NCBI RefSeq assembly: GCF_019665785.1
Contig: NZ_CP081149.1
Span: 1,674,001-1,738,000, forward strand
Direction: 5' to 3'
Source: Deefgea piscis
Lineage (GTDB): Bacteria > Pseudomonadota > Gammaproteobacteria > Burkholderiales > Chitinibacteraceae
DNA: 64,000 nucleotides
In this document: one piece after another, positions 1-64,000 of the stretch
Numbering within the stretch: position 1 is the stretch's first letter
Layout of the letters: the number at the start of each line of letters is the position of its first letter
Notes under the pieces: model-generated
Databases searched by the model: none
The model's input: the letters and a program-made list of their open reading frames with translations, nothing else
Told to the model about the DNA's origin: nothing
Position numbers and translations under genes: made by a program

Positions 1-2027
1 CGATTTATCTGCTTATACCGCTAGCGCCATTATTGGGCTCGCTAATCGCTGGTTTGTTTGGCTGGGCGATTGGCCGTCGAGCGGCACATATTGCAACGAT
101 TGCAGGCGTTGCTGTGTCGTTTGCTTTGTCGGCGTATACCTTAAATTATTTGCTCAATGGTGGCGAATCGTTTAATGGCAATCTCTACACATGGCTTTCA
201 GTCAATGGCGTGGATTTGAATATCGGCTTTTTAGTTGATAATCTCACCGCAATGATGATGTGTGTCGTTACCTTTGTATCGCTGATGGTGCATATCTACA
301 CGATTGGCTATATGCAAGATGACCCTGGTTATCAGCGCTTTTTTAGTTACATCTCATTGTTTACTTTCTCGATGTTAATGCTCGTCATGAGTAATAACTT
401 TGTGCAGCTGTTTTTTGGCTGGGAAGCGGTGGGTTTAGTATCGTACCTGTTGATTGGATTTTGGTTTAAACGCCCAACAGCAACATTTGCAAACTTGAAA
501 GCCTTTTTGGTTAATCGCGTGGGTGACTTAGGTTTCTTGCTCGGTATCGGTTTGGTATTGGCCCATTTTGGTACTCTGGATTACGCCGAAGTGTTTGCCA
601 AGGCGCCAGAGCTTAAAGATGCGACGATTAGCTTGTTTGCTGGTACCCCATGGTCATTGATGACGGTGACTTGCATTTTGCTGTTTATTGGTGCAATGGG
701 TAAATCAGCGCAATTTCCTTTGCATGTTTGGCTGCCAGACTCAATGGAAGGGCCGACGCCAATTTCAGCGTTGATCCATGCAGCAACGATGGTAACTGCG
801 GGTATCTTTATGGTTTCACGGATGTCTCCGTTATTCGAGATGTCTGATACCGCACTTAATTTCGTGTTGGTGATTGGTGCCATTACCGCCTTATTTATGG
901 GTTTCCTCGGGATTATCCAGAACGATATTAAGCGAGTTGTTGCTTATTCGACTTTGTCGCAGCTCGGTTATATGACGGTGGCCTTGGGTGTTTCGGCTTA
1001 CTCAGTGGCGTTAATGCATTTGATGACGCATGCCTTCTTTAAAGCTTTGCTATTCCTTGCCGCCGGTTCGGTGATTATGGGTATGCACCATGATCAAGAT
1101 ATCCGCAACATGGGTGGCTTGCGTAAATATATGCCGATCACGTGGATCACTTCGTTGATTGGGTCATTAGCTTTGATTGGCACGCCATTTTTCTCTGGTT
1201 TCTATTCAAAAGATTCAATTATTCTTGCGGTTGAAGCTTCTAAATTGCCCGGCGCTGGGTTTGCTTATTTTGCTGTTGTCGCTGGCGTGTTTGTTACAGC
1301 ATTTTATTCATTCCGTATGTATTTCTTGGTTTTCCACGGCAAAGAGCAGTGGATGCAAAAGAAAGATACGCATCATGGTCATGATGCACATGATGATCAC
1401 GATCATCACCACGGTTTGGGTCCGAATGACAAGCCGCACGAGTCGCCATGGGTTGTTACCTTGCCATTGATTTTGTTGGCGATTCCTTCGGTACTGGTTG
1501 GGTATATCGCAATTAGCCCGATGTTGGCCGGTGATTTCTTTAAAGATGTGCTGACGGTTAATCTTGAGGCTCATCCAGCAATGGAGGCGGTGGTTCACCA
1601 TGCGCACGATGCAATGGGGATGGCGACTCACGCGTTTGTAACATTGCCATTCTGGTTGGCTTTTGCTGGTGTTGCAGCTGCATGGTTGTTCTATATGAAG
1701 GCACCGCAACTTCCTGCTGCATGTGATCGTTTCTTTACTGCAATCGGCGTTAGAAAACTGCTTGAAGAAAAGTATTACATGGATCATTTGTACATCAATG
1801 TGTTTACTGCCGGCGCTCGCGCACTGGGTACGGTGCTCTGGAAAGTGGGTGATACATTGTTAATTGATGGTCTGTTGGTGAATGGGGCCGCTAAGCTTGT
1901 TGGCGTGTTCTCAGGTCTTATTCGTCGCCTGCAAACTGGATACATCTACCATTACGCTTTTGCAATGATTATTGGCGCCTTGCTGCTGATGACTTGGTGG
2001 TTGGGTGGCGTACTCACTTTGCAGTGA
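1..2027 (+). CDS. nuoL: NADH-quinone oxidoreductase subunit L (5' end cut by window)
   Basis: This is the large antiporter-like membrane subunit of respiratory complex I, which couples NADH:quinone electron transfer to proton pumping in the inner membrane. The reading frame is open from base 3 (..IYLLIPLAPLLGS), so the true start lies just upstream of the window and only a few residues are missing. The protein is strongly hydrophobic and has the Proton_antipo core around the TPISALIHAATMVTAG segment (bases about 750-800) and the KRVVAYSTLSQLGYM segment (about 930-975). The C-terminal lateral-helix region is present. A histidine/aspartate-rich loop (bases 1369-1413, eight His in 15 residues) interrupts the region before the last helices. 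nuoM follows after 59 bases on the same strand, as in other nuo operons. Confidence 0.95.
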   Translation, partial: IYLLIPLAPLLGSLIAGLFGWAIGRRAAHIATIAGVAVSFALSAYTLNYLLNGGESFNGNLYTWLSVNGVDLNIGFLVDNLTAMMMCVVTFVSLMVHIYTIGYMQDDPGYQRFFSYISLFTFSMLMLVMSNNFVQLFFGWEAVGLVSYLLIGFWFKRPTATFANLKAFLVNRVGDLGFLLGIGLVLAHFGTLDYAEVFAKAPELKDATISLFAGTPWSLMTVTCILLFIGAMGKSAQFPLHVWLPDSMEGPTPISALIHAATMVTAGIFMVSRMSPLFEMSDTALNFVLVIGAITALFMGFLGIIQNDIKRVVAYSTLSQLGYMTVALGVSAYSVALMHLMTHAFFKALLFLAAGSVIMGMHHDQDIRNMGGLRKYMPITWITSLIGSLALIGTPFFSGFYSKDSIILAVEASKLPGAGFAYFAVVAGVFVTAFYSFRMYFLVFHGKEQWMQKKDTHHGHDAHDDHDHHHGLGPNDKPHESPWVVTLPLILLAIPSVLVGYIAISPMLAGDFFKDVLTVNLEAHPAMEAVVHHAHDAMGMATHAFVTLPFWLAFAGVAAAWLFYMKAPQLPAACDRFFTAIGVRKLLEEKYYMDHLYINVFTAGARALGTVLWKVGDTLLIDGLLVNGAAKLVGVFSGLIRRLQTGYIYHYAFAMIIGALLLMTWWLGGVLTLQ

Positions 2028-2086
2028 TTGGTGTTGTTTCGCTTTTTTGATGACGACAGATTTAATACATAACAAGTAGGTTAAAT

Positions 2087-3592
2087 ATGACGGGTAATCT
2101 CCTCAGCCTTGCAATCTGGCTGCCCATTGTGGCAGGTTTGATTGTGCTTGCTACGGGTAGCGATAAAAATGCTCCCGCAGCGCGCTGGCTGGCGCTGATG
2201 GGCGCTTTGGTTTCTTTTTTGGTTACGATTCCGCTTTACACTGGCTTTGATACGTTTCACGGTGGTATGCAATTCACGGAAATGAAGCCGTGGGTTGAAA
2301 GCTTGAATATTAACTATCACCTCGGCGTAGATGGTTTATCTATGCTGTTCGTGATTTTGAATAGTTTTACTACCTTATTGGTGGTATTGGCTGGCTGGCA
2401 AGTGATTCAAAAGCGTGTAGCGCAATACATGGCTGCGTTTTTGATCATGTCCGGCTTGATCAATGGCGCTTTTGCGGCCATGGATGCCATTTTGTTTTAC
2501 GCCTTCTTTGAAGCTATGCTCATCCCGATGTACTTGATTATTGGTGTGTGGGGTGGCGCTCGTCGTGTGTATGCATCGGTTAAGTTCTTCTTGTATACCT
2601 TGCTGGGTTCTTTGTTGACGTTGGTTGCGTTTATTTATCTGTACTATCAAAGCGGTGGTAGTTTTGAGATTGCAGCATTCCAACGCTTGCCGTTGACAAT
2701 GGGCGCTCAAACCATGCTGTTGATTGCATTCTTCTTTGCCTTTGCGGTGAAAGTGCCAATGTGGCCAGTGCATACCTGGTTGCCAGACGCTCACGTTGAA
2801 GCGCCAACAGGTGGTTCTATGGTGTTGGCTGCAATTACTTTGAAGCTGGGCGCTTACGGTTTCTTGCGATTTGTATTGCCGATTCTGCCTGATGCTTCAC
2901 GCGAATATGCCTGGCTCATGGTTACTCTGTCATTGATCGCCGTTGTTTACATCGGTATGGTGGCTTTGGTTCAAACAGACATGAAAAAGCTAATTGCTTA
3001 TTCATCAATCTCACACATGGGTTTTGTTACGCTGGGCTTCTTTATGTTCGGCGGTGTTAGCGGTAATCAATTGAATTCATGGGCCGTGGAAGGCGCATTA
3101 GTGCAAATGATTTCTCACGGTTTTATTTCTGCGGCAATGTTCTTCTGTGTTGGCGTAATGTATGACCGTGTTCATAGCCGTAAGATTGCTGATTACGGTG
3201 GCGTAGCTAATAAAATGCCAATTTTTGCTTCATTCATGATGTTGTTTGCGATGGCTAATTCAGGTTTGCCAGCGACTTCGGGATTTGTGGGTGAGTTTAT
3301 GGTGATCTTGGGCGCGGTACAGGTTAATTTCTGGTATGCCGTTGCTGGTGCTACAACTTTGATTTTTGGTGCTGCTTATACGCTTTGGATGTACAAACGC
3401 GTTCTGTTTGGTGAAGTTGCAAATCAAAATGTAGCTGAGCTTAAGGATGTCAATAAACGTGAATTTTTAATTCTAGCGGTGTTAGCCATCGCCGTTTTAG
3501 GAATGGGTTTATATCCCGCGCCGTTTACCGAGGTGATGCACCAGTCAGTGAATGATCTGATTTGGCAAGCTTCACAGACCAAGCTTAATTAA
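2087..3592 (+). CDS. nuoM: NADH-quinone oxidoreductase subunit M
   Basis: An antiporter-like proton-pumping membrane subunit of complex I. At 501 residues it has the usual family length. It is almost entirely membrane helices and contains the conserved lysine-bearing core GGSMVLAAITLKLGAYGF (bases about 2810-2865) and VQTDMKKLIAYSSISHMGF (about 2965-3020). It lies between nuoL and nuoN with short gaps (59 and 28 bases), consistent with one operon. The ATG at 2087 is preceded by a purine-rich stretch (aacaagtaggtt), which supports this start. Confidence 0.96.
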   Translation: MTGNLLSLAIWLPIVAGLIVLATGSDKNAPAARWLALMGALVSFLVTIPLYTGFDTFHGGMQFTEMKPWVESLNINYHLGVDGLSMLFVILNSFTTLLVVLAGWQVIQKRVAQYMAAFLIMSGLINGAFAAMDAILFYAFFEAMLIPMYLIIGVWGGARRVYASVKFFLYTLLGSLLTLVAFIYLYYQSGGSFEIAAFQRLPLTMGAQTMLLIAFFFAFAVKVPMWPVHTWLPDAHVEAPTGGSMVLAAITLKLGAYGFLRFVLPILPDASREYAWLMVTLSLIAVVYIGMVALVQTDMKKLIAYSSISHMGFVTLGFFMFGGVSGNQLNSWAVEGALVQMISHGFISAAMFFCVGVMYDRVHSRKIADYGGVANKMPIFASFMMLFAMANSGLPATSGFVGEFMVILGAVQVNFWYAVAGATTLIFGAAYTLWMYKRVLFGEVANQNVAELKDVNKREFLILAVLAIAVLGMGLYPAPFTEVMHQSVNDLIWQASQTKLN

Positions 3593-3620
3593 TCCTTATT
3601 ATAAGAAATAGGCTAGAACC

Positions 3621-5081
3621 ATGACCTGGACCAGTCTTAATGCATGGGTGGCGGCACCAGAAATTTTCCTTCTGTGTGCAACTTGCGCCATTCTTTTGCT
3701 TGACCTTTTTATTAGTGATGCCAAACGGCATCTGACTTATGTAATGACCTTGGCTACTTTGGCAATCACTTTTGCCTTGGTGCTAATGGGGCACGAGCCG
3801 CATTCGCGTCTCGCATTTAATGGCTTGTATTTAGTTGATCCAATCGCAGATTTTGCAAAATTGGCAATGATTGTCGGTGTGGCTTTAGTGCTGATCTACG
3901 GTCGTAGTTATGCAATGGCGCGTGGCTTGTTTCGCGGTGAATTATTTACCCTCACTTTGTTCTCATTATTGGGAATGATGGTGATGGCATCATCGGTTAA
4001 TTTCTTGGCTTTGTATGTTGGCCTAGAGTTGATGTCTTTGTCGGTGTATGCCTTGGTGGCTTTGAATCGTGAGTCATTTGCTTCGACAGAAGCTGCGATG
4101 AAGTACTTTGTTTTGGGTGCTTTGGCTTCGGGTATGCTGTTGTATGGTGTATCGATGTTGTATGGCTCTACGGGTTCGCTCGATATTTTTGCTGTGTCGC
4201 ACGCGATCCAAGCAGGTCAAGCAAATAATCTGTTAGCTGTTTTTGCCATCGTATTTATTGTTACGGGCTTGGGCTTTAAATTTGGTGCAGTGCCATTTCA
4301 TATGTGGGTTCCTGATGTTTATCAGGGGGCGCCAACGCCGATTACTCAACTGATTGCATCGGCACCAAAAGCTGCAGTGTTTGTGTTTACTTTGCGTATT
4401 TTAGCCCAGGCGTTAGAGGGCTTTGCGCCAGATTGGCGTGGTATGTTGATGGTGTTGGCTGTATTGTCGATGGGCTTGGGTAATATCACGGCAATTTCTC
4501 AAACCAATATTAAGCGGATGCTTGGCTATTCGACTATTTCACATATGGGCTTCGTGTTACTTGGCCTGTTGGTGGCGAGTCCTGCAGGTTATTCAGCGTC
4601 GTTTTTCTATGTCGTTTCTTATGTGCTAATGAGTGCTGCTGCGTTTGGTATCATTATGCTGTTGTCTCGACAAGGTTTTGAAGCAGATCAGATTGAAGAC
4701 TTGAAGGGTCTAAACCAGCGTAGCCCATGGTTTGCCGCAATGATGTTGTTTACCATGTTTTCAATGGCCGGCATTCCTATTTTCTTGGGCTTCTTTGCTA
4801 AGTTAGCCATCTTGAATGTTGTAGTGACTATGGGCTTGGTGCCATTGGCTGTGATTGCCGTGGTGTTTTCGCTGATTGGCGCGTTCTATTATCTGCGAAT
4901 TGTTAAAGTAATGTACTTTGATGATGCGGTTGATCAATCGCCATTGGTTGCTGGTAATGACGCAAAGCTTGTGTTGTCGATCAATTGTTTGTTACTTCTT
5001 GTGCTTGGGTTTATGCCTGATCGCCTGATGAACTTACTTTCAGATGCCGTGTCACAATCATTTACTTCGCTACCATACTAA
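3621..5081 (+). CDS. nuoN: NADH-quinone oxidoreductase subunit N
   Basis: The third antiporter-like subunit of complex I, 486 residues, full length and highly hydrophobic. The Proton_antipo core is visible as VPFHMWVPDVYQGAPTPI (bases about 4290-4340) and the TNIKRMLGYSTISHMGF segment (about 4500-4550). It ends with TAA at 5079-5081, only four bases before the DUF2818 gene, so the two are probably co-transcribed. No anomalies were seen. Confidence 0.96.
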   Translation: MTWTSLNAWVAAPEIFLLCATCAILLLDLFISDAKRHLTYVMTLATLAITFALVLMGHEPHSRLAFNGLYLVDPIADFAKLAMIVGVALVLIYGRSYAMARGLFRGELFTLTLFSLLGMMVMASSVNFLALYVGLELMSLSVYALVALNRESFASTEAAMKYFVLGALASGMLLYGVSMLYGSTGSLDIFAVSHAIQAGQANNLLAVFAIVFIVTGLGFKFGAVPFHMWVPDVYQGAPTPITQLIASAPKAAVFVFTLRILAQALEGFAPDWRGMLMVLAVLSMGLGNITAISQTNIKRMLGYSTISHMGFVLLGLLVASPAGYSASFFYVVSYVLMSAAAFGIIMLLSRQGFEADQIEDLKGLNQRSPWFAAMMLFTMFSMAGIPIFLGFFAKLAILNVVVTMGLVPLAVIAVVFSLIGAFYYLRIVKVMYFDDAVDQSPLVAGNDAKLVLSINCLLLLVLGFMPDRLMNLLSDAVSQSFTSLPY

Positions 5082-5085
5082 TGTA

Positions 5086-5385
5086 ATGCAAAACTTCTTG
5101 TTAATTGTTGGGTTGGCTGCTTTGGCAGCTAACCTGCCTTTTTTCTCTGAAAAGTTGTTCTTTTTTTGGAAAATAAAGGCTGGCACTAAATCTTTTGGTT
5201 GGCGTCTATTAGAACTTAGCGTCTTTTATGCCTTATTGGCTGGGATCGCTTATCTTTTAGAATCACGTATCAGCTCGGTACACTCACAAAATTGGCAGTT
5301 TTATGTGAGTACTTTTTCGCTGTTTGTGGTTTTTGCTTGGCCGGGTTTTGTTTGGCGTTATTTTTGGCGAAAACCAGGCATCTAG
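5086..5385 (+). CDS. DUF2818 family small membrane protein
   Basis: A 99-residue protein with about three predicted membrane helices, starting MQNFLLIVGLAALAAN and ending in WRYFWRKPGI. Proteins of this DUF2818 family are regularly found directly after nuoN in betaproteobacteria; their role is unknown, and a complex I accessory or assembly role is only inferred from position. The longer frame opening at 5044 overlaps nuoN out of frame, so the ATG at 5086, four bases after the nuoN stop, is preferred. Confidence 0.85.
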   Translation: MQNFLLIVGLAALAANLPFFSEKLFFFWKIKAGTKSFGWRLLELSVFYALLAGIAYLLESRISSVHSQNWQFYVSTFSLFVVFAWPGFVWRYFWRKPGI

Positions 5386-5408
5386 TCATAAATAATATGG
5401 TTCTTTGC

Positions 5409-5437
5409 TTGCCAAAACGTTAAATGATATTTATTAT
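5409..5437 (+). promoter_or_regulatory. Predicted sigma-70 promoter of tRNA-Val
   Basis: TTGCCA at 5409-5414 and TATTAT at 5432-5437 are separated by 17 bases, and the tRNA begins 12 bases after the -10 element. Spacing and position fit a stable-RNA promoter. It is a motif match only. Confidence 0.55.
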
Positions 5438-5448
5438 GTTGCTTCTTT

Positions 5449-5525
5449 AGGCGCGTAGCTCATCTGGTTAGAGCGCTTCCTTGACATGGAAGAGGTAGTT
5501 GGTTCGAATCCAATCGTGCCTACCA
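5449..5525 (+). tRNA. tRNA-Val (GAC)
   Basis: A 77-base cloverleaf read by eye. The acceptor strand AGGCGCG pairs with CGTGCCT. The anticodon stem CTTCC/GGAAG encloses the loop TTGACAT, giving anticodon GAC. The T arm carries TTCGAAT and the CCA end is encoded (5523-5525). It stands alone between the nuo operon and thrS. Confidence 0.95.
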
Positions 5526-5607
5526 ACAATTTAGGAATCAAACCCAATGCTATTGACCGATACGACAACCTTAATTATTTTTGGCTAGTCGTACGTGGGT
5601 TTGACAG

Positions 5608-5638
5608 AAAAGTGCGGCTAGGCCGCACTTTTTTTTTG
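5608..5638 (+). terminator. Rho-independent terminator after tRNA-Val
   Basis: An 11-bp perfect stem, aaaagtgcggc (5608-5618) with gccgcactttt (5622-5632), has a 3-base loop and runs into a long T tract. It ends the tRNA transcript and insulates thrS, which starts about 60 bases downstream. Confidence 0.9.
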
Positions 5639-5694
5639 TTTTTTTTAAATGATATTTGTCTCGGCTTGCCGAGTAACTGATTTAGGCGATGATT

Positions 5695-7599
5695 ATGCCA
5701 GCGATTACGCTTCCCGATGGTTCAGTGCGTCAATACGATGCCGCAGTCTCTGTTTACGATGTAGCGCATAGCATCTCTCCAGGTTTGGCACGCGCCGCAT
5801 TGGCTGGCAAGGTGAATGGCCAGTTAGTTGATACGCGCTATGTGATGGAACAAGATGCATCGCTCCATATCATTACGGATAAAGATGCAGAAGGGCTTGA
5901 AGTGATTCGTCACTCGACTGCGCATTTATTGGCCTACGCCGTGAAGCAGCTCTATCCAACCGCACAAGTCACTATCGGTCCAGTGATTGAAAACGGTTTT
6001 TATTATGATTTTGCCTATGAGCGTCCATTCACATTGGATGATCTGGCGGCGATTGAAAAGAAAATGACCGAGCTGGTCAAAAAAGACATTCAAGTTGAGC
6101 GTTATGAATTAAGTCGCGATGATGCGATTACTTATTTCAAGGGCATTGGCGAAAACTACAAAGCTGAAATTATTGAATCAATTCCTGCCGATCAAGTTTT
6201 AAGCTTGTATCGTGAGGGTGATTTTACTGATCTTTGTCGTGGCCCGCACGTACCATCAACCGGAAAGTTGAAAGTATTTAAGCTGATGAAAGTGGCGGGT
6301 GCTTATTGGCGCGGTGATAGTAAAAATGAAATGCTCACACGGGTATATGGCACTGCCTTTGCTAAGAAGGAAGATCTGGCGCAATACCTCCATATGCTTG
6401 AAGAAGCAGAGAAGCGTGATCATCGTAAATTAGGTAAGTTGCTTGATTTGTTCCATATGCAAGATGAAGCGCCGGGTATGGTGTTTTGGCACCCTAAGGG
6501 TTGGACGCTTTGGCAAATCATTGAGCAATATATGCGTGCCAAATTAAATCGTCATGGCTATCAGGAGATTCGTACTCCGATGGTGATGGATCGCACCTTG
6601 TGGGAAAAATCAGGTCACTGGGAAAACTATCACGACGGGATGTTTACTACTGAGTCTGAAAAACGCGACTACGCAATTAAGCCAATGAATTGCCCTGGGC
6701 ACGTACAAGTCTTTAATCAAGGTTTGCGTTCATACCGTGATTTACCATTACGTTATGCTGAATTTGGCTCTTGCCACCGTAATGAACCATCGGGTTCTTT
6801 ACATGGGATTATGCGGGTGCGTGGCTTTGTGCAAGATGATGCGCATATTTTCTGTACTGAAGATCAAGTTCAGCAAGAAGCCGCGGCATTTATTGATTTG
6901 CTTAAAGAAGTTTATGCTGACTTTGGCTTTGATGATATTTTGGTCAAGCTTTCAACGCGTCCTGAAAAACGAATTGGTACTGAGGCCTCTTGGGATCGTG
7001 CAGAGGCGGCTTTGGCTGCCGCTTTAGACTCAAAAGGCTTGGCCTTTGAGTATCTGCCTGGTGAAGGCGCATTTTATGGTCCTAAAATTGAATTTACATT
7101 AAAGGACTGCTTGGGGCGACTGTGGCAATGTGGTACTTTGCAAATTGACCCTAATTTGCCTGAGCGCTTAGGTGCGGAGTATGTCGGCGAAGACAATGCT
7201 AAGCATCGTCCGATTATGTTGCATCGTGCTGTACTTGGTTCTTTAGAGCGTTTTATTGGTATTTTGATCGAAAACCATGCTGGTGCATTTCCGGCTTGGT
7301 TGGCTCCAGTTCAGCTGGCGGTGATGAATATTTCTGAGTCGCAACGTGAATATGCGCAAAAAACTGCTGATTTATTGAATCAAAGTGGACTTCGTGCATC
7401 AGTGGACTTGAGAAATGAGAAGATTACCTATAAAATCCGCGAACATAGCTTGCAACGTCTTCCTTATCAGGTCATCGTAGGGGATAAGGAGCGTGATGCA
7501 GGTTTGGTGGCCGTGCGTAACCGCAGTGGTGAAGACTTAGGGCAAATGACAGTGGAAGCGCTGGTTGCGCTGGTAAAAGCTGATTTGCCTAAGGTTTAA
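5695..7599 (+). CDS. thrS: Threonine--tRNA ligase
   Basis: A class II aminoacyl-tRNA synthetase that charges tRNA-Thr. An N-terminal TGS domain begins [15 protein letters not shown]. The editing (SAD) domain has [13 protein letters not shown] near residue 75. The catalytic core shows MNCPGH, the motif 2 stretch [17 protein letters not shown] and the zinc ligand region [11 protein letters not shown]-terminal anticodon-binding domain follows. An in-frame ATG six bases upstream (5689) leaves too little room for a ribosome site, and homologues begin MPxITLPDG, so 5695 (634 aa) is preferred. It heads the conserved thrS-infC-rpmI-rplT-pheST-ihfA block. Confidence 0.96.
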
Positions 7600-7647
7600 C
7601 ACTTGCAGGTGCACGGTTTTGTTTTTGAATGACTTGGAGTAATAACA

Positions 7648-8172
7648 ATAGCTGCTCAAGATAAAGGCCCGCGTATTAATGGTGAAATCACCGCGCGTGA
7701 AATTCGTTTGCAAGGTGTGGAAGGCGAACAACTTGGTATCGTCTCCCTGAATCAAGCCCTTCAACTGGCTGAAGAGGCAGAGGTAGATCTGGTAGAGATC
7801 GCGCCAAATGCTCAGCCACCGGTTTGCCGATTAATGGATTACGGTAAATTCCGGTACGAAGAGGCTAAGAAAAAGCACGCTGCCAAGCTCAAGCAAAAGC
7901 AGGTACAGGTTAAAGAAATTAAACTGCGCCCGAGCACGGATGAAAACGATTACCAAGTTAAATTGCGTGGTGCAATTCGCTTCTTAAATGAAGGCGACAA
8001 ATGCAAATTTACTTTACGGTTCCGTGGTCGTGAAATGGCTCACCAAGAAATTGGTATGGCACAACTTAAACGAGTTGAAGCTGACTTGGCCGAATTGGCT
8101 GTAGTTGAGCAATATCCGAAGCTAGAAGGTCGCCAAATGGTGATGATGCTTGGGCCTAAGAAAAAAGTATAA
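7648..8172 (+). CDS. infC: Translation initiation factor IF-3 (AUA start)
   Basis: IF-3 binds the 30S subunit and checks the start codon and initiator tRNA. No ATG, GTG or TTG stands at the expected N-terminus: the frame reads [22 protein letters not shown] directly after an ATA codon at 7648, and GGAG lies 8 bases upstream. This gives a 174-residue protein of normal IF-3 length. The nearest standard in-frame start (7708) would delete the conserved RINGEI region. Rare infC start codons (AUU in E. coli) let IF-3 repress its own translation; the same logic is inferred here. It ends ..MLGPKKKV, typical of the family. Confidence 0.93.
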
Positions 8173-8179
8173 CGGGTTG

Positions 8180-8265
8180 GCGACTACACCTGTTAAAGCC
8201 AATGTAGTTATTGGCTGGTAGTCGCGGTGGGGTGACGGGTATTAAGTTCTACTGGCAACAGTAGA
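8180..8265 (+). promoter_or_regulatory. Structured leader before rpmI-rplT, possible L20 autoregulation
   Basis: The 149-base gap between infC and rpmI folds well by eye. GCGACTAC (8180-8187) pairs with GTAGTCGC (8218-8225), enclosing AGCCAAT/ATTGGCT (8197-8203 with 8210-8216). A second hairpin, TCTACTG-GCAA-CAGTAGA (8248-8265), has a GNRA tetraloop. Ribosomal protein L20 represses rpmI-rplT through leader RNA structure in several bacteria; that this leader does so is inference. Confidence 0.5.
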
Positions 8266-8321
8266 CGCCCTTTTGCCTAATCTAATAAGCTCATTTGAGC
8301 TAAGGCTAGTTGGAGTAAGTA

Positions 8322-8519
8322 ATGCCTAAAATGAAAACCAAGAGTAGTGCTAAAAAGCGCTTCAAAGTACTTGGCGGTGGTGGTGTTAAGCGTAGTCACG
8401 CTTTCAAACGCCACATCTTGACCAAGAAAACGACTAAAACTAAGCGCCAATTGCGCGGCACTTCTATGGTTGATGCAACCAATATGAAGTCCGTTCGTGC
8501 AATGATGCCTTACGCTTAA
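8322..8519 (+). CDS. rpmI: 50S ribosomal protein L35
   Basis: A 65-residue, very basic protein beginning [20 protein letters not shown], the classic L35 N-terminus. It is a large-subunit ribosomal protein. ttggagtaagta upstream supplies the ribosome site. It is followed after 16 bases by rplT, the usual pair. Confidence 0.97.
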
Positions 8520-8535
8520 CCCTAGGAGATAAAAT

Positions 8536-8895
8536 ATGCCTCGCGTTAAACGTGGTGTCACCGCTCGAGCTCGTCATAAGAAAGTCTTAGCCCTGGCTAA
8601 AGGCTATCGTGGTCGTCGTAAAAATGTCTATCGTATCGCTAAACAAGCGGTAATGAAGGCAGGTCAATATGCATACCGTGACCGTCGTCAGAAAAAACGT
8701 CAGTTCCGTCAACTCTGGATTGCACGTATCAACGCTGCTTCCCGTGAGTGTGGTCTGGCATACAGCCGCTTCATGAATGGCTTGAAAAAAGCCGGTATTG
8801 AAGTTGACCGTAAAGTTTTGGCCGACATGGCAATCTTTGACAAGCCAGCTTTTGCTGCGTTTGTTGAACAAGCTAAAGCAAGCCTGACTGCTTAA
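8536..8895 (+). CDS. rplT: 50S ribosomal protein L20
   Basis: A 119-residue basic protein starting [24 protein letters not shown], the standard L20 sequence. It is needed early in 50S assembly and is the usual autoregulator of the rpmI-rplT transcript. AGGAG lies just before the ATG (cctaggagataaaat). A strong terminator follows its stop codon. Confidence 0.97.
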
Positions 8896-8913
8896 TCGGT
8901 ACTGCCGGTAATG

Positions 8914-8939
8914 AGGGAGGCTTTCAGCCTCCCTTTTTT
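8914..8939 (+). terminator. Rho-independent terminator after rplT
   Basis: AGGGAGGCT (8914-8922) and AGCCTCCCT (8926-8934) form a 9-bp stem with loop TTC, followed by a T tract. It separates the thrS-rplT unit from pheST-ihfA. Confidence 0.92.
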
Positions 8940-9033
8940 ATTCACTTGTTTTTGCGTGAAAAAATTAAATTAAATGGGCTGCATAGCTTATTAAATTTAG
9001 CTTTTTCTCTCCTCACTACTTAATCGGGCCTAA

Positions 9034-10032
<999 letters not shown>

Positions 10033-10046
10033 GCGGAGCATCAATC

Positions 10047-12401
10047 ATGCAATTTTCAGAACAATGGCTGCGTAGCTGGGTTAATCCAGCGCTCAATTCA
10101 GATGAACTTGCGCATTTATTGACGATGGCAGGTTTGGAAGTCGAAGAAAATGAAGCCGCAGCACCTGCATTTACTGATGTGTTTGTCGCAGAAGTACTGA
10201 GTGTAAGCAAGCATCCTGATGCCGATCGCTTAAATGTATGTAGCGTCAATGTCGGTGAAGCTGAGCCACTGCAAATCGTTTGTGGCGCACCCAATGTCGC
10301 CGCGGGTTTAAAAGTGCCGTGTGCCCGTATCGGCGCGGTATTGCCTGGCAACTTTAAAATTAAAAAAGCCAAAGTTCGCGGTATTGAGTCATCGGGCATG
10401 CTGTGCTCGGGCGATGAGATGGGTATTGCTTCGGATATCGATGGTTTATACGAGCTGCCGAGCGATGCCCCAGTGGGTATGTCGATTCGTGAATATTTGG
10501 CGCTTGATGATCGTTTGTTGACCTTAAAGCTCACACCAAATCGCACAGATTGCTTGTCGATTCGTGGTATTGCGCGTGAAGTTGCGGCATTAACCAAATC
10601 AAGCTTAAGCCCTGTTGTTATTGAAACGGCTGCGGTTAATACCGATGCAGCAATTGCCGTTGCATTGAACGCAGAAACTGCTTGCCCACGTTATGCAGGT
10701 CGTCTTATTAAAGGCATCAACCAAGCTGCTGCAACACCCGATTGGATGAAGCAACGCTTGGAGCGCTCGGGTATTCGTTCGATCTCGGCGATTGTTGATA
10801 TTACAAATTACGTTTTGCTAGAACTTGGTCAACCGATGCACGCGTTTGACGCGGCTAAGTTGTCAGGCAGCGTGCAGGTGCGTTTTGCTAAAGCTGGTGA
10901 GTCCATCACCTTGTTGAACGAAAAAGAATTGATGCTGAGTGACGACTTGCTGGTTATTGCTGATGACCATGAAGTGTTGGCGCTGGCCGGCATCATGGGC
11001 GGCTTGGCGTCGAGCGTGACTGAAAGTACCCAAGATATTTTCTTAGAATCGGCCTTTTTTGCGCCAGACGTGATTGCCGGCAAGGCGCGTCGTTTTGGAT
11101 TTTCTTCTGATTCGAGTCATCGTTTTGAGCGCGGCATTGATTTTGGCAATGTGCGCGAAGCACTGGAGCGTGCTACGCAATTGGTTGTCGAGATTTGTGG
11201 CGGTCAAGTTGGCCCTGTGACGGAACAATTAACTACGCTACCAGCGCGCCTACCTGTTGCATTGCGCGTTGGTCGTGTGGCTAAAGTGCTCGGCATTAGC
11301 TTGCCGGCGGCTGAAATTATGGCGATGCTGCAAGGCCTTGGTTTAGCATGTGAATTGGCTTCAGATGTGATTACCGTAACACCGCCATCGTATCGCTTTG
11401 ATATTGAAATCGAAGAAGACTTGATCGAAGAAGTGGCGCGTGTTTTTGGCTATGACAATATTCCAGTCAGTCCATCACTAGCGCGGATGAGTATGTTGCC
11501 GCAAGCGGGTGATCGCCGTAGCAAGAATGTTTTAAAATCAATTCTTGCTTCACGTAATTATCAAGAAACCATTTCTTACGCATTTGTGGAAGAAAAATGG
11601 GAGACTGATTTCGCTGCAAATAGCGCGCCCATCCGCTTGAAGAATCCAATTGCCAGCCAAATGAGCGTGATGCGCTCAACCTTGATTGGTGGTTTGGTTG
11701 CCGGTTTGCAACACAATTTAAATCGAAAACAAGACCGTGTTCGTTTGTTTGAAGTCGCTCGTGTCTTTCAAGGCGTTGCGGCACATCAACAACCGGAACG
11801 AATTGCTGCGTTAGCATGGGGTCATCGTTTTGCCGAGCAATGGGGTGTGGCGAAAGAACGTGTTGATTTCTATGATATAAAAGCCGATGTCGAAGCGCTA
11901 CTTGCGCCGCGAGTTGCTCAATATCGTCGAGTTAACCATCCTGCGCTTCACCCTGGTCGCTCAGCTGAAGTGGTGCTGGATGGCGAAGTGATTGGTGTGC
12001 TCGGTGAAGTACATCCGCAATGGGTACAATCGTATGGCTTAGCCTTTGCGCCAGTTGTATTTGAGCTTTCAGTTGCAGCATTGACTCAAGTGGCGAAGTT
12101 GCAAGCGGAACCAATTGCTAAATTTCAAATCGTACGTCGAGATTTGGCCTTGTTAATGGACGAGTCCCTCGCAGTAGGTGCCTTGCTGTTAGCATTTGAA
12201 AGTTTAAAATTACCTATTATTTCATCAGTAGAAGTTTTCGATGTTTATCGCGGTAAAGGTTTGCCTGATGGCAAAAAGAGTCTTGCATTCAAAATCTTGC
12301 TGCAAGATACTTTAAAAACGCTAACCGACGAAGAAATCGATATAGCAGTAGCAAAATTACTCCAGAAGGCAGAGGAATGCGGCGCGATCTTGAGAGCATA
12401 A
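10047..12401 (+). CDS. pheT: Phenylalanine--tRNA ligase beta subunit
   Basis: The tRNA-binding and editing subunit of PheRS, 784 aa, full length. An N-terminal EMAP-type tRNA-binding domain (residues about 40-150, [15 protein letters not shown]) is followed by the B3/B4 editing region, the B5 domain and the inactive class II-like core. The C-terminus is a ferredoxin-fold anticodon-binding domain ([17 protein letters not shown] onwards). The stop TAA overlaps the ihfA ATG (TAATG), so translation is coupled. Confidence 0.96.
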
Positions 12402-12739
12402 TGCAGTACGAAACAAGCACATTAACACTGACAAAAGCAGATCTTGCCGATATGTTATTCGACAAGGTGGGTTTGAATAAACGCGAAGCCAAAGATATGG
12501 TGGAGTCTTTTTTTGATGAAGTTCGAGCTTCATTATCAGAAGGGGATACCGTTAAATTATCTGGCTTTGGCAATTTTCAACTCCGTGATAAGCCGCAGCG
12601 TCCAGGACGTAACCCTAAAACCGGCGAAGAAATCCCAATTTCTGCTCGGCGCGTGGTTACATTTCATGCAAGTCAAAAGCTGAAGGGAATGGTCGAAATC
12701 CACTATGCAAAGCTCCAGCAGCGTTATTCCAACCAGTGA
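12401..12739 (+). CDS. ihfA: Integration host factor alpha subunit
   Basis: A DNA-bending nucleoid protein that works as a heterodimer with IhfB in recombination, replication and transcription. It is 112 aa, starting [20 protein letters not shown]. The family signature [21 protein letters not shown], holding the minor-groove intercalating proline arm, is present. The start overlaps the pheT stop. This pheT-ihfA arrangement is widely conserved in proteobacteria. IHF is also often required by tyrosine integrases such as the one at 39713. Confidence 0.95.
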
Positions 12740-13073
12740 TCTGCCATCAATACCAGCAAAACGCTACTTCACCATTGGTGAAGTTAGCGAGTTATGTGGG
12801 GTCAAACCCCATGTTTTGCGGTATTGGGAGCAAGAGTTTACGCAACTTAAGCCGGTAAAACGGCGTGGTAATCGTCGCTACTATCAGCACCATGAGGTGC
12901 TGCTCGTTCGACGAATTCGATCTTTGCTTTATGAGCAAGGATTTACCATTAGTGGGGCGCGTAATCAATTGGGCGTATCAATGGCTGAAGTTGGCGAATA
13001 TGGTTGTGGTGAAGTCAGTTTGACCGAAGTTCGCCATGAGTTAGAGGATTTGCTGGCATGGCTTGAACAGTAA
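12705..13073 (+). CDS. MerR family transcriptional regulator
   Basis: A 122-residue protein with an N-terminal winged-helix HTH ([20 protein letters not shown], residues about 20-40) and the MerR wing [13 protein letters not shown]. No effector-binding cysteines or large C-terminal domain are visible. It overlaps the 3' end of ihfA by 35 bases. An ihfA-merR pair is standard in betaproteobacteria; its regulon is unknown to me. Confidence 0.88.
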
Positions 13074-13091
13074 GTTTGTTTGAGTTAAAAT
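13063..13091 (+). promoter_or_regulatory. Predicted sigma-70 promoter of tRNA-Pro
   Basis: TTGAAC (13063-13068) and TAAAAT (13086-13091) are separated by exactly 17 bases. The element overlaps the last codons of the merR gene and sits 10 bases before the tRNA. Confidence 0.6.
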
Positions 13092-13100
13092 ACGGCCTCT

Positions 13101-13177
13101 CGGAATATGGCGCAGCCTGGTAGCGCACTTGCATGGGGTGCAAGGGGTCGCGAGTTCGAATCCCGCTATTCCGACCA
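13101..13177 (+). tRNA. tRNA-Pro (GGG)
   Basis: A 77-base cloverleaf. Acceptor CGGAATA pairs with TATTCCG. Anticodon stem CTTGC/GCAAG encloses loop ATGGGGT, giving anticodon GGG. The T arm has TTCGAAT and CCA is encoded. Confidence 0.95.
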
Positions 13178-13186
13178 ATAAAATCA

Positions 13187-13224
13187 ATGGGTTACAGCTT
13201 AACGGCTGTAACCCATTTTTTCTT
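13187..13224 (+). terminator. Rho-independent terminator after tRNA-Pro
   Basis: ATGGGTTACAGC (13188-13199) pairs with GCTGTAACCCAT (13205-13216), with a short loop and a following T-rich tail (ttttttcttt). Confidence 0.93.
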
Positions 13225-13306
13225 TGTGCCAATTCTGTGCGTTTATGGTTACACTTGGCGTGAGCTAGGGCGAGACAATTCCCATAATGACTCGTTATGG
13301 ATATAT

Positions 13307-13894
13307 ATGACCAAGCATGATGAAGTGCTGATTTCACTACATAAAACAATTGCACATAATTTCTGGCTTGATAGTCGTGATTTCTTAGCTCGGTTTGATG
13401 TACTTTGGGAAATAGAGACTCATAAATCAGGACGAGTCAAAACTTTCGTTGATCTCTTGATGGCATGTGAGTGCGTGCTAAAGTCACATGCTATGCTTGG
13501 TTTAATGCCCACTACCACGACAAAAGATGCGTATAAACTTATCAGGAAAGCTAGTCATAGTATTGCTAAGCTAGCTGAGTTAGCTTGTTTTAATTCTAAT
13601 CGTGAAAACTATGATTTCCTAAAGCAGCATCTTGATCAATTTCCTGTTTCTATTCGTTACTCACTAGATGCTGATGGCGTATTTTTTCCAATGCTAAGGG
13701 ATTGGAGTGACGCTAAAATTCCCCACTCTAAAACGGTAGAGAATCATGTTTGGGTTATGTCAATTCGAGCGTGTGTGTACAATCTCGCCCATGAACTGAT
13801 TCCACAATTCACGGGAGATTATGATATGGATATTGCTAAAATCATCGATGAAGCTCAATGTATGGAGCAATTAATGCTTGATCTTAAACGTTGA
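13307..13894 (+). CDS. Hypothetical protein, AT-rich orphan
   Basis: I do not recognise this 195-residue soluble protein. The open frame reaches back to 13133, but that part runs through the tRNA and its terminator, so the first sensible start is the ATG at 13307 (MTKHDEVLISLHKTIAHNFW). No clear Shine-Dalgarno is visible. The sequence is mostly alpha-helical in character, rich in His, Lys and Asp, with no signal peptide or membrane segment. Codon use is visibly more AT-rich than in pheT or ihfA. Its place directly behind a tRNA gene suggests acquired DNA, but no integrase or direct repeat was found. Confidence 0.55.
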   Translation: MTKHDEVLISLHKTIAHNFWLDSRDFLARFDVLWEIETHKSGRVKTFVDLLMACECVLKSHAMLGLMPTTTTKDAYKLIRKASHSIAKLAELACFNSNRENYDFLKQHLDQFPVSIRYSLDADGVFFPMLRDWSDAKIPHSKTVENHVWVMSIRACVYNLAHELIPQFTGDYDMDIAKIIDEAQCMEQLMLDLKR

Positions 13895-14502
13895 TTAAAG
13901 CGAATCTTATCGTCGAATGTACTAGATTTTTGCTTTTTACCCTAACGTTTCATTTTTTGCATAGTTTTATAAAATTGGTTTTCCATCACTTCAAATTTCT
14001 GCTGCATTTTTGCCAACGATTGATTTGCGATGCGATCGTGTTCTGCAACCAGTGCGTAATATGTCTGCCAGTGCATACCCTAAAAATGGTATTTATTTAA
14101 TTTGGTGCCACTTTAAGTGGTCGAGTTGACTTGTGTGTCGTTTTTTAAATACATCATTGCCGCGCATTCTAGCCCTTGGGTGAGCTGAAGTTTGTGGTTT
14201 CTTGTCGAGTTATGTAAGTTTTTGTCTGGATTAGTAAGATGCTGTAGAAGTGAAATATTCCTTATAAAAGAGATGAACTGGCTAAATAGGCCAATCTTGC
14301 GCAGACTTGCCATTGGCATAATGGAGTGTCAATTCCTTACGTTTTGCTGGCTTTTGCCTATTGTTGAGTTGGTGCTTGGCTGACCTAGGGATAGCCCTAG
14401 GCTTGTTAAACATGAGTTTGATTCGTAGCATGAAGCTTGTTTCTCAACGACAGAGCATCGGGCTTTGGGTTGCGGTGAACCATAACAAGACGGGAGATTT
14501 AC
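13895..14502. other. 608-base AT-rich gap, nearly empty
   Basis: No convincing full-size gene on either strand. It holds one small minus-strand frame (13942-14076) and a GGGAG ribosome site just before the esterase gene. The AT-rich base composition continues that of the preceding orphan gene, consistent with decayed acquired DNA. Confidence 0.5.
13942..14076 (-). CDS. Possible 44-residue helical peptide or gene remnant
   Basis: The minus strand encodes MHWQTYYALVAEHDRI followed by a Gln/Lys/Met-rich amphipathic stretch ending KTMQKMKR. The composition looks like a real helical protein rather than random translation, but there is only a weak AGGGT ribosome site and no homologue that I know. 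It may be the end of a decayed gene. Confidence 0.25.
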   Translation of the reverse strand: MHWQTYYALVAEHDRIANQSLAKMQQKFEVMENQFYKTMQKMKR

Positions 14503-15711
14503 ATGAATATTTCGCTGCCACGGGCTAGTTGTCCATTTGCTGTTTTGCTGCTGACCTCTTTACTCGCCGCATGCGGTGGCGGTAGTGATGTCAGCATCCC
14601 ACCGGACACCCGCAATATTAAAGAAGTCGTTTCCTTTGGTGATAGCCTGAGTGATGTGGGTACGTATAACCCGACGACAGCCGATGCCGATACGACGAAT
14701 GATCAGCCATTGGGCTTGCGATTTACCACTAAGCCCATCCTCAAAGTCGACGGTAAGCCAGATCAGGCTACTCCGGGCGTTGTTTGGACTGAAGTGCTGG
14801 CAAATGAATATGGTTTATATCTCATTCCAAATCGGTTGGTTAATTTTAGTGGCATTAACCCAGCGACTGGCGCAGCTGTCGGCACAGTTGGCTCTATGGG
14901 TAAGATTTATGATTTTGGTGGCACGGCTTATGCAGAGGGTGGTGCAAGAATTGAAACTGAGCTGACGGTTAATGCCAAAGGTCAGCCGATTAATAATGGC
15001 GTGATTACAGTGGCACCTGGCGTTACCTATCAATCGGCGACCGCATTATCGATTAAAGGCCAAATCGCCAAATACAAAGCGGCGCGTACCAGCTTTAATC
15101 CGAGCCAGCTGGTATTGATTCAAGGTGGTCCGAATGATTTCTTTGCTTTCTTAGGTGGAGTTGCCGAAGGTAAGATCGATCCCGCGACGGCGCAAACTGA
15201 AATTAGCAAGAATGCATTGGCCATGGTCACTCAGGTGAAAACCCTGGTTGCAATGGGCGCGACCAAGGTGGTGTATGCCAATATGCCTGATTTGGGTGTG
15301 ACGCCACAGTTTGCACCGACGCCATTAAAAGGCTTGGCCACTTCGATTTCGACGGCGTACAACCAAGCGGTTGCAGCGGGATTAGCGAACGAAATCGCCG
15401 CGAAGCAAGTGCTGGTTTATAACACTGCTGGATTAGTGGCTACGGCCATTTCTAGCCCGGCAAGTTTTGGCTTGGTTAATACTAGCGCCATGGCGTGTAA
15501 TAACGATACCACGCCATCCGCTACGCCTTTGCCGCCGAGTGTTGATCCAAGCAAAGTCTCTGCACTGACATGTAATCCTAAAACCTTGGTGGCAGTGAAT
15601 GCAGATATTAATTATCTGTTTGCCGATGGCGTTCATCCTTCGGTTGCTGGGCACACGGCTTGGGGTAAAGCCGCCGCCGCGACGGCGATTGCTTCTGGTT
15701 ACGCTAAATAA
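14503..15711 (+). CDS. GDSL/SGNH-family lipoprotein esterase
   Basis: A predicted outer-membrane or periplasmic lipoprotein hydrolase of 402 aa. The signal peptide ends in a lipobox LLAAC with Cys24, followed by GGGSD. SGNH blocks are visible: block I VVSFGDSLSDVGTY (nucleophile Ser48), block III GGPNDFF, and block V DGVHPSVAGH near the C-terminus with the Asp and His of the triad. A GGGAG ribosome site precedes the ATG. It stands alone and is followed by a terminator. It probably cleaves carboxyl esters; the substrate is unknown. Confidence 0.88.
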   Translation: MNISLPRASCPFAVLLLTSLLAACGGGSDVSIPPDTRNIKEVVSFGDSLSDVGTYNPTTADADTTNDQPLGLRFTTKPILKVDGKPDQATPGVVWTEVLANEYGLYLIPNRLVNFSGINPATGAAVGTVGSMGKIYDFGGTAYAEGGARIETELTVNAKGQPINNGVITVAPGVTYQSATALSIKGQIAKYKAARTSFNPSQLVLIQGGPNDFFAFLGGVAEGKIDPATAQTEISKNALAMVTQVKTLVAMGATKVVYANMPDLGVTPQFAPTPLKGLATSISTAYNQAVAAGLANEIAAKQVLVYNTAGLVATAISSPASFGLVNTSAMACNNDTTPSATPLPPSVDPSKVSALTCNPKTLVAVNADINYLFADGVHPSVAGHTAWGKAAAATAIASGYAK

Positions 15712-15723
15712 TTTTTAGCGTAT

Positions 15724-15763
15724 AAAAAACCGCGTTAGGCTCAAGGCTTGACGCGGTTTTTTT
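15724..15763 (+). terminator. Rho-independent terminator after the GDSL esterase gene
   Basis: AAAAAACCGCGT (15724-15735) pairs with ACGCGGTTTTTT (15751-15762), followed by further T. A 12-bp stem with a 15-base loop. Confidence 0.9.
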
Positions 15764-16229
15764 ACGTTTAGAATTCTGCTTGATTATTTACCTAAAGACG
15801 GCCAGCAGCTTGGCGAGTGCAGCCGGTAAAATTGGGCTATGAGCGAATTGCATGCTCTGCCCCTGCATTTTGCGGACCAGCTTTGCTGGGGCAGGGATAA
15901 ATAACACCTCAGTGACTGATGCTGCAGCTTGCTAAGTATTACGCTGCAATTACGTGGATTTTTTGCCGCTAATCAGGGGTGGTATTTTGTCGCAAACAGA
16001 AGGGAAGATGGCTTAAGCCTTGATTTTTATCAATGTTGCATTGCAGCATAAAGAGGATCTTGGCGAGCTTGTCTTTATCTTTTTGGAAAGCATCATGTCG
16101 TATCACGAAGTAGAAAACCTCGCCCTCACGCAACATACTGTGCCACAGCAACCCCTCTGGATTGAACTTTGGTTGGCGTACTTAGATGGTGGGGAATAAG
16201 GCAAAAATACGCATCGGCCTCACGCCGCA
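15764..16229. other. 466-base gap before the pigment operon 3' end
   Basis: No recognised gene. A 34-residue plus-strand frame (16095-16199, MSYHEVENLALTQH..) has a GGAAAG element before its ATG and ends just before the convergent ketosynthase gene; it is too short to judge. No strong terminator was found for the minus-strand operon here. Confidence 0.4.
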
Positions 16230-17486
16230 TTAAGCTGCTGGGTTTAGCGTGGCGAGGACGTCTTGTCCACGGCGCAAGATTAAAGAAGTATTGATGCCAC
16301 CAAAGGCAAAATTATTGCTCATCGCATATTGGCAATTGAGCTCACGCCCAGCCACCGGTAAGTAATCGAGTGCACCACAAGCGGGGTCAACGGAATCGAG
16401 GTTGACATTACCCGCGTACCAGCCCCGATTGAGCATTTCGATGGTCATCCATGCTTCTAGCGCGCCGCATGCACCTAAGGTGTGACCAAAATACCCCTTG
16501 AGTGAACTAAAGGGCATCTGCGCACCAAAAACGCGGTTAGTCGCTTGGCTTTCTGCAATATCACCTTGATTAGTGGCCGTGCCATGCGCATTTACATAAC
16601 CGATGTCGCAGGCATTGAGCCCAGCATTGGCCAGCGCCAGCCGCATTGCCACTTCCATCGTGGCGGTTTCAGGCCGAGTCACATGCGCGCCGTCTGAGTT
16701 GCAAGCAAAACCGACAATCTCGGCATGAATTCGCGCACCGCGCGCCAGCGCATGCTCGAGTTCTTCCAAAATCAGCGTGCCCGCGCCTTCACCAATCACC
16801 AGACCATCGCGATGCGCATCAAAAGGGCGCGGCGTGGTATGTGGCGCGTCGTTTTGGGTGCTGGTGGCATAGAGGGTGTCAAACACCATGGCTTCAGTTG
16901 GGCAAAGCTCTTCAGCACCACCAGCAATCATCATTTTTTGCTGACCGTATTTGATCGCTTCATAGGCGTAACCAATGCCTTGGCTGCCCGAAGTGCAGGC
17001 GCTCGATGTGGGGATAACACGACCTTTAAGGCCAAAATACACGCCAATATTGACCGCCGAAGTATGACTCATCATCCTGAGGTAAGAGTTGGCGCTTAGG
17101 CCATTGACATCTTTTTCGATCAGCGCATAACCAAATTCGCGCACCGCATCCGTACTGCCAATGGACGAACCGTAGGCTACGCCCATGCTGCCATTTTGAA
17201 TTAAGGGATTGCCCAGTAAGCCCGCATCCGCCAGCGCGTATTCGGATGCCAGTACGGACATTTTGGCAACGCGGCCCATTGAGCGGGTTTGCTTGCGGGT
17301 ATAGTGCGCGGGCAGGGCAAAATCAGAAATAGGGCCTGCCAATAAGGTGTTAAGGTCTTGGTATTGCGCCCAGTCATCCATGCGGCGGATGCCGGTTTTT
17401 CCTGCGCGCATCGCCGCAGCAATAGTCGGCCAATCACCGCCCAAAGAAGAGATGCCGGCCATGCCGGTAACAACAACTCGTTTCAT
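16230..17486 (-). CDS. Beta-ketoacyl-ACP synthase (aryl polyene type, ApeR-like)
   Basis: A FabF-type condensing enzyme of 418 aa. It starts MKRVVVTGMAGISSLGGDW. The nucleophile Cys lies in SSACTSGSQGIGY (about residue 164), followed by NAHGTATNQGD and GHTLGACGALEAW with the two catalytic histidines. This makes it catalytically competent. It is the last gene of the operon, 75 bases after the ketoreductase gene. In aryl polyene clusters a second ketosynthase (ApeR) acts with the main KS/CLF pair; assignment to that role is by position and family. Confidence 0.9.
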   Translation of the reverse strand: MKRVVVTGMAGISSLGGDWPTIAAAMRAGKTGIRRMDDWAQYQDLNTLLAGPISDFALPAHYTRKQTRSMGRVAKMSVLASEYALADAGLLGNPLIQNGSMGVAYGSSIGSTDAVREFGYALIEKDVNGLSANSYLRMMSHTSAVNIGVYFGLKGRVIPTSSACTSGSQGIGYAYEAIKYGQQKMMIAGGAEELCPTEAMVFDTLYATSTQNDAPHTTPRPFDAHRDGLVIGEGAGTLILEELEHALARGARIHAEIVGFACNSDGAHVTRPETATMEVAMRLALANAGLNACDIGYVNAHGTATNQGDIAESQATNRVFGAQMPFSSLKGYFGHTLGACGALEAWMTIEMLNRGWYAGNVNLDSVDPACGALDYLPVAGRELNCQYAMSNNFAFGGINTSLILRRGQDVLATLNPAA

Positions 17487-17561
17487 TTACGTCTTACCTA
17501 GGTAGTTACTCGCCATACAACGTATGTACCGCGACTCAATCAATTGTATTGCGACTTAAAA

Positions 17562-18287
17562 TCAACATAATCCGCCATTCACTGCAATCACTTGCCGCGT
17601 GGTATACGCGGCGCCCTCGCTCATTAGATAGCTCACCGCAGCGGCAACTTCTTCGGACCGGCCCATTCTGGCCATTGGGATCATTTTTTTTATGTCTTCT
17701 AGCGCCGGTAAGTCTTGAATCATCTCGGTGTCGATCAGCCCCGGCGCCACACAATTGACGGTAATTTTTCGGCTGGCCAATTCGAGTGCCAGCGCCTTAC
17801 ACGCGCCGATTAAGCCTGCTTTGGCCGCGCTGTAATTGACTTGTCCTCGATTGCCAATCAAGCCCGACACCGAAGCAATCGCCACGATACGCCCGGGTTG
17901 ACGCCGGCGCACCATGGGCATAGATAGGGGATGCAGCACATTATAAAAGCCATCCAAATTGGTGCTAAGCACCAGATCCCAATCGTCGTCGCTCATCGCC
18001 GGAAACGCCGTATCCCGCGTAATGCCCGCGTTGATAATCACGCCGTATGGCGCGCCATGTGCGGCCACATCGGCTTCAATTGCCGTGCGGGTTTGCGCGC
18101 GATCGGTCACATCAAAGCAGATCAATCGGGCCTGACGGCCTAGCGCGACAATCTGTTGTTGCAGCGCAAGCACGCTGCTTTGATTGCGGTGGTAATGCAA
18201 AATCAAATCAAAACCATCGCTGGCCAATTTGAGCGCCATGGCGCGGCCAAGGCCACCGCTGGCGCCGGTAATTAAAATCGTATGCAT
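17562..18287 (-). CDS. 3-oxoacyl-ACP reductase (aryl polyene ketoreductase)
   Basis: A short-chain dehydrogenase of 241 aa. It has the NADP-binding motif TGASGGLGRAMA (residues 7-18), the NAG-type motif INAGITRD and the catalytic YSAAKAG. It is FabG-like and reduces the beta-keto group after each condensation on the carrier protein. It starts 10 bases after the dehydratase gene stop. It matches ApeQ of known clusters in kind. Confidence 0.92.
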   Translation of the reverse strand: MHTILITGASGGLGRAMALKLASDGFDLILHYHRNQSSVLALQQQIVALGRQARLICFDVTDRAQTRTAIEADVAAHGAPYGVIINAGITRDTAFPAMSDDDWDLVLSTNLDGFYNVLHPLSMPMVRRRQPGRIVAIASVSGLIGNRGQVNYSAAKAGLIGACKALALELASRKITVNCVAPGLIDTEMIQDLPALEDIKKMIPMARMGRSEEVAAAVSYLMSEGAAYTTRQVIAVNGGLC

Positions 18288-18297
18288 GGTTTTTCGC

Positions 18298-18768
18298 TTA
18301 ATTACTTAAAAAGTCGCTTGGGTTTTCGGGTTGAAAGCCATTAATCCGCGCGTTCACTGTAATGACTTGCCCGTCGGTTGTTACGCCGTTCACGCTGGCG
18401 GCAAACACCGCCATGCCATTATCGCCCTTGATGACTTCGTTAACGCAAATCGTGAGCTGCGTGCCCGGTTTAAAGCTCGGCACATTGCTTGCAAAGTGCC
18501 GAGTGCCGAGTAAAAAACCAATTTTGGGCGCTTGGCCGCTGCGCCGCGCATGGCAGCCATCAAGGGCGGCAATCGCTTGGGCCATGTATTCAATCGCCAC
18601 ATACGCCGGCACAGCACCGCCCAGCTCCGGATCATTAAATAAGCTATCGGCTGGCACCGTCAGTGCTGCTGTTAGGCGGTGTGCATCAAATTGAATAATG
18701 CGATCGAGCAAAATCATTGGTGCAGCATGGGGCAAGACCTCATGCGGTAAGTAGTGTGGGTGGGTCAT
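18298..18768 (-). CDS. 3-hydroxyacyl-ACP dehydratase (ApeP-like hotdog)
   Basis: 156 aa. Hotdog-fold dehydratase related to FabA/FabZ, with LPHAAPMILLDRI near the N-terminus (catalytic His region), and AVPAYVAIEYMAQAIAA carrying the glutamate helix. It removes water from the 3-hydroxyacyl-ACP to leave the trans double bond of the polyene. Its start overlaps the upstream ketosynthase stop by four bases. Confidence 0.88.
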   Translation of the reverse strand: MTHPHYLPHEVLPHAAPMILLDRIIQFDAHRLTAALTVPADSLFNDPELGGAVPAYVAIEYMAQAIAALDGCHARRSGQAPKIGFLLGTRHFASNVPSFKPGTQLTICVNEVIKGDNGMAVFAASVNGVTTDGQVITVNARINGFQPENPSDFLSN

Positions 18769-19961
18769 ATAGGAACTCGCTGCAAGATCAGGCTGACATT
18801 ATTGCCGCCAAAGGCAAAGGAATTACTCATCGCCGTGTGCAGCGCATAGCTTTGTCCCGCTTGAACCCAGTTCAATGGGGGCAAGGCTGGGTCAAACTCA
18901 CCATCGAAATCGTTATCGTTAAGGGGCGCAGGAAGTTGCTGCAAAGGGTTGAGTGAAGGCTGCAACAGCAGCCAGCAAAACGCCGCTTCAATGGCTGCGG
19001 CCGCGCCAAGGGTATGTCCTGTTAGCGATTTGGTACTGCTGCTTGGCGGTAAATACCCAGCAAATACATCCCGCACCGCTACGCTTTCCATGGCATCATT
19101 TAATGGCGTTGCTGTGCCATGTAGGTTCAGGTAATCGATTTGCTTCGCGGGTAATGCCGCATCGTTGAGCGCGGCGCGCATGGCGGCGACTGCGCCATGT
19201 CCTGCTGGATGGGGCGCTGAAATATGATGCGCGTCGCTGCTGGCGCCGCAACCGAGTAGTTGCACAGGGCCGCGCTCTCGGCTCATCAGCATTAGCGCAG
19301 CCGCTTCGCCGATATTGATGCCATCGCGCTTAGCATGAAACGGCCTGCATTGCGCTGCACTGATCGACTCTAATGCCGCAAAACCATTGAGCGTGAGCTG
19401 GCACAAGCTATCTACGCCACCGCAAATCACCACATCGACCAGATTCATGTTAAGCAGTCGGCGCGCGGCGATAAAGGCTCGGCCACTGCTGGAGCACGCG
19501 GTAGAAATCACATACGCTGGGCCTTGTATTTGATACAGCTCGGCCAAAAACCGCGCCGGATCGGCCATTTCTTGGCGCAAATAACTGTAGCCCGCTGGTG
19601 CTGATTCACCACGCGCTAGCGCGGCGATGGCCGCTTCGCTTTCGGCTACGCCCGAGGTGCTGCTGCCTAAAATAATCGCCACACGCGCCGCGCCAAAGCG
19701 GCTAATGGCGGCGCGAATTTCGGCGTCAATTTGCTGGCTGGCGGCATACAGCAGTTGATTGTTGCGACTGTGAAACTGCGCCCATTGCGGCGGCAGCTTG
19801 GGTAATTGCGCCGACACCGCGCCAATAAAAGTCGGGCGATCAATCAGCGTACTTGGCGCTGGCGTCAAACCATGCTGACCGGCAAGCAGTGCGGCCATTG
19901 TATCGGCGTGGCCAATACCGAGGGGGGATATCAGCCCAAGGCTATTTAAATACGTGCTCAT
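18765..19961 (-). CDS. Beta-ketoacyl-ACP synthase (main polyene ketosynthase)
   Basis: A condensing enzyme of 398 aa. The active-site Cys lies in VISTACSSSGRAFIAA, with LHGTATPLNDAM and LTGHTLGAAAAIEAAF supplying the histidines. It is likely the partner of the chain-length factor at 30728-31405, together elongating the aryl polyene chain. ATGA overlap with the DUF3261 gene. Its GC-rich, alanine-rich composition matches its operon neighbours. Confidence 0.9.
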   Translation of the reverse strand: MSTYLNSLGLISPLGIGHADTMAALLAGQHGLTPAPSTLIDRPTFIGAVSAQLPKLPPQWAQFHSRNNQLLYAASQQIDAEIRAAISRFGAARVAIILGSSTSGVAESEAAIAALARGESAPAGYSYLRQEMADPARFLAELYQIQGPAYVISTACSSSGRAFIAARRLLNMNLVDVVICGGVDSLCQLTLNGFAALESISAAQCRPFHAKRDGINIGEAAALMLMSRERGPVQLLGCGASSDAHHISAPHPAGHGAVAAMRAALNDAALPAKQIDYLNLHGTATPLNDAMESVAVRDVFAGYLPPSSSTKSLTGHTLGAAAAIEAAFCWLLLQPSLNPLQQLPAPLNDNDFDGEFDPALPPLNWVQAGQSYALHTAMSNSFAFGGNNVSLILQRVPI

Positions 19962-20500
19962 TCGGGCAATACCTCAATACTTAACCCATACTCGGGGCGC
20001 TTAAGCTCAATTTTACCGGCGCTATGGGTAACCTCGGCGTATTTTTTGCCGCGATACCACCAATGCGTGACGCCGTTTTCGTGATGACGTTGCCAGTGCG
20101 CTGGCAGCACCGCGTTAATTGGCGCGTGGGTGATTTCAAAATCACGCCAAACTGCGTCCAGTGGCATGAACTTGGGCCACCAAGGTCCGGCCTCGGTGGT
20201 GAGTTGATCGCCAACACGGGTGAGGCTAAATAGGCGCTGTCCGGTTGGGCTAATGGCCACCACGCGCAAGGTGTGGCCATCACTTTCGACTCGGGCGGTG
20301 AAGGCCAATGCGTGCTCGCCGCTGTGGATGGTGAGTAACTCGCTCTGTGCTAGCGGTGCAAATTGCGCCACCGGCAGCAAAGGCGCGTGACTGCACGCCA
20401 GTAGCCAACTGCAAAGCCAAGCGATGCTCAGCCGATACCACCACGACCTGATACTCGCATTCGCGGTGGACGCTGTCGGTAAATTGCGGTTAAGCGGCAT
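19958..20500 (-). CDS. DUF3261 lipoprotein of the polyene operon
   Basis: 180 aa. Residues 1-36 form a basic N-terminus and hydrophobic segment ending in a lipobox-like LLAC, so it is a predicted lipoprotein. The rest is a compact beta-rich domain with KIELKRPEYGLSIEVLPE at the end. DUF3261 proteins occur in aryl polyene clusters next to LolA-like and MMPL proteins and are thought to help move the product to the outer membrane; the exact job is not known. The start at 20500 overlaps the MMPL gene by 11 bases, and the longer open frame upstream lies inside that gene. Confidence 0.8.
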   Translation of the reverse strand: MPLNRNLPTASTANASIRSWWYRLSIAWLCSWLLACSHAPLLPVAQFAPLAQSELLTIHSGEHALAFTARVESDGHTLRVVAISPTGQRLFSLTRVGDQLTTEAGPWWPKFMPLDAVWRDFEITHAPINAVLPAHWQRHHENGVTHWWYRGKKYAEVTHSAGKIELKRPEYGLSIEVLPE

Positions 20501-22883
20501 GCTGCTTCTCGCTCTGTAATGGCCGTTCATCTGGATGACTGGCTGGTGCTGCCAATCTGGCCATCGGCGCAAAAATAAACGCCAGCGTAACGCCAAATAA
20601 CACCATCATGCCAAACGATTGCGCGGCCGGTAGGCTAGACATCGCCAACAATCCAAACGACAGCAATGTGGTGCTTGAATCGAGTGTAACGCCGAGCATC
20701 GCTTGATGCGCTTCTTCGCCAGACTCGCGAAAAAAGATCGCGTAATCGATACCCAGTGCCAGTACGATCAGCAAGGCAAAGGCCGAAAAGATGTTCAAGG
20801 CCATACCCAGTATGCCAAACAGCGCCAGCGCGCCCAGTGCCGCCAACACCGAAGGTAAAATAATCAGCACTGCCCCGCGCCAGCCATGCCGTGGCGTCAT
20901 CAATGCCACCATCAGTAGCAAAGACAGCGCGGTGAGCAGCAAGGCAATATTGCGGTAGCGCGCCATGAGCTCGGATAAATCGTTCACTTTATCGACAAAG
21001 CGCACGCCATCGAGTGAAATACCCGCCAGCGCGGCTTTATCTTGGATATTGGACACCAAGAGCAAAGAGGCAAAACCGCGTTCAGTTTGGCCCAGCCAGA
21101 GCATCGCATCGACTCGGCCCAAATCGCTCTTGAGCCATTGATCGATATTGACTGGCTGCGCTTGCGCCAATGCCGTTTGATCGGCGCGAATGGCCGCCTC
21201 AGACAAGCCCAGTTCGCGCAGCCAAGCGCTGTATTGCGGCGTGGAAAGCGCGGTTTTTAGGACGTGCAGACGCTGCGCTTGACTGGCGGTATCGGGTAGA
21301 TGTTGCGATATTGAGCGGGTGGCGCTGATGGTGTTATTGGCCAGCAATGGATTGAGCTTGGCCAGTAGTGCTTGTTCACGTTGCAAAACTTGGTCTGCGC
21401 TGCGGCCCTCAATCAAGAAAAATTGACTCTCGGGCGCGTGGCGAAACAAGTTTTTGATGCGCTGCTCCATCTGCCCCAGCGCTGGGTCAACCGTGTAAAA
21501 ACGCTGTAAATGATCATCGGCGCGCAATTGGCTTAAGCCATAGAGCAGGGGGATGAGTAAAAGCAAAAGGTATTTTTTGCTGGGTATCAGCGTATAGGCT
21601 TTAAGCAATAAATCGGTAAGACGCATACCCTTGGTGTTGGGGCGGTAGTTTTTTAGCAGGGTCGGAAAAGCCAACACCACGGTTAAATAGGCGGCGATTA
21701 ATCCACTGGCAGAAAAAACGGCAATTTCTCGCAAACCCGGAAAAGGCGCGATGGCCAGCGCCAAATAGCCGGTAACGCTGGTTAACATGCCGTAAAACAG
21801 CGCCGGGCGCAATTGCTGGACGGCTTGAGCGATGGTCCAGTCTTTGTCTGCGCCCAGACTGTCGGCAAAGCAATGCGTGCCGTAATCAATGGCCACACCA
21901 ATCAAGCTGGCACCAAACACCAAGGTCATGACGTGAATGCTGCCCATGATCGACACGGTGGTAACAATGGCCACGCCAGTGGCAATCAGTAAGGGCAGTA
22001 AGCACAGCGCAATGGCCCAAACGCGGCGAAACGCCAGCCACATTAATAAAATCGAGCCGATCCATGAACCGACACCAATGCGGCTGATTTCTGCTTTGGC
22101 TTTTTTGCTCGCCAGATCGGTATGCAGCGCGACGCCGGCGGCAAGCGCCTCCACGCCGCTGGCGGTTTGGGCGCTATTGATTGCGGCATAAATCGCTGTG
22201 GCGGTTGGTGCGGGGCCGGTTTTTTGAGTAATGTCATCCGCTGCGGCATCCTCTGGCGCGCTGTCGTCAAAAGCGCGGGTTTTGCTTTTGGCTTGGATCA
22301 GCACCCAAAATTTGTTGTCTCCGCGCAGCAATACCATGCCGCTGGCTGGGTCAAAATCAACGCCATCAGCAACTTGGCGGCCAATTAAATCGCCCGCCAA
22401 AAACAGCGGGTCGCGCTCAAGTAGCGCGCTGCGTAAATGGCCAAGCGGGCCGTAGAGCTGGGCGGCTTGTGCTTGTAAATAAGTGTCAAGCTCACCGTTT
22501 TGCAATTGCGCAATGGTGGCAGGGTGAGCCAGTGCGTAGCGAAACGCCGTGGCGCTGGCTAGCGCATCATTTCGCGGCTGGCGCAGCACCACGCTGGCAA
22601 AAGCCTGCGATTGCGTCAAGCTATTGGCCGCTTGCTCGGCGGCGGCCATCGCCGCTTCGCGGGTGGGCGCGCCGATCAACAGTACATTGCGCTCACCCAA
22701 TTGCTGCTCAAGTTGCTGCACTGCAGCCAGCACCACGGGGTCGCTCTCACCAGCCGGTAGCATCGCCATCAAATTGGTTTGCAAGGGCAAGCCGCGTTGC
22801 AGCAGGGTTGCTAGCAAAATACCCAGTATCAGTATGCCGCTGCACCAAACGTAAAATTTGGCTTTGTCTGATATACCTAGCAT
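20490..22883 (-). CDS. MMPL/RND-type membrane exporter
   Basis: 797 aa, with two repeats each made of one N-terminal helix, a large periplasmic loop and about five helices. Visible landmarks are GASLIGVAIDYGTHCF (first half) and LIVLALGIDYAIFFRES (second half), the membrane aspartates typical of MMPL/RND proteins. Translation is coupled to the LolA-like gene by TAATG. In aryl polyene operons this family is proposed to export the glycolipid-like pigment across the inner membrane. Confidence 0.9.
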   Translation of the reverse strand: MLGISDKAKFYVWCSGILILGILLATLLQRGLPLQTNLMAMLPAGESDPVVLAAVQQLEQQLGERNVLLIGAPTREAAMAAAEQAANSLTQSQAFASVVLRQPRNDALASATAFRYALAHPATIAQLQNGELDTYLQAQAAQLYGPLGHLRSALLERDPLFLAGDLIGRQVADGVDFDPASGMVLLRGDNKFWVLIQAKSKTRAFDDSAPEDAAADDITQKTGPAPTATAIYAAINSAQTASGVEALAAGVALHTDLASKKAKAEISRIGVGSWIGSILLMWLAFRRVWAIALCLLPLLIATGVAIVTTVSIMGSIHVMTLVFGASLIGVAIDYGTHCFADSLGADKDWTIAQAVQQLRPALFYGMLTSVTGYLALAIAPFPGLREIAVFSASGLIAAYLTVVLAFPTLLKNYRPNTKGMRLTDLLLKAYTLIPSKKYLLLLLIPLLYGLSQLRADDHLQRFYTVDPALGQMEQRIKNLFRHAPESQFFLIEGRSADQVLQREQALLAKLNPLLANNTISATRSISQHLPDTASQAQRLHVLKTALSTPQYSAWLRELGLSEAAIRADQTALAQAQPVNIDQWLKSDLGRVDAMLWLGQTERGFASLLLVSNIQDKAALAGISLDGVRFVDKVNDLSELMARYRNIALLLTALSLLLMVALMTPRHGWRGAVLIILPSVLAALGALALFGILGMALNIFSAFALLIVLALGIDYAIFFRESGEEAHQAMLGVTLDSSTTLLSFGLLAMSSLPAAQSFGMMVLFGVTLAFIFAPMARLAAPASHPDERPLQSEKQHAA

Positions 22884-23488
22884 TATTGGCGTAAAAACTG
22901 ATTTTGTTCAGCGGCCGACAGCGCGCCAGCTGCTCGAACTTGGCTAAGCGTGTAATGCGTGCTGTCGCCGTTTTTTTCGGCGATGTCGATTTGCTGTAGC
23001 GCGCTCGCCCCAGTGAGAGTGAGCGTGTTGGCAAAACTGGCAAAAAGTCCGGCTTTGGGTTTGAGCGTGAGCTGCCAGCGCTGGCCATCCACGTAGCCAG
23101 TGATGACAAAATCCGCCTCTAAAGCGGCCCAATCACCGGCCACCAGCGCCATAAAAATACGCGAAACGGCGCTATACGCCGGTTGCGATTTGGCATCGAC
23201 GCGCACAATGGTTTTGCCATTGACGCTTTGAATCAGTGTATCGGCAGTGATGATGCTGTCCGAGGCATAGGGTTTTTCAATTTGCCACAGCAAACTTTGC
23301 TGCTTTAGATAGACAAATTGGCCGCTGGCGAGCAGCGGTTTGGATAGCTTGGCGATGCGTTTTTCTTGGCGAAATTCACCGCGTAAGGTGTCTTTAACGC
23401 TAACGCGGGCTTTCACGTCATCCAGTAAGGCGCTGTGCGCAGGCGCGACCAGTAATAGTAGCGCGAGAGCGAGTGATTGAAGGTTCAT
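22883..23488 (-). CDS. LolA-like outer membrane lipoprotein carrier protein
   Basis: 201 aa with a Sec signal peptide (MNLQSLALALLLLVAPAHSA) and a LolA-fold body (LRGEFRQEKRI, SGQFVYLKQQSLLWQIEKPY). It is presumably a periplasmic carrier dedicated to the pigment rather than the housekeeping LolA. The ATGA overlap with the thioesterase gene fixes the start at 23488; the open frame upstream of that lies inside the thioesterase gene. Confidence 0.85.
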   Translation of the reverse strand: MNLQSLALALLLLVAPAHSALLDDVKARVSVKDTLRGEFRQEKRIAKLSKPLLASGQFVYLKQQSLLWQIEKPYASDSIITADTLIQSVNGKTIVRVDAKSQPAYSAVSRIFMALVAGDWAALEADFVITGYVDGQRWQLTLKPKAGLFASFANTLTLTGASALQQIDIAEKNGDSTHYTLSQVRAAGALSAAEQNQFLRQ

Positions 23489-23949
23489 GGCTGGGCTAGT
23501 CCTGGCTTTTTCTGTCCTGACGTTTGCGGATCTAATTTTTGCAGCCCTAATTTCTCCCGCAGGATCTCTGGCGAAACAAAACACATTTCACCGCTACTTA
23601 GATCAACCGCCACTTGTGTGGTGTCGCCCTTGGTGAGTAATTGGCCGCTGGCCACATCGTGGATGCGGTAGCTGATTTTTAAGCGGTTTTCCCATTCGAC
23701 AATGCTGGCGGTAACGCGCAGCGCTTGCTCAAAGCGGGCCGGACGCGAATAACGAACATGCAAATCAATCACCGGCCACGCGTAGCCGGACGCTCGCATG
23801 CCGGGATAGTCATAATCAAATTGGCGCAGTAGCGCGCTGCGGGCGAGCTCAAAATATTTAATGTAATGGCCGTGCCAAACGACTTCCATCACGTCGATAT
23901 CATGAAACGCAGGGGTGATTTCAATACTGTGTGAGTGAATGGCGTGCAT
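23485..23949 (-). CDS. Acyl-ACP/acyl-CoA thioesterase (4HBT family)
   Basis: 154 aa, hotdog fold. DIDVMEVVWHGHYIKYFE carries the catalytic Asp and the GHYxxYxE pattern of YbgC/4-hydroxybenzoyl-CoA thioesterases. It probably releases or edits acyl thioesters in the polyene pathway. Start overlaps the ammonia-lyase stop (TAATG). Confidence 0.87.
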   Translation of the reverse strand: MHAIHSHSIEITPAFHDIDVMEVVWHGHYIKYFELARSALLRQFDYDYPGMRASGYAWPVIDLHVRYSRPARFEQALRVTASIVEWENRLKISYRIHDVASGQLLTKGDTTQVAVDLSSGEMCFVSPEILREKLGLQKLDPQTSGQKKPGLAQP

Positions 23950-25499
23950 TAGGCAGCTCCAGGAACGCTGAGACTTTGCGCTTGAATTGCCGCAATTACC
24001 GCGCGCAAATCGGTGTCGAGCGCCCGATCTTCAACTAAATGCGCCGAAAAAGTACGAACTTCAGCCATGAATGCATTCACCGCTGGCGCGCATTGCGCGG
24101 CGCTAAGCTCGCCTTGGGCGATACGCAGTTCAACACCTTGGACTGCGGCCAAGGCATGGGCGGCGATGACTTGCTCGGTCAATTGCAATACCCGCAGCGC
24201 GTCGCGCGCGGCAATGGTGCCCATGCTGACTTTGTCTTGATTGTGGCATTCGGTGGAACGGCTAAATACGCTGGCCGGCATGGTGAGCTTAAGCGCCTCG
24301 GCGGTCCATGCTGAAGCGCCGATTTGCACGGCTTTAAAGCCATGATTAATGGCGCGTCGCTCGCCAGTGGCACCGGATAGATTGCTCGGCAAACCATGGT
24401 TGTAGCGGGTGTCGACTAATAGTGCCAGCTGGCGATCCATTAAGTCGGCTAAATTGGCAACGCAGTTTTTTAAGCTGTCCATCGCAAAAGCAATATGCCC
24501 GCCGTAAAAATGCCCACCATGCAACACATGCTCACCTTCGCCGTCGATAATCGGGTTGTCATTGGCGCTATTGAGCTCGTTTTCGATAAATTGGCGCAGC
24601 ATCGGTAACGCGTCAGCCAGTACACCGATGACGTGCGGCGCGCAGCGGATGGAATAGCGATCTTGTAGTCGCAAGCCTTCGCGCGGTGCTTCGCCAGCGA
24701 GTAAATCGTCGTGTATCCACGCGGCGACTTCGTTTTGCCCCGGGTGTGGTTTAACTGAAAACAGCTTGGCGTCAAAATGATAGCTATTGCCATCGGTGGC
24801 CAGTGAGGTGAGCGCCGTCAGGCGGGCGCATAATTTCACTAAATAGGCCGCGCGGCGATAGGCAATACACGCCAGCGCGGTCATTACCGCCGTGCCATTC
24901 ATTAAGGCCAAGCCTTCTTTGGGCGCTAGCGTGAGCGGGCTGATATTGCGCTCGGCGAATGCTTTTTGAGTGGGGTATGGCTGGCCATCGCGGTAAATAT
25001 CTCGTTCCCCAGCCAATACTGCCGCGACGTAAGACAGCGGCGTTAAATCGCCACTGGCGCCGACTGAGCCTTCTTCGGGGATCACCGGCACGAGATTTTG
25101 GTTAATTAATGTCGCCAGTTGTTCCAGCAACACCCAGCGCACACCCGAATAACCTTGCGCCAAAGACAGCAGTCGAACCGCCAAAATCGCGCGGCCGGTA
25201 AACACATCAAAAAAAGCACCCAAACCACAGCCGTGATAGGTATACAGCTGGCGCGGTAATTCGGCGACCAAATGCGCGGGAATGGCAACGGTGCATGAAT
25301 CGCCGTAACCGGTGGTCACGCCATAAATTTCGCCGTGCTCGGCGAGCAACTGCTCGAGAAACTGACTGCCGGCATGCACGCGGCGGATGAACGCGGCATC
25401 GTTAGACAATTGCACGCCATGACCCGCCGCAACGGCGAGGATGTCTTCAATCGTGAGGCGTGCAGCGCCAAATTCAATACGGTCAGCAGGGCGATTCAT
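23949..25499 (-). CDS. Aromatic amino acid ammonia-lyase (HAL/TAL family)
   Basis: 516 aa. The MIO-forming triad Ala-Ser-Gly is in GSVGASGDLTPLS (residues 148-150), and IYGVTTGYGDS near residue 60 holds the catalytic Tyr loop. The substrate-selectivity position carries Tyr-His (LYTYHGCG, His89) rather than the Ser-His usual in histidine ammonia-lyases; His at the matching site is typical of tyrosine ammonia-lyases. It likely makes p-coumarate from tyrosine, which the ligase would load as the aryl starter. There is no hut operon nearby. The ATGA overlap with the acyltransferase gene sets the start at 25499. Confidence 0.88.
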   Translation of the reverse strand: MNRPADRIEFGAARLTIEDILAVAAGHGVQLSNDAAFIRRVHAGSQFLEQLLAEHGEIYGVTTGYGDSCTVAIPAHLVAELPRQLYTYHGCGLGAFFDVFTGRAILAVRLLSLAQGYSGVRWVLLEQLATLINQNLVPVIPEEGSVGASGDLTPLSYVAAVLAGERDIYRDGQPYPTQKAFAERNISPLTLAPKEGLALMNGTAVMTALACIAYRRAAYLVKLCARLTALTSLATDGNSYHFDAKLFSVKPHPGQNEVAAWIHDDLLAGEAPREGLRLQDRYSIRCAPHVIGVLADALPMLRQFIENELNSANDNPIIDGEGEHVLHGGHFYGGHIAFAMDSLKNCVANLADLMDRQLALLVDTRYNHGLPSNLSGATGERRAINHGFKAVQIGASAWTAEALKLTMPASVFSRSTECHNQDKVSMGTIAARDALRVLQLTEQVIAAHALAAVQGVELRIAQGELSAAQCAPAVNAFMAEVRTFSAHLVEDRALDTDLRAVIAAIQAQSLSVPGAA

Positions 25500-26428
25500 A
25501 GGGGCAGCCAAAAAGAGTAAAAGTTAGACCACTGCAAAGGCGCAAGCTGGCAGTAATAAGCCAGTCGGTCGGCGTAACGCTGTGCCGATTGTTGCAACCA
25601 CGGTTGCCGCGCAGCTCGGGCAATGGTTTGCGCTTCGCTGAGCGTTTCTAGATAAACATGCAGGCCATCGGCCGCTTTCAGGCAAACCGCAAACACCAGC
25701 GGGCATTGCATCAAGAGCGCCAGCAAATGCGGGCCCAGCGGCAATGGGGCGGTCGCGCCCAAGAAATCGACGTTGAGCGTGCGGGTGTGGGTATTGACCG
25801 GCACGCGATCGGCGGCAATCACCAGCCATTCCCCGCGCGCCACCCGTTCGGATAAGTCCGCCGCTAAGGCGGCGTTTAGATCTTCAACTTGAATTAACCG
25901 CACTGAGCGAGTCCCAGCTTGCGCCGCCAAAATACGGTTAAATTGCTGCGCGTGTTGCGTATACACCAAGACATTGAGCGTGAGCTCGCTAATGTGTTCT
26001 GATAAAGCCTGCATCGCTTCGGTATTGCCTAAATGCGCTGTGAGCATAATGCCGCCTTGGCGCTGCGCCAATCGGCTTTGCATCATCGCTTGACCATGCA
26101 TGTGCACTTGGTTTGGATTAAATTGCCCCGACCAAACGCGCAATTTGTCTAGCGTGGTATCGGCAAAGCTCAAATAGTGTTGCCAACTCAGACGCAGCGA
26201 AGGCGTGAGCTTGAGCGCGGGGACTGCCCGCTTTAATTGCCGCAAATAGTGTAATGAAGCGCGGCGAGCTGACGGGCCAAAGACAAAAAACCAAGCCAGT
26301 ACCGGGTAAAGTATCAGCGCAAACAGCGGCCGACCGCCAAGACGGTAGGCGGCGAACATGCTTTTCATTCCCCAGTAGGCCATGCGCCCCCCACGCTCGG
26401 GTTGCGCGCTCCAGCTAGATTTACTCAT
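25496..26428 (-). CDS. LpxL/HtrB-like lipid acyltransferase
   Basis: 310 aa, with an N-terminal hydrophobic segment (FALILYPVLAWFFVFG) and the HxxxxE motif TAHLGNTEAM of lipid A late acyltransferases. In aryl polyene clusters such enzymes are proposed to attach the polyene or a fatty acid to a membrane anchor. Preferred ATG at 26428. Its start region is a partial copy of the 3' end of the upstream glycosyltransferase gene (see repeat at 26425-26492). Confidence 0.82.
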   Translation of the reverse strand: MSKSSWSAQPERGGRMAYWGMKSMFAAYRLGGRPLFALILYPVLAWFFVFGPSARRASLHYLRQLKRAVPALKLTPSLRLSWQHYLSFADTTLDKLRVWSGQFNPNQVHMHGQAMMQSRLAQRQGGIMLTAHLGNTEAMQALSEHISELTLNVLVYTQHAQQFNRILAAQAGTRSVRLIQVEDLNAALAADLSERVARGEWLVIAADRVPVNTHTRTLNVDFLGATAPLPLGPHLLALLMQCPLVFAVCLKAADGLHVYLETLSEAQTIARAARQPWLQQSAQRYADRLAYYCQLAPLQWSNFYSFWLPL

Positions 26429-26492
26429 GTGCGAAACCAAAGTCGATTAAGTGCTGTACTGGATTCATGTGCGAAACCAGCGGGCGATTAAG
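26425..26492. repeat. Short direct duplication at the glycosyltransferase/acyltransferase junction
   Basis: tcatgtgcgaaacca occurs at 26425-26439 and again at 26465-26479, each followed by a related ..cgattaag. The second copy is the end of the glycosyltransferase gene (including its stop) and the first supplies the ATG of the acyltransferase gene. Confidence 0.7.
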
Positions 26493-27211
26493 CGCGGACT
26501 GCGCCACAGCATGCCAAAAAACAGCTTGGTGTGTAGGCGTGAAATCAACAGATTGTCGCGCCACAGCGCAAAATGCGACACGCCATCGAGTGGGTATTGC
26601 ACTGGGGTGGGCAATTGTACGATGGGCACGTCGGCCCAGTACAGCCGCACCATGATTTCAATATCAAACTCCATGCGGCGGCCAAGTGCTTCGCGCTCGA
26701 TCAGGGCGCAGCTTGCGGCCAGCGGGTAGACGCGAAAGCCGCACATGGCGTCTTGAATCTGCAATGACAAAGTGTTAATCCACACCCAAATATGCGTGGC
26801 ATAGCGCCCGTACAAACGCCCCTTAGGTACGGAGGCATCGTAAATCGGTCGCCCGGCAATCAGCGCATTCGGTTGCGCCTGCGCAGCATGGATAAATTGC
26901 AAAATATCAGGGGTATGATGCTGACCATCAGCATCAATCTGTATGGCGTGGCTATACCCAAGTTGATGAGCCCAGCGTAATCCCGCCATGACTGCGCCGC
27001 CTTTGCCCAGATTGTGCGCTAAGTGCTGTACTTGCAGCCAATCGGCTTGCTCAGTCGCTAAGGTGCTGAGCGTGTGGCGACAAGCGGCGTTGCTACCGTC
27101 GTCAATCAGTAAGCAAGGCAGATCAAACGGGCGTAATGCCTCAAGCACCGCGCCAATGGCGTGCTCGTGGTTGTAAACCGGAATCAAAATACAAGGCTTA
27201 AAATCGCTCAT
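26465..27211 (-). CDS. Family 2 glycosyltransferase
   Basis: 248 aa, GT-A fold. CILIPVYNHEHAIGAVLEAL opens the nucleotide-binding domain, and IQIDADGQHH contains the DxD metal site. It is of the dolichyl-phosphate mannosyltransferase/WcaA type with no C-terminal membrane domain. It likely glycosylates the pigment head or its lipid anchor. An ATGA overlap with the ligase gene sets the start. Confidence 0.88.
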   Translation of the reverse strand: MSDFKPCILIPVYNHEHAIGAVLEALRPFDLPCLLIDDGSNAACRHTLSTLATEQADWLQVQHLAHNLGKGGAVMAGLRWAHQLGYSHAIQIDADGQHHTPDILQFIHAAQAQPNALIAGRPIYDASVPKGRLYGRYATHIWVWINTLSLQIQDAMCGFRVYPLAASCALIEREALGRRMEFDIEIMVRLYWADVPIVQLPTPVQYPLDGVSHFALWRDNLLISRLHTKLFFGMLWRSPRLIARWFRT

Positions 27212-28881
27212 GCGGCAAAAACCAATCGGCCTGAGGAATGGCTGCCTTGCTCGGAAGTAAAAGCAAACGTCACCCTTTGCCGCATTTGATCCCAAGTGAG
27301 CTGCAGCGTGAGCACGGTGTTGGGCCGGATGATTTGCTGAAATTTAATCACTTCCATCTGGCTAAATGTGCCGGGGATGGCAAAGTATTGACGCGCGAAT
27401 TGGGCCGCCCAATGAATTTGCGTCACGCCGGGCAAAATCGGCGCATTCGGGAAGTGCCCCGCAAAATAGGCAATATCGGCGGCGATGAAGAGTTGTAATT
27501 GGCATTGCTCGCCGTCTTGCTGGAGGGTGAGTGTTTGCGGCTGTAAGCTGGGTGATGCAAATAAAGGCTGCAAAGCGGCGGGCGTGGTTTTGCCTTGTGC
27601 ATTGACCGGTAAAGCGGCAGCAAAACGCCAGCGGCGCGGGATAGCCACGCGCTCGATGTTGCCGATTAAATGTTTTTTAAGTTGCTTGATGAGTGCGGTT
27701 TTTCCCAGTTGCACCAGTAGCGCAATGCCGGCTGCATTGAGCACGATGACGGCATTTAAACTTTGCCGACCTTGCGTTTCTGCAGCAAAAACCGCCGCGT
27801 CAGTGACTTCGGGTAAATGTTGTAAAGCCTGCTCGACGCGCGCTAGTGCAATGCGTTGTTCTTCGATTTTCGCAATCCGGTCGAGCCGCCCTAAAAGCGT
27901 GAATCTGCCATCGGCGCTGATGCTGGCGGCGTCATCCATCGTAATCCATTGATTGGGCAATAAATGTGCTGAGCAAATTTCTAGCGCGCCAGTGTCGTTA
28001 ATGCGCAGCGCCACATTGGGCAGCGCTTGCCAAGCCGCGGGCTGCTGGCGCCAAGCGACACCGCCAGTTTCGGAAGAACCAAAAATCTCGGTAATGGGCA
28101 TGCCGCTCGATTGGGCAATTCGCTGCGCAACTTCGGCGTTGAGCACGCCAGCGGATGAAAACAGCGCCGCCAAATGCGGCCGAGTTGCCGCCCACGGTTG
28201 TTGTTCAGTGAGCCGCTTGTAATGCGCCGGGCTGGCAATCCAGCTGACTTTGCCCGCCGCTTGACTCATTGCAAACAGCTGCTCGGGGAAAAACGCCGCC
28301 TCGGCAGCAAATACGCGGCCAAAGCTCACTGGCCAAATGATTCGAAACAATAAGCCATAAATATGTTGCTGGCTGACCGTCGCCACAATAACCGAATCGG
28401 CCATTTGCGCGCCAAATAGCGATTCTAATGCGGTCACTTCTGTGAGCAGTTGCCGCAGCGTTTTATGAATCGCTTTGGGTTCACCACTGGAGCCCGAGGT
28501 ATAAATCACCAGCTGACAAGCATCGGGCGCGTAGGGGGGGAGTTGTGCTGCCTGCTTAAGTGACGCCGGTTCGCACAGCTCACTAATCAGTAAACCTAAA
28601 TGCGGCTCATCGGCGAGGCTCAGTGTTGCTGGCGTGGCATTGATCCGCGTTTCATCACCGGGTAGATGCACGATTTTATCGGTTTGCCATGCGGCATAAA
28701 GGGCGACGGCAAACCAATACGCGTCACGGCAAAATAGGCTGATTTCGCGCTCGTTTTGCATCGCCAACGTGTGCGCCAGCGCCGCCACATGCGTGGCAAA
28801 TTCGGTGCTGCGAATCAGTCGACCTTGTTGTAATGCAAAGTCATAAGCAGGGGTATTGCGATCAAGCCATTTATTTATCAT
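27208..28881 (-). CDS. Acyl/aryl-ACP ligase fused to an ApeI-like dehydratase domain
   Basis: 557 aa with two domains. Residues 1 to about 440 are an AMP-forming ligase: P-loop VIYTSGSSGEPKA (125-137) and FGSSETGGVAW. Residues about 455-557 are a hotdog domain with FAGHFPNAPILPGVTQIHW, the FabZ-type H..P pattern. In E. coli-type aryl polyene clusters these are separate genes (ApeH ligase, ApeI dehydratase). The ligase probably activates the aryl starter acid and loads it on an ACP. ATG at 28881 overlaps the preceding stop (ATGA), which is favoured over the in-frame start at 28914. Confidence 0.88.
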   Translation of the reverse strand: MINKWLDRNTPAYDFALQQGRLIRSTEFATHVAALAHTLAMQNEREISLFCRDAYWFAVALYAAWQTDKIVHLPGDETRINATPATLSLADEPHLGLLISELCEPASLKQAAQLPPYAPDACQLVIYTSGSSGEPKAIHKTLRQLLTEVTALESLFGAQMADSVIVATVSQQHIYGLLFRIIWPVSFGRVFAAEAAFFPEQLFAMSQAAGKVSWIASPAHYKRLTEQQPWAATRPHLAALFSSAGVLNAEVAQRIAQSSGMPITEIFGSSETGGVAWRQQPAAWQALPNVALRINDTGALEICSAHLLPNQWITMDDAASISADGRFTLLGRLDRIAKIEEQRIALARVEQALQHLPEVTDAAVFAAETQGRQSLNAVIVLNAAGIALLVQLGKTALIKQLKKHLIGNIERVAIPRRWRFAAALPVNAQGKTTPAALQPLFASPSLQPQTLTLQQDGEQCQLQLFIAADIAYFAGHFPNAPILPGVTQIHWAAQFARQYFAIPGTFSQMEVIKFQQIIRPNTVLTLQLTWDQMRQRVTFAFTSEQGSHSSGRLVFAA

Positions 28882-29423
28882 TGTTTGGTGCGAATACGCT
28901 GTCGCAGTATCCATTCTCCAGCCATCAAGGCGCCCATGAGCACATAGGCGATGCCGCCATTATATAAAGTCCAGTAATCCCAGCTGGCATAGCACGCTGT
29001 CCACAGCGCGATACTGCCGTTGAGTATAAAAAACCCACACCAGACTTGCGTCACTTTGCGGGTGTACGCCACGCCCGATGCTGGCAAATCAGGCTCGCTC
29101 AGTCTGGCTAGGCGCTCAATCACGCTCGGTCCGCGCCATAGGCTGTAGGCAAACACCGCCAACATCGCAAGATTGATCAAGACCGGATGGTAACGCAGCC
29201 AAGCTATATTGCCCTGAATATAGAGTATGCCAGCCAGAACCAATAAAATGGAGACTTGTAGTGGCATACCAGGGGTGTGTCTGGCGCTGAAGCCCCGAAT
29301 AATGGCCAGCAAAATCAAACCCAGTGCCAAGGTGCTGATTGACACCTGTCCTAATGAAAAATACACCAAGAGCGGATATAGCAGCATCAATAGCCCGCTG
29401 ATAAGGGTGAGGGTTTTTTTCAT
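28878..29423 (-). CDS. Polytopic membrane protein of the polyene operon (COG4648-like)
   Basis: 181 aa with about six hydrophobic segments (SGLLMLLYPLLVYFSLGQ, ISILLVLAGILYIQG and others). Proteins of this kind recur in aryl polyene clusters without a defined function. The start at 29423 follows the ACP gene stop by 13 bases; the longer open frame upstream lies inside the ACP gene in another frame. Confidence 0.75.
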   Translation of the reverse strand: MKKTLTLISGLLMLLYPLLVYFSLGQVSISTLALGLILLAIIRGFSARHTPGMPLQVSILLVLAGILYIQGNIAWLRYHPVLINLAMLAVFAYSLWRGPSVIERLARLSEPDLPASGVAYTRKVTQVWCGFFILNGSIALWTACYASWDYWTLYNGGIAYVLMGALMAGEWILRQRIRTKQ

Positions 29424-29436
29424 TGCGTGGTTGAAA

Positions 29437-29682
29437 CTACGCTTGCAGCAGTTTATCCACCGTGTCGATGACGTCTTGCACGGTGCGAACTTGTTTGAAG
29501 TCGGCAGGGCTGATTTTTTTGCCCACCAGCGTTTTGAGTTCTGCGGCCATATCCACCGCATCGATGCTGTCGATTTCTAAGTCGGCATACAATTGGGCAT
29601 CAGGGGTGATGCGCGCTGGATTGATTTCAAATAGCGTGGCGATAATGTTCACGACCGCGTCGTGAATGGCTTTTTTTTCCAT
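29437..29682 (-). CDS. Acyl carrier protein 2
   Basis: 81 aa, acidic. DLEIDSIDAVDMAAEL holds the serine to be modified with phosphopantetheine. The second of two tandem carriers, 25 bases after the first. No phosphopantetheinyl transferase gene is seen in the operon, so a housekeeping enzyme must serve it. Confidence 0.93.
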   Translation of the reverse strand: MEKKAIHDAVVNIIATLFEINPARITPDAQLYADLEIDSIDAVDMAAELKTLVGKKISPADFKQVRTVQDVIDTVDKLLQA

Positions 29683-29707
29683 AAAATTTCTCTAATTGGG
29701 TGCGTAC

Positions 29708-29971
29708 TTAAACTGCGCGTTGCGTGCTCACCAGCTCGGCCAAGGCGCGAATTGAGGCAAAGTGCCGGTAGTTCTCAGTCGAATCATTTTGCAATTTGAT
29801 GTGGTAGCGTTTTTGTAAACCCACGCCCAATTCCAGCGCATCAATCGAATCCAGTCCTAAGCCTTCATTAAATAAGGGTGCTTCAGCGTCGATGTCATCG
29901 ATGGTGATGTCTTCTAAGTTCAGCGTTTCAATGACAAACAGTTTGATTTCGTTAATCAGCGGGTTATCCAC
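29708..29971 (-). CDS. Acyl carrier protein 1
   Basis: 87 aa. EGLGLDSIDALELGVGLQKRY contains the phosphopantetheine serine. It differs clearly from the second carrier, so the two probably have separate partners (starter loading versus chain extension). It overlaps the acyltransferase gene by eight bases. Confidence 0.93.
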   Translation of the reverse strand: MDNPLINEIKLFVIETLNLEDITIDDIDAEAPLFNEGLGLDSIDALELGVGLQKRYHIKLQNDSTENYRHFASIRALAELVSTQRAV

Positions 29972-30731
29972 GGTTTAATTCCTGCGTGTAAAGGTCGATA
30001 AGGTCACGATTGAGGCGACGCGCAGCAATCGGGTCGCTACTGGTGCGGCGATACGCGCTTGGGTCGATGTCGTCGAGTACGCGTAATGTCATGACAAAAC
30101 GGCGGGGCGGTATCTTGTACCACTTTTCTTGCTTGGTCAAAGTGCTTGGGCTAACGGTAATCACCACTGGGGTTAATACTTTGGCGCCTTTGATGGCAAT
30201 GGTGGCTGCGCCGCGGTGTAATTGCAGGCTTTGGCCGGGCGTGCTGCGCGTGCCTTCGGGGAAAACAATCAAGCAGTCGCCTTGTGCTAGCGCGGCGACG
30301 CTGGCTTGAATCATGTGCTCATTACTGTCGTTGGGTATAAACCCCGCGGCAGTCACGGGGCCGGCCACGCAAGGATTGCGCCATAAACTACCTTTGACGA
30401 CGCAATTGGGCGCATCGATCTGCGCCATTATAAACACCACGTCGAGCAAAGATGGATGATTGGCGATGACCAATTGCCCGGGTCGACCGAGCCGATCTTG
30501 GCCTTCAATCTGCCAGTGCATAATGCCTAAAAACCGCATCCAGCGCATAAAGTAGCCAAAGATGCGGTGAATAATCTGGCGTGCGCGCGCTTGCCTGTGC
30601 GCTTTGGGCGTGAGGCGGTTGAGGATGGGAAACAATAAGCCCAGTAAAGCACCACCAAGGCCAAAACAGCTAAAGGCAATCACGGTCGCTATTTGGCGCT
30701 GAAGGGTGTTTATTTTTTGCGCCAGACTCAT
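29964..30731 (-). CDS. 1-acyl-glycerol-3-phosphate acyltransferase-like protein (PlsC family)
   Basis: 255 aa with an N-terminal hydrophobic segment and the PlsC motifs NHPSLLDVVF (HxxxxD) and VFPEGTRSTPGQ. It probably transfers an acyl group to a lipid anchor of the pigment. The ATG at 30731 overlaps the stop of the chain-length factor gene (ATGA); the open frame continues upstream but lies inside that gene. Confidence 0.87.
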   Translation of the reverse strand: MSLAQKINTLQRQIATVIAFSCFGLGGALLGLLFPILNRLTPKAHRQARARQIIHRIFGYFMRWMRFLGIMHWQIEGQDRLGRPGQLVIANHPSLLDVVFIMAQIDAPNCVVKGSLWRNPCVAGPVTAAGFIPNDSNEHMIQASVAALAQGDCLIVFPEGTRSTPGQSLQLHRGAATIAIKGAKVLTPVVITVSPSTLTKQEKWYKIPPRRFVMTLRVLDDIDPSAYRRTSSDPIAARRLNRDLIDLYTQELNRG

Positions 30732-31405
30732 AAGCGAGTCCACTGCCAATTGCATCGGGCTCCGGCGGTGATCAGCTGAGGCGCATTGCTGCGCCACCAT
30801 TGCAAAAACTCTAAATGTGCAGGGTCAAGCATTGGGGCGTGGGTTTTGGGGATGGCGCTTAATTTTAAATTCGCGGGCTGGGCGTTGATCAATCCAGCGA
30901 GCGCAAAGCGGGTCGTACTTTCTGATGCGTCGGGATTAAATATGGCGGGTACGGCTTCATCGGTGCACATCAGCAATACCGCTGGGTCGGCCTGATCGGC
31001 CAGTAATGTAGCCGCCTCCAGTAAGCCCATTGGCAGCGTGTCGATGCCGGCGCTGATGGCGCTGCATTCTGCGGTTTGTTGCGCTTGAATGCTCCATAAA
31101 CCTTGAATCGCATTGTGAACTGAGTGGCTAAAGCGTGCGGGCGACAATAATTCATCGCTGGCTAAGGCTTGCAGCATCTGCGTGGTTTGTACGATTTCGC
31201 CATGGCGTGAGGCAAAAACACAGCGCAGCGCGGTTTTTTCTGGATTGATGTCGTGCGCCAGTTGCAAATTAATTCGCGCCAATGGCGATAGGCGTCGGCG
31301 TTGTAGTGGCGCAATAAAATCCAAACTTGGCACGTCATTGCGCGTTTCATGCCAACTACAAAGGCGTGAAAGATGAATTTGAATGGACCAATAGGGCGAG
31401 AGCAT
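30728..31405 (-). CDS. Ketosynthase chain-length factor (ApeC-like)
   Basis: 225 aa, matching the short beta-ketoacyl synthase-like subunit (Ketoacyl-synt_2 type) of aryl polyene clusters. No nucleophilic Cys motif is present; FSHSVHNAIQGLWSIQAQ stands in the usual place. It is expected to pair with the main ketosynthase and set polyene length. First gene of the 16-gene operon. Confidence 0.82.
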   Translation of the reverse strand: MLSPYWSIQIHLSRLCSWHETRNDVPSLDFIAPLQRRRLSPLARINLQLAHDINPEKTALRCVFASRHGEIVQTTQMLQALASDELLSPARFSHSVHNAIQGLWSIQAQQTAECSAISAGIDTLPMGLLEAATLLADQADPAVLLMCTDEAVPAIFNPDASESTTRFALAGLINAQPANLKLSAIPKTHAPMLDPAHLEFLQWWRSNAPQLITAGARCNWQWTRL

Positions 31406-31485
31406 GACGAGGTGAACCAGAGAATCAAGACTAAAAGTAAGGCGCGGTATGGGATGGGTTTAATGCATGCCGAGGGCAATTTTGC

Positions 31486-31507
31486 CATAGTTTGCTATGA
31501 CAAAGTC
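31486..31507 (-). promoter_or_regulatory. Overlapping inverted repeats upstream of the polyene operon
   Basis: CATAG-TTTG-CTATG (31486-31499) overlaps TGAC-AAA-GTCA (31497-31507), about 80-100 bases upstream of the first gene. On the minus strand the region also contains a TTGACT. Candidate operator or promoter; motif reading only. Confidence 0.35.
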
Positions 31508-31615
31508 AATTTTGTGCTTTGAGCGCCGAGGCGCAATCGTGTTAGCGCAAGGGCGAGCTGCTGATCGAGCGAGGTAACTTGGTGAGTTATCTCGCCGCGA
31601 CATCTGGTTCAATAG

Positions 31616-32482
31616 TTAGTTTTTCATCAGTCCTAGCGCTTGTAAGCTGTCTTTGCTTAATTGAATGCGCTGGCTAAGCGGCTGCGTTTTGGCTTGATCA
31701 ATATTCAGCGCAAAGCTATAGATTTTACCGTCCTCTTCTAGCCAGCCGACAAACCAGCCAATATCCGATGGGCTGTCGCGGTAGAGCCCGGTTTTGCCAT
31801 AGAGCGTCCAGCCTTTGCCCGATTCGAGCTGCATAATGTCGCGCACCGCGCTTTGTGCTGATTTTGGTAGCGGGAGTTGTTTTTGTGCGAGGCGAGCTAA
31901 AAATTGGCTTTGCTCTATCGGGCTGATTTTGAGTGGCCCTTTGAGCCAAAATTGATCAACTTGCTGCCCAATATCGGCATTGCCGTAATTGAGTTGACTC
32001 ACATCACTTTGCATGGCGCTCAAGCCGATTTTTTTGGCAAGTAGCTGGTAGGCGGGCACGTTGGACACGCGCAGCGCTTCGCGTAAACCCATGTCATGCG
32101 CCCAGCTGGCTAAATACACGGGTTGGCCATCGTAATGATAAAACACCTCATCCACACTGCTAACAGCCTTACTGCTGAGGCCAATTAAGCTATTGGCGAT
32201 TTTAAAAGTGGAGGCAGGAATAAAGCGCGTTGCGGCTCGCTGGTTATTGTGACCGATGAGTCGCTGCTGGCTGACATCTAATATGGCGATGCTGCCTTGG
32301 ATTTGGTTTTTTGCAAAAATAGCGGCAATTTGACTATTTTCTTCAAAGCCAGATGCTTGGGGCGTGATCAAGGTTTGGGCTTGCGCTAACCCAGTAGAGA
32401 GCAGCATCGCGGCAAAGAAAATATTTCGCAGGTGATGAAATATTGTGCGTGAGCTACGGCTAGTAGCGATGTAAACCAGCAT
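31616..32482 (-). CDS. Class D (OXA-type) beta-lactamase-like protein
   Basis: 288 aa with a Sec signal peptide (cleavage near GLAQAQ). The class D motifs are all present: STFK (Ser91-Lys94), SNV (140-142, matching SxV), YGN (166-168) and KTG (230-232). It is therefore expected to be an active serine hydrolase that opens beta-lactams in the periplasm. No integron attC site or insertion sequence flanks it, which suggests a chromosomal species gene. Start chosen at the ATG at 32482; an upstream TTG extends the frame but leads into a poor N-terminus. Confidence 0.88.
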   Translation of the reverse strand: MLVYIATSRSSRTIFHHLRNIFFAAMLLSTGLAQAQTLITPQASGFEENSQIAAIFAKNQIQGSIAILDVSQQRLIGHNNQRAATRFIPASTFKIANSLIGLSSKAVSSVDEVFYHYDGQPVYLASWAHDMGLREALRVSNVPAYQLLAKKIGLSAMQSDVSQLNYGNADIGQQVDQFWLKGPLKISPIEQSQFLARLAQKQLPLPKSAQSAVRDIMQLESGKGWTLYGKTGLYRDSPSDIGWFVGWLEEDGKIYSFALNIDQAKTQPLSQRIQLSKDSLQALGLMKN

Positions 32483-32573
32483 AGTAATGCGTCCGATTAA
32501 ATCGAAGTCGAAAGAATCGGCATGGTAGTTCAGGCGATAAAGCAATAAAAGTAATTAAGTCCGCTGGTATGAA

Positions 32574-32786
32574 TTAGTGCTGGCAGCCCGGGCCGCAGTG
32601 ATGTGGCGTGGGAGCGATAGAGCTGGTTGCCGCCGCGCCTTTGATTTGTACGCCAACGGCACTGAGCTGCTTTTGGTATTGCGCAGCGGCACAAGCAGGG
32701 CATTGGGTGAGTACGGGGTCGCTGAGTTTTTGTAAGTGTTCACCATAGTGCGCGCATGCGGCACAGCGATAGGCGTAGATGGGCAT
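32574..32786 (-). CDS. FmdB-family zinc ribbon protein
   Basis: 70 aa. MPIYAYRCAACAHYGEHLQKL followed by CPAC gives two CxxC knuckles (a zinc ribbon of the FmdB/CxxC_CXXC_SSSS family). The tail is Ser/Ala/Pro-rich and ends in HHCGPGCQH, adding two more Cys. Function unknown; members have been called regulatory proteins without strong evidence. Confidence 0.8.
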   Translation of the reverse strand: MPIYAYRCAACAHYGEHLQKLSDPVLTQCPACAAAQYQKQLSAVGVQIKGAAATSSIAPTPHHCGPGCQH

Positions 32787-32946
32787 GGTTGTTCTCTGCG
32801 ATGTTGAGTTTGCGAGGGTAGAGCGCGTAAGCTTTGCCGCTAAACTAGCGACTACTTTGCTTGCTGACTAGATCGGGAAAGCTTGAATAGGCACCACGCA
32901 TTCAATCCGTTATAAGCAGCAATCTCCCTTTGTTTAGCTCGCCGCC

Positions 32947-34668
32947 ATGCTGACGCAGCAACTCTCTTTGGTTTTGCAATTATTGCAGCAAACTTGCATT
33001 TTCATGGTCATCGCTTGGCTGTTGGCACGAACGCCATTGTTTACGCCTTTGATGCAAGTCACCATTCGTTTACCGCATAAACTCACGTGTTATTTAGTGT
33101 TTTCTGGGTTTTGTATCCTTGGCACGTATTTGGGGCTCAAGGTGGATGACTCAATCGCCAATATTCGTGCGATTGGCGCCGTGCTCGGGGGCTTGTTGGG
33201 CGGCCCTTCGGTGGGGCTGGCCGTGGGCTTTACGGGCGGGCTGCATCGTTATTCACTCGGCGGGCCAACGGATATGGCCTGTATGATTTCGACGATTTGT
33301 GAAGGTTTGCTCGGTGGCTTGGTGCATCGCATCTTGATTCGTCGTGGGCGAGTGGATTTATTATTTCAGCCTATGCTCGTCGGCATTGTGGCCTTAGTGG
33401 CCGAAATGATGCAGATGATGATTATCCTTGCGGCAACAAGGCCGTATTCAGTGGCATATGCAGTGGTCAATAGCGTGGCTTTGCCGATGTTGATTGCCAA
33501 TAGTGTTGGTGCGGCGATGTTTATGCGCTTGTTGCTCGATCGTCGGGCGATGGCCGAGCAGTATTCAAGTGCTTTTTCGGCGCGTGCTTTACGGATTGCG
33601 GCCCGAACTGAGGGCTTATTTCGTTCTAGTTTTAATGAAGCCAATTCAATGCGCGTGGCGCAGATTATTTCAGAAGAAACCGGGGTTGGCGCGGTGGCTA
33701 TCACCGATAGAGAAAAGCTGCTGGCCTTTACTGGCACAGGCTCAGACCATCATTTGCCCGGTACGCCCATTACTTCCAAACATACGCAAGATGCGATTCG
33801 TGATAATCGGGTGGTGTACGCCGATGGCAATGAGATTGCGTATAAATGCTCAATTCATCCCGAATGCCGCCTTGGCTCGACCTTGGTGATTCCATTGCAA
33901 GACGCCGATGATCAAGTGATTGGTACGATTAAGCTGTATGAGCCCAAGGGGCGTTTATTTGCCAAGCTTAACCGCACCTTGGGTGAAGGGATTGCCAAGC
34001 TATTGTCACGGCAAATTCTCACTGGCCGGATCGAGGCGCAGCGCGCTTTGCTGGCGCAGGCCGAGATTAAATTGCTGCATGCGCAGGTCAATCCGCATTT
34101 TTTATTTAATGCCCTCAATACCTTAAATGCGGTGATTCGGATTGACCCTACACGAGCGCGAATTTTGGTGCAGCATTTATCGACTTTTTTTCGTAAAAAC
34201 CTCAAGCGACCTGATGGCACCGCCACGTTGGCTGATGAAATCGAACATGTGAATGCCTATCTGCAAATCGAATTGGCGCGCTTTGCCGAGCGTTTGCAAG
34301 TTGAGGTGGATATTGACTTGCAATTTAGTCAGGTAGGCTTGCCGGCGTTTTCATTGCAGCCCTTGGTTGAAAATGCGATTAAACATGGCACGTCGCAGCT
34401 GCTAGGGCTGGGGAAAATACGGCTCTACGCCGAACCAGCGAGTCAGGGTAATACTTTGCTGCTGCATGTTGAAGATAATGCCGGTCTTTTTAATGCCTTG
34501 GGAAGAAGTAGTGATGGTATGGGGATGAGCTTGGTGGATCGGCGCTTAAAAGCGCAGTTTGGTCCAGAGTACGGCTTGCGCATCGCGCATATGCCAGAGC
34601 AATTTACCCGTATTAGTTTAAGTCTGCCTTTGGTCGTTGAGTCATTGTTGGCGGTGGAGAAATTGTGA
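32947..34668 (+). CDS. btsS: Pyruvate-sensing histidine kinase BtsS
   Basis: 573 aa, LytS family. An N-terminal 5TM-LYT membrane sensor (TRAIGAVLGGLLGGPSVG-like region, residues about 70-95) is followed by a GAF domain (AVAITDREKLLAFTGTGSDHH) and a His_kinase domain with HAQVNPHFLFNALNTLNAVI containing the phospho-accepting His, then an ATPase domain (VENAIKHGTSQLLG). The match to E. coli BtsS (YehU) is close along the length as I remember it. The stop overlaps the btsR start. E. coli BtsS senses extracellular pyruvate. Confidence 0.92.
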   Translation: MLTQQLSLVLQLLQQTCIFMVIAWLLARTPLFTPLMQVTIRLPHKLTCYLVFSGFCILGTYLGLKVDDSIANIRAIGAVLGGLLGGPSVGLAVGFTGGLHRYSLGGPTDMACMISTICEGLLGGLVHRILIRRGRVDLLFQPMLVGIVALVAEMMQMMIILAATRPYSVAYAVVNSVALPMLIANSVGAAMFMRLLLDRRAMAEQYSSAFSARALRIAARTEGLFRSSFNEANSMRVAQIISEETGVGAVAITDREKLLAFTGTGSDHHLPGTPITSKHTQDAIRDNRVVYADGNEIAYKCSIHPECRLGSTLVIPLQDADDQVIGTIKLYEPKGRLFAKLNRTLGEGIAKLLSRQILTGRIEAQRALLAQAEIKLLHAQVNPHFLFNALNTLNAVIRIDPTRARILVQHLSTFFRKNLKRPDGTATLADEIEHVNAYLQIELARFAERLQVEVDIDLQFSQVGLPAFSLQPLVENAIKHGTSQLLGLGKIRLYAEPASQGNTLLLHVEDNAGLFNALGRSSDGMGMSLVDRRLKAQFGPEYGLRIAHMPEQFTRISLSLPLVVESLLAVEKL

Positions 34669-35387
34669 TGCAGGCTTTATTGGTTGATGATGAACCGTTG
34701 GCGCGCGATGAATTGCGCTGTTTACTCGAGGATGCGGGCATTGACGTGGTGGGGGAGTCGAGCAATGCCATCGAGGCGATGCAAATGATCTACCGTTTGC
34801 GCCCAGATGTGGTGTTTTTGGATATTCAAATGCCGAGGATTTCTGGTTTGGAATTAGTCGGTATGTTGGATCCCGATAAAATACCGCAGATCGTATTTGT
34901 GACGGCATTTGACGAGCATGCAGTGAAGGCGTTTGAAGAGCATGCATTTGATTATTTACTTAAGCCAGTGCTCGCCAGTCGATTGAACAAAACCTTGGCG
35001 CGCTTAACCAAGCAAAATGGCGCAGTGCTCGATTACCAGCTAATTGCCCCTCGGCAAGCTTTAAAGCAGTTGCCGTGTCATCGACATGATCGAATTTTAT
35101 TATTGCCGCTGGACGAAGTTGATTACGTGGTAGCTCGATTATCTGGCGTGTATTTGGTGACGCAAGATGGTACAGAGCATTTTACTGAGCTGACGTTGAA
35201 AGTGCTGGAAGAAAAAACCGGCTTGCTACGCTGCCATCGGCAATATTTGGTTCACCCGGAAAAAGTAGCGCAAATTGTTTTAGGCGAAACCGGCGGTGGT
35301 GAGGTGATTACACGTGCCGGCTTAAATGTGCCGGTGAGTCGTCGGTTTTTAAAACCGCTGAAAGCACAGTTGGGCGTTTTGCTTTAG
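34668..35387 (+). CDS. btsR: LytTR response regulator BtsR
   Basis: 239 aa, the same length as E. coli BtsR. A receiver domain begins MQALLVDDEPLARDELRCLL, with the phospho-Asp in VVFLDIQMPRISG. A C-terminal LytTR DNA-binding domain contains DYVVARLSGVYLVTQDG and CHRQYLVHPEKV. The ATG at 34668 overlaps the btsS stop (TGATG) and is preferred to the GTG three bases earlier. It probably activates btsT just downstream through the repeats at 35542-35610. Confidence 0.93.
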   Translation: MQALLVDDEPLARDELRCLLEDAGIDVVGESSNAIEAMQMIYRLRPDVVFLDIQMPRISGLELVGMLDPDKIPQIVFVTAFDEHAVKAFEEHAFDYLLKPVLASRLNKTLARLTKQNGAVLDYQLIAPRQALKQLPCHRHDRILLLPLDEVDYVVARLSGVYLVTQDGTEHFTELTLKVLEEKTGLLRCHRQYLVHPEKVAQIVLGETGGGEVITRAGLNVPVSRRFLKPLKAQLGVLL

Positions 35388-35415
35388 CTTGAAGTGATGT
35401 AAAGAATGCTTTTAA

Positions 35416-35464
35416 AGGTATATATCGCTAGGCATTGACCAATAAAATGCTTGGCTATATACCT
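35416..35464. repeat. Long imperfect inverted repeat after btsR
   Basis: AGGTATATA (35416-35424) pairs with TATATACCT (35456-35464), with a second inner stem GCATT/AATGC. No T tract follows, so it is not a standard terminator; it abuts the heptamer repeat. Confidence 0.5.
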
Positions 35465-35465
35465 G

Positions 35466-35530
35466 CCAATCCCCAATCCCCAATCCCCAATCCCCAATCC
35501 CCAATCCCCAATCCCCAATCCCCAATCCCC
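35466..35530. repeat. CCCCAAT heptanucleotide tandem repeat (about 9 copies)
   Basis: Eight perfect CCCCAAT units (35471-35526) with a partial unit before and CCCC after. It lies between btsR and the btsT promoter region. Likely to vary in copy number by slippage. Confidence 0.97.
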
Positions 35531-35541
35531 AGCACCATGCT

Positions 35542-35610
35542 GCCGCTAAAGTAAATATTCACACCGCTTAATTTCGCTTGTTACCACTCACTGAGTTTGA
35601 TCGCCACTGG
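35542..35610 (+). promoter_or_regulatory. Phased BtsR-type binding repeats upstream of btsT
   Basis: Two exact matches to ACC(G/A)CT(C/T)A, the direct-repeat motif I recall for E. coli BtsR, are at 35563-35570 (ACCGCTTA) and 35583-35590 (ACCACTCA), with a 12-base linker. Weaker copies sit one turn-pair out on each side: GCCGCTAA at 35542-35549 and GCCACTGG at 35603-35610. All are on the same face, 20-21 bases apart, and end about 50 bases before the btsT ATG. Confidence 0.72.
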
Positions 35611-35663
35611 TTGTAAGGACTGTTTTAGCCTTGGCGTGTCATAAACTAATTAATGAGATCGAA

Positions 35664-37730
35664 ATGAACTCAATCAAGCAGTGGGGGGTATGGATGGTGG
35701 TTGCGCTGGTTGGCGCATTCTCTTTTGCCATGCTGGCCTTGTCGCGCGGAGAGCACGTCAACGCAGTTTGGTTGGTGTTGGTCGCCATTTGTTGCTACAG
35801 CATCGCTTATCGCTTCTATTCTAAATTTATCGCTGAAAAAGTTTTCGAGCTGGACGATAGTCGGCTCACTCCTGCGGTGCGCCGCAATGATGGTCTGGAT
35901 TATGTTCCGACCAATAAATGGGTGCTATTTGGCCACCATTTTGCCGCGATTGCTGGTGCTGGCCCGCTGGTGGGGCCGATTCTGGCGGCGCAAATGGGTT
36001 TCTTGCCCGGCACAATCTGGATCTTAGTCGGCGTGATGCTGGCCGGTGCGGTGCAGGACTTCTTGGTGTTGTTTATTTCAACGCGCCGCGATGGTCGCAG
36101 CTTGGGAGAAATGGCCAAACAAGAGCTCGGCACAATTCCGGGCTTTATCGTGATGCTCGGTGCGCTGGGGGTGATGATTATCATCTTGGCAGCACTAGCG
36201 CTAATCGTCATTAAAGCCTTGGCCGAAAGCCCATGGGGCGTGTTCTCGATCGCGATGACGATACCAATTGCCTTGTTTATGGGCGTGTATATGCGCTACC
36301 TGCGCCCAGGCCGTATTGGTGAGATTTCGGTGATTGGTTTTGTGTTGATGATGGCGGCAATTGTGTTCGGTGAAAATATTGCCGCACATCCTTTCTGGGG
36401 CCCATTCTTTACCATGACTGGCCCGCAATTAACCGTTGCACTGGTGATTTATGGTTTTGTGGCTTCGGCATTGCCGGTGTGGTTGTTGTTAGCACCACGC
36501 GATTATTTGTCGACATTCTTAAAAATTGGCGTGATTGCCGGTTTGGCCGTGGGGATTATTTTTGCTGCACCTGAGCTAAAAATGCCTGCTGTCACCAAGT
36601 TTATTGATGGTTCAGGCCCGGTGTTCTCGGGTTCTTTGTTCCCGTTCTTGTTTATTACTATTGCCTGCGGTGCGATTTCTGGTTTCCATGCCTTGGTTTC
36701 ATCAGGCACTACACCAAAGTTGATCGAAAAAGAAAGCCATATGCGCGTGATTGGTTATGGCTCGATGTTGTGCGAGTCATTCGTTGCCATCATGGCTTTG
36801 ATTTGCGCTTCGGTGCTTGAGCCTGGTGTGTATTTTGCGATGAACTCGCCGGCGGCTTTGATTGGCACGACGGTGGAGTCGGCTTCAACGGCGATTAATA
36901 GCTGGGGCTTTGTAGTTACGCCTGAAATTCTGACGCAAATGGCCAAAGACGTTGGCGAGCATTCAATCTTGTCACGTGCTGGTGGTGCGCCGACGTTTGC
37001 AGTGGGTATGGCACACATCATTTCCGATATCTTTGGTAGCAAAGCCATGATGTCGTTCTGGTATCACTTTGCCATCTTGTTTGAAGCGCTGTTTATTTTG
37101 ACTGCAGTGGATGCTGGTACTCGTGCTTGCCGCTTTATGGTGCAAGACACTGTGGGTGTATTTGTACCAGGCGTGGCAAAAAGCAATTCTTGGGTTGGCA
37201 ATATGTTGGGTACAGCCGTTGCGGTATCGGGCTGGGGCTTTTTTGTGTACCAAGGCGTGACTGATCCATTGGGCGGGATTAATACGCTATGGCCACTATT
37301 TGGTATTGGTAATCAGATGCTCGCGTCGATGGCCTTGCTATTGGGTACGGTCGTGCTGTTTAAGATGAAAAAAGAGCGCTATATCTGGGTGACTTTGCTA
37401 CCGACAACTTGGTTGTTTATTACGTCGATGACCGCCGGTTGGCAAAAAATCTTCCATGAAAACCCAAAAATCGGTTTCTTGGCACAAGCCAACCGCTTTA
37501 AAGGTGCCATTGCGGACGGTACCTTGTTAGCCCCAGCAAAAAGCATTGCTGATATGGAACGCATTGTGTTCAACAATCAAATTAACGCCGGTTTGTGTGC
37601 CTTCTTTATGTTGGTGGCGGTGACGATGTTGATTGCAACGATTGTTCACGCTCGCAAAGCATTTGGCCATGCTAAGCCGACAGTGAATGAAATTGGTGGC
37701 GATCTAGCTACTGAGGCAAGTCGTGCTTGA
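35664..37730 (+). CDS. btsT: Pyruvate transporter BtsT (CstA family)
   Basis: 688 aa, polytopic, about 16-18 membrane segments. The CstA-family signatures GHHFAAIAGAGPLVGP, FLFITIACGAISGFHALVSSGTTPK and DAGTRACRFMVQD are present. E. coli BtsT is a pyruvate/H+ symporter controlled by BtsSR; here sensor, regulator and target are adjacent, which favours BtsT over CstA. The ATG at 35664 (MNSIKQWGVWM) is chosen over the upstream in-frame start at 35631, which runs through the promoter region. Confidence 0.9.
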   Translation: MNSIKQWGVWMVVALVGAFSFAMLALSRGEHVNAVWLVLVAICCYSIAYRFYSKFIAEKVFELDDSRLTPAVRRNDGLDYVPTNKWVLFGHHFAAIAGAGPLVGPILAAQMGFLPGTIWILVGVMLAGAVQDFLVLFISTRRDGRSLGEMAKQELGTIPGFIVMLGALGVMIIILAALALIVIKALAESPWGVFSIAMTIPIALFMGVYMRYLRPGRIGEISVIGFVLMMAAIVFGENIAAHPFWGPFFTMTGPQLTVALVIYGFVASALPVWLLLAPRDYLSTFLKIGVIAGLAVGIIFAAPELKMPAVTKFIDGSGPVFSGSLFPFLFITIACGAISGFHALVSSGTTPKLIEKESHMRVIGYGSMLCESFVAIMALICASVLEPGVYFAMNSPAALIGTTVESASTAINSWGFVVTPEILTQMAKDVGEHSILSRAGGAPTFAVGMAHIISDIFGSKAMMSFWYHFAILFEALFILTAVDAGTRACRFMVQDTVGVFVPGVAKSNSWVGNMLGTAVAVSGWGFFVYQGVTDPLGGINTLWPLFGIGNQMLASMALLLGTVVLFKMKKERYIWVTLLPTTWLFITSMTAGWQKIFHENPKIGFLAQANRFKGAIADGTLLAPAKSIADMERIVFNNQINAGLCAFFMLVAVTMLIATIVHARKAFGHAKPTVNEIGGDLATEASRA

Positions 37731-38091
37731 TTTAAGCTTTTTATTGCCCGCCACCAAAGCACCGGTGGTGAGTGATGAAGTTTTTCAGGATGAGTATGAT
37801 CGCTACGTGGCCGAACAGCGGTTAACTAATCCGTACGGTGTCTTGATGTCGCCAGAAGACTTTCGCCGCTTTAGTCTGGGCTCTAACTGGTTGACGGGAT
37901 TGAAAGATACCGCGCAAAAAGTGGTGCAAACCTGCCGCTTAATGGTGGGGATTCATGATTATGAATATTATTATGATCATATGCGCCGCCAGCACCCGGG
38001 TGCTGAGCCATTAAGTCGAGAAGCATTTTATCGCTATTGTCTTGATGCGCGTTTTCCGGGCGCAGGCAATGTCAACAAGTGCCCTTGTTGA
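37723..38091 (+). CDS. YbdD/YjiX-family (DUF466) protein with N-terminal extension
   Basis: 122 aa from a GTG start that overlaps the btsT stop by eight bases. The C-terminal half (KVVQTCRLMVGIHDYEYYYDHM to the end, with GNVNKCPC) is the complete YbdD domain, normally a free protein of about 65 residues next to cstA or btsT. The first 55 or so residues are extra. E. coli YbdD/YjiX is reported to be needed for full transporter activity. A later start would remove the extension, but none has a better ribosome site. Confidence 0.8.
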   Translation: MLDLSFLLPATKAPVVSDEVFQDEYDRYVAEQRLTNPYGVLMSPEDFRRFSLGSNWLTGLKDTAQKVVQTCRLMVGIHDYEYYYDHMRRQHPGAEPLSREAFYRYCLDARFPGAGNVNKCPC

Positions 38092-38119
38092 TTGATGTAA
38101 TTTAGAAGTAAATTAATAG

Positions 38120-38172
38120 ACAGCATTTTAAGTTGGAGTCGCGAGGCTTTGACTTGAAGTGCTGTTTTTTTT
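38120..38172 (+). terminator. Rho-independent terminator of the btsT-ybdD unit
   Basis: ACAGCATTTTAAGT (38120-38133) pairs with ACTTGAAGTGCTGT (38152-38165) with two G-U pairs, then eight T. Strong and well placed. Confidence 0.88.
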
Positions 38173-38286
38173 GTGCGTCGTTTTTACGACGTCTGGCATC
38201 GGCGGGGCGAAGGGCGAGCAATATCGACTATGTTAAAGCGTGACCTAGCTGGCTTGGGTTTCAAAGTGTGATTCAGGAGGCGGGCA

Positions 38287-38679
38287 ATGGTCTCGGCATT
38301 GGATGTGATGTGGGTGGGTTTGGGTGGGGGCTTGGGTTCTTTGGCGCGTTGGCGCGTCGGGCTTTGGATTGGCGAGCGTTATCACGGTGTTTTTCCGTGG
38401 GGGACTTTATTAATTAATGTCAGCGGCGCGTTTGTGATTGCCTATCTGTCGATTTTGTTCTCGATTGATTGGCGCGAGCGCTTTGGTACGCCACTTAATG
38501 CCGGCGTGCTGACCGGCGCTTTGGGTGGGTTTACTACGTTTAGCACTATGCAGTTGGATGCCGCAAAATTGACTGATTCAGGCAAAGGGAAGATGGCGGC
38601 TGTTTATTTATTGTTATCGGTATTTGCTGGGCTATTGGCTGCCATATTGGGCGCTTGGCTGGCGCTATTGTCCCGCTAG
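38287..38679 (+). CDS. crcB: Fluoride channel CrcB/Fluc, first copy
   Basis: 130 aa, four membrane helices. It has GLGGGLGSLARWRVG near the start, the GTLLINVSGAFVIAY asparagine helix and GALGGFTTFSTMQLDA with the TTFST pore motif. CrcB forms dual-topology dimers that leak fluoride out of the cell. AGGAGG lies just before the ATG. No fluoride riboswitch was recognised upstream. Ten bases before the second copy. Confidence 0.9.
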   Translation: MVSALDVMWVGLGGGLGSLARWRVGLWIGERYHGVFPWGTLLINVSGAFVIAYLSILFSIDWRERFGTPLNAGVLTGALGGFTTFSTMQLDAAKLTDSGKGKMAAVYLLLSVFAGLLAAILGAWLALLSR

Positions 38680-38688
38680 GAGTGCACT

Positions 38689-39081
38689 GTGGCCAATTGG
38701 ATCATTCTTATTTTTGTCGGCGGCGCTTTTGGCGCGATGTGCCGAGAATTTATTATGCTGCTGATTCCTCCGGTAGCTGGCGGTTTTCCTTTGGATATTT
38801 TTATTGCCAATATGTTGGCTAGTTTTTTACTGGGTCTTTCTACCAGTTTTCATCGCCGCGTGATGATTCACCATCACGTACATACCATGGTCGGCACCGG
38901 CATTATGGGCGGGATGTCGACGTTTTCTAGTTATATCTATGGCTCATTAACCATGCTCAAAACGCCCGGGGAATGGTTAATGGCCTGCGCGTATTTGTTG
39001 TTGAGCGTGGTGTTGGGGTTTGCCATGGTGATGCTGGGTTTGTATTTGGCGCAAAAGACGCAAGCAAAGCGCGCAGCGTAA
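38689..39081 (+). CDS. crcB: Fluoride channel CrcB/Fluc, second copy (GTG start)
   Basis: 130 aa, starting GTG with AGGAG seven bases upstream. It has VGGAFGAMCREFIM, IANMLASFLLGLS and GIMGGMSTFSSYIYG, so the pore Asn and STFSS are kept although the sequence differs widely from the first copy. Adjacent unequal pairs of this kind usually form an antiparallel heterodimer with each subunit fixed in one orientation. Positive charge is concentrated at the C-terminus (KTQAKRAA). Confidence 0.88.
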   Translation: MANWIILIFVGGAFGAMCREFIMLLIPPVAGGFPLDIFIANMLASFLLGLSTSFHRRVMIHHHVHTMVGTGIMGGMSTFSSYIYGSLTMLKTPGEWLMACAYLLLSVVLGFAMVMLGLYLAQKTQAKRAA

Positions 39082-39464
39082 AACGATTCAAATTATTGAT
39101 CGCTCTTAGTTATTGAACGGGCGTTAGTGATGTGCTTATTGGCTTATTGGCTTGTTTGATTCGGGTTTGATGTGGTTTTGTTGCTTAAAAGCTGCAGGGT
39201 AGTGGCGTTGGATGAGTGTGACTGAGTCGGCGCGCAAGGCTATATTTGTTTTGATGGTGCGTTTAATTGTTGTGTGAAGCATCGGAAATACAGGCTGGAT
39301 TATCTTTTGGGTGGTGAGCGGCTAGAAAATGAGACTTAGCGAGAGTTGTTGTCACATATTTTGTTTGGCTGTCTCTTTTTGGTGCGTAGATAAAAAAATA
39401 TAAGTTGGATTTGCGGCGGGAGCTGTGAACGTGCTTGGCGTGCTGTTTGTGATGCTTGTTTTTG
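39082..39464. other. 383-base gap left of the element, no gene seen
   Basis: No convincing coding region, terminator or RNA was recognised between crcB and the left attachment repeat. It was presumably the original downstream flank of the tRNA-Arg gene before insertion. Confidence 0.5.
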
Positions 39465-39532
39465 GCTAAGTCGTTGATTTGATTGGTGCGCCCGACAGGA
39501 ATCGAACCTGTGACACTCAGTTTCGGAAACTG
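39465..39532. repeat. Left attachment repeat with truncated tRNA-Arg 3' end
   Basis: Matches 57744-57811 at 67 of 68 positions (mismatch A at 39515 against C at 57794). It contains the 3' 49 bases of the tRNA (39484-39532, minus sense) but the 5' half is missing, so it is not a working tRNA. Confidence 0.93.
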
Positions 39533-39658
39533 GTAATTTAGCTGTTCATAGTAATTCATGGCGATTCAGCCAAAAAATTAAAATCTATATAAATCAATAT
39601 ATTGTGCCGTTTGTTGCGTCATACTGCCCCATTTTTCGCCATTCAAGCGCATACTCTT

Positions 39659-39702
39659 TGTATGGGTGTGTGTATGGGTGTGGGATCTTTTGTATGGGTG
39701 TG
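39659..39702. repeat. Three TGTATGGGTGTG repeats, candidate integrase arm sites
   Basis: Exact 12-mers at 39659-39670, 39671-39682 and 39691-39702. Two more copies in the same orientation lie inside the right end (57674-57697). They sit between the left repeat and int, where arm-type sites of lambda-like integrases are expected. Confidence 0.75.
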
Positions 39703-39712
39703 GTGCTGCAAA

Positions 39713-41290
39713 ATGGCTAAAACTGAAAACTTAATCGGCACGACAACATTAACCAAATTAAAGCCAGCCAATAAAGGCGATTTGTTAAAAGATGGTGGTG
39801 GATTGCGTGGGCAAGTGTATGTCGACTCGTCGGACAAGATTACCGTCGTCTTTACTTACTCCTACCGAAGCCCTGAAACTGGCCGACAGCGTGAAAAGGG
39901 GTGTGGTGTATATCCTGCGGTTTCTCTAAGTGCCATTCGTGATGAGCGTGATCGACTGCGGGGCATTGTTCGCGGTGACATTACTAAAGGTGTTGCGAAA
40001 GCCGACCCGTTGGAGCAAGAACGTCGAGAGCGCGAAGCAATTCAAGCCGAACAACAAGAGGCTGAGCGTATTAAGCGGCAAGCCGAGGCGGACGCTTTGG
40101 CCGTGCAGCACCAGCAAGAGGCCGAGCGCAAAGCGGCTGAGCAGGTAGCCGCCGAGCCAACCATGCAAGACCTGTTTGAACAATGGGATGCCAATTACGG
40201 CGCAACGCTGGCGACGGACTGGCGCGAGACGCGGCGTTCTAATTGGCGCTGTCACGTTGCCCCGTTGGTGGGCAAGCAAAAGATTAAATCCGCCAGCAAA
40301 TCTGTCCTAATGGCGCACTACGATTCGCTGATGAAAGCGGGTAAAGCCAAAACCGCCAAGGATGCTTTGGCGCTGGTGCGGCAGGTGATGAAGTGGGGCA
40401 TACAGCGTGGATTAGTGCCGGAAAATCATCCACTGGCGACAATGGAACTACCCGAAGCAGTCCGCACGGTGAAAACCACCCAAATGGCTGAAAACTTTAG
40501 CGCCGCCGAATATGTGGCCAAGCATGGTTTGGATGCGATTGGTGAGGATGCCGAGGACGGAAAAGCAGGCCGCGCTTTGCCATTTTCTGAGCTGGTCGAC
40601 CTACTGAGCAATAAGCTCACCGTTGGCACGCAATCTGAAACGGGAAAGTGTGTGATCCGCTTTATGTTGGCGACGGGTGTTCGAGCGAGTCAGGCGCTAA
40701 AGTTGCGGTGGGATTGGGTGCTGTTAGAACATCGTGTGATTATTTTTCCCGCTGGCAGTATGAAAGCTAAGAAAATGCATCACGTCCATCTGAGTGATTA
40801 TGCTTTGGGCGTACTTAAGCAAATGAACGCAATACGGATCAATGATTTTGTATTTCCCGCGCCGAAGAAAGCCAACGCCGCTGTGCTGCGTAGCAATGTA
40901 GGTAACGACATTGCCAGTCGACAGTTCTACAGTGCCGACGACGAAACCGAAGTCGCCTATCAAGCCCGATTAGCCGAGCGCATGACTTGCCGCCGCACCC
41001 GTGCCGACTTTGAGCTTTACAATTTATCGGGCGGTAAATGGACGCTATACGACTTACGCCGTACAACTGCGACACGGTTATGTGAATTGACAGGTTCGGA
41101 CTGGGAAACGATTGAAAAAGTTCTCGCGCATGCAGAGCCGCACGGGGTAACTGGCCGTTATGTGCGCTTATCGAAGTGGGAAGATCGCTGCAACGCATTA
41201 AATTTATTGGGTGCGGCGCTGGCAGAATGCGCAGCTGGCGTGTTGCCGAATCGGGTAGATGACAACGTTGTGCAGTTGAGAAGAGCTTGA
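39713..41290 (+). CDS. int: Tyrosine site-specific recombinase (integrase)
   Basis: 525 aa. The N-terminal arm-binding domain of the DUF4102 type (LKDGGGLRGQVYVDSSDKI) is followed by a long Glu/Gln/Ala-rich linker helix, a SAM-like core-binding domain and a catalytic domain. The first catalytic Arg is in TGVRASQALKLRW, the RxxT box is LYDLRRTTATRL (Thr or Arg in place of the more usual H), then HAEPHGVTGRYVRLS with the Tyr nucleophile. The open frame extends back to a TTG at 39602, but that runs through the arm repeats, so ATG 39713 (MAKTENLIG) is chosen. Confidence 0.9.
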   Translation: MAKTENLIGTTTLTKLKPANKGDLLKDGGGLRGQVYVDSSDKITVVFTYSYRSPETGRQREKGCGVYPAVSLSAIRDERDRLRGIVRGDITKGVAKADPLEQERREREAIQAEQQEAERIKRQAEADALAVQHQQEAERKAAEQVAAEPTMQDLFEQWDANYGATLATDWRETRRSNWRCHVAPLVGKQKIKSASKSVLMAHYDSLMKAGKAKTAKDALALVRQVMKWGIQRGLVPENHPLATMELPEAVRTVKTTQMAENFSAAEYVAKHGLDAIGEDAEDGKAGRALPFSELVDLLSNKLTVGTQSETGKCVIRFMLATGVRASQALKLRWDWVLLEHRVIIFPAGSMKAKKMHHVHLSDYALGVLKQMNAIRINDFVFPAPKKANAAVLRSNVGNDIASRQFYSADDETEVAYQARLAERMTCRRTRADFELYNLSGGKWTLYDLRRTTATRLCELTGSDWETIEKVLAHAEPHGVTGRYVRLSKWEDRCNALNLLGAALAECAAGVLPNRVDDNVVQLRRA

Positions 41291-41664
41291 TTTACGGTTT
41301 CAATTAGGTTTTTTTTCAGGTAATGGTGGGTACTTGATTCGCTAATTTACCGTTGTAGCTTGCAGTCGATTGCAATAGGCCACCACTCAAAACGCCCTTT
41401 GCCTTTGGATTTGTTTTCCTCGGGTATGATTTCGTAGCAATTTATTTATAAGGACTCAGCTTATATACCTAGCTATTTTGTACAGGCATTAGATTTTGTA
41501 TCGGTGTATTTCTTTGTGAGGATATTTGACGAAAACAAAATAAAATTTGAACATTCGTTCTTTTTTTTCGTGTGCCGTAGTTCTTTTAAGCACTATCGAT
41601 ACTTTATGCGGATATAATATGCTTCATGACTCAAACCCAACAGTGGGTGAGAGTAAAAAAAGAA

Positions 41665-41711
41665 AGCCCTTGTAAGTCAGAAGAGCCTGAGAAACTCGAC
41701 TTACAAGGGCT
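41665..41711 (-). terminator. 14-bp inverted repeat, possible minus-strand terminator
   Basis: AGCCCTTGTAAGTC (41665-41678) and GACTTACAAGGGCT (41698-41711) are perfect inverted copies around a 19-base loop. Read on the minus strand, the stem is followed by TTCTTTTTTTAC. It could also be a regulatory RNA stem. Confidence 0.5.
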
Positions 41712-41774
41712 GTGATCCCCATCCTTTAGATGGGAAACCCGCAATCAACGCTAATTGATTTAGGGCTACATCGG

Positions 41775-41794
41775 CGGACTTCGCTAAAAGTCCG
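41775..41794 (+). other. Stem-loop in the int-alpA gap
   Basis: CGGACTT (41775-41781) pairs with AAGTCCG (41788-41794) with a 6-base loop, followed by a T-rich stretch. Possible weak plus-strand terminator or RNA element. Confidence 0.4.
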
Positions 41795-41820
41795 GCCTTT
41801 GTTCTATTTTGTACGGGCGT

Positions 41821-41845
41821 AAAAAAAGCCAAGACTATTGGCTTT
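41821..41845 (-). terminator. Minus-strand rho-independent terminator
   Basis: AAAGCCAA (41825-41832) pairs with TTGGCTTT (41838-41845). On the minus strand the stem is followed by an uninterrupted T tract (complement of 41821-41827). It implies leftward transcription from the alpA promoter region, for which no protein gene exists. Confidence 0.6.
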
Positions 41846-42090
41846 GCTGTCGCTTTCTGGGGACTGCGCCCGATACAAGGTAATTTGGTGCTAAAAGTTT
41901 TCTACAAAAACTATAAAATATAGTGTGATGCATAAGCGCGTAAAAATCAAGGCAATTGTATTTTTAAAAATACTCTTTTGTTGCTTTGAAGTGACTTTGT
42001 GGCGAAAGCCAGCTCGTCATATATGCGCCTATGTAACACCAAAAGCCCAAAGCTAATCAGGCGCTGATTGTCATTAGGAGTTATACCCTT

Positions 42091-42345
42091 ATGGCTATGA
42101 AAGCCCATGCTGTAAATCCAAGCCTGCAATCTGCATGCTCATCCCCCTTGTCAGTCGCAGGCATGCGTCCGCGTGTATTACGCCCACGCAATGCTGCTCT
42201 CTATCTGCAAGTTAGCAAATCCACTCTTGATCGTTTAGTCGCCGCTGGAAAATTGAAACCACCTTTTAAAAACGGCACTGCTATGGCGTTGTTTGATGTG
42301 GCCGACTTGGATCGTTATTTGGACGAAGTGATGGGGGCAGCATGA
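42091..42345 (+). CDS. AlpA-family DNA-binding regulator
   Basis: 84 aa. A small helix-turn-helix protein: VLRPRNAALYLQVSKSTLDRLVAAGKLKPP matches the AlpA/HTH_17 fold. In P4-like and CP4-57 elements AlpA controls integrase expression and excision. It overlaps the KilA-N gene by four bases. A second ATG at 42097 is equally possible. Confidence 0.85.
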   Translation: MAMKAHAVNPSLQSACSSPLSVAGMRPRVLRPRNAALYLQVSKSTLDRLVAAGKLKPPFKNGTAMALFDVADLDRYLDEVMGAA

Positions 42346-43010
42346 AAAATAAAATCATTACAGCAGATTTTAATAACGCGCTATTTCAATTCACAAAAGA
42401 TGGCTGGTTTAATGCAACAGACGCTGCTGAACGTTTCGGGAAACGTCCGAATGATTGGCTATCGCTGGATGAAACAACAAACTACATCGAGGCATTAAAT
42501 AGCTTCTCAAATACCAGCCAAAATGGTAATTGGATAAAAACAAGGCGCGGAAACAATGGCGGTACATGGCTACACCCGAAACTAGCGATTCGTTTTGCAC
42601 AGTGGCTAGATGTGCGGTTTGCCGTGTGGTGCGATAGTCAAATAGATGCGCTTATCCATGGTAAGTTTGCACCTGATGATTTAGCCGAAAGCCGACAATA
42701 TGCCGCAAGTGCTTATCGTTTAATGTGTCGCGTGCTGCAGATGATGCGTGCCAAGGAAGGCAAGCTCACCGAGCCGCACCACTACTGCAACGAATCAAAG
42801 ATAATCGGTTTCGCCATGACAGGTTGCTCTACCACCATTAATCGGGATGCGATTAGCTGCAAGTCTGAGCTGTCATTATTGGCGGAGGTACAGTTTTGCA
42901 ATGCCGACTTGATTGTGCAGGGATGGAGCTACAGCGAACGCAAAAGCGAGTTGTTGAATCTTGTGGCTGTGCACCGCAGCGCCAATGCATTAGCGAGTAT
43001 TGCCGCATGA
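42342..43010 (+). CDS. KilA-N domain protein
   Basis: 222 aa. The N-terminal 110 residues are a KilA-N DNA-binding domain: GWFNATDAAERFGKRPNDWL and GGTWLHPKLAIRFAQWLDVRFAVWCD. The C-terminal half is unassigned. KilA-N proteins are common in phages and phage-like elements; here it likely acts as a regulator. The start overlaps alpA by four bases (ATGA). Confidence 0.87.
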   Translation: MKNKIITADFNNALFQFTKDGWFNATDAAERFGKRPNDWLSLDETTNYIEALNSFSNTSQNGNWIKTRRGNNGGTWLHPKLAIRFAQWLDVRFAVWCDSQIDALIHGKFAPDDLAESRQYAASAYRLMCRVLQMMRAKEGKLTEPHHYCNESKIIGFAMTGCSTTINRDAISCKSELSLLAEVQFCNADLIVQGWSYSERKSELLNLVAVHRSANALASIAA

Positions 43011-43056
43011 TGCCAACCATTTCCATGAAACAGCGCCACTAATAGGAATTCCCAAA

Positions 43057-43218
43057 ATGAAAAACGACCATTTAAACAATGGGCGCGGGGATTCCTGCGT
43101 ATTAGATTCAGCTTTTAGCGGTTTATCGGCAGCGGATTATCGACTGATTGACGCGTTAGAAGTGGAGCACATCAACGATTTACAGCCCGAAGAGGTGTAT
43201 GTATGCGTGAATCATTGA
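43057..43218 (+). CDS. Small hypothetical protein of the element
   Basis: 53 aa, acidic, beginning MKNDHLNNGRGDSCVL and ending DLQPEEVYVCVNH. AGGAA lies eight bases before ATG 43057. It overlaps the primase gene by 16 bases, so it is probably translated in the operon. I do not recognise it. Confidence 0.55.
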   Translation: MKNDHLNNGRGDSCVLDSAFSGLSAADYRLIDALEVEHINDLQPEEVYVCVNH

Positions 43219-44294
43219 GCGATAAAGTAAAAAAAGCCGCACGGGGTAACTGGCCGTTAGTACTACTAACTTTGGGGGTTCCTGCTGCTGCGCTTGATGG
43301 CCGTAATTGCCCTTGTCCTGGATGTGGTGGTAAAGACCGTTTTCAATTCACGGTACGCGGCGCTGGTGCTGAGTATGGGCGCTTTGCGTGTCGCCATATG
43401 GATTCACAAGGCGGTGATGGTTTTGCTTTGGTGCGGCATATATTCGACCTAAATTTTCCCGAAGCAGTGCGAGCAGTAGCTAATGTGCTCGGTATCGACG
43501 TGCGACATGATGACGTAGTTGTCGAGCGAGTTGCCAAGACAGTTAACGGTTTGGTTGCCAAGCCAGAGGTAGCGGACAACACCAAGAAAGTGCAAAGGGT
43601 GTTTGATTTGTGCGCCACGCTCAGACCGAACAACATCACAGGCCTCTATTTGCAAAAACGTGGTATTGCGGCGAGTTATTGGCCTGAGCCACATACAAGC
43701 CCTTTACGCCATTGTGAGGCGCTGGACTATTGGCACACTGTCGATAACAAACCTGTGAAACTGGGCGCGTTTCCTGCACTGGTGGCGCGGATTGATAAGC
43801 CTGATGGGGCGGCGCTGGCTGGCATTCACCGCATTTATCTGAGCGACAAAGCCGAAAAGCGCGTCATTCGCGTGGCGACGGGTTCACCTGATCGCCCACA
43901 CATCAAAATTTTGGATAACAAGAAACTCCAAGCGGCACATGAAGGGGCAATCAAAGGCGCGGCTTGTCGTTTGTACCCAGTCGGCAACGATGGGCGCTTG
44001 GCGCTGACTGAGGGCATAGAAACCGCTTTAGCTGTGCGTTGCCTCACTGGGCTGGCGGTGTGGGCGTGCATCTCTGCTGGTGGGCTGAAATCGGTCGTGC
44101 TGCCTGATGAAGTACGCGAAGTACTGATCTATGCCGACAACGACCCCCCCGACGAGAGAGGCCGCAACATTGGCAAGGAAGCGGCTTACCTACTCGCAGC
44201 ACGAATGATCGAAGAAGGCCGCAAGGTGAAAGTGTTATTAGCACCGCAAGTGGGTACGGACTGGCTGGACTATCTGAACGATGAAATGAATTGA
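43203..44294 (+). CDS. P4-like zinc-binding/TOPRIM primase
   Basis: 363 aa. An N-terminal zinc-binding domain has Cys36, Cys38 and Cys41 in CPCPGCGGKDRF, and RFACRHMDSQGGDGFALV. A TOPRIM domain follows: LALTEGIETALAVR and VLIYADNDPPDERG. It corresponds to the primase half of the P4 alpha protein; the helicase is the next gene. The overlap with the DUF927 gene frame supports one replication operon. Confidence 0.88.
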   Translation: MRESLSDKVKKAARGNWPLVLLTLGVPAAALDGRNCPCPGCGGKDRFQFTVRGAGAEYGRFACRHMDSQGGDGFALVRHIFDLNFPEAVRAVANVLGIDVRHDDVVVERVAKTVNGLVAKPEVADNTKKVQRVFDLCATLRPNNITGLYLQKRGIAASYWPEPHTSPLRHCEALDYWHTVDNKPVKLGAFPALVARIDKPDGAALAGIHRIYLSDKAEKRVIRVATGSPDRPHIKILDNKKLQAAHEGAIKGAACRLYPVGNDGRLALTEGIETALAVRCLTGLAVWACISAGGLKSVVLPDEVREVLIYADNDPPDERGRNIGKEAAYLLAARMIEEGRKVKVLLAPQVGTDWLDYLNDEMN

Positions 44295-44305
44295 GGCAAA
44301 ACATA

Positions 44306-46138
44306 ATGAAAAACGAAAAAACCACACTACAAGATGCGGCAAGTTATGCAGCCGGCACCATCAAGCCACGTGCTTTTGATTTAGCCAAACCAGACCATAT
44401 CGCGCCGTTTGTGCCCATGGATAAAGTCGAGCTATTAGGCGAAATCGTGCCGTATTACGACTTTATCAACGGTGACATGATGTATATCGGCGCGGCTAAA
44501 AACAAAGAAGGCGTATTGACCCACACGCCGCCGCTGCGCTTATGTCGTGACCTGGAGGTAGTCGGGCAACGCGTAGACATTTACGGCGACCATTACCGCT
44601 TGATTCGCTGGCAAGATCCGATAACAGGTAACGAGCAAACCACCGCGATACCGAGCGCCATTATTGGCGAGCGTGAGGGTTTTGCATTGCTCAACAGCAA
44701 GGGCTTAGCGGTATCAAGTAGTAGAGCCAACAAAGAGCGATTAGCCGACTACCTGCAAACGCAAGGCAGTACCGAGCGATACACCATCGTGCAGCAAAGC
44801 GGCTGGCAGTGTGGCGCGTTTGTGCTGCCAACAGGCGAAGTAATTGGAGAGCCTGACACCCGACTGTTTTACCCTGCTGCTGCAACGTATCGGCCTGCAT
44901 TTACACCCAAAGGCACGGCGCAAACATGGCGCGATACAGTGGGCGCACTGGCGAAAGATAATCCGCTGGCAATGACGGCCGTAGCGTGTGCATTGGCTGG
45001 TGCTGTATTGGAGCTGATCGGTATGCGTGACGGTATCGGTCTGCATTTTCACGGAGGAACAACAAGCGGCAAATCAACGTGTGCTGATGTTTCAGCAAGC
45101 GTATGGGGCAAGCCAACCGAGATAATGCAGTCTTGGGATGGTACGAGTATCGGCCTGACTAATTCGGCTGAATTTGCTAATAGCATGATGCTGTACTTGG
45201 ATGAAATCGGCGCGGGTGATGCTAAGAAAATGGGCTGCATCATTTACACCATGCTCAACGGTGTATCACGCACCCAAGGCCGCAAAGATGGCGGCAACCG
45301 TGCCAAACGCCGGTGGCTGATGACACTGATTAGTACGGGTGAAGTGCCAATGAGTCAGTTTTTAACCGAAGGCGGCAACGTGGTACGTGGCGGGCAAGAG
45401 ATACGCATGCTGGATATTCCCGCCGATACGGGGCGCTATAAAGCGTTTGATTCCATTCATAACAGCGAGGGGGGCGGTGAATTTGCACTAGAACTGACCG
45501 AGGCCGCACGAAGCCATTACGGAACGATTGGGCGTGAGTTTGTAGCGTGCCTGATCGCCAACAAAGACAGCATCAAGGCACGGATTATTGCCGCAGAGAA
45601 TCGAATGCTGGGCGAACTTCCCGACCATGCTGCGCCACCAGTTCGACGTGCCACCCGCAAGTTTGCATTGCTGGCTGCAACGCTAGAAATGGCGGCTGAA
45701 TTAACAGGCTGGACAGAAGCGGAATCATTCGAGGCGGTGTGTTTGACTTGGCAACGCTGGCTGTCTGTGTTTGGGCTGGCCTCACGCGATGATGAACGAC
45801 TGATCGAACTCGCGAATGGTGTACTGGCTGCAAATCAATACGGGCGCTTTGTACTGCTACCGATTGCCGACAAAGAGCCAATCATGCAAAACATGATGGG
45901 CTACCGTCGAATTGGCGCGGATGGGGAAACGACCTTCTATGTTTTCCCGCACGCTTTCACTGGTGAAGTAATCAAAGGCAACGAAATCAAAAAAGCCTGC
46001 AAGGTGCTACATGAAGCTGGCATGTTAGATCGACCCAAAGGCCGCGATGCTTGGACAGTGACAATCGGGCGAGGCTATGGGCAAGGCTACAAAATGAAGC
46101 TGCGACCTTGTAAGAGTCAAGACGAAACTGAGCTTTAA
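44306..46138 (+). CDS. DUF927-family replicative helicase/ATPase
   Basis: 610 aa. The Walker A motif is HGGTTSGKST (residues 249-258) and MLYLDEIGAGDA supplies Walker B. A trailing winged-helix-like region ends in PKGRDAWTVTIGRGYGQGYK. DUF927 proteins accompany TOPRIM primases in satellites and integrative elements and probably unwind the element origin. ATG 44306 with GAGG upstream is chosen over the TTG at 44291. The candidate origin lies just downstream. Confidence 0.87.
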   Translation: MKNEKTTLQDAASYAAGTIKPRAFDLAKPDHIAPFVPMDKVELLGEIVPYYDFINGDMMYIGAAKNKEGVLTHTPPLRLCRDLEVVGQRVDIYGDHYRLIRWQDPITGNEQTTAIPSAIIGEREGFALLNSKGLAVSSSRANKERLADYLQTQGSTERYTIVQQSGWQCGAFVLPTGEVIGEPDTRLFYPAAATYRPAFTPKGTAQTWRDTVGALAKDNPLAMTAVACALAGAVLELIGMRDGIGLHFHGGTTSGKSTCADVSASVWGKPTEIMQSWDGTSIGLTNSAEFANSMMLYLDEIGAGDAKKMGCIIYTMLNGVSRTQGRKDGGNRAKRRWLMTLISTGEVPMSQFLTEGGNVVRGGQEIRMLDIPADTGRYKAFDSIHNSEGGGEFALELTEAARSHYGTIGREFVACLIANKDSIKARIIAAENRMLGELPDHAAPPVRRATRKFALLAATLEMAAELTGWTEAESFEAVCLTWQRWLSVFGLASRDDERLIELANGVLAANQYGRFVLLPIADKEPIMQNMMGYRRIGADGETTFYVFPHAFTGEVIKGNEIKKACKVLHEAGMLDRPKGRDAWTVTIGRGYGQGYKMKLRPCKSQDETEL

Positions 46139-46179
46139 GGATTTTGTCTTTAAGCACTTCTCGTATCCGCGTAAAAACC

Positions 46180-46403
46180 ACCGCATACACAGCACACCCG
46201 CATACATACCCTTCAAGGGCTTATATTTACTCGATTTTTCTGTATGCGGTGCGTATGCGTTTTTGCCTCTGTATGCGGTTGACCGTATTTGGTGTTTTTT
46301 AGTTAGCGCATACACCGCATTTTTTCAGACACTGCAGCATACAGCAAACCCAACAAACATGCGGTTTAGAGGAGTATGTATGCGGTAATGCGGTGCATGC
46401 GGT
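46180..46403. repeat. Iteron cluster (TGTATGCGGT), candidate replication origin
   Basis: Exact TGTATGCGGT at 46241-46250, 46270-46279 and 46377-46386, and its inverse ACCGCATACA at 46180-46189. Close variants at 46198-46207, 46251-46260, 46306-46320, 46358-46367, 46387-46394 and 46395-46403. AT-rich tracts lie between. The position, directly after the primase-helicase pair, suits an origin. Confidence 0.7.
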
Positions 46404-46852
46404 GTTTTTTGCTCTAGTATACGAAGTAGAAAAAACGCAGTTCAAGGGTGAACGAAATTTGTAAGGAAATAACCAGTCTATCGATTCGCCTTTAACAAAA
46501 ACCCCGCTCGGGGGATATATTCTTGCCGATTAGATTGCACCATTGCCAAGTGTTGGAACGGTATGAGCCTGAGAGATGTAACTTTTATCGCGTGATAAAA
46601 CGTGGGGACATTGAGTAAATAAATTTTAACTATCAGTGTAACAAGAATATGCGCTACGCATTACGCACCCTAATTGGGGGAGTTACTGCGTAGCGTTTCG
46701 ATAGTTGCCCGCCATGTGATGTAGTTATGTAGACCCCAACGATGGCAATCACGAAGTAACACCAAGCGAATTAGAAAACATTTTAGGTTGCATTGATCGT
46801 AACGGATTCAAACAAGACTAATTTCTAAATTTTAGGTGTCACTAATATCTAA
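46404..46852. other. Non-coding tail of both element operons
   Basis: Contains stem-loops TTTTATC/GATAAAA (about 46585-46602) and CGCTACGCA/TGCGTAGCG (about 46651-46700). It also has a stretch translating as ..DPNDGNHEVTPSELENILG.. ending at 46821 that lacks a start codon and may be a gene remnant. Confidence 0.4.
46497..46514 (-). terminator. Possible minus-strand terminator of the defence operon
   Basis: CCCC-GCTC-GGGG (46502-46513). Read on the minus strand it is followed by TTTTTG. It is short but GC-rich, and lies 340 bases beyond the last minus-strand gene. Confidence 0.45.
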
Positions 46853-47581
46853 TCAATACCCCCATTCCTCATGCCCCAGCATCCCCTGATTTAACTCGTC
46901 ACGCACAATACGCCAGTTACTTAGGTGCAAATCCATTAGCGCCAAAAATCGCTCGTTGTGGTGTCGCTCTAGTAGGTGCAGTAGTTCATGCACCACGATG
47001 TATTCGATGCATTGGTGGGATTTTTTGATCAGTTCGAGATTGAACCAAAGGCTGGCTGTTGCTGTGTTGCAGCTACCCCATTTGGTTTTCATTTTGCGAA
47101 TACCCCATGCTTTGGGGCTGACGCCGAGAATGACCTGCCACTTCTCAAGTAGATCATTGATGATGGCTCTTAGGTGCTGGCGATACCAAGCGCTGAGCAC
47201 ACGTTCACGTTGCTCTGGTGTTTTATCGGCTTTGACTAATAGTGTTAGTCGATTTTTGCCATTCAGTTGAATACGGCCAGCGCCACTGTGATTTTCTACT
47301 CGAAGTCGAAATGGCCGACCCAAGAAGTAATGCGTTTCACCCGATACTAATTTGCGCACTGATTGACGTGGTTGCGCTTTGAACTTGGCGCGTTGGCGCT
47401 TAATCCAACCTAGTTTAACAATCACGGCCAAACGCACAGCGTCGTCAGTGACTGCCAATGGCGCAGCAACACGTACCCGTCCTTGCGGCGGGTACACACC
47501 TAGATGCAGGTTTTTAATGTCCTTGCGGTCAATCTCAACGGTGATGCCGCCAACGATAATCCGATGCGGCTTAGTATTCAT
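46853..47581 (-). CDS. YgjP-like DUF45 zinc metallopeptidase
   Basis: 242 aa. The zincin motif HELLHLLERHHNERF gives HExxH plus a downstream His, and KWGSCNTATASLWFNLEL is the conserved WGSC stretch of the YgjP/DUF45 (M48-like) family. Such genes are often attached to type I restriction operons; the role there is unknown. It starts inside the hsdR 3' end (11-base overlap), so it is part of that operon. Confidence 0.87.
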   Translation of the reverse strand: MNTKPHRIIVGGITVEIDRKDIKNLHLGVYPPQGRVRVAAPLAVTDDAVRLAVIVKLGWIKRQRAKFKAQPRQSVRKLVSGETHYFLGRPFRLRVENHSGAGRIQLNGKNRLTLLVKADKTPEQRERVLSAWYRQHLRAIINDLLEKWQVILGVSPKAWGIRKMKTKWGSCNTATASLWFNLELIKKSHQCIEYIVVHELLHLLERHHNERFLALMDLHLSNWRIVRDELNQGMLGHEEWGY

Positions 47582-50500
47582 GTTGATGCTTGGCCAATTC
47601 CAATAACATCGTCACCAAAGCCTCAATTGCATCGGAATCTTGCGGCAGGTAGTCCGGTGTTGATTCAGCCGCCACACCTTCCGCAACCAAAGCATAGGCC
47701 TCTAAGGTAGTACGCAGCGCAATACGGATTTTCTTTTGCTTGATGGTGCTATTACGAAAATCATCTTGTTTATTCTTCAAAATGACCTTGTGAATATGCA
47801 GTGCCAAGGCTTCGTTTTGATGCAAATTATCAAATAAAGCGCGTTTTGCCGATGTGTCTAAACTCGTTGGATAACTCGTTCCGCCACTTGGTTGCGCAAC
47901 TTTCTTTGCAAGCGCCACGACTTCCGCCAAGTATTCTTGATAAGCAATCGCACCGTTACGGCGTTGCTCGATCAATGCATCAAGCAAGGACGACATGGTT
48001 TCATAATACTTTGGATTGATCGGTGTTTCATCGATGATCAGTTTACGAACGTTATTTTCGATTGTTTCCGCCATGCTGTTTTCATTACTACGCAGACCTT
48101 TTGGTACAGCCGCCAGCGCATCGGTGCCGCGCTCTACAATCAATTGAATGAGCGGCATATCGTCAAAATCTGAAATCGGTGTGCTTTCTTCTGCGCGGAT
48201 ATAGCTATCGATCAAATGCCGCATGCCAGGCTCGTACAGCTTCATGTCGATAGCGTCGCCACTGTACATCTTGATTTCTTGACGTAGTTTTTCGTAAAAG
48301 TCGACTTCACCCTTAATCGAAGCAATCTCTTTGGGGCTATAGCCTGCCTCAGCCAATTCATTGGCGACATTGGCGTAGCTGCGAACTAATGACGAGGTGA
48401 GCTTATACAGCGCCAGTCGTTTAGCTTCATGCAACTTAAGTTCTTCAGCATCGCCAGGCTTATTACCGCAGAAATAATGCTGATAAGCCGTACCATCTTT
48501 TGGCGGTGCAACGGGCTCGCACAGCGCTTTGATGGCTTCGCGGGCATCTTGTAAATCGGATTTCGCCATACTCAGGCGGTCTTCAAGCAGGCCTTTCACA
48601 TCGTCTTGGTCGTAGCCATCGAGCGCGCCACTGGTGTAGTCACCGATTGAATCTTCAAGGCGTTTAAACAAGTCTTGGTAATCAACGATAAAGCCATATT
48701 GCTTATCATCGCCATCCAAACGATTGACGCGGCAAATTGCTTGGAATAAACCGTGGTCGCGCATCTTTTTGTCGATATACAAATACGTGGCCGATGGAGC
48801 GTCAAAACCCGTTAGCAGTTTATCAACCACGATCAGTAGGCGCATTTGCCCTGGCTCATCGATGAATTTTTTCTTCACTTCTTTTTCAAATAACTCAGGG
48901 TCTTTACCCGCCAGCATGGTGTTGTAGATGTCGTATTGGCGCAGTTTTTCCGTTAAGCCTTCACCGGTCGATTCGCCTTTAATATTGGCGGGTGATGGTT
49001 TGTAGCTAGTCACAATCGCGCATTGCTCACCCATACCGGCTTTAGCAAATAGCTCGTAGCATTTGCATGCCTCGAAAATACTACTCGTCACCAGCATTGC
49101 ATTGCCGCGACCACTGGCTAAACGATCCCGTACTTCCATATCCATCAGAATGTCGCTAACGATTTTCTCTAAGCGTGATTGGCTCGACAGCACTTTTTTC
49201 ATCGTGCCCCAACGCGCTTTAAGTTGCGCTTTGGCAAGATCAGTCAGGCCTTTGGTTTTTGCGGCAAACCATTGGTCAATCTTGGCGGTAGACGTAATGC
49301 TCTGATCAATATCCCGCGCTTCATAGCGCAGATCGAGCACCACACCATCTTTTACCGCTTCGTTGAATTTGTAGGTGTGAATATAGCTACCGAAAATCTC
49401 AATCGATTTTTGTTTGTCGGCTTTGAGTAGTGGGGTACCAGTAAAACCGATGAACAAGGCATTCGGTAGAATCGACTTCATCGCCTTATGTAATTCACCC
49501 GATTGCGTGCGGTGGCATTCGTCGACAAAGACGTATAAATCGCCTTTGGCAGCAAAGTCGGTCGGTAGGCTTTTTTTGACTTCTTCGATGTAGGCGGCAA
49601 TATCGCCAACTTCTTCGCCTTCTTCTTTTCCGCCAAACTTATGAATCAGCGAGCACATCAGCCACGGGCGCGTATCGTTCAATTGCGCGATTAGCTCAGC
49701 GCCACTTTTGGCACGGCTGATTTCTTCATTCACGCCTTTGAATACTTTTTCGATCTGCTCATCCAGCTCGGTACGGTCGGTGATAATCAATATGCGGGCA
49801 GGAGGTATATTTTCATGTATCCATTTGGCCAGCCATACCATAGTCAGGCTTTTACCCGAACCTTGCGTATGCCAAATAATCCCGCCTTCGCGGCGCTGGA
49901 TATGGCGTTGTGCCGCACGCACGCCAAAGTATTGGTTTTGGCGGCAGAACTTTTTCGTACCCGAATCAAACACCACAAAATCGTGAATCAACTCCAGAAA
50001 GCGCGTCTTATCGCACAGCAGCAATAAATGTTGATCGAGTCGGTTAAAGTGTTGCTGCGCGGGTGGGCAGTCTTCTTTCCATTCGAGGTAATACTTTTCT
50101 TTGGTTTGGATCGTGCCGTAACGCAGGCCTTGCGTATCGCTACCGGCCATGACTAATTGCATGGTGGAGAAAAATGGTTCGATGAACTCTTTGCGCTGGT
50201 TATCCAGATTCTGGCGGATGCCTTCAGATACTGATACCGTTGAACGTTTTAGCTCTAGCACGCCCAATGCAATGCCATTCACAAACAGCACAATATCGGG
50301 GCGTTTAGGGCTAGGACGTGATTGACCAACAGCCGGGTTGGCGACTTTGACCGTCACTTCTTCAGCAATCCCAAAATCATTATTCAGCGGATTTTTCCAA
50401 TCAATCAGCCACACCGTTACGGTGTTTTCGCCGATGTCGGGTTTCACCTTCACGCCATAGCGCAATAGCTCATACACCGCCTTATTACGGTCATATAGCG

Positions 50501-50738
50501 AAAGCTGGGCGCTATTCACTGCCTTATCAAATTCGTATAAGGCTCGCTTAATCAGCGAATCAGTAATACCCTGTTTGGCTAGCCATTGGGTGAGCGAAGC
50601 GCTATCTACATTGCGATTGCGACCGTTATCTTCATGGCGCTTTTCCCAATTACCCAGATAAGTGTATTTAAGTTGGTCGCGAAACAGCGCCACAACACGG
50701 TTTTGGGTAAGGCGTTCTCGTTGACCAACATCACTCAT
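47571..50738 (-). CDS. hsdR: Type I restriction enzyme R subunit
   Basis: 1055 aa. An N-terminal PD-(D/E)xK nuclease has RPDIVLFVNGIALGVLELKR (Asp148, Glu162, Lys164). The translocase has Walker A in WHTQGSGKSLTM (residues 290-300), VDECHRTQ as the DEAD-like motif II and LLTGFDAPSATYLY later. With HsdM and HsdS it makes the ATP-dependent complex that cuts unmodified DNA. A 200-base AT-rich gap separates it from the preceding gene, so it may have its own promoter. Confidence 0.95.
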   Translation of the reverse strand: MSDVGQRERLTQNRVVALFRDQLKYTYLGNWEKRHEDNGRNRNVDSASLTQWLAKQGITDSLIKRALYEFDKAVNSAQLSLYDRNKAVYELLRYGVKVKPDIGENTVTVWLIDWKNPLNNDFGIAEEVTVKVANPAVGQSRPSPKRPDIVLFVNGIALGVLELKRSTVSVSEGIRQNLDNQRKEFIEPFFSTMQLVMAGSDTQGLRYGTIQTKEKYYLEWKEDCPPAQQHFNRLDQHLLLLCDKTRFLELIHDFVVFDSGTKKFCRQNQYFGVRAAQRHIQRREGGIIWHTQGSGKSLTMVWLAKWIHENIPPARILIITDRTELDEQIEKVFKGVNEEISRAKSGAELIAQLNDTRPWLMCSLIHKFGGKEEGEEVGDIAAYIEEVKKSLPTDFAAKGDLYVFVDECHRTQSGELHKAMKSILPNALFIGFTGTPLLKADKQKSIEIFGSYIHTYKFNEAVKDGVVLDLRYEARDIDQSITSTAKIDQWFAAKTKGLTDLAKAQLKARWGTMKKVLSSQSRLEKIVSDILMDMEVRDRLASGRGNAMLVTSSIFEACKCYELFAKAGMGEQCAIVTSYKPSPANIKGESTGEGLTEKLRQYDIYNTMLAGKDPELFEKEVKKKFIDEPGQMRLLIVVDKLLTGFDAPSATYLYIDKKMRDHGLFQAICRVNRLDGDDKQYGFIVDYQDLFKRLEDSIGDYTSGALDGYDQDDVKGLLEDRLSMAKSDLQDAREAIKALCEPVAPPKDGTAYQHYFCGNKPGDAEELKLHEAKRLALYKLTSSLVRSYANVANELAEAGYSPKEIASIKGEVDFYEKLRQEIKMYSGDAIDMKLYEPGMRHLIDSYIRAEESTPISDFDDMPLIQLIVERGTDALAAVPKGLRSNENSMAETIENNVRKLIIDETPINPKYYETMSSLLDALIEQRRNGAIAYQEYLAEVVALAKKVAQPSGGTSYPTSLDTSAKRALFDNLHQNEALALHIHKVILKNKQDDFRNSTIKQKKIRIALRTTLEAYALVAEGVAAESTPDYLPQDSDAIEALVTMLLELAKHQHEY

Positions 50739-50938
50739 GAAAAAATCTCGAAATTAGTATTAAATTTACACCTAACGATTAAGTGTACTTCCGCATCAAA
50801 GATGATGAGAGGATTATTCTGTGACTAGAGTAATTGATAGAAAATATATTTTAGCTTCAAGGTAAAGTGATTTGTTTCTATAGGTTTTATCTGTGTCGCC
50901 AAACCAATTATCGATAGAGTTTTTTAACAAAATAAAAA

Positions 50939-51856
50939 CTATGGTTTACTTTTTTTGATGGTAGCTATTTCTTGGTTGGGTGAAATTGCATCTAAATTGC
51001 TTTCTTGGTTAGCTTGGTTGGTGCTTGCCATTAGTATAAAAATTTTTATTATTTTATATAAAATATCTAATTCTGCAGAATTTACGGCAGTTTCTACTAC
51101 CTCTTTTAGTAACTCTATTTCGTCTTTATTTAGTGATTCTTTTTGTATTCTTTTGGCCGCTATAGTTTTTGCTTCTCTGATTTCGAAAATTTTCTTTTCT
51201 ATTTGTAACTTTTCGTCTTTGAATTCTGCGGAGTTAATAAAGGCAAGTAGCATTTGAGTGTTTTTCGCATCTAGTGTATGTAATTTTTTGTTTGAAACCA
51301 TCCACAGGGCGAAATTATCTAACTCATCGGCGTGGCAGTGAGAGAAAAGAGTTTCCATTAAAGTTGAAGGTTGAACAGTCCGATTGTCACTTAATAAATC
51401 ATCAATCAATTTTCTCAAGGTTAGATTTTCATCGTATGTAAAAAGATTTCCTGTTTTTTTTCTTTCATCAAATTCTTCTTGAGTAAGCGCTATGATCTCT
51501 TTCAGGCACTCCTCTGAACGTTGAAACCCTAGTTTATATTCATCTGATTTGAAATGGTCATTTAGGTTAAATGCTACTCTGCTATAGATATAAGGTTCAT
51601 AATTGTAGTTTCTAACACTGTCTTTTTGGTACTCTTTAATTGCTATTGAATTGCCGTTTTTTCGTTTAAATTCAATTAATACGATTGCTGAAATATCAAA
51701 TTTTGCGATCAAATCACCAGAAACCTTATCGGCTTTCGTATCGTTCTGTTGATTAGCATAAGGAAATGATGCTGACCATTTTATAGGGGAGTGTTTCTCT
51801 TCCAAGTATCTTGGAATAGAAACCATCGCGCCAACTTGAACATCATTTTCATTCAT
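50939..51856 (-). CDS. Unknown protein with a D..ExK nuclease-like signature
   Basis: 305 aa, not recognised. SGDLIAKFDISAIVLIEFKRK gives Asp48, Glu62 and Lys64, with the same spacing as the HsdR nuclease motif, so a PD-(D/E)xK fold is suspected. Residues about 120-150 and 215-265 are charged, Lys/Glu-rich and probably coiled-coil or helical. The gene is much more AT-rich than hsdR or hsdM, suggesting separate acquisition. An ATG at 51856 is preceded by GGGGTGGG and is 14 bases after the NucS-like gene. Confidence 0.7.
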   Translation of the reverse strand: MNENDVQVGAMVSIPRYLEEKHSPIKWSASFPYANQQNDTKADKVSGDLIAKFDISAIVLIEFKRKNGNSIAIKEYQKDSVRNYNYEPYIYSRVAFNLNDHFKSDEYKLGFQRSEECLKEIIALTQEEFDERKKTGNLFTYDENLTLRKLIDDLLSDNRTVQPSTLMETLFSHCHADELDNFALWMVSNKKLHTLDAKNTQMLLAFINSAEFKDEKLQIEKKIFEIREAKTIAAKRIQKESLNKDEIELLKEVVETAVNSAELDILYKIIKIFILMASTNQANQESNLDAISPNQEIATIKKSKP

Positions 51857-51870
51857 GCTTATTCCCACCC

Positions 51871-52797
51871 CTAATTTGATTTTTGTAATTTAAAGCTAAT
51901 CTGATACCGATAAAAGTCCACATTCCCAACTGCCGCCAAAGCTCTGCGAATACGTTGGTCGTCTTCTAGCGCGATGATTACGCCGCGCACAGACTGATCG
52001 GCTTCGGCTAGCTCGCCCATCACAAAGCCCATATAGCGCAGCACTTGGCCGACGACGGCATCGCTGGCTCGGCCTTTTTTTAGCTCAACCACCAGCAATT
52101 GTTTTTTGTCCTTGCTGATCGCCAATATATCCATCGGGCCGGTGTCGCTTGGGTATTGTTGGCCGATAGTTTCGCCATCCTCAGTGTAAATATCGTAATC
52201 CTTGCCCAGCTCGGTTTGCGACCAGTTGGCGACGAGGAAATCTTCGAGATGTTTTTCAAGTGCAAATGCAGTCTGGTCTTCAACGGCAGGGTCGGTGGCA
52301 ATCAATGTTGGGCTAATGTGGCCTGAGAGCAGCGCTTCGAGTTCCGTGGCGTATTTACTGATCGTACTCACCGTACCAATCGAGCCGCAGGAATTGCGCA
52401 GCGCATCGCTCATTGCAGTGCGTGGGATTTCTGCAAACCAGCGCACAGCGCGGCGATGCGGCAGGATTTCACCCGCCAGATATTGATAATCAGACAGCAC
52501 CTCACCCACGCGATATGTGCCCTGCCCATCGGGGCAGAGCACGATATCACCGTTTTGAATACCTTTCGATACAGTCCACAGCGCACCGCAAGCCAAACCC
52601 GCTGCCACTTTGCTCTTACTAGGGTTCAGCGCAAGCCATTGCGGTACAAAGGCGTGATTAAACTCGCGCCAATCTTCACTTAGCTTAGTTTGCAGATCTT
52701 GGTGGATTCCAAAATTGGCCCCAATGAAGTTGCCAGCAAAACATTCTGCAGCGTACATTGAGTTGCGGCCTAGCATGACACGGTAGTAGTTTTTCAT
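51871..52797 (-). CDS. NucS/Mrr-like endonuclease with N-terminal reader-like domain
   Basis: 308 aa. The C-terminal domain carries a PD-(D/E)xK core, GPMDILAISKDKKQLLVVELKKG (Asp223, Glu238, Lys240), followed by RYMGFVMGELAE, like NucS/Mrr restriction proteins. The N-terminal 150 residues (GNFIGANFGIHQDL, QNGDIVLCPDGQGTYRVGEV, HRRAVRW) resemble the PUA/EVE-like domains fused to modification-dependent nucleases; this is inference from pattern. It sits 14 bases after the HNH gene in the operon. Confidence 0.78.
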   Translation of the reverse strand: MKNYYRVMLGRNSMYAAECFAGNFIGANFGIHQDLQTKLSEDWREFNHAFVPQWLALNPSKSKVAAGLACGALWTVSKGIQNGDIVLCPDGQGTYRVGEVLSDYQYLAGEILPHRRAVRWFAEIPRTAMSDALRNSCGSIGTVSTISKYATELEALLSGHISPTLIATDPAVEDQTAFALEKHLEDFLVANWSQTELGKDYDIYTEDGETIGQQYPSDTGPMDILAISKDKKQLLVVELKKGRASDAVVGQVLRYMGFVMGELAEADQSVRGVIIALEDDQRIRRALAAVGNVDFYRYQISFKLQKSN

Positions 52798-52811
52798 GGT
52801 TTCAGCTCATC

Positions 52812-53621
52812 TCAAGAAGGTCGCTTGCCATAAAGTTTTACTCTCTTCTCCAGCTCTTCAATTGATAAAGGTGGATTTTGTTGATGTAGCATGGCGTGAC
52901 AATTCGGGCACACCGGTCTTAAGTCATTAATCGGGTCAATAACGTATTCTTTCCCGATTGAGGAAATGGCTTTCAGATGGTGAACATGTATATATTTCTT
53001 GCCGATATCACCATAAAAAAGCTCGAAGTGAAAATTGCAGACTGCGCACTGATGACCCCAGTGTTTCAGGCAAGCCTTGCGCGCTTCAGGGTTCCGCTCA
53101 TAAGCGTTAACCATCACGCGGGTCACACTACCTTCAATTAGCTCAGCGGAAGATGGATTTTCAATTTCATCGGGTAAAGTAAAAACAACTGATCTTGGAT
53201 TAAGTTGAGCGTTAAGTACTGCTAAAACATCCGCTGAGATCGCTGTGGATAAAGAACCACCTTGGGTGCAAAAATGACGCTTAAAGTTTGACCAGCCTTT
53301 ATTGCTGCCATTTTCAGGAGTCTCAGGCAGTTGAATGCTTAGTTCTTCTTCATTTAAAGCTAAGAATGGCGTGCATTCGATAACCGGAGTCAGTTTGACG
53401 CGATATTCACGGTCTTTATGAGTCGGGGAGTCGTATGTTTCGGTAATAGCAAACAACCCGCAAAGTTCAAACGTACTATGATTCTTGAGCTTTTGGATAA
53501 TAAAAATCTGATCACCAATACTGATCTTTTTTAATTTACTTTTTGTTTTAACGCCATAACCGCCAAGATAGTCAAACGAGGAGTCATTTTCAGGGCCGTG
53601 ATAGGCAAAGTAATATGTCAT
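52812..53621 (-). CDS. HNH endonuclease (McrA-like)
   Basis: 269 aa. The C-terminal HNH domain is complete: CAVC (192-195), HVHHLKAIS (His214/215), DPINDLRPVCPNCHAMLH with the Asn and two further Cys, so a zinc-bound beta-beta-alpha-metal nuclease. The first 130 residues form a separate domain with YLGGYGVKTKSKLKKISIGDQIFIIQK that may be a base-modification reader. It lies 18 bases after hsdS. Confidence 0.85.
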   Translation of the reverse strand: MTYYFAYHGPENDSSFDYLGGYGVKTKSKLKKISIGDQIFIIQKLKNHSTFELCGLFAITETYDSPTHKDREYRVKLTPVIECTPFLALNEEELSIQLPETPENGSNKGWSNFKRHFCTQGGSLSTAISADVLAVLNAQLNPRSVVFTLPDEIENPSSAELIEGSVTRVMVNAYERNPEARKACLKHWGHQCAVCNFHFELFYGDIGKKYIHVHHLKAISSIGKEYVIDPINDLRPVCPNCHAMLHQQNPPLSIEELEKRVKLYGKRPS

Positions 53622-53639
53622 AAGTCTTGTAGCTTTAAT

Positions 53640-54917
53640 TTAAATTAAACGTGTTTTGCCCGTCAGCAATTCTTGCATCATGCCTTGCTTGAGCGTGCGG
53701 GTTTTGTCGCGGCGGGCTTCGAGGGCGGTGATTTCGGCATCCATGTCGGAGAGAATGGTCACGATAGCGATTTGTTCTGGCAATGGCGGGCAAAAAATCT
53801 CTAAATTTCTAAGCTCAGTCAAACCAATTCGCTTCCTTGTTGAACCTGTCCCTGCATTTTCTGCTCGGGATCTAAAATCTGGGTAATTGATCGCTAAGAA
53901 AATAAAGTATGTATTAAATTTTTTTGGATTCACGACTAAGCGAATTCCATCAGAACACATTAAATAACGTTCGTGATGTGGCGGAATAATGCAGGCACGA
54001 GCAACAGGATCACCCATTTTCGAGAGAATGATTTCCCCCGGATAAATGTTGCAGCTAAGTAATTCATCAGCTTTTTTACTCGTAGTAAAAACCTTAGAAT
54101 CATTATGAAACTCACCATCACCAATATTTTGAAGCTGGATTATTCGTACGCCATCATCGATATAATCGGATGATTTTAGATTTGAACCAAATGGGCCACC
54201 AGTAAAACTCCATTTCTGATTTGAATCTGCAATATCACCAAGAGCAACATTAACCCACTCCCCAACAAACCCCGGCAGGCGGGTTTGGGCGGTTAGGAGT
54301 TGTTGCATGGCGGCTTGTTTGAGGTCGCGTTTTTTGGCGATCAGCGCGTCGAGTTTGGCTAGCAGCGTATCCACATCGGACAGCGCAGCTACAATCGCGT
54401 TTTGTTCATGAATAGGTGGTAATGCAATCCAAAAATCATGAATATTTTTTAGAGTTAATCCTGGCTTACTTTGGCCAGATTGACTTGCTAGAATCTGCAA
54501 ATTACCAGATGAATTTGGTGAAAGAAAATAGCATATAAATTTACCTAAAACAGGTGATGACAAACGAACAAGTCCTACGTGCTGGCTAATATAAGCCTCG
54601 CCTAGCTCTTGTTCGACAATAGCGACATTACCGACACTATTACCTGTTATGGTAATTAGCAGGTCTAAATTTTTTAGTTGTGTTCGACTACCTTCTGAGT
54701 TTTTTGGGGGATTTACAAATTGATTATCAGTGAAATCAAGTCTCCCATCTCGCACATTCTGGCTGCGAACGAATAAAGCGCCACTATCTGAATAGTATTT
54801 CGCCCACCCACGAGAACCACTCGTGATGAGCTCTGCAAGTTGACTTAAACATGCAATTTCCCAATCCTCCGGAATCACCCCAATCTCGGTTTGCTTGCAA
54901 CCCGCTTTCAGTTCCAT
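53640..54917 (-). CDS. hsdS: Type I restriction-modification specificity subunit
   Basis: 425 aa with two target-recognition domains. Each is followed by a related conserved helix: PPIHEQNAIVAALSDVDTLL to LLTAQTRL, and PPLPEQIAIVTILSDMDAEI to LLTGKTRL. Each TRD sets one half of the bipartite recognition sequence. It overlaps hsdM by ten bases. Confidence 0.94.
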   Translation of the reverse strand: MELKAGCKQTEIGVIPEDWEIACLSQLAELITSGSRGWAKYYSDSGALFVRSQNVRDGRLDFTDNQFVNPPKNSEGSRTQLKNLDLLITITGNSVGNVAIVEQELGEAYISQHVGLVRLSSPVLGKFICYFLSPNSSGNLQILASQSGQSKPGLTLKNIHDFWIALPPIHEQNAIVAALSDVDTLLAKLDALIAKKRDLKQAAMQQLLTAQTRLPGFVGEWVNVALGDIADSNQKWSFTGGPFGSNLKSSDYIDDGVRIIQLQNIGDGEFHNDSKVFTTSKKADELLSCNIYPGEIILSKMGDPVARACIIPPHHERYLMCSDGIRLVVNPKKFNTYFIFLAINYPDFRSRAENAGTGSTRKRIGLTELRNLEIFCPPLPEQIAIVTILSDMDAEITALEARRDKTRTLKQGMMQELLTGKTRLI

Positions 54918-57301
54918 GTGAACCCCATCTGTTGCAAGTGGGCATCGACTTTGGTGCTGAGGCTTTCGACTTCATCCAGTAACGTTGGCAGCGGTGTGGC
55001 GTAGCGTTCGGCTAGTTGGCGCACGCGCCCCGTTAGTGTTTGGCTGACGCGGTCGAGTTCGCTTTGGATGGCGGTTTCAATCGCCACCAGCCATTTATCG
55101 TCGACGACGATATCGCACACGTCGAGCTGGCTAATACGCCGATACTGCGCCATCACGAGCGTGTCGAGGGCTTTTTCAGCGTCTTTGACTTGTTTGCTTG
55201 CTGCGGTTTCTGCATCTGCCAGTTGCGTCCAACGTTTTAGCGCGGCGATTTCTTCTTTGGCTGTCGTATCGTGGGCAATCACTTTGAGGCGGTCTTTGAC
55301 GCTTTTGGCGCTGAGTTTGCCTTTTTCGGTTTTCGCTTCGACCAGCAGGCCATCGTCACCTGCGTGCTCTTCTTCAAATTCTTCCCGCGCTTGCGCGGCA
55401 GCATCGCGGGTGGATTCTAGCTCGGTGATTTGCGCGGCTTCCGCTGCAAAATAGCGTGCAATGATTAAGTCTTTGGGCAGCAAATCGAGATTGGGTTTGC
55501 CATCGCTCAGGGCTTGCCAGCCATCGGCGGCGACCAGATACACATCGTCTTGCATGGATTGCGCCCAATAATCCATCAGGTGCTGATACACATCGTAAGG
55601 CTGTATGAGTGGCGTCTTTTCAAACGCTGCGAGCAATTGCTCGGCTAAAGTGTCGTTGAGCGTTTTTGGGTGGGTGATGCCAGGGGTAATCGCTTTGAGC
55701 TGTTGCGCAGCGCTGCTTTGCCATTGGCGGAAAGTGGCGTGGGCAGCATCGTTAAAGGCAATAAATTCAGGATGACTAAAAATCGTCGGTTTAATATCGG
55801 CAATCGCAACTTTTAAATCGTAATAGCCAGGGTATTGGCTTGTAGCCATTAGCTGATTTTGGATAGAAGGGAATACCTGCCAGTAGGATTTCATCGCATC
55901 CAAATCACGCTGCGGAATACCGCCGCGCAAATGCGCGGCGATGTCTTGCAGGTCTTCAGCCTCAGAGGTGTCGATATAACGCGGTAGATTCAGGTTGTAA
56001 TCGTTGGCGGCGATTTCCGCCAATGGCACGAGGCGAGCGTATTGCTCGGTCTCGGCTAGCTTGGTGAAGGTATCGACGATTTTGTGGATGTCTTGCTCAC
56101 GCAGGCGGTGTTTGTTGCCGTCTTTCACAAAGCCCTTGCTGGCATCGACCATAAAGATGCCTTTCCGCGCGGCGGCGTGCTCTTTATCCAGCACGATGAT
56201 ACAAGCGGGAATGCCGGTGCCGTAAAACAAGTTGGCAGGCAGGCCGATAATGCCTTTGATATAACCACGGCTGACGATCTCTTGGCGAATGCGGCCTTCG
56301 GCACCACCACGGAATAACACACCATGCGGCAAAATCACTGCGGCTTTGCCGGTGGATTTGAGCGAGGCCAGCATGTGCAGCAGAAAGGCGTAATCGCCAT
56401 TTTTCTCGGGTGGCACGCCATATTCAAAACGACCAAACTCGTCTTCCGCAGGGTTAAAACCATTGCTCCACGCTTTGGTCGAAAACGGTGGATTGGCCAC
56501 GATGAAGTCGTGACGCTTGAGCTGGCCGCTTTGTTCCTTAAAGTACGGCGTAGAGAGCGTGTTGTCTTGCCAGATTTCCGCCGTTGGGCAGTCGTGCAAA
56601 ATCATATTCATCTTGGCCAAGGCGCTGGTGGCGTTATCCATTTCTTGCCCATAGAGCGCGAGGTCTAGCCCCTTTGCGCCTTTGGCTTCATCGTGCGCTT
56701 TAAGCAGCAAAGAGCCCGAGCCGCAGGTTGGGTCGTAAATCGTTTGATCGCCGCTAGTGGCTTCCGACAAATTCAATACTTTCGCCATAATGCGCGACAC
56801 TTCGGCGGGAGTATAAAACTGGCCTTTGGATTTGCCCGATTGAATAGAAAATTGGCGCATCAGAAATTCGTAGGCATCGCCTAGAATATCGTCACCCTCG
56901 GCGCGATTACTGGCGAAGTTCAAATTAGGATTGTCGAAAATACTAATCAGATTGGATAGGCGCTCGACCATATCCTTGCCCTTGCCGAGCTTGTCTGGAT
57001 CATTAAAGTCGGCAACGTCGATCACGCCTTTGAGTTCATTGGCCTCTGCCAGAGCGGCGATAATGATATTGATCTTCTCGCCGATTTCTTTATCGCCCTT
57101 GAGCGCGACCATGTCGGCAAAGCTACCGCCAGTGGGGATTTCAATCAGCGAATCCCTTTGCCCCGCGTATTTATCCGAAACGTATTTCACGAACAATAAA
57201 ACGAGAATGTAATCTTTGTACTGGCTGGCATCCATCCCACCACGCAATTCGTCGCACGATTTCCAGAGGGATGAATAAAGTTCAGATTTCTTGATGGCCA
57301 T
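54908..57301 (-). CDS. hsdM: Type I restriction-modification methyltransferase subunit
   Basis: 797 aa. N-terminal HsdM helical domain, then a SAM-binding motif YDPTCGSGSLLL (residues 189-200) and the N6-adenine catalytic NPPF (270-273). From about residue 560 a long charged C-terminal extension (AAQAREEFEEEHAGD, KDAEKALDTLV) is probably coiled coil and makes it longer than classical HsdM. The ATG at 57301 (MAIKKSELYSSLW) fits HsdM N-termini better than the start at 57373. First gene of the defence operon. Confidence 0.94.
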   Translation of the reverse strand: MAIKKSELYSSLWKSCDELRGGMDASQYKDYILVLLFVKYVSDKYAGQRDSLIEIPTGGSFADMVALKGDKEIGEKINIIIAALAEANELKGVIDVADFNDPDKLGKGKDMVERLSNLISIFDNPNLNFASNRAEGDDILGDAYEFLMRQFSIQSGKSKGQFYTPAEVSRIMAKVLNLSEATSGDQTIYDPTCGSGSLLLKAHDEAKGAKGLDLALYGQEMDNATSALAKMNMILHDCPTAEIWQDNTLSTPYFKEQSGQLKRHDFIVANPPFSTKAWSNGFNPAEDEFGRFEYGVPPEKNGDYAFLLHMLASLKSTGKAAVILPHGVLFRGGAEGRIRQEIVSRGYIKGIIGLPANLFYGTGIPACIIVLDKEHAAARKGIFMVDASKGFVKDGNKHRLREQDIHKIVDTFTKLAETEQYARLVPLAEIAANDYNLNLPRYIDTSEAEDLQDIAAHLRGGIPQRDLDAMKSYWQVFPSIQNQLMATSQYPGYYDLKVAIADIKPTIFSHPEFIAFNDAAHATFRQWQSSAAQQLKAITPGITHPKTLNDTLAEQLLAAFEKTPLIQPYDVYQHLMDYWAQSMQDDVYLVAADGWQALSDGKPNLDLLPKDLIIARYFAAEAAQITELESTRDAAAQAREEFEEEHAGDDGLLVEAKTEKGKLSAKSVKDRLKVIAHDTTAKEEIAALKRWTQLADAETAASKQVKDAEKALDTLVMAQYRRISQLDVCDIVVDDKWLVAIETAIQSELDRVSQTLTGRVRQLAERYATPLPTLLDEVESLSTKVDAHLQQMGFTWN

Positions 57302-57743
57302 GTTTTTACTTTTATTAAGGTGTGCTTTTGGCAGGGATAGTGCGAAGGCATAAACGCAGGCGCAACGCCGCATTCAGCCGAAAAAAGATGAGGGCTATGA
57401 TACCCTGCTGACGAGGGACTTTCTATTGAATTAGCCTCACCTTCGTTGATTTCAGTGTATAAGCTTGTAATGCAACTAATCAACGCGCGGCAAGAATATT
57501 TTATTGGATTAAGTTAGTGAACTGATTTTTGTTGGCCGACTGCGGCTTGTCATGTCGTCTAACACGGTCGTTTCAACCAAATATTGATGGTATTTTTTGG
57601 TGTAGGTGGGGAATTAGATACAGTCGTGCATAAATGATTGGGTATGTTTTTGAGTTGATACCGATTTGCTGGCTGTATGGGTGTGTGTATGGGTGTGGCG
57701 TGTTTGTTGCTGGTTGTGCTGCTGGTGCTGTAGCTTTGTTTTA
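57302..57743. other. Upstream region of the defence operon inside the right end
   Basis: No gene seen. It must hold the hsdM promoter (not clearly identifiable by eye) and includes the right arm-type repeats at 57674-57697. Confidence 0.5.
57674..57697. repeat. Two tandem TGTATGGGTGTG repeats, right-end arm sites
   Basis: Exact copies at 57674-57685 and 57686-57697, same orientation as the three left-end copies and about 50 bases inside the right attachment repeat. Confidence 0.75.
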
Positions 57744-57811
57744 GCTAAGTCGTTGATTTGATTGGTGCGCCCGACAGGAATCGAACCTGTGACCCTCAGT
57801 TTCGGAAACTG
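57744..57811. repeat. Right attachment repeat within tRNA-Arg
   Basis: The intact partner of 39465-39532 (67/68 identity). It covers the tRNA 3' half from the anticodon stem outward plus 19 bases past the CCA. Confidence 0.93.
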
Positions 57812-57839
57812 ATACTCTATCCAACTGAGCTACGGGCGC
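57763..57839 (-). tRNA. tRNA-Arg (CCG), integration target
   Basis: A complete cloverleaf on the minus strand: acceptor GCGCCCG/CGGGCGC, anticodon stem TCAGT/ACTGA with loop TTCCGAA (anticodon CCG), T arm TTCGATT, CCA encoded. Its 3' end faces the element, so integration rebuilt a whole gene here and left a partial copy at 39484-39532. Confidence 0.95.
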
Positions 57840-57925
57840 TTTGATTAGGGGAGCGATGATAACGGCTATTTGCGTTCGCGTCTAGTCAGTTGGTGAATAG
57901 TGTTTTGTTGTTGCGATGTTGTCGG

Positions 57926-57931
57926 TATAAT
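57926..57931 (+). promoter_or_regulatory. Candidate -10 element of the cytochrome c gene
   Basis: A perfect TATAAT 60 bases before the ATG; T/G-rich sequence (ttttgttgttg) stands in the -35 zone without a clear match. Confidence 0.4.
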
Positions 57932-57991
57932 TGTCAGCCATAAAGGCGATACAGCCAATTAATTTAACAATTTCAAGAAAGGGATGACAGC

Positions 57992-58738
57992 ATGAGCGGT
58001 TCCAACGCATCTGCGTCTAAAAGCGTTGTCGGAATGATTCTGGCGGCTTTAATTGGCGTACCTCTGTTTGTTTACTTGGTAATCAAGCTGTTTACTTCGG
58101 GTATGTCGATGAATATGGCAAGCTCAACGATGACTAATGAGGCCGTCGTAGCACGCTTACAACCTGTCGGCGTTGTCAAGATTGTCGATAGTACGCCGAT
58201 TGGTTCTCGCTCAGGTAAGGCTGTTTATGAGGCCGTATGTATTTCCTGTCATGGCGCTGGCTTGGCTGGCGCACCTAAATTTGCGGATGCAGCGGCTTGG
58301 TCTACGCGAATCGGCCAAGGTTTTGCGACTTTGGTAAAGCATGCTGTCGTTGGGTTTAACGCGATGCCAGCCAAGGGTGGCGATCCAGCGTTAACGGATG
58401 AAGAAGTGGCGCGTGCCGTGGCCTTTATGGGTAATGCAGCAGGTGCCAAATTTGAAGAACCTAAAATCGCTGCTGGCACTGCGGCAACGATTGATCCAAA
58501 TGTAAAAGGTAAAGAAATTTACGCTAGCGTTTGTATGGCTTGCCATGACACGGGTGTTGCTGGTGCACCTAAATTTGGCGACAAAGCCGCTTGGGCGCCA
58601 CGTTTGAAAGACGGCGTTGATAATGCAATTGCGATTGCAACAAAGGGTTTGAATGCGATGCCACCGAAAGGCGGTTATAGCGGTTCAGATGCTGAATTTA
58701 ATGCCGCTGCTTTGTATTTGATTAATGCTTCGAAATAA
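57992..58738 (+). CDS. Membrane-anchored dihaem cytochrome c (c5-like)
   Basis: 248 aa. One N-terminal membrane helix (GMILAALIGVPLFVYLVIKLF) anchors two cytochrome c domains in the periplasm. Each has CxxCH: CISCH near residue 89 and CMACH near 182, with axial Met in FNAMPAKGG and LNAMPPKGG. The two domains look like an internal duplication. It probably passes electrons to a terminal oxidase. A GAAAGGG ribosome site precedes the ATG. Confidence 0.92.
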   Translation: MSGSNASASKSVVGMILAALIGVPLFVYLVIKLFTSGMSMNMASSTMTNEAVVARLQPVGVVKIVDSTPIGSRSGKAVYEAVCISCHGAGLAGAPKFADAAAWSTRIGQGFATLVKHAVVGFNAMPAKGGDPALTDEEVARAVAFMGNAAGAKFEEPKIAAGTAATIDPNVKGKEIYASVCMACHDTGVAGAPKFGDKAAWAPRLKDGVDNAIAIATKGLNAMPPKGGYSGSDAEFNAAALYLINASK

Positions 58739-58755
58739 TTAATTGAATTTCCCGA

Positions 58756-59856
58756 TCAAGCCACATCTGTTGATGTGGCTTTTTTTATGCTTTGCGCAAA
58801 TGAATCGTTTGCCGTGTGGTAGGCAAGTTCTTGTAGGGCGATGGCATACAGTAGTGGATTGAGGTGCTTGAGTTTATGTGGCATTTGAATCGTGTTAAGG
58901 CCGTTAATTTTGCTGAGCGGGGCGTCGCTTAAAACAAAAATAGCGCAGTGATGGTGGTGAAACTGGCGTAAATCGGCCAAGGTTTTTTCGGCCAAGCTAT
59001 CCCATGGCAGGCAGGCAATCAGGGCGATTTTTTGCTTGGCAAGGTTGGCAATGCCGTGCTTGAGTTCACCGCAAGAGCAGGCCTCGGCAAAGCAATGCGC
59101 GATGGCTTTAAATTTGAGTGCCCCTTCGCTGGCGATCGGTGTGTAGCTCTGCCGTGCGGTAATAAAAATGGCGGTTTGTTGCTGCAAGCATTGAGCCCAT
59201 TGTTTGAGCTGTGGCGCGAGGTTTAAAACTTGTGTGATTGCGTCAGGCAGTGCGGCAAGCTCGGCGTCGATATCGCTGGGTATGGCTTGGTTTTGCGATT
59301 GAGCTAGTGTTTGCGTAACCAAAAATAAACCCAGCAATTGGGCGCAAAATGTTTTGGTCGCAATGCGACCGTGTTGCTGGCCAACATCAAGCATTAGTTG
59401 CAATTGGGTCTGCTGCATGAGTGTGCTGTCGGCATGATGGCCGATGGCGATAGTCAGCGGGTAATCCAGCTGCTGCGCGTATTTGAGTGCGGCTAAGGTG
59501 TCGGCGGCTTCGCCAGATTCGGCAATAATAATCACTAGCGTGTGGGGGCGAGAGAGTAAATGTTGCTGGCAAAACTCGCTGGCTAATTCAACTTGAGCCG
59601 GTAGCCCTGCGAGGCTTTCAATCCAAAAGCGAGCTGCTTGTGCGGCATGAAAACTCGAGCCGCTGGCAATGAGTAACACCGCTTGGATGTCGGCAAAGCG
59701 TTCAGGCTCTTGCAGCCAAGGCGCGAGTGTGTTGGCTTTGGCGTGTTCAATTAGATTGGCGCATAGCGCTGCTTGATCGTTAATCGCTTGCAATAGCCAG
59801 CCGCGCTCAGCGGTGTAGAGAGAGGGCGAACTTAAGTCGGCGCTGGCGATTGGCAT
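58756..59856 (-). CDS. GlmS-like SIS-domain aminosugar enzyme without glutaminase domain
   Basis: 366 aa with two SIS domains that match the C-terminal isomerase half of GlmS: FWIESLAGLPAQVELASEF, AESGEAADTLAALKYAQQL and SEGALKFKAIAHCFAEAC..GELKHG. Lys248 and His267 line up with E. coli GlmS Lys485 and His504, but the residue matching Glu488 is Ala251. It may be a glucosamine-6-phosphate deaminase of the NagB-II kind, which would suit a chitin or GlcNAc user. It is convergent with the cytochrome gene. Confidence 0.82.
   Translation of the reverse strand: MPIASADLSSPSLYTAERGWLLQAINDQAALCANLIEHAKANTLAPWLQEPERFADIQAVLLIASGSSFHAAQAARFWIESLAGLPAQVELASEFCQQHLLSRPHTLVIIIAESGEAADTLAALKYAQQLDYPLTIAIGHHADSTLMQQTQLQLMLDVGQQHGRIATKTFCAQLLGLFLVTQTLAQSQNQAIPSDIDAELAALPDAITQVLNLAPQLKQWAQCLQQQTAIFITARQSYTPIASEGALKFKAIAHCFAEACSCGELKHGIANLAKQKIALIACLPWDSLAEKTLADLRQFHHHHCAIFVLSDAPLSKINGLNTIQMPHKLKHLNPLLYAIALQELAYHTANDSFAQSIKKATSTDVA
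58759..58786 (+). terminator. Rho-independent terminator after the cytochrome c gene
   Basis: AGCCACATC (58759-58767) pairs with GATGTGGCT (58772-58780) then a T tract. It overlaps the last codons of the convergent SIS gene. Confidence 0.92.
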
Positions 59857-59917
59857 GGTTAACTTTGTGGTGTGCTGATGCCTTTATCTTAGTGAACGCA
59901 AACTCAATTGGCCTGTC

Positions 59918-60772
59918 TTATTGGCGATGTAATGCCATGAGTGCTTGGGTGGTGGCGGAGTCTGCGGCAAATTTTCGGGCGAATAAAGCGTTGCTGTGCT
60001 GCAGTTGGCGGATGTTTTCAGGCTTGAGCAAGCAGGGCGACCAAGCACCATCATTCCATTCTAAATAACGTCGCGCATCGCTTGAGAGTTGATTGGCCAG
60101 TGGGCTATTCATCAAAATGGTTTGAAAAAACATCTCGTCAGGAATGAGTGTTTGGCGGAAAAAATCCACCACCTGCGGGTGTTTTGCCACAAACTCGAGC
60201 ACGGCTTGGCAGGCAGTGTGGCTCAGTGTCCACCATTGTGAGCCGGCATAAACTTGCGAAATCGGTGCCGGCAAAGCGCGTTCTATGCCGACTTTGCGGG
60301 TCAAGCGCTGTATTTTTTGCAGTGCTTTATTCAAGTATGTGCCGTTCAGATGTTCAAAGTGCCATGCGCGATAGCGGTAGGCAATGTCAAACTCTGGCGC
60401 AGGCTTGATGTCAATCAAGCCAAGGTAGGGGCTACGTGCTAAGGTTTCTTCGATGTATTGATTGCTATGGATTGGGTAGTCTTGTCCAGAGAGCAATACC
60501 CCCCAGTCAAAGCCGTCTTTGCTGGCAGCAGCCATGAGTTTTAGGCTGGCATCAACCAATGAAAAACCACCCCAGCGGCAGGCTTGGCGCTCAATAAAAT
60601 GAATGTTGTTGTGTGTTGACCATTGGTTTTGTAATGCCGTGAATATGTCATCCGGCGCATTGGCGTCGATGTGAATATAAAACCGTGAATGCGGTGTATT
60701 GAGTTGCTGAATCAGGCGTGAAATTTGTTCGGGATGGGCGTGGGCCAGAATAAAGTAAGCAATAGTGGTCAT
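59918..60772 (-). CDS. Core-2/I-branching type glycosyltransferase (GT14)
   Basis: 284 aa. IAYFILAHAHPEQISRLIQQL, FYIHIDANAP, WGGFSLVDASLKLM, LLSGQDYPI and AGSQWWTLS are hallmarks of the PF02485 beta-1,6-N-acetylglucosaminyltransferase-like family. No membrane segment or signal. In bacteria such proteins are usually linked to surface polysaccharides; no such cluster is seen here. It lies 61 bases upstream of the SIS gene in transcription order. Confidence 0.88.
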   Translation of the reverse strand: MTTIAYFILAHAHPEQISRLIQQLNTPHSRFYIHIDANAPDDIFTALQNQWSTHNNIHFIERQACRWGGFSLVDASLKLMAAASKDGFDWGVLLSGQDYPIHSNQYIEETLARSPYLGLIDIKPAPEFDIAYRYRAWHFEHLNGTYLNKALQKIQRLTRKVGIERALPAPISQVYAGSQWWTLSHTACQAVLEFVAKHPQVVDFFRQTLIPDEMFFQTILMNSPLANQLSSDARRYLEWNDGAWSPCLLKPENIRQLQHSNALFARKFAADSATTQALMALHRQ

Positions 60773-60973
60773 TATTTACGCAAAAACACGGTTTAAAGTG
60801 TCTCTATTCTAACAGTCTTGGCCTATTGAGCGCCGCTGACTGTGGTTTTGCGGCTTTAATGACTGTTTTCAGCGCGATGGCAAGGGTACAATAAGCCCCT
60901 TGCGCGAATGAGGCAGAAGGCTGCGCTCATTGGTGTGTTTTTGTGAAGAACTTTTATTTTGGGCGCAAACTTT

Positions 60974-61219
60974 ATGGCAAAAGCAGCAGCGAAATCGGCG
61001 AATTTACCCGATAACTTTGAACAAGGCTTGGCCGAGTTAGAGGCTCTGATTGCCCAAATGGAAGCCGGTGGACAAGCACTCGATGCGAGTTTGTTGGCAT
61101 TTAGCCGTGGCACTGAATTATTGCGTTTTTGCGAAAGCAAATTAAGCGCGGCAGAGCAGCAAGTTCGCCTCTTAGAAGGTGGTGAGCTTAAACCAATGCC
61201 AAAGATGGGGACAGAATAA
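60974..61219 (+). CDS. xseB: Exodeoxyribonuclease VII small subunit
   Basis: 81 aa. NFEQGLAELEALIAQMEAGG and FSRGTELLRFCESKLSAAEQQV are the family signature. It assembles with XseA to degrade single-stranded DNA. The ATG at 60974 is chosen; an in-frame TTG lies 15 bases upstream. The stop overlaps the ispA start (TAATG), the common xseB-ispA-dxs order. Confidence 0.94.
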   Translation: MAKAAAKSANLPDNFEQGLAELEALIAQMEAGGQALDASLLAFSRGTELLRFCESKLSAAEQQVRLLEGGELKPMPKMGTE

Positions 61220-62124
61220 TGAGCAAAACGGTAGCGACTGATTTTAAACTCTGGATGGAAGACGTTCAGGCGCAAATGGAGCGCGCGCTATCGCAAGTAT
61301 TGCCATCGAGCAATCATTTGCCCGAGCGCTTGCACGACGCGATGCGCTACAGCGTGCTCGACGGTGGCAAGCGAGTGCGGCCATTATTAGTGTTTGCTGC
61401 GGGTTCGTTGGTTGATGCGCCTGCCGAACGTTTGCAATACGCGGGCTGTGCCTTGGAATTTATTCATGCTTATTCCTTAGTACATGACGATATGCCCGCT
61501 ATGGATAACGACGTGTTGCGCCGAGGTAAGCCAACGGTGCACGTGGCTTACGGTGAGGCTACTGCGCTATTGGCGGGTGATGCTTTACAAGCTGCTGCAT
61601 TTGAAGTGTTGGCTAATCATCGCTTGGCCGACAATCCGGCGGATCAATTGCAAATGATTCGGTTGTTGGCGACGGCATCGGGCAGTTTGGGTATGTGTGG
61701 CGGGCAAGGTATCGATTTATATAGTGTTGGGCAGACGTTGACTTTGCCGCAGCTGGAAATGATGCATATTTTGAAAACCGGTGCCTTGATTCGCGCCTCG
61801 GTTTTATTGGGCTCTTACTGCGGTACGCCATTGACCAGCGAGCAGCGCGAAGCGCTCGATCATTACGCCAAATGCATCGGTTTGGCATTTCAAGTGGTTG
61901 ACGATATTTTGGATTGTGAAGCGGATTCGGCCACCTTGGGTAAAACCGCAGGGAAAGACGCGGCGAATAATAAGCCCACCTATGTGGCTTTGCTGGGACT
62001 AAAAGGCGCAAAAGAAAAAGCCAGTGAGCTCAAAGCTTCGGCGTTGGCCGCATTAGCTCCCTTTGGGGAAAGAGCCAATATATTAAGTGCCCTTGCTGGG
62101 TATATTGTTGATAGAAAATACTAA
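61219..62124 (+). CDS. ispA: Farnesyl diphosphate synthase
   Basis: 301 aa prenyltransferase that adds isopentenyl diphosphate to make FPP. The first Asp-rich motif is [10 protein letters not shown] (about residues 89-98), the second is [11 protein letters not shown], and [11 protein letters not shown] is the substrate-binding region. Translation is coupled to xseB. Confidence 0.95.
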
Positions 62125-62164
62125 CAGGGCTTGTAGGGGGATACCCCTGCAAAGCAAGGTACAC

Positions 62165-64000
62165 ATGAATTATCCTTTGCTTGATACCATAGAAATACCC
62201 GCAGACTTACGCCAACTTGATCGCAAAGAGTTGCCTGCGCTCGCTCAGCAATTGCGCAGCTATTTACTCGATTCGGTTAGCCATACCGGTGGGCATTTTG
62301 CATCCAATTTAGGCGCGGTGGAGTTAACTGTTGCGCTGCATTATGTGTTTGATACGCCGCATGATCGTTTGGTGTGGGATGTTGGCCACCAAAGCTATCC
62401 GCATAAAATCCTGACTGGACGTAAAAACCGCATGCTCACCATGCGGCAAAAAGGCGGCTTGGCTGGGTTTCCTAAGCGCGAAGAAAGCGAATACGACACA
62501 TTTGGGGTTGGGCATTCTTCAACCTCGATTGGTGCTGCGCTGGGCATGGCCGAAGCGGCATTGATTAAAGGCGAAAAACGCAAAGCGATTGCAGTCATTG
62601 GTGATGGTTCGATGACCGCAGGGCAGGCGATTGAAGCCTTGTTTAATGCGGGCCATCGCGACGACGTCGATTTATTGGTGATTTTAAATGACAACGAAAT
62701 GTCGATTTCACCGAATGTTGGCGCGTTTAATAATTATTTAGCCAAATTGCTATCGGGTAAGTTTTATAACGGCATTCGTAATGCGTCTGGCAAAGTGCTC
62801 GATGCGGTGCCGCCGCTGAAAGAATTTGCCAAAAAAGGCGAAGAAAGCGTCAAAGGCTTTTTAACGCCCGGTACTTTGTTTGAGGAAATCGGCTTTAACT
62901 ATATCGGCCCGATTGATGGCCATGATATGGAAACGCTGGTCGCTACCTTGTCCAATATTAAGCAGTTAAAAGGGCCACAGTTTTTGCACGTGGTGACCAA
63001 AAAAGGCAATGGCTACAAATTGGCCGTGGCCGATCCGGTGAAATATCACGCTGTGGCGCCGTTTAATCAGCAAGATGGCGTCTGTAGTAGCAAGGTGAGT
63101 AAACCCACATTTACTCAAGTGTTTGGTGATTGGCTGTGCGATATGGCCGCGCAAGACGAGCAATTGGTTGGGATTACACCGGCGATGCGTGAAGGCTCGG
63201 GCATGGTTCGATTTCATGCCCAATATCCAACGCGCTATTTTGACGTGGGGATTGCTGAGCAACACGCCGTTACTTTTGCCGCTGGCTTAGCCTGTGAGGG
63301 CTTAAAGCCGGTGGTGGCGATTTATTCGACCTTTTTACAGCGCGCTTATGATCAATTGATTCATGATGTGGCCTTGCAAAATCTAGATGTTACTTTTGCG
63401 ATTGATCGCGCGGGTTTGGTTGGGGCCGATGGCCCAACGCATGCCGGTAGTTTTGATTTGTCGTTTATGCGCTGCATTCCAAATCTGGCGATTTTAGCGC
63501 CCGGTGACGAAAACGAATGCCGGCAAATGCTCTATACCGCGTATCAATACGCTGGCCCCGCAGCTGTGCGCTATCCGCGCGGCAGTGGTTTGGGGGCGGC
63601 AGTCGCCGCTGAAATGAGCTTGTTGCCTTGGGGTAAAGGCGAAATTCGCCGCGCAGCGCATGAATCAAGCGTGGCAACGGGCCGTCGCGTGGCGATTCTA
63701 GCGTTTGGTGCGGTACTAGAGCCTGCGCTTGTTGCAGGTGAAATACTCGGTGCAACCGTAGCCAATATGCGTTTTATTAAACCGCTGGATACGGAGCTGG
63801 TCTTGGCGCTGGCCGCTTCGCACGATTTGCTGGTGACGGTTGAAGATAATGCCATCATGGGCGGCGCAGGTAGTGCGGTCTTAGAGTGTTTGGCCGCGCA
63901 AGGTGTTTCACGTGCCGTATTGCAATTGGGTTTGCCCGATAGTTATGTCGAGCATGGCGAGCAAAAGCAAATCTTGGCGGACTGTGGTTTGGATGGCGCG
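62165..64000 (+). CDS. dxs: 1-deoxy-D-xylulose-5-phosphate synthase (3' end cut by window)
   Basis: The frame from ATG 62165 ([21 protein letters not shown]) stays open to the last base, 612 codons, a few short of full length. It makes DXP from pyruvate and glyceraldehyde 3-phosphate, the first step of the MEP pathway that feeds ispA. Motifs: [16 protein letters not shown], the thiamine diphosphate site [11 protein letters not shown], and [16 protein letters not shown] in the second domain. Only a short piece of the C-terminus is missing. Confidence 0.95.

Follow-up and report, generated by a model that had tools for sequence, protein, structure and literature searches.

A type I restriction operon of Deefgea piscis with two putative EVE-reader nucleases between hsdS and hsdR

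The 64,000-nucleotide window of Deefgea piscis analyzed here (contig NZ_CP081149.1) contains what is, judged by its families and motifs, a complete type I restriction-modification set with three additional genes in the slot between hsdS and hsdR. The best explanation, which we hold with moderate confidence, is a type I operon whose slot gathered two nucleases with predicted EVE-type readers, EVE-NucS and EVE-HNH, that would attack modified DNA independently of HsdR. At the level of predicted folds, the reading of the locus as combined type I and type IV restriction is supported for both proteins. The operon is a further example of a known arrangement, for which TgvAB in VPI-2 and DarTG2 in the RRDM island are precedents.

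Type I core of the operon

Seven co-directional ORFs on the minus strand make up the operon, in the order hsdM, hsdS, HNH, NucS-like, orphan, hsdR, and YgjP/DUF45:

54908..57301, minus strand, hsdM, N6-adenine methyltransferase with a long C-terminal part (N6_Mtase and HsdM_N; PDLC03027, E = 0)
53640..54917, minus strand, hsdS, Methylase_S in two stretches corresponding to two target-recognition domains (PDLC03098)
52812..53621, minus strand, EVE-HNH, residues 1-141 of predicted EVE-type fold and about 171-250 McrA-like HNH; cargo position A
51871..52797, minus strand, EVE-NucS (PDC-S02), residues 1-160 of predicted EVE/YTH-type fold and about 170-302 NucS/EndoMS-type PD-(D/E)XK (NucS_C)
50939..51868, minus strand, orphan of 305 or 309 amino acids, G+C content of 33%, no family match; cargo position B
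47571..50738, minus strand, hsdR, restriction/translocation subunit (HSDR_N, SWI2_SNF2, and T1R_D3; PDLC03044, E = 0; TIGR00348)
46853..47581, minus strand, YgjP-like (DUF45/M48/SprT-type) metallopeptidase with HELLH, core partner of hsdR

The intergenic gaps from hsdM to YgjP are -10, 18, 14, 2, 200, and -11 bases, and the fourth becomes 14 if the orphan gene begins at its ATG (the 305-amino-acid form), so that the gene order and spacing given by the sequence-only reading are all present. The start of hsdM was taken at the in-frame ATG at 57301, within a longer ORF that begins at 57373, because the match of the PADLOC type I M model begins at residue 25. The families and the intact catalytic motifs (DPTCGSG and NPPF in HsdM; D148..ELK, GSGKS, and DECH in HsdR; HELLH in YgjP) agree with the earlier assignment of hsdM, hsdS, and hsdR to a type I enzyme: hsdM, an hsdS with two target-recognition domains, and an hsdR with a PD-(D/E)XK domain and an SF2 motor are all present and intact. 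With the YgjP/M48 peptidase added, the type I set of the subtype hsdM-hsdS-slot-hsdR-YgjP is, by sequence, complete. The G+C contents of hsdM, hsdR, YgjP, and NucS are 47 to 52%. A scan of consensus promoters and terminators gave no more matches than were found in shuffles.

The RRDM island of enteropathogenic Escherichia coli (EPEC) E2348/69, which comprises RptR, a type I restriction-modification system, DarTG2, and an M48 peptidase (PMC12255303), has the same type I subtype and gene order, with identities to the window of 56% for hsdM, 59% for hsdR, and 48% for the peptidase. Both loci carry embedded genes between hsdS and hsdR, a known cargo site, but the cargo is DarTG2 there and the putative EVE nucleases here. 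By sequence comparison the window operon is of the RRDM type I subtype but is not an RRDM island, because RptR, which lies upstream in RRDM, is unmatched upstream of the window hsdM (in tblastn, EPEC RptR finds its best window match at an E value of 4.7, located elsewhere).

Integrative element

The whole operon lies inside an 18,279-bp integrative element at a tRNA-Arg gene, bounded by 67-bp att repeats and containing integrase and primase/DUF927 genes:

39465..39531, attL, 67-bp copy of the tRNA-Arg 3' end, 66 of 67 positions matching attR
39602..41290, plus strand, tyrosine integrase (Phage_integrase, Arm-DNA-bind_3; phrog_1 integrase)
42091..42345, plus strand, AlpA/excisionase-like HTH protein (HTH_17; phrog_66 excisionase/regulator)
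42342..43010, plus strand, KilA-N domain protein
43203..44294, plus strand, primase-like protein (Toprim_3, DUF7146)
44291..46138, plus strand, DUF927 primase/helicase-like protein
57744..57810, attR, inside the 3' end of tRNA-Arg(ccg) (57763-57839, minus strand)

The integration site is empty in two genomes of the same genus. The type I operon is cargo of the 18.3-kb element in tRNA-Arg. As a tRNA-integrated element with an integrase, a regulator, and a primase/helicase, it resembles P4-like phage satellites; the five element genes scanned for this comparison include no structural genes.

Predicted readers and nucleases of the slot proteins

The NucS protein is matched over its full length (residues 1-306) by the PADLOC PDC-S02 models PDLC04824 and PDLC04799 (E = 4.9e-158), a family that has the status of a phage defence candidate only. 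Two papers describe the discovery of PDCs through guilt-by-embedding, and one count from rumen genomes gives 2715 PDC-S02 annotations (PMC13356809). The nuclease motif D..ELK is intact. In structural comparison (Foldseek, "pdb_via"), alignments of the predicted model to 5gke and 2vld begin at residue 170 or 180, and residues 1-160 match EVE/YTH chains, placing a predicted reader fold of the PUA superfamily ahead of the nuclease domain. EndoMS/NucS is a mismatch endonuclease. The window protein shares its C-terminal PD-(D/E)XK nuclease domain but differs in an N-terminal half that models as an EVE/YTH-type reader and in its defence gene context. A YTH-like pocket could read 6mA, the expected product of the operon's own HsdM.

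The predicted structure of the HNH protein likewise has an EVE-type reader fold ahead of the HNH domain. For both proteins the EVE/YTH assignments derive from structure prediction, the Z scores are middling (9 to 12), and a shared fold shows no function. Pfam EVE has no match in the window HNH protein and matches 18 of the 48 members of its alignment (E <= 0.1); a profile of the HNH N-terminal domain against EVE-type relatives gave a weak match (probability 63, falling to 52 when two rows were added; control, 15). This domain falls in its own sequence group, with 37 to 56% identity to P0003-P0010 and 13 to 22% to the other 39 aligned relatives, and differs in this respect from VcaM4I, an EVE-HNH endonuclease reported to recognize 5mC and 5hmC (PMC7897488), with which the window protein shares a predicted N-terminal EVE-type fold and an HNH domain. 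The extra N-terminal domains that the sequence-only reading linked to cutting of modified DNA in HNH and NucS/Mrr-like proteins are here predicted EVE/YTH-type readers, and structure prediction, proposed there as a check, returned reader and nuclease folds for both.

The third supposed nuclease did not hold up. The bare D..ExK motif of the orphan is a chance expectation, turning up in 4739 of 5000 shuffled versions of the protein; two stricter patterns, both picked after sequence inspection, are present in 34 and 149 of 5000. No family model matches the orphan, and it has no homologue but itself among proteins, 369 genomes of the class, viral contigs, and plasmids. Its assignment as a nuclease on this motif was rejected, and of the three extra nucleases claimed, HNH and NucS are secure.

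Distribution of the slot genes

Loci were collected with six NucS peptide patterns, which retrieve mostly relatives of at least 55% identity; 56 loci were listed, the NucS match was relocated in 54, and 41 of these 54 have 3 kb on both sides. NucS occupies the hsdS-hsdR slot in 22 of the 54 relatives, spanning 10 phyla, and is the sole ORF there in 10 of the 22. A same-strand hsd match was found within 3 kb in 26 of the 41 loci with full flanks, and 21 of the 54 have none within 5 kb. Control windows, two per genome, were taken at 20 fixed positions; the 10 genomes used are all single-contig members of the window's phylum sample, a narrower range than that of the NucS loci, which cover more phyla. 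EVE-NucS also adjoins another type I subtype. In the NucS tree, EVE-NucS entered or left the slot many times; the tree has 49 rows, with L007, L011, L051, L054, L056, L058, L059, and L060 omitted for missing or short ORFs, its row L027 is the longer of two NucS-like ORFs, distant and on a long branch, and the bootstrap of the tree had not converged. EVE-NucS shows covariation with hsdM at r = 0.56 (0.44 once hsdR is partialled out), and its partial correlation with hsdR is -0.03 given hsdM, while that of YgjP with hsdR stays at 0.59. The association of EVE-NucS with type I systems is recurrent, not obligatory. Among the literature matches listed, whose scope does not extend to the PDC-family preprint (10.1101/2024.01.29.577857), there is no description of NucS/DUF91 in the hsdS-hsdR slot.

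A second sample, seeded with hsdR, comprised 24 genomes including the window's own; wide loci were obtained from 20 of the 23 others (G051, G085, and G292 omitted), and 18 of the 20 were readable as hsdS to hsdR. Their slots hold a same-strand ORF of at least 85 amino acids in 14 cases, NucS in 1, only opposite-strand ORFs in 2, and nothing in 1. YgjP follows downstream in 15 of these loci, plus a 16th (G151). Slot contents elsewhere include Fic, Zeta, DarT/DarG, GmrSD, Schlafen/AlbA, PIN, DUF2971, and DUF4917 proteins.

No ORF related to HNH or the orphan was found in the 56 NucS-seeded and 20 hsdR-seeded loci, and the sister locus of Deefgea chitinilytica keeps the core with different genes at both cargo positions. 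HNH and the orphan are therefore cargo by the standard of the sequence-only reading itself, under which middle genes found only here and in varying places would be passengers. Of the three middle genes, the gene-set search proposed there recovered NucS alone, and the three as one conserved set were rejected.

HNH relatives occur in 8 of 369 genomes of the class at E <= 1e-20, the window included, and match mostly in the HNH part only; no hsd genes lie beside the 7 in other genomes within the available flanks of 0.1 to 1.5 kb. Searches for the HNH protein in viral contigs were weak or fruitless. Phage carriage of NucS was rejected, with zero matches in viral contigs and phage records. NucS relatives occur in 26 plasmid records, with coverage of at least 80% in 7 of them, and one (Paenarthrobacter) is without type I neighbours. 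In the phylum sample NucS is found in 1 of 398 genomes, the window's own copy.

Alternative explanations

The slot might instead be a recombination-prone, transcribed landing site in which HNH, NucS, and the orphan are independent genes that have a promoter and a mobile element in common but no functional tie to type I restriction. The widely varying slot contents, the replacement of both cargo genes in the sister species, the lack of HNH and orphan relatives in the other loci examined, and the 33% G+C of the orphan against 47 to 52% in hsdM, hsdR, YgjP, and NucS are what such a site would produce. We nevertheless consider this account unlikely, as EVE-NucS recurs in the slot across 10 phyla, in 10 of 22 cases with no other ORF there, entered or left it repeatedly, covaries with hsdM, and stands beside a second type I subtype.

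Still less probable is a scheme in which the type I complex keeps the embedded nucleases inactive until phage anti-restriction frees them, as with PrrC and EcoprrI. PrrC is reported to be encoded within a type I locus and to sense its inhibition (PMC12707154), and the nucleases here also lie inside the operon. However, a PrrC-like protein by homology was rejected, since Pfam, PADLOC, and NCBIfam matched none of the three middle proteins to a PrrC or RloC model; the 21 EVE-NucS loci with no same-strand hsd match within 5 kb imply that control by HsdMSR is not required; and the predicted reader folds point to DNA sensing.

We give similarly little credence to EVE-NucS as an accessory subunit of the type I enzyme, for instance one that processes the breaks made by HsdR or senses the methylation state of the enzyme's sites. 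Cargo-free hsdM-hsdS-NucS-hsdR-YgjP operons in several phyla and the covariation with hsdM would fit, as would the YTH-like fold, since some YTH domains read 6mA; one is reported in the McrB of T. gammatolerans (PMC7897488). Against this, the covariation of NucS with hsdR vanishes given hsdM, many NucS copies have no hsd neighbours, and the type I subtype usually lacks NucS (1 of 18 slots). In the form that EVE/YTH-NucS is a recurrent type I partner reading the adenine-methylation or modification state of HsdMSR-engaged DNA, and not a separate type IV enzyme, the proposal is equally doubtful; if true, hsdM-hsdS-EVE/NucS-hsdR-YgjP would be a five-part enzyme using absent self marks and present foreign marks.

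Proposed mechanism and significance

In the favored reading, that of independent EVE-reader nucleases in a type I operon, HsdMSR would, as its families suggest, methylate adenines of the host within its recognition site and cut DNA that lacks this mark, and the hsdS-hsdR slot would have gathered extra genes. EVE-NucS and EVE-HNH would each combine, in one protein, an EVE/YTH-type base reader and a distinct cutting domain; most likely each reads a flipped-out modified base, for which a cytosine derivative such as 5mC, 5hmC, or a glycosylated form is the probable candidate, and cuts nearby, with no need of HsdR. Phages whose modified DNA lets them evade the type I enzyme would then still be attacked. 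YgjP may regulate HsdR by proteolysis, much as ClpXP is reported to act in the restriction alleviation of EcoKI (PMC4231737).

Experiments reported for V. cholerae VPI-2 (PMC11411939) showed that TgvAB, encoded within a type I operon, carries out modification-dependent (type IV) restriction. The window operon likewise holds candidate modification-dependent restriction within a type I operon, but as the single proteins EVE-NucS and EVE-HNH where TgvAB is a GmrSD-related pair. Given this precedent, and because a predicted EVE/YTH-type domain precedes each nuclease, the earlier proposal of attack on both unmodified and modified DNA stands as a sound hypothesis for HNH and NucS, though not as a fixed three-nuclease system.

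The operon is a clonable locus that would, on its own, detect DNA lacking self-methylation as well as DNA with foreign base modifications, and it holds two distinct putative EVE-reader nucleases. The repeated entry of PDC-S02 (EVE-NucS) into the type I slot, across 10 phyla, makes it a good candidate family for biochemistry.

Operon organization and genomic context

Seven co-directional genes occupy 46853-57301 in the order hsdM, hsdS, HNH, NucS, orphan, hsdR, and YgjP, all on the minus strand, and the ORFs of this interval bear out the order first proposed. The gaps are -10, 18, 14, 2 or 14, 200, and -11 bases, as in the sequence-only reading except that its second 14, before the orphan (the third middle gene), presupposes an ATG start for that gene, as in its 305-amino-acid database copy, and is otherwise 2. 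Family matches cover most of the length of HsdM, HsdS, HsdR, and the YgjP-like peptidase, with catalytic motifs kept. The G+C content is 33% in the orphan, 42 to 43% in HNH and hsdS, and 47 to 52% in hsdM, hsdR, YgjP, and NucS. The genome is a single contig of 3,575,158 bases and contains a single full-length match to the operon.

The interval originally delimited is only part of a larger unit of about 18.3 kb. Because of the repeat of the tRNA 3' end, integrase and primase genes, and empty sites in relatives, we conclude that a P4-like integrative element carries the operon as cargo, with the following features:

39465-57810, integrative element
39465-39531, copy of the tRNA-Arg 3' end (67 bp, 66 matching, 18,279 bp distant)
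57763-57839, tRNA-Arg(ccg), whose 3' end is the basis of the attachment repeat

Just inward of the far repeat are genes for an integrase, an excisionase/regulator resembling AlpA, a KilA-N protein, a Toprim primase, and a primase/helicase of the DUF927 type; no structural gene was found among the five element genes scanned. The site is empty in two genomes of the same genus (G369 and G373), where crcB adjoins the tRNA and a cytochrome gene with no ORF of at least 70 amino acids between, and two further genomes (G370 and G372) carry other insertions at the same tRNA, whose integrases are related (48 and 52% identical). Elsewhere, a block at 16230-32545 with higher G+C content (about 0.51 to 0.57) and ORFs mostly on the minus strand is possibly another island.

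Type I subtype and its peptidase

Among E. coli proteins, the top-ranked match to HsdR is that of the RRDM island of strain E2348/69; other E. coli matches have higher identity but cover less of the query. The island shares the gene order of the Deefgea operon, with protein identities of 56% (HsdM), 59% (HsdR), and 48% (peptidase), and its hsdS-hsdR interval (the slot) holds DarTG2. The same core with differing cargo was found in four annotated plasmids: a hypothetical protein, two DUF262 proteins, a GIY-YIG protein, and, in a Euhalothece plasmid, an empty hsdS-hsdR interval with three additional genes between hsdM and hsdS.

In each of six annotated type I loci inspected (L151 and L173 to L177), the gene after hsdR encodes an M48/SprT-type peptidase, and YgjP-HsdR distances covary across 22 to 24 loci (r = 0.78; partial, 0.59), which suggests that the peptidase is a real partner of this subtype. 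No description of its role there was found.

Recurrence of EVE-NucS

A NucS-seeded search yielded 56 loci, 54 with a usable match, and in 22 of the 54 NucS has hsdS upstream and hsdR downstream. These 22 loci cover 10 phyla; YgjP follows hsdR in every one, and the slot holds no further ORF of at least 70 amino acids in 10. A same-strand hsd gene lies within 3 kb of NucS in 32/54 loci, compared with any hsd match in 0/20 control windows. On the NucS tree, slot residence takes 11 changes versus 16.2 with shuffled labels (0/500 shuffles that low), and at least 6 are compelled by well-supported branches; the gene has therefore been repeatedly gained and lost by the slot. Two NucS loci adjoin the hsdR of a different type I subtype, and an Acinetobacter plasmid, one of seven such plasmid records viewed, has the order S-M-S-NucS-Abi-R-SprT. 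Across 22 to 24 loci, NucS distances covary with those of HsdM (r = 0.56; partial, 0.44 given HsdR), and the NucS-HsdR value given HsdM is -0.03.

Several counts argue against an obligatory tie to type I restriction: 21/54 NucS loci lack a same-strand hsd match within 5 kb, only 1 of 18 hsdR-seeded slots contains NucS, and the gene is present in 4/41 relatives (including Deefgea piscis) and in 1/398 genomes of the phylum (itself). In Andreprevotia chitinilytica (L007/L149), hsdR is cut to about 84 to 94 amino acids, hsdM lies in two ORFs, and the NucS frame is open; this is a decayed type I locus retaining EVE-NucS. In Humidesulfovibrio (L011, 10001-10921), NucS is split into ORFs of 192 and 74 amino acids, representing either a broken gene or an assembly error.

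Slot contents in other genomes

At E <= 1e-100, hsdR matches were found in 24/369 genomes of the class, Deefgea piscis among them; 20 loci were fetched, and hsdS to hsdR was readable in 18. Of these slots, 14 hold a same-strand ORF of at least 85 amino acids, 1 holds NucS, 2 have opposite-strand ORFs only, and 1 is empty. Cargo in the hsdR- and NucS-seeded sets includes Fic, Zeta toxin, DarT, DarG, GmrSD-type, Schlafen/AlbA, PIN, DUF2971, and DUF4917 proteins, and the PADLOC models matched include PDC-S31, S44, S06, S21, and HEC-05 (20/44 cargo proteins from other loci were scanned with Pfam and 10 with PADLOC). Deefgea chitinilytica presents a natural cargo swap: the core is conserved (HsdM, 77%; NucS, 85%; HsdR, 80%; YgjP, 70%), while HsdS is at 37%, with a DUF2971 protein at the HNH position and a 169-amino-acid protein plus a Fic protein at the orphan position.

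In Aeromonas cavernicola (L044, 6497-14664), the order hsdS-NucS-DarT-DarG-hsdR-YgjP combines EVE-NucS and the RRDM cargo in one slot. A family of 243 to 266 amino acids lies beside EVE-NucS in four slots, on the hsdS-NucS side in L008, L012, and L048 and on the NucS-hsdR side in L028; the single member tested (L008) matches PDC-S44.

Of the three middle genes, NucS recurs in other genomes, unlike HNH and the orphan, which had no match among the ORFs of the 56 NucS-seeded and 20 hsdR-seeded loci or among the cargo proteins of other loci. For the seven HNH relatives in other genomes of the class, the short flanking stretches contained no match to hsd.

Proposed function

Judging from its family, HsdMSR would mark self and cut unmarked DNA. 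To judge by fold and family, EVE-NucS and EVE-HNH most likely read modified bases and cut the DNA, and phages with modified DNA would thereby be covered. Less likely alternatives are that the middle genes are hitch-hikers or PrrC-like guardians, or that EVE-NucS belongs to a five-part enzyme.

Type I operons with embedded defense genes are already known, as are EVE-HNH enzymes, the PDC-S02 family, to which EVE-NucS belongs, and the peptidase as a partner; PDCs were identified through guilt-by-embedding, according to two papers. What is added here is the locus and its element, the recurrence counts, and the predicted EVE/YTH reading of the N-terminal domain of this PDC-S02 subfamily.
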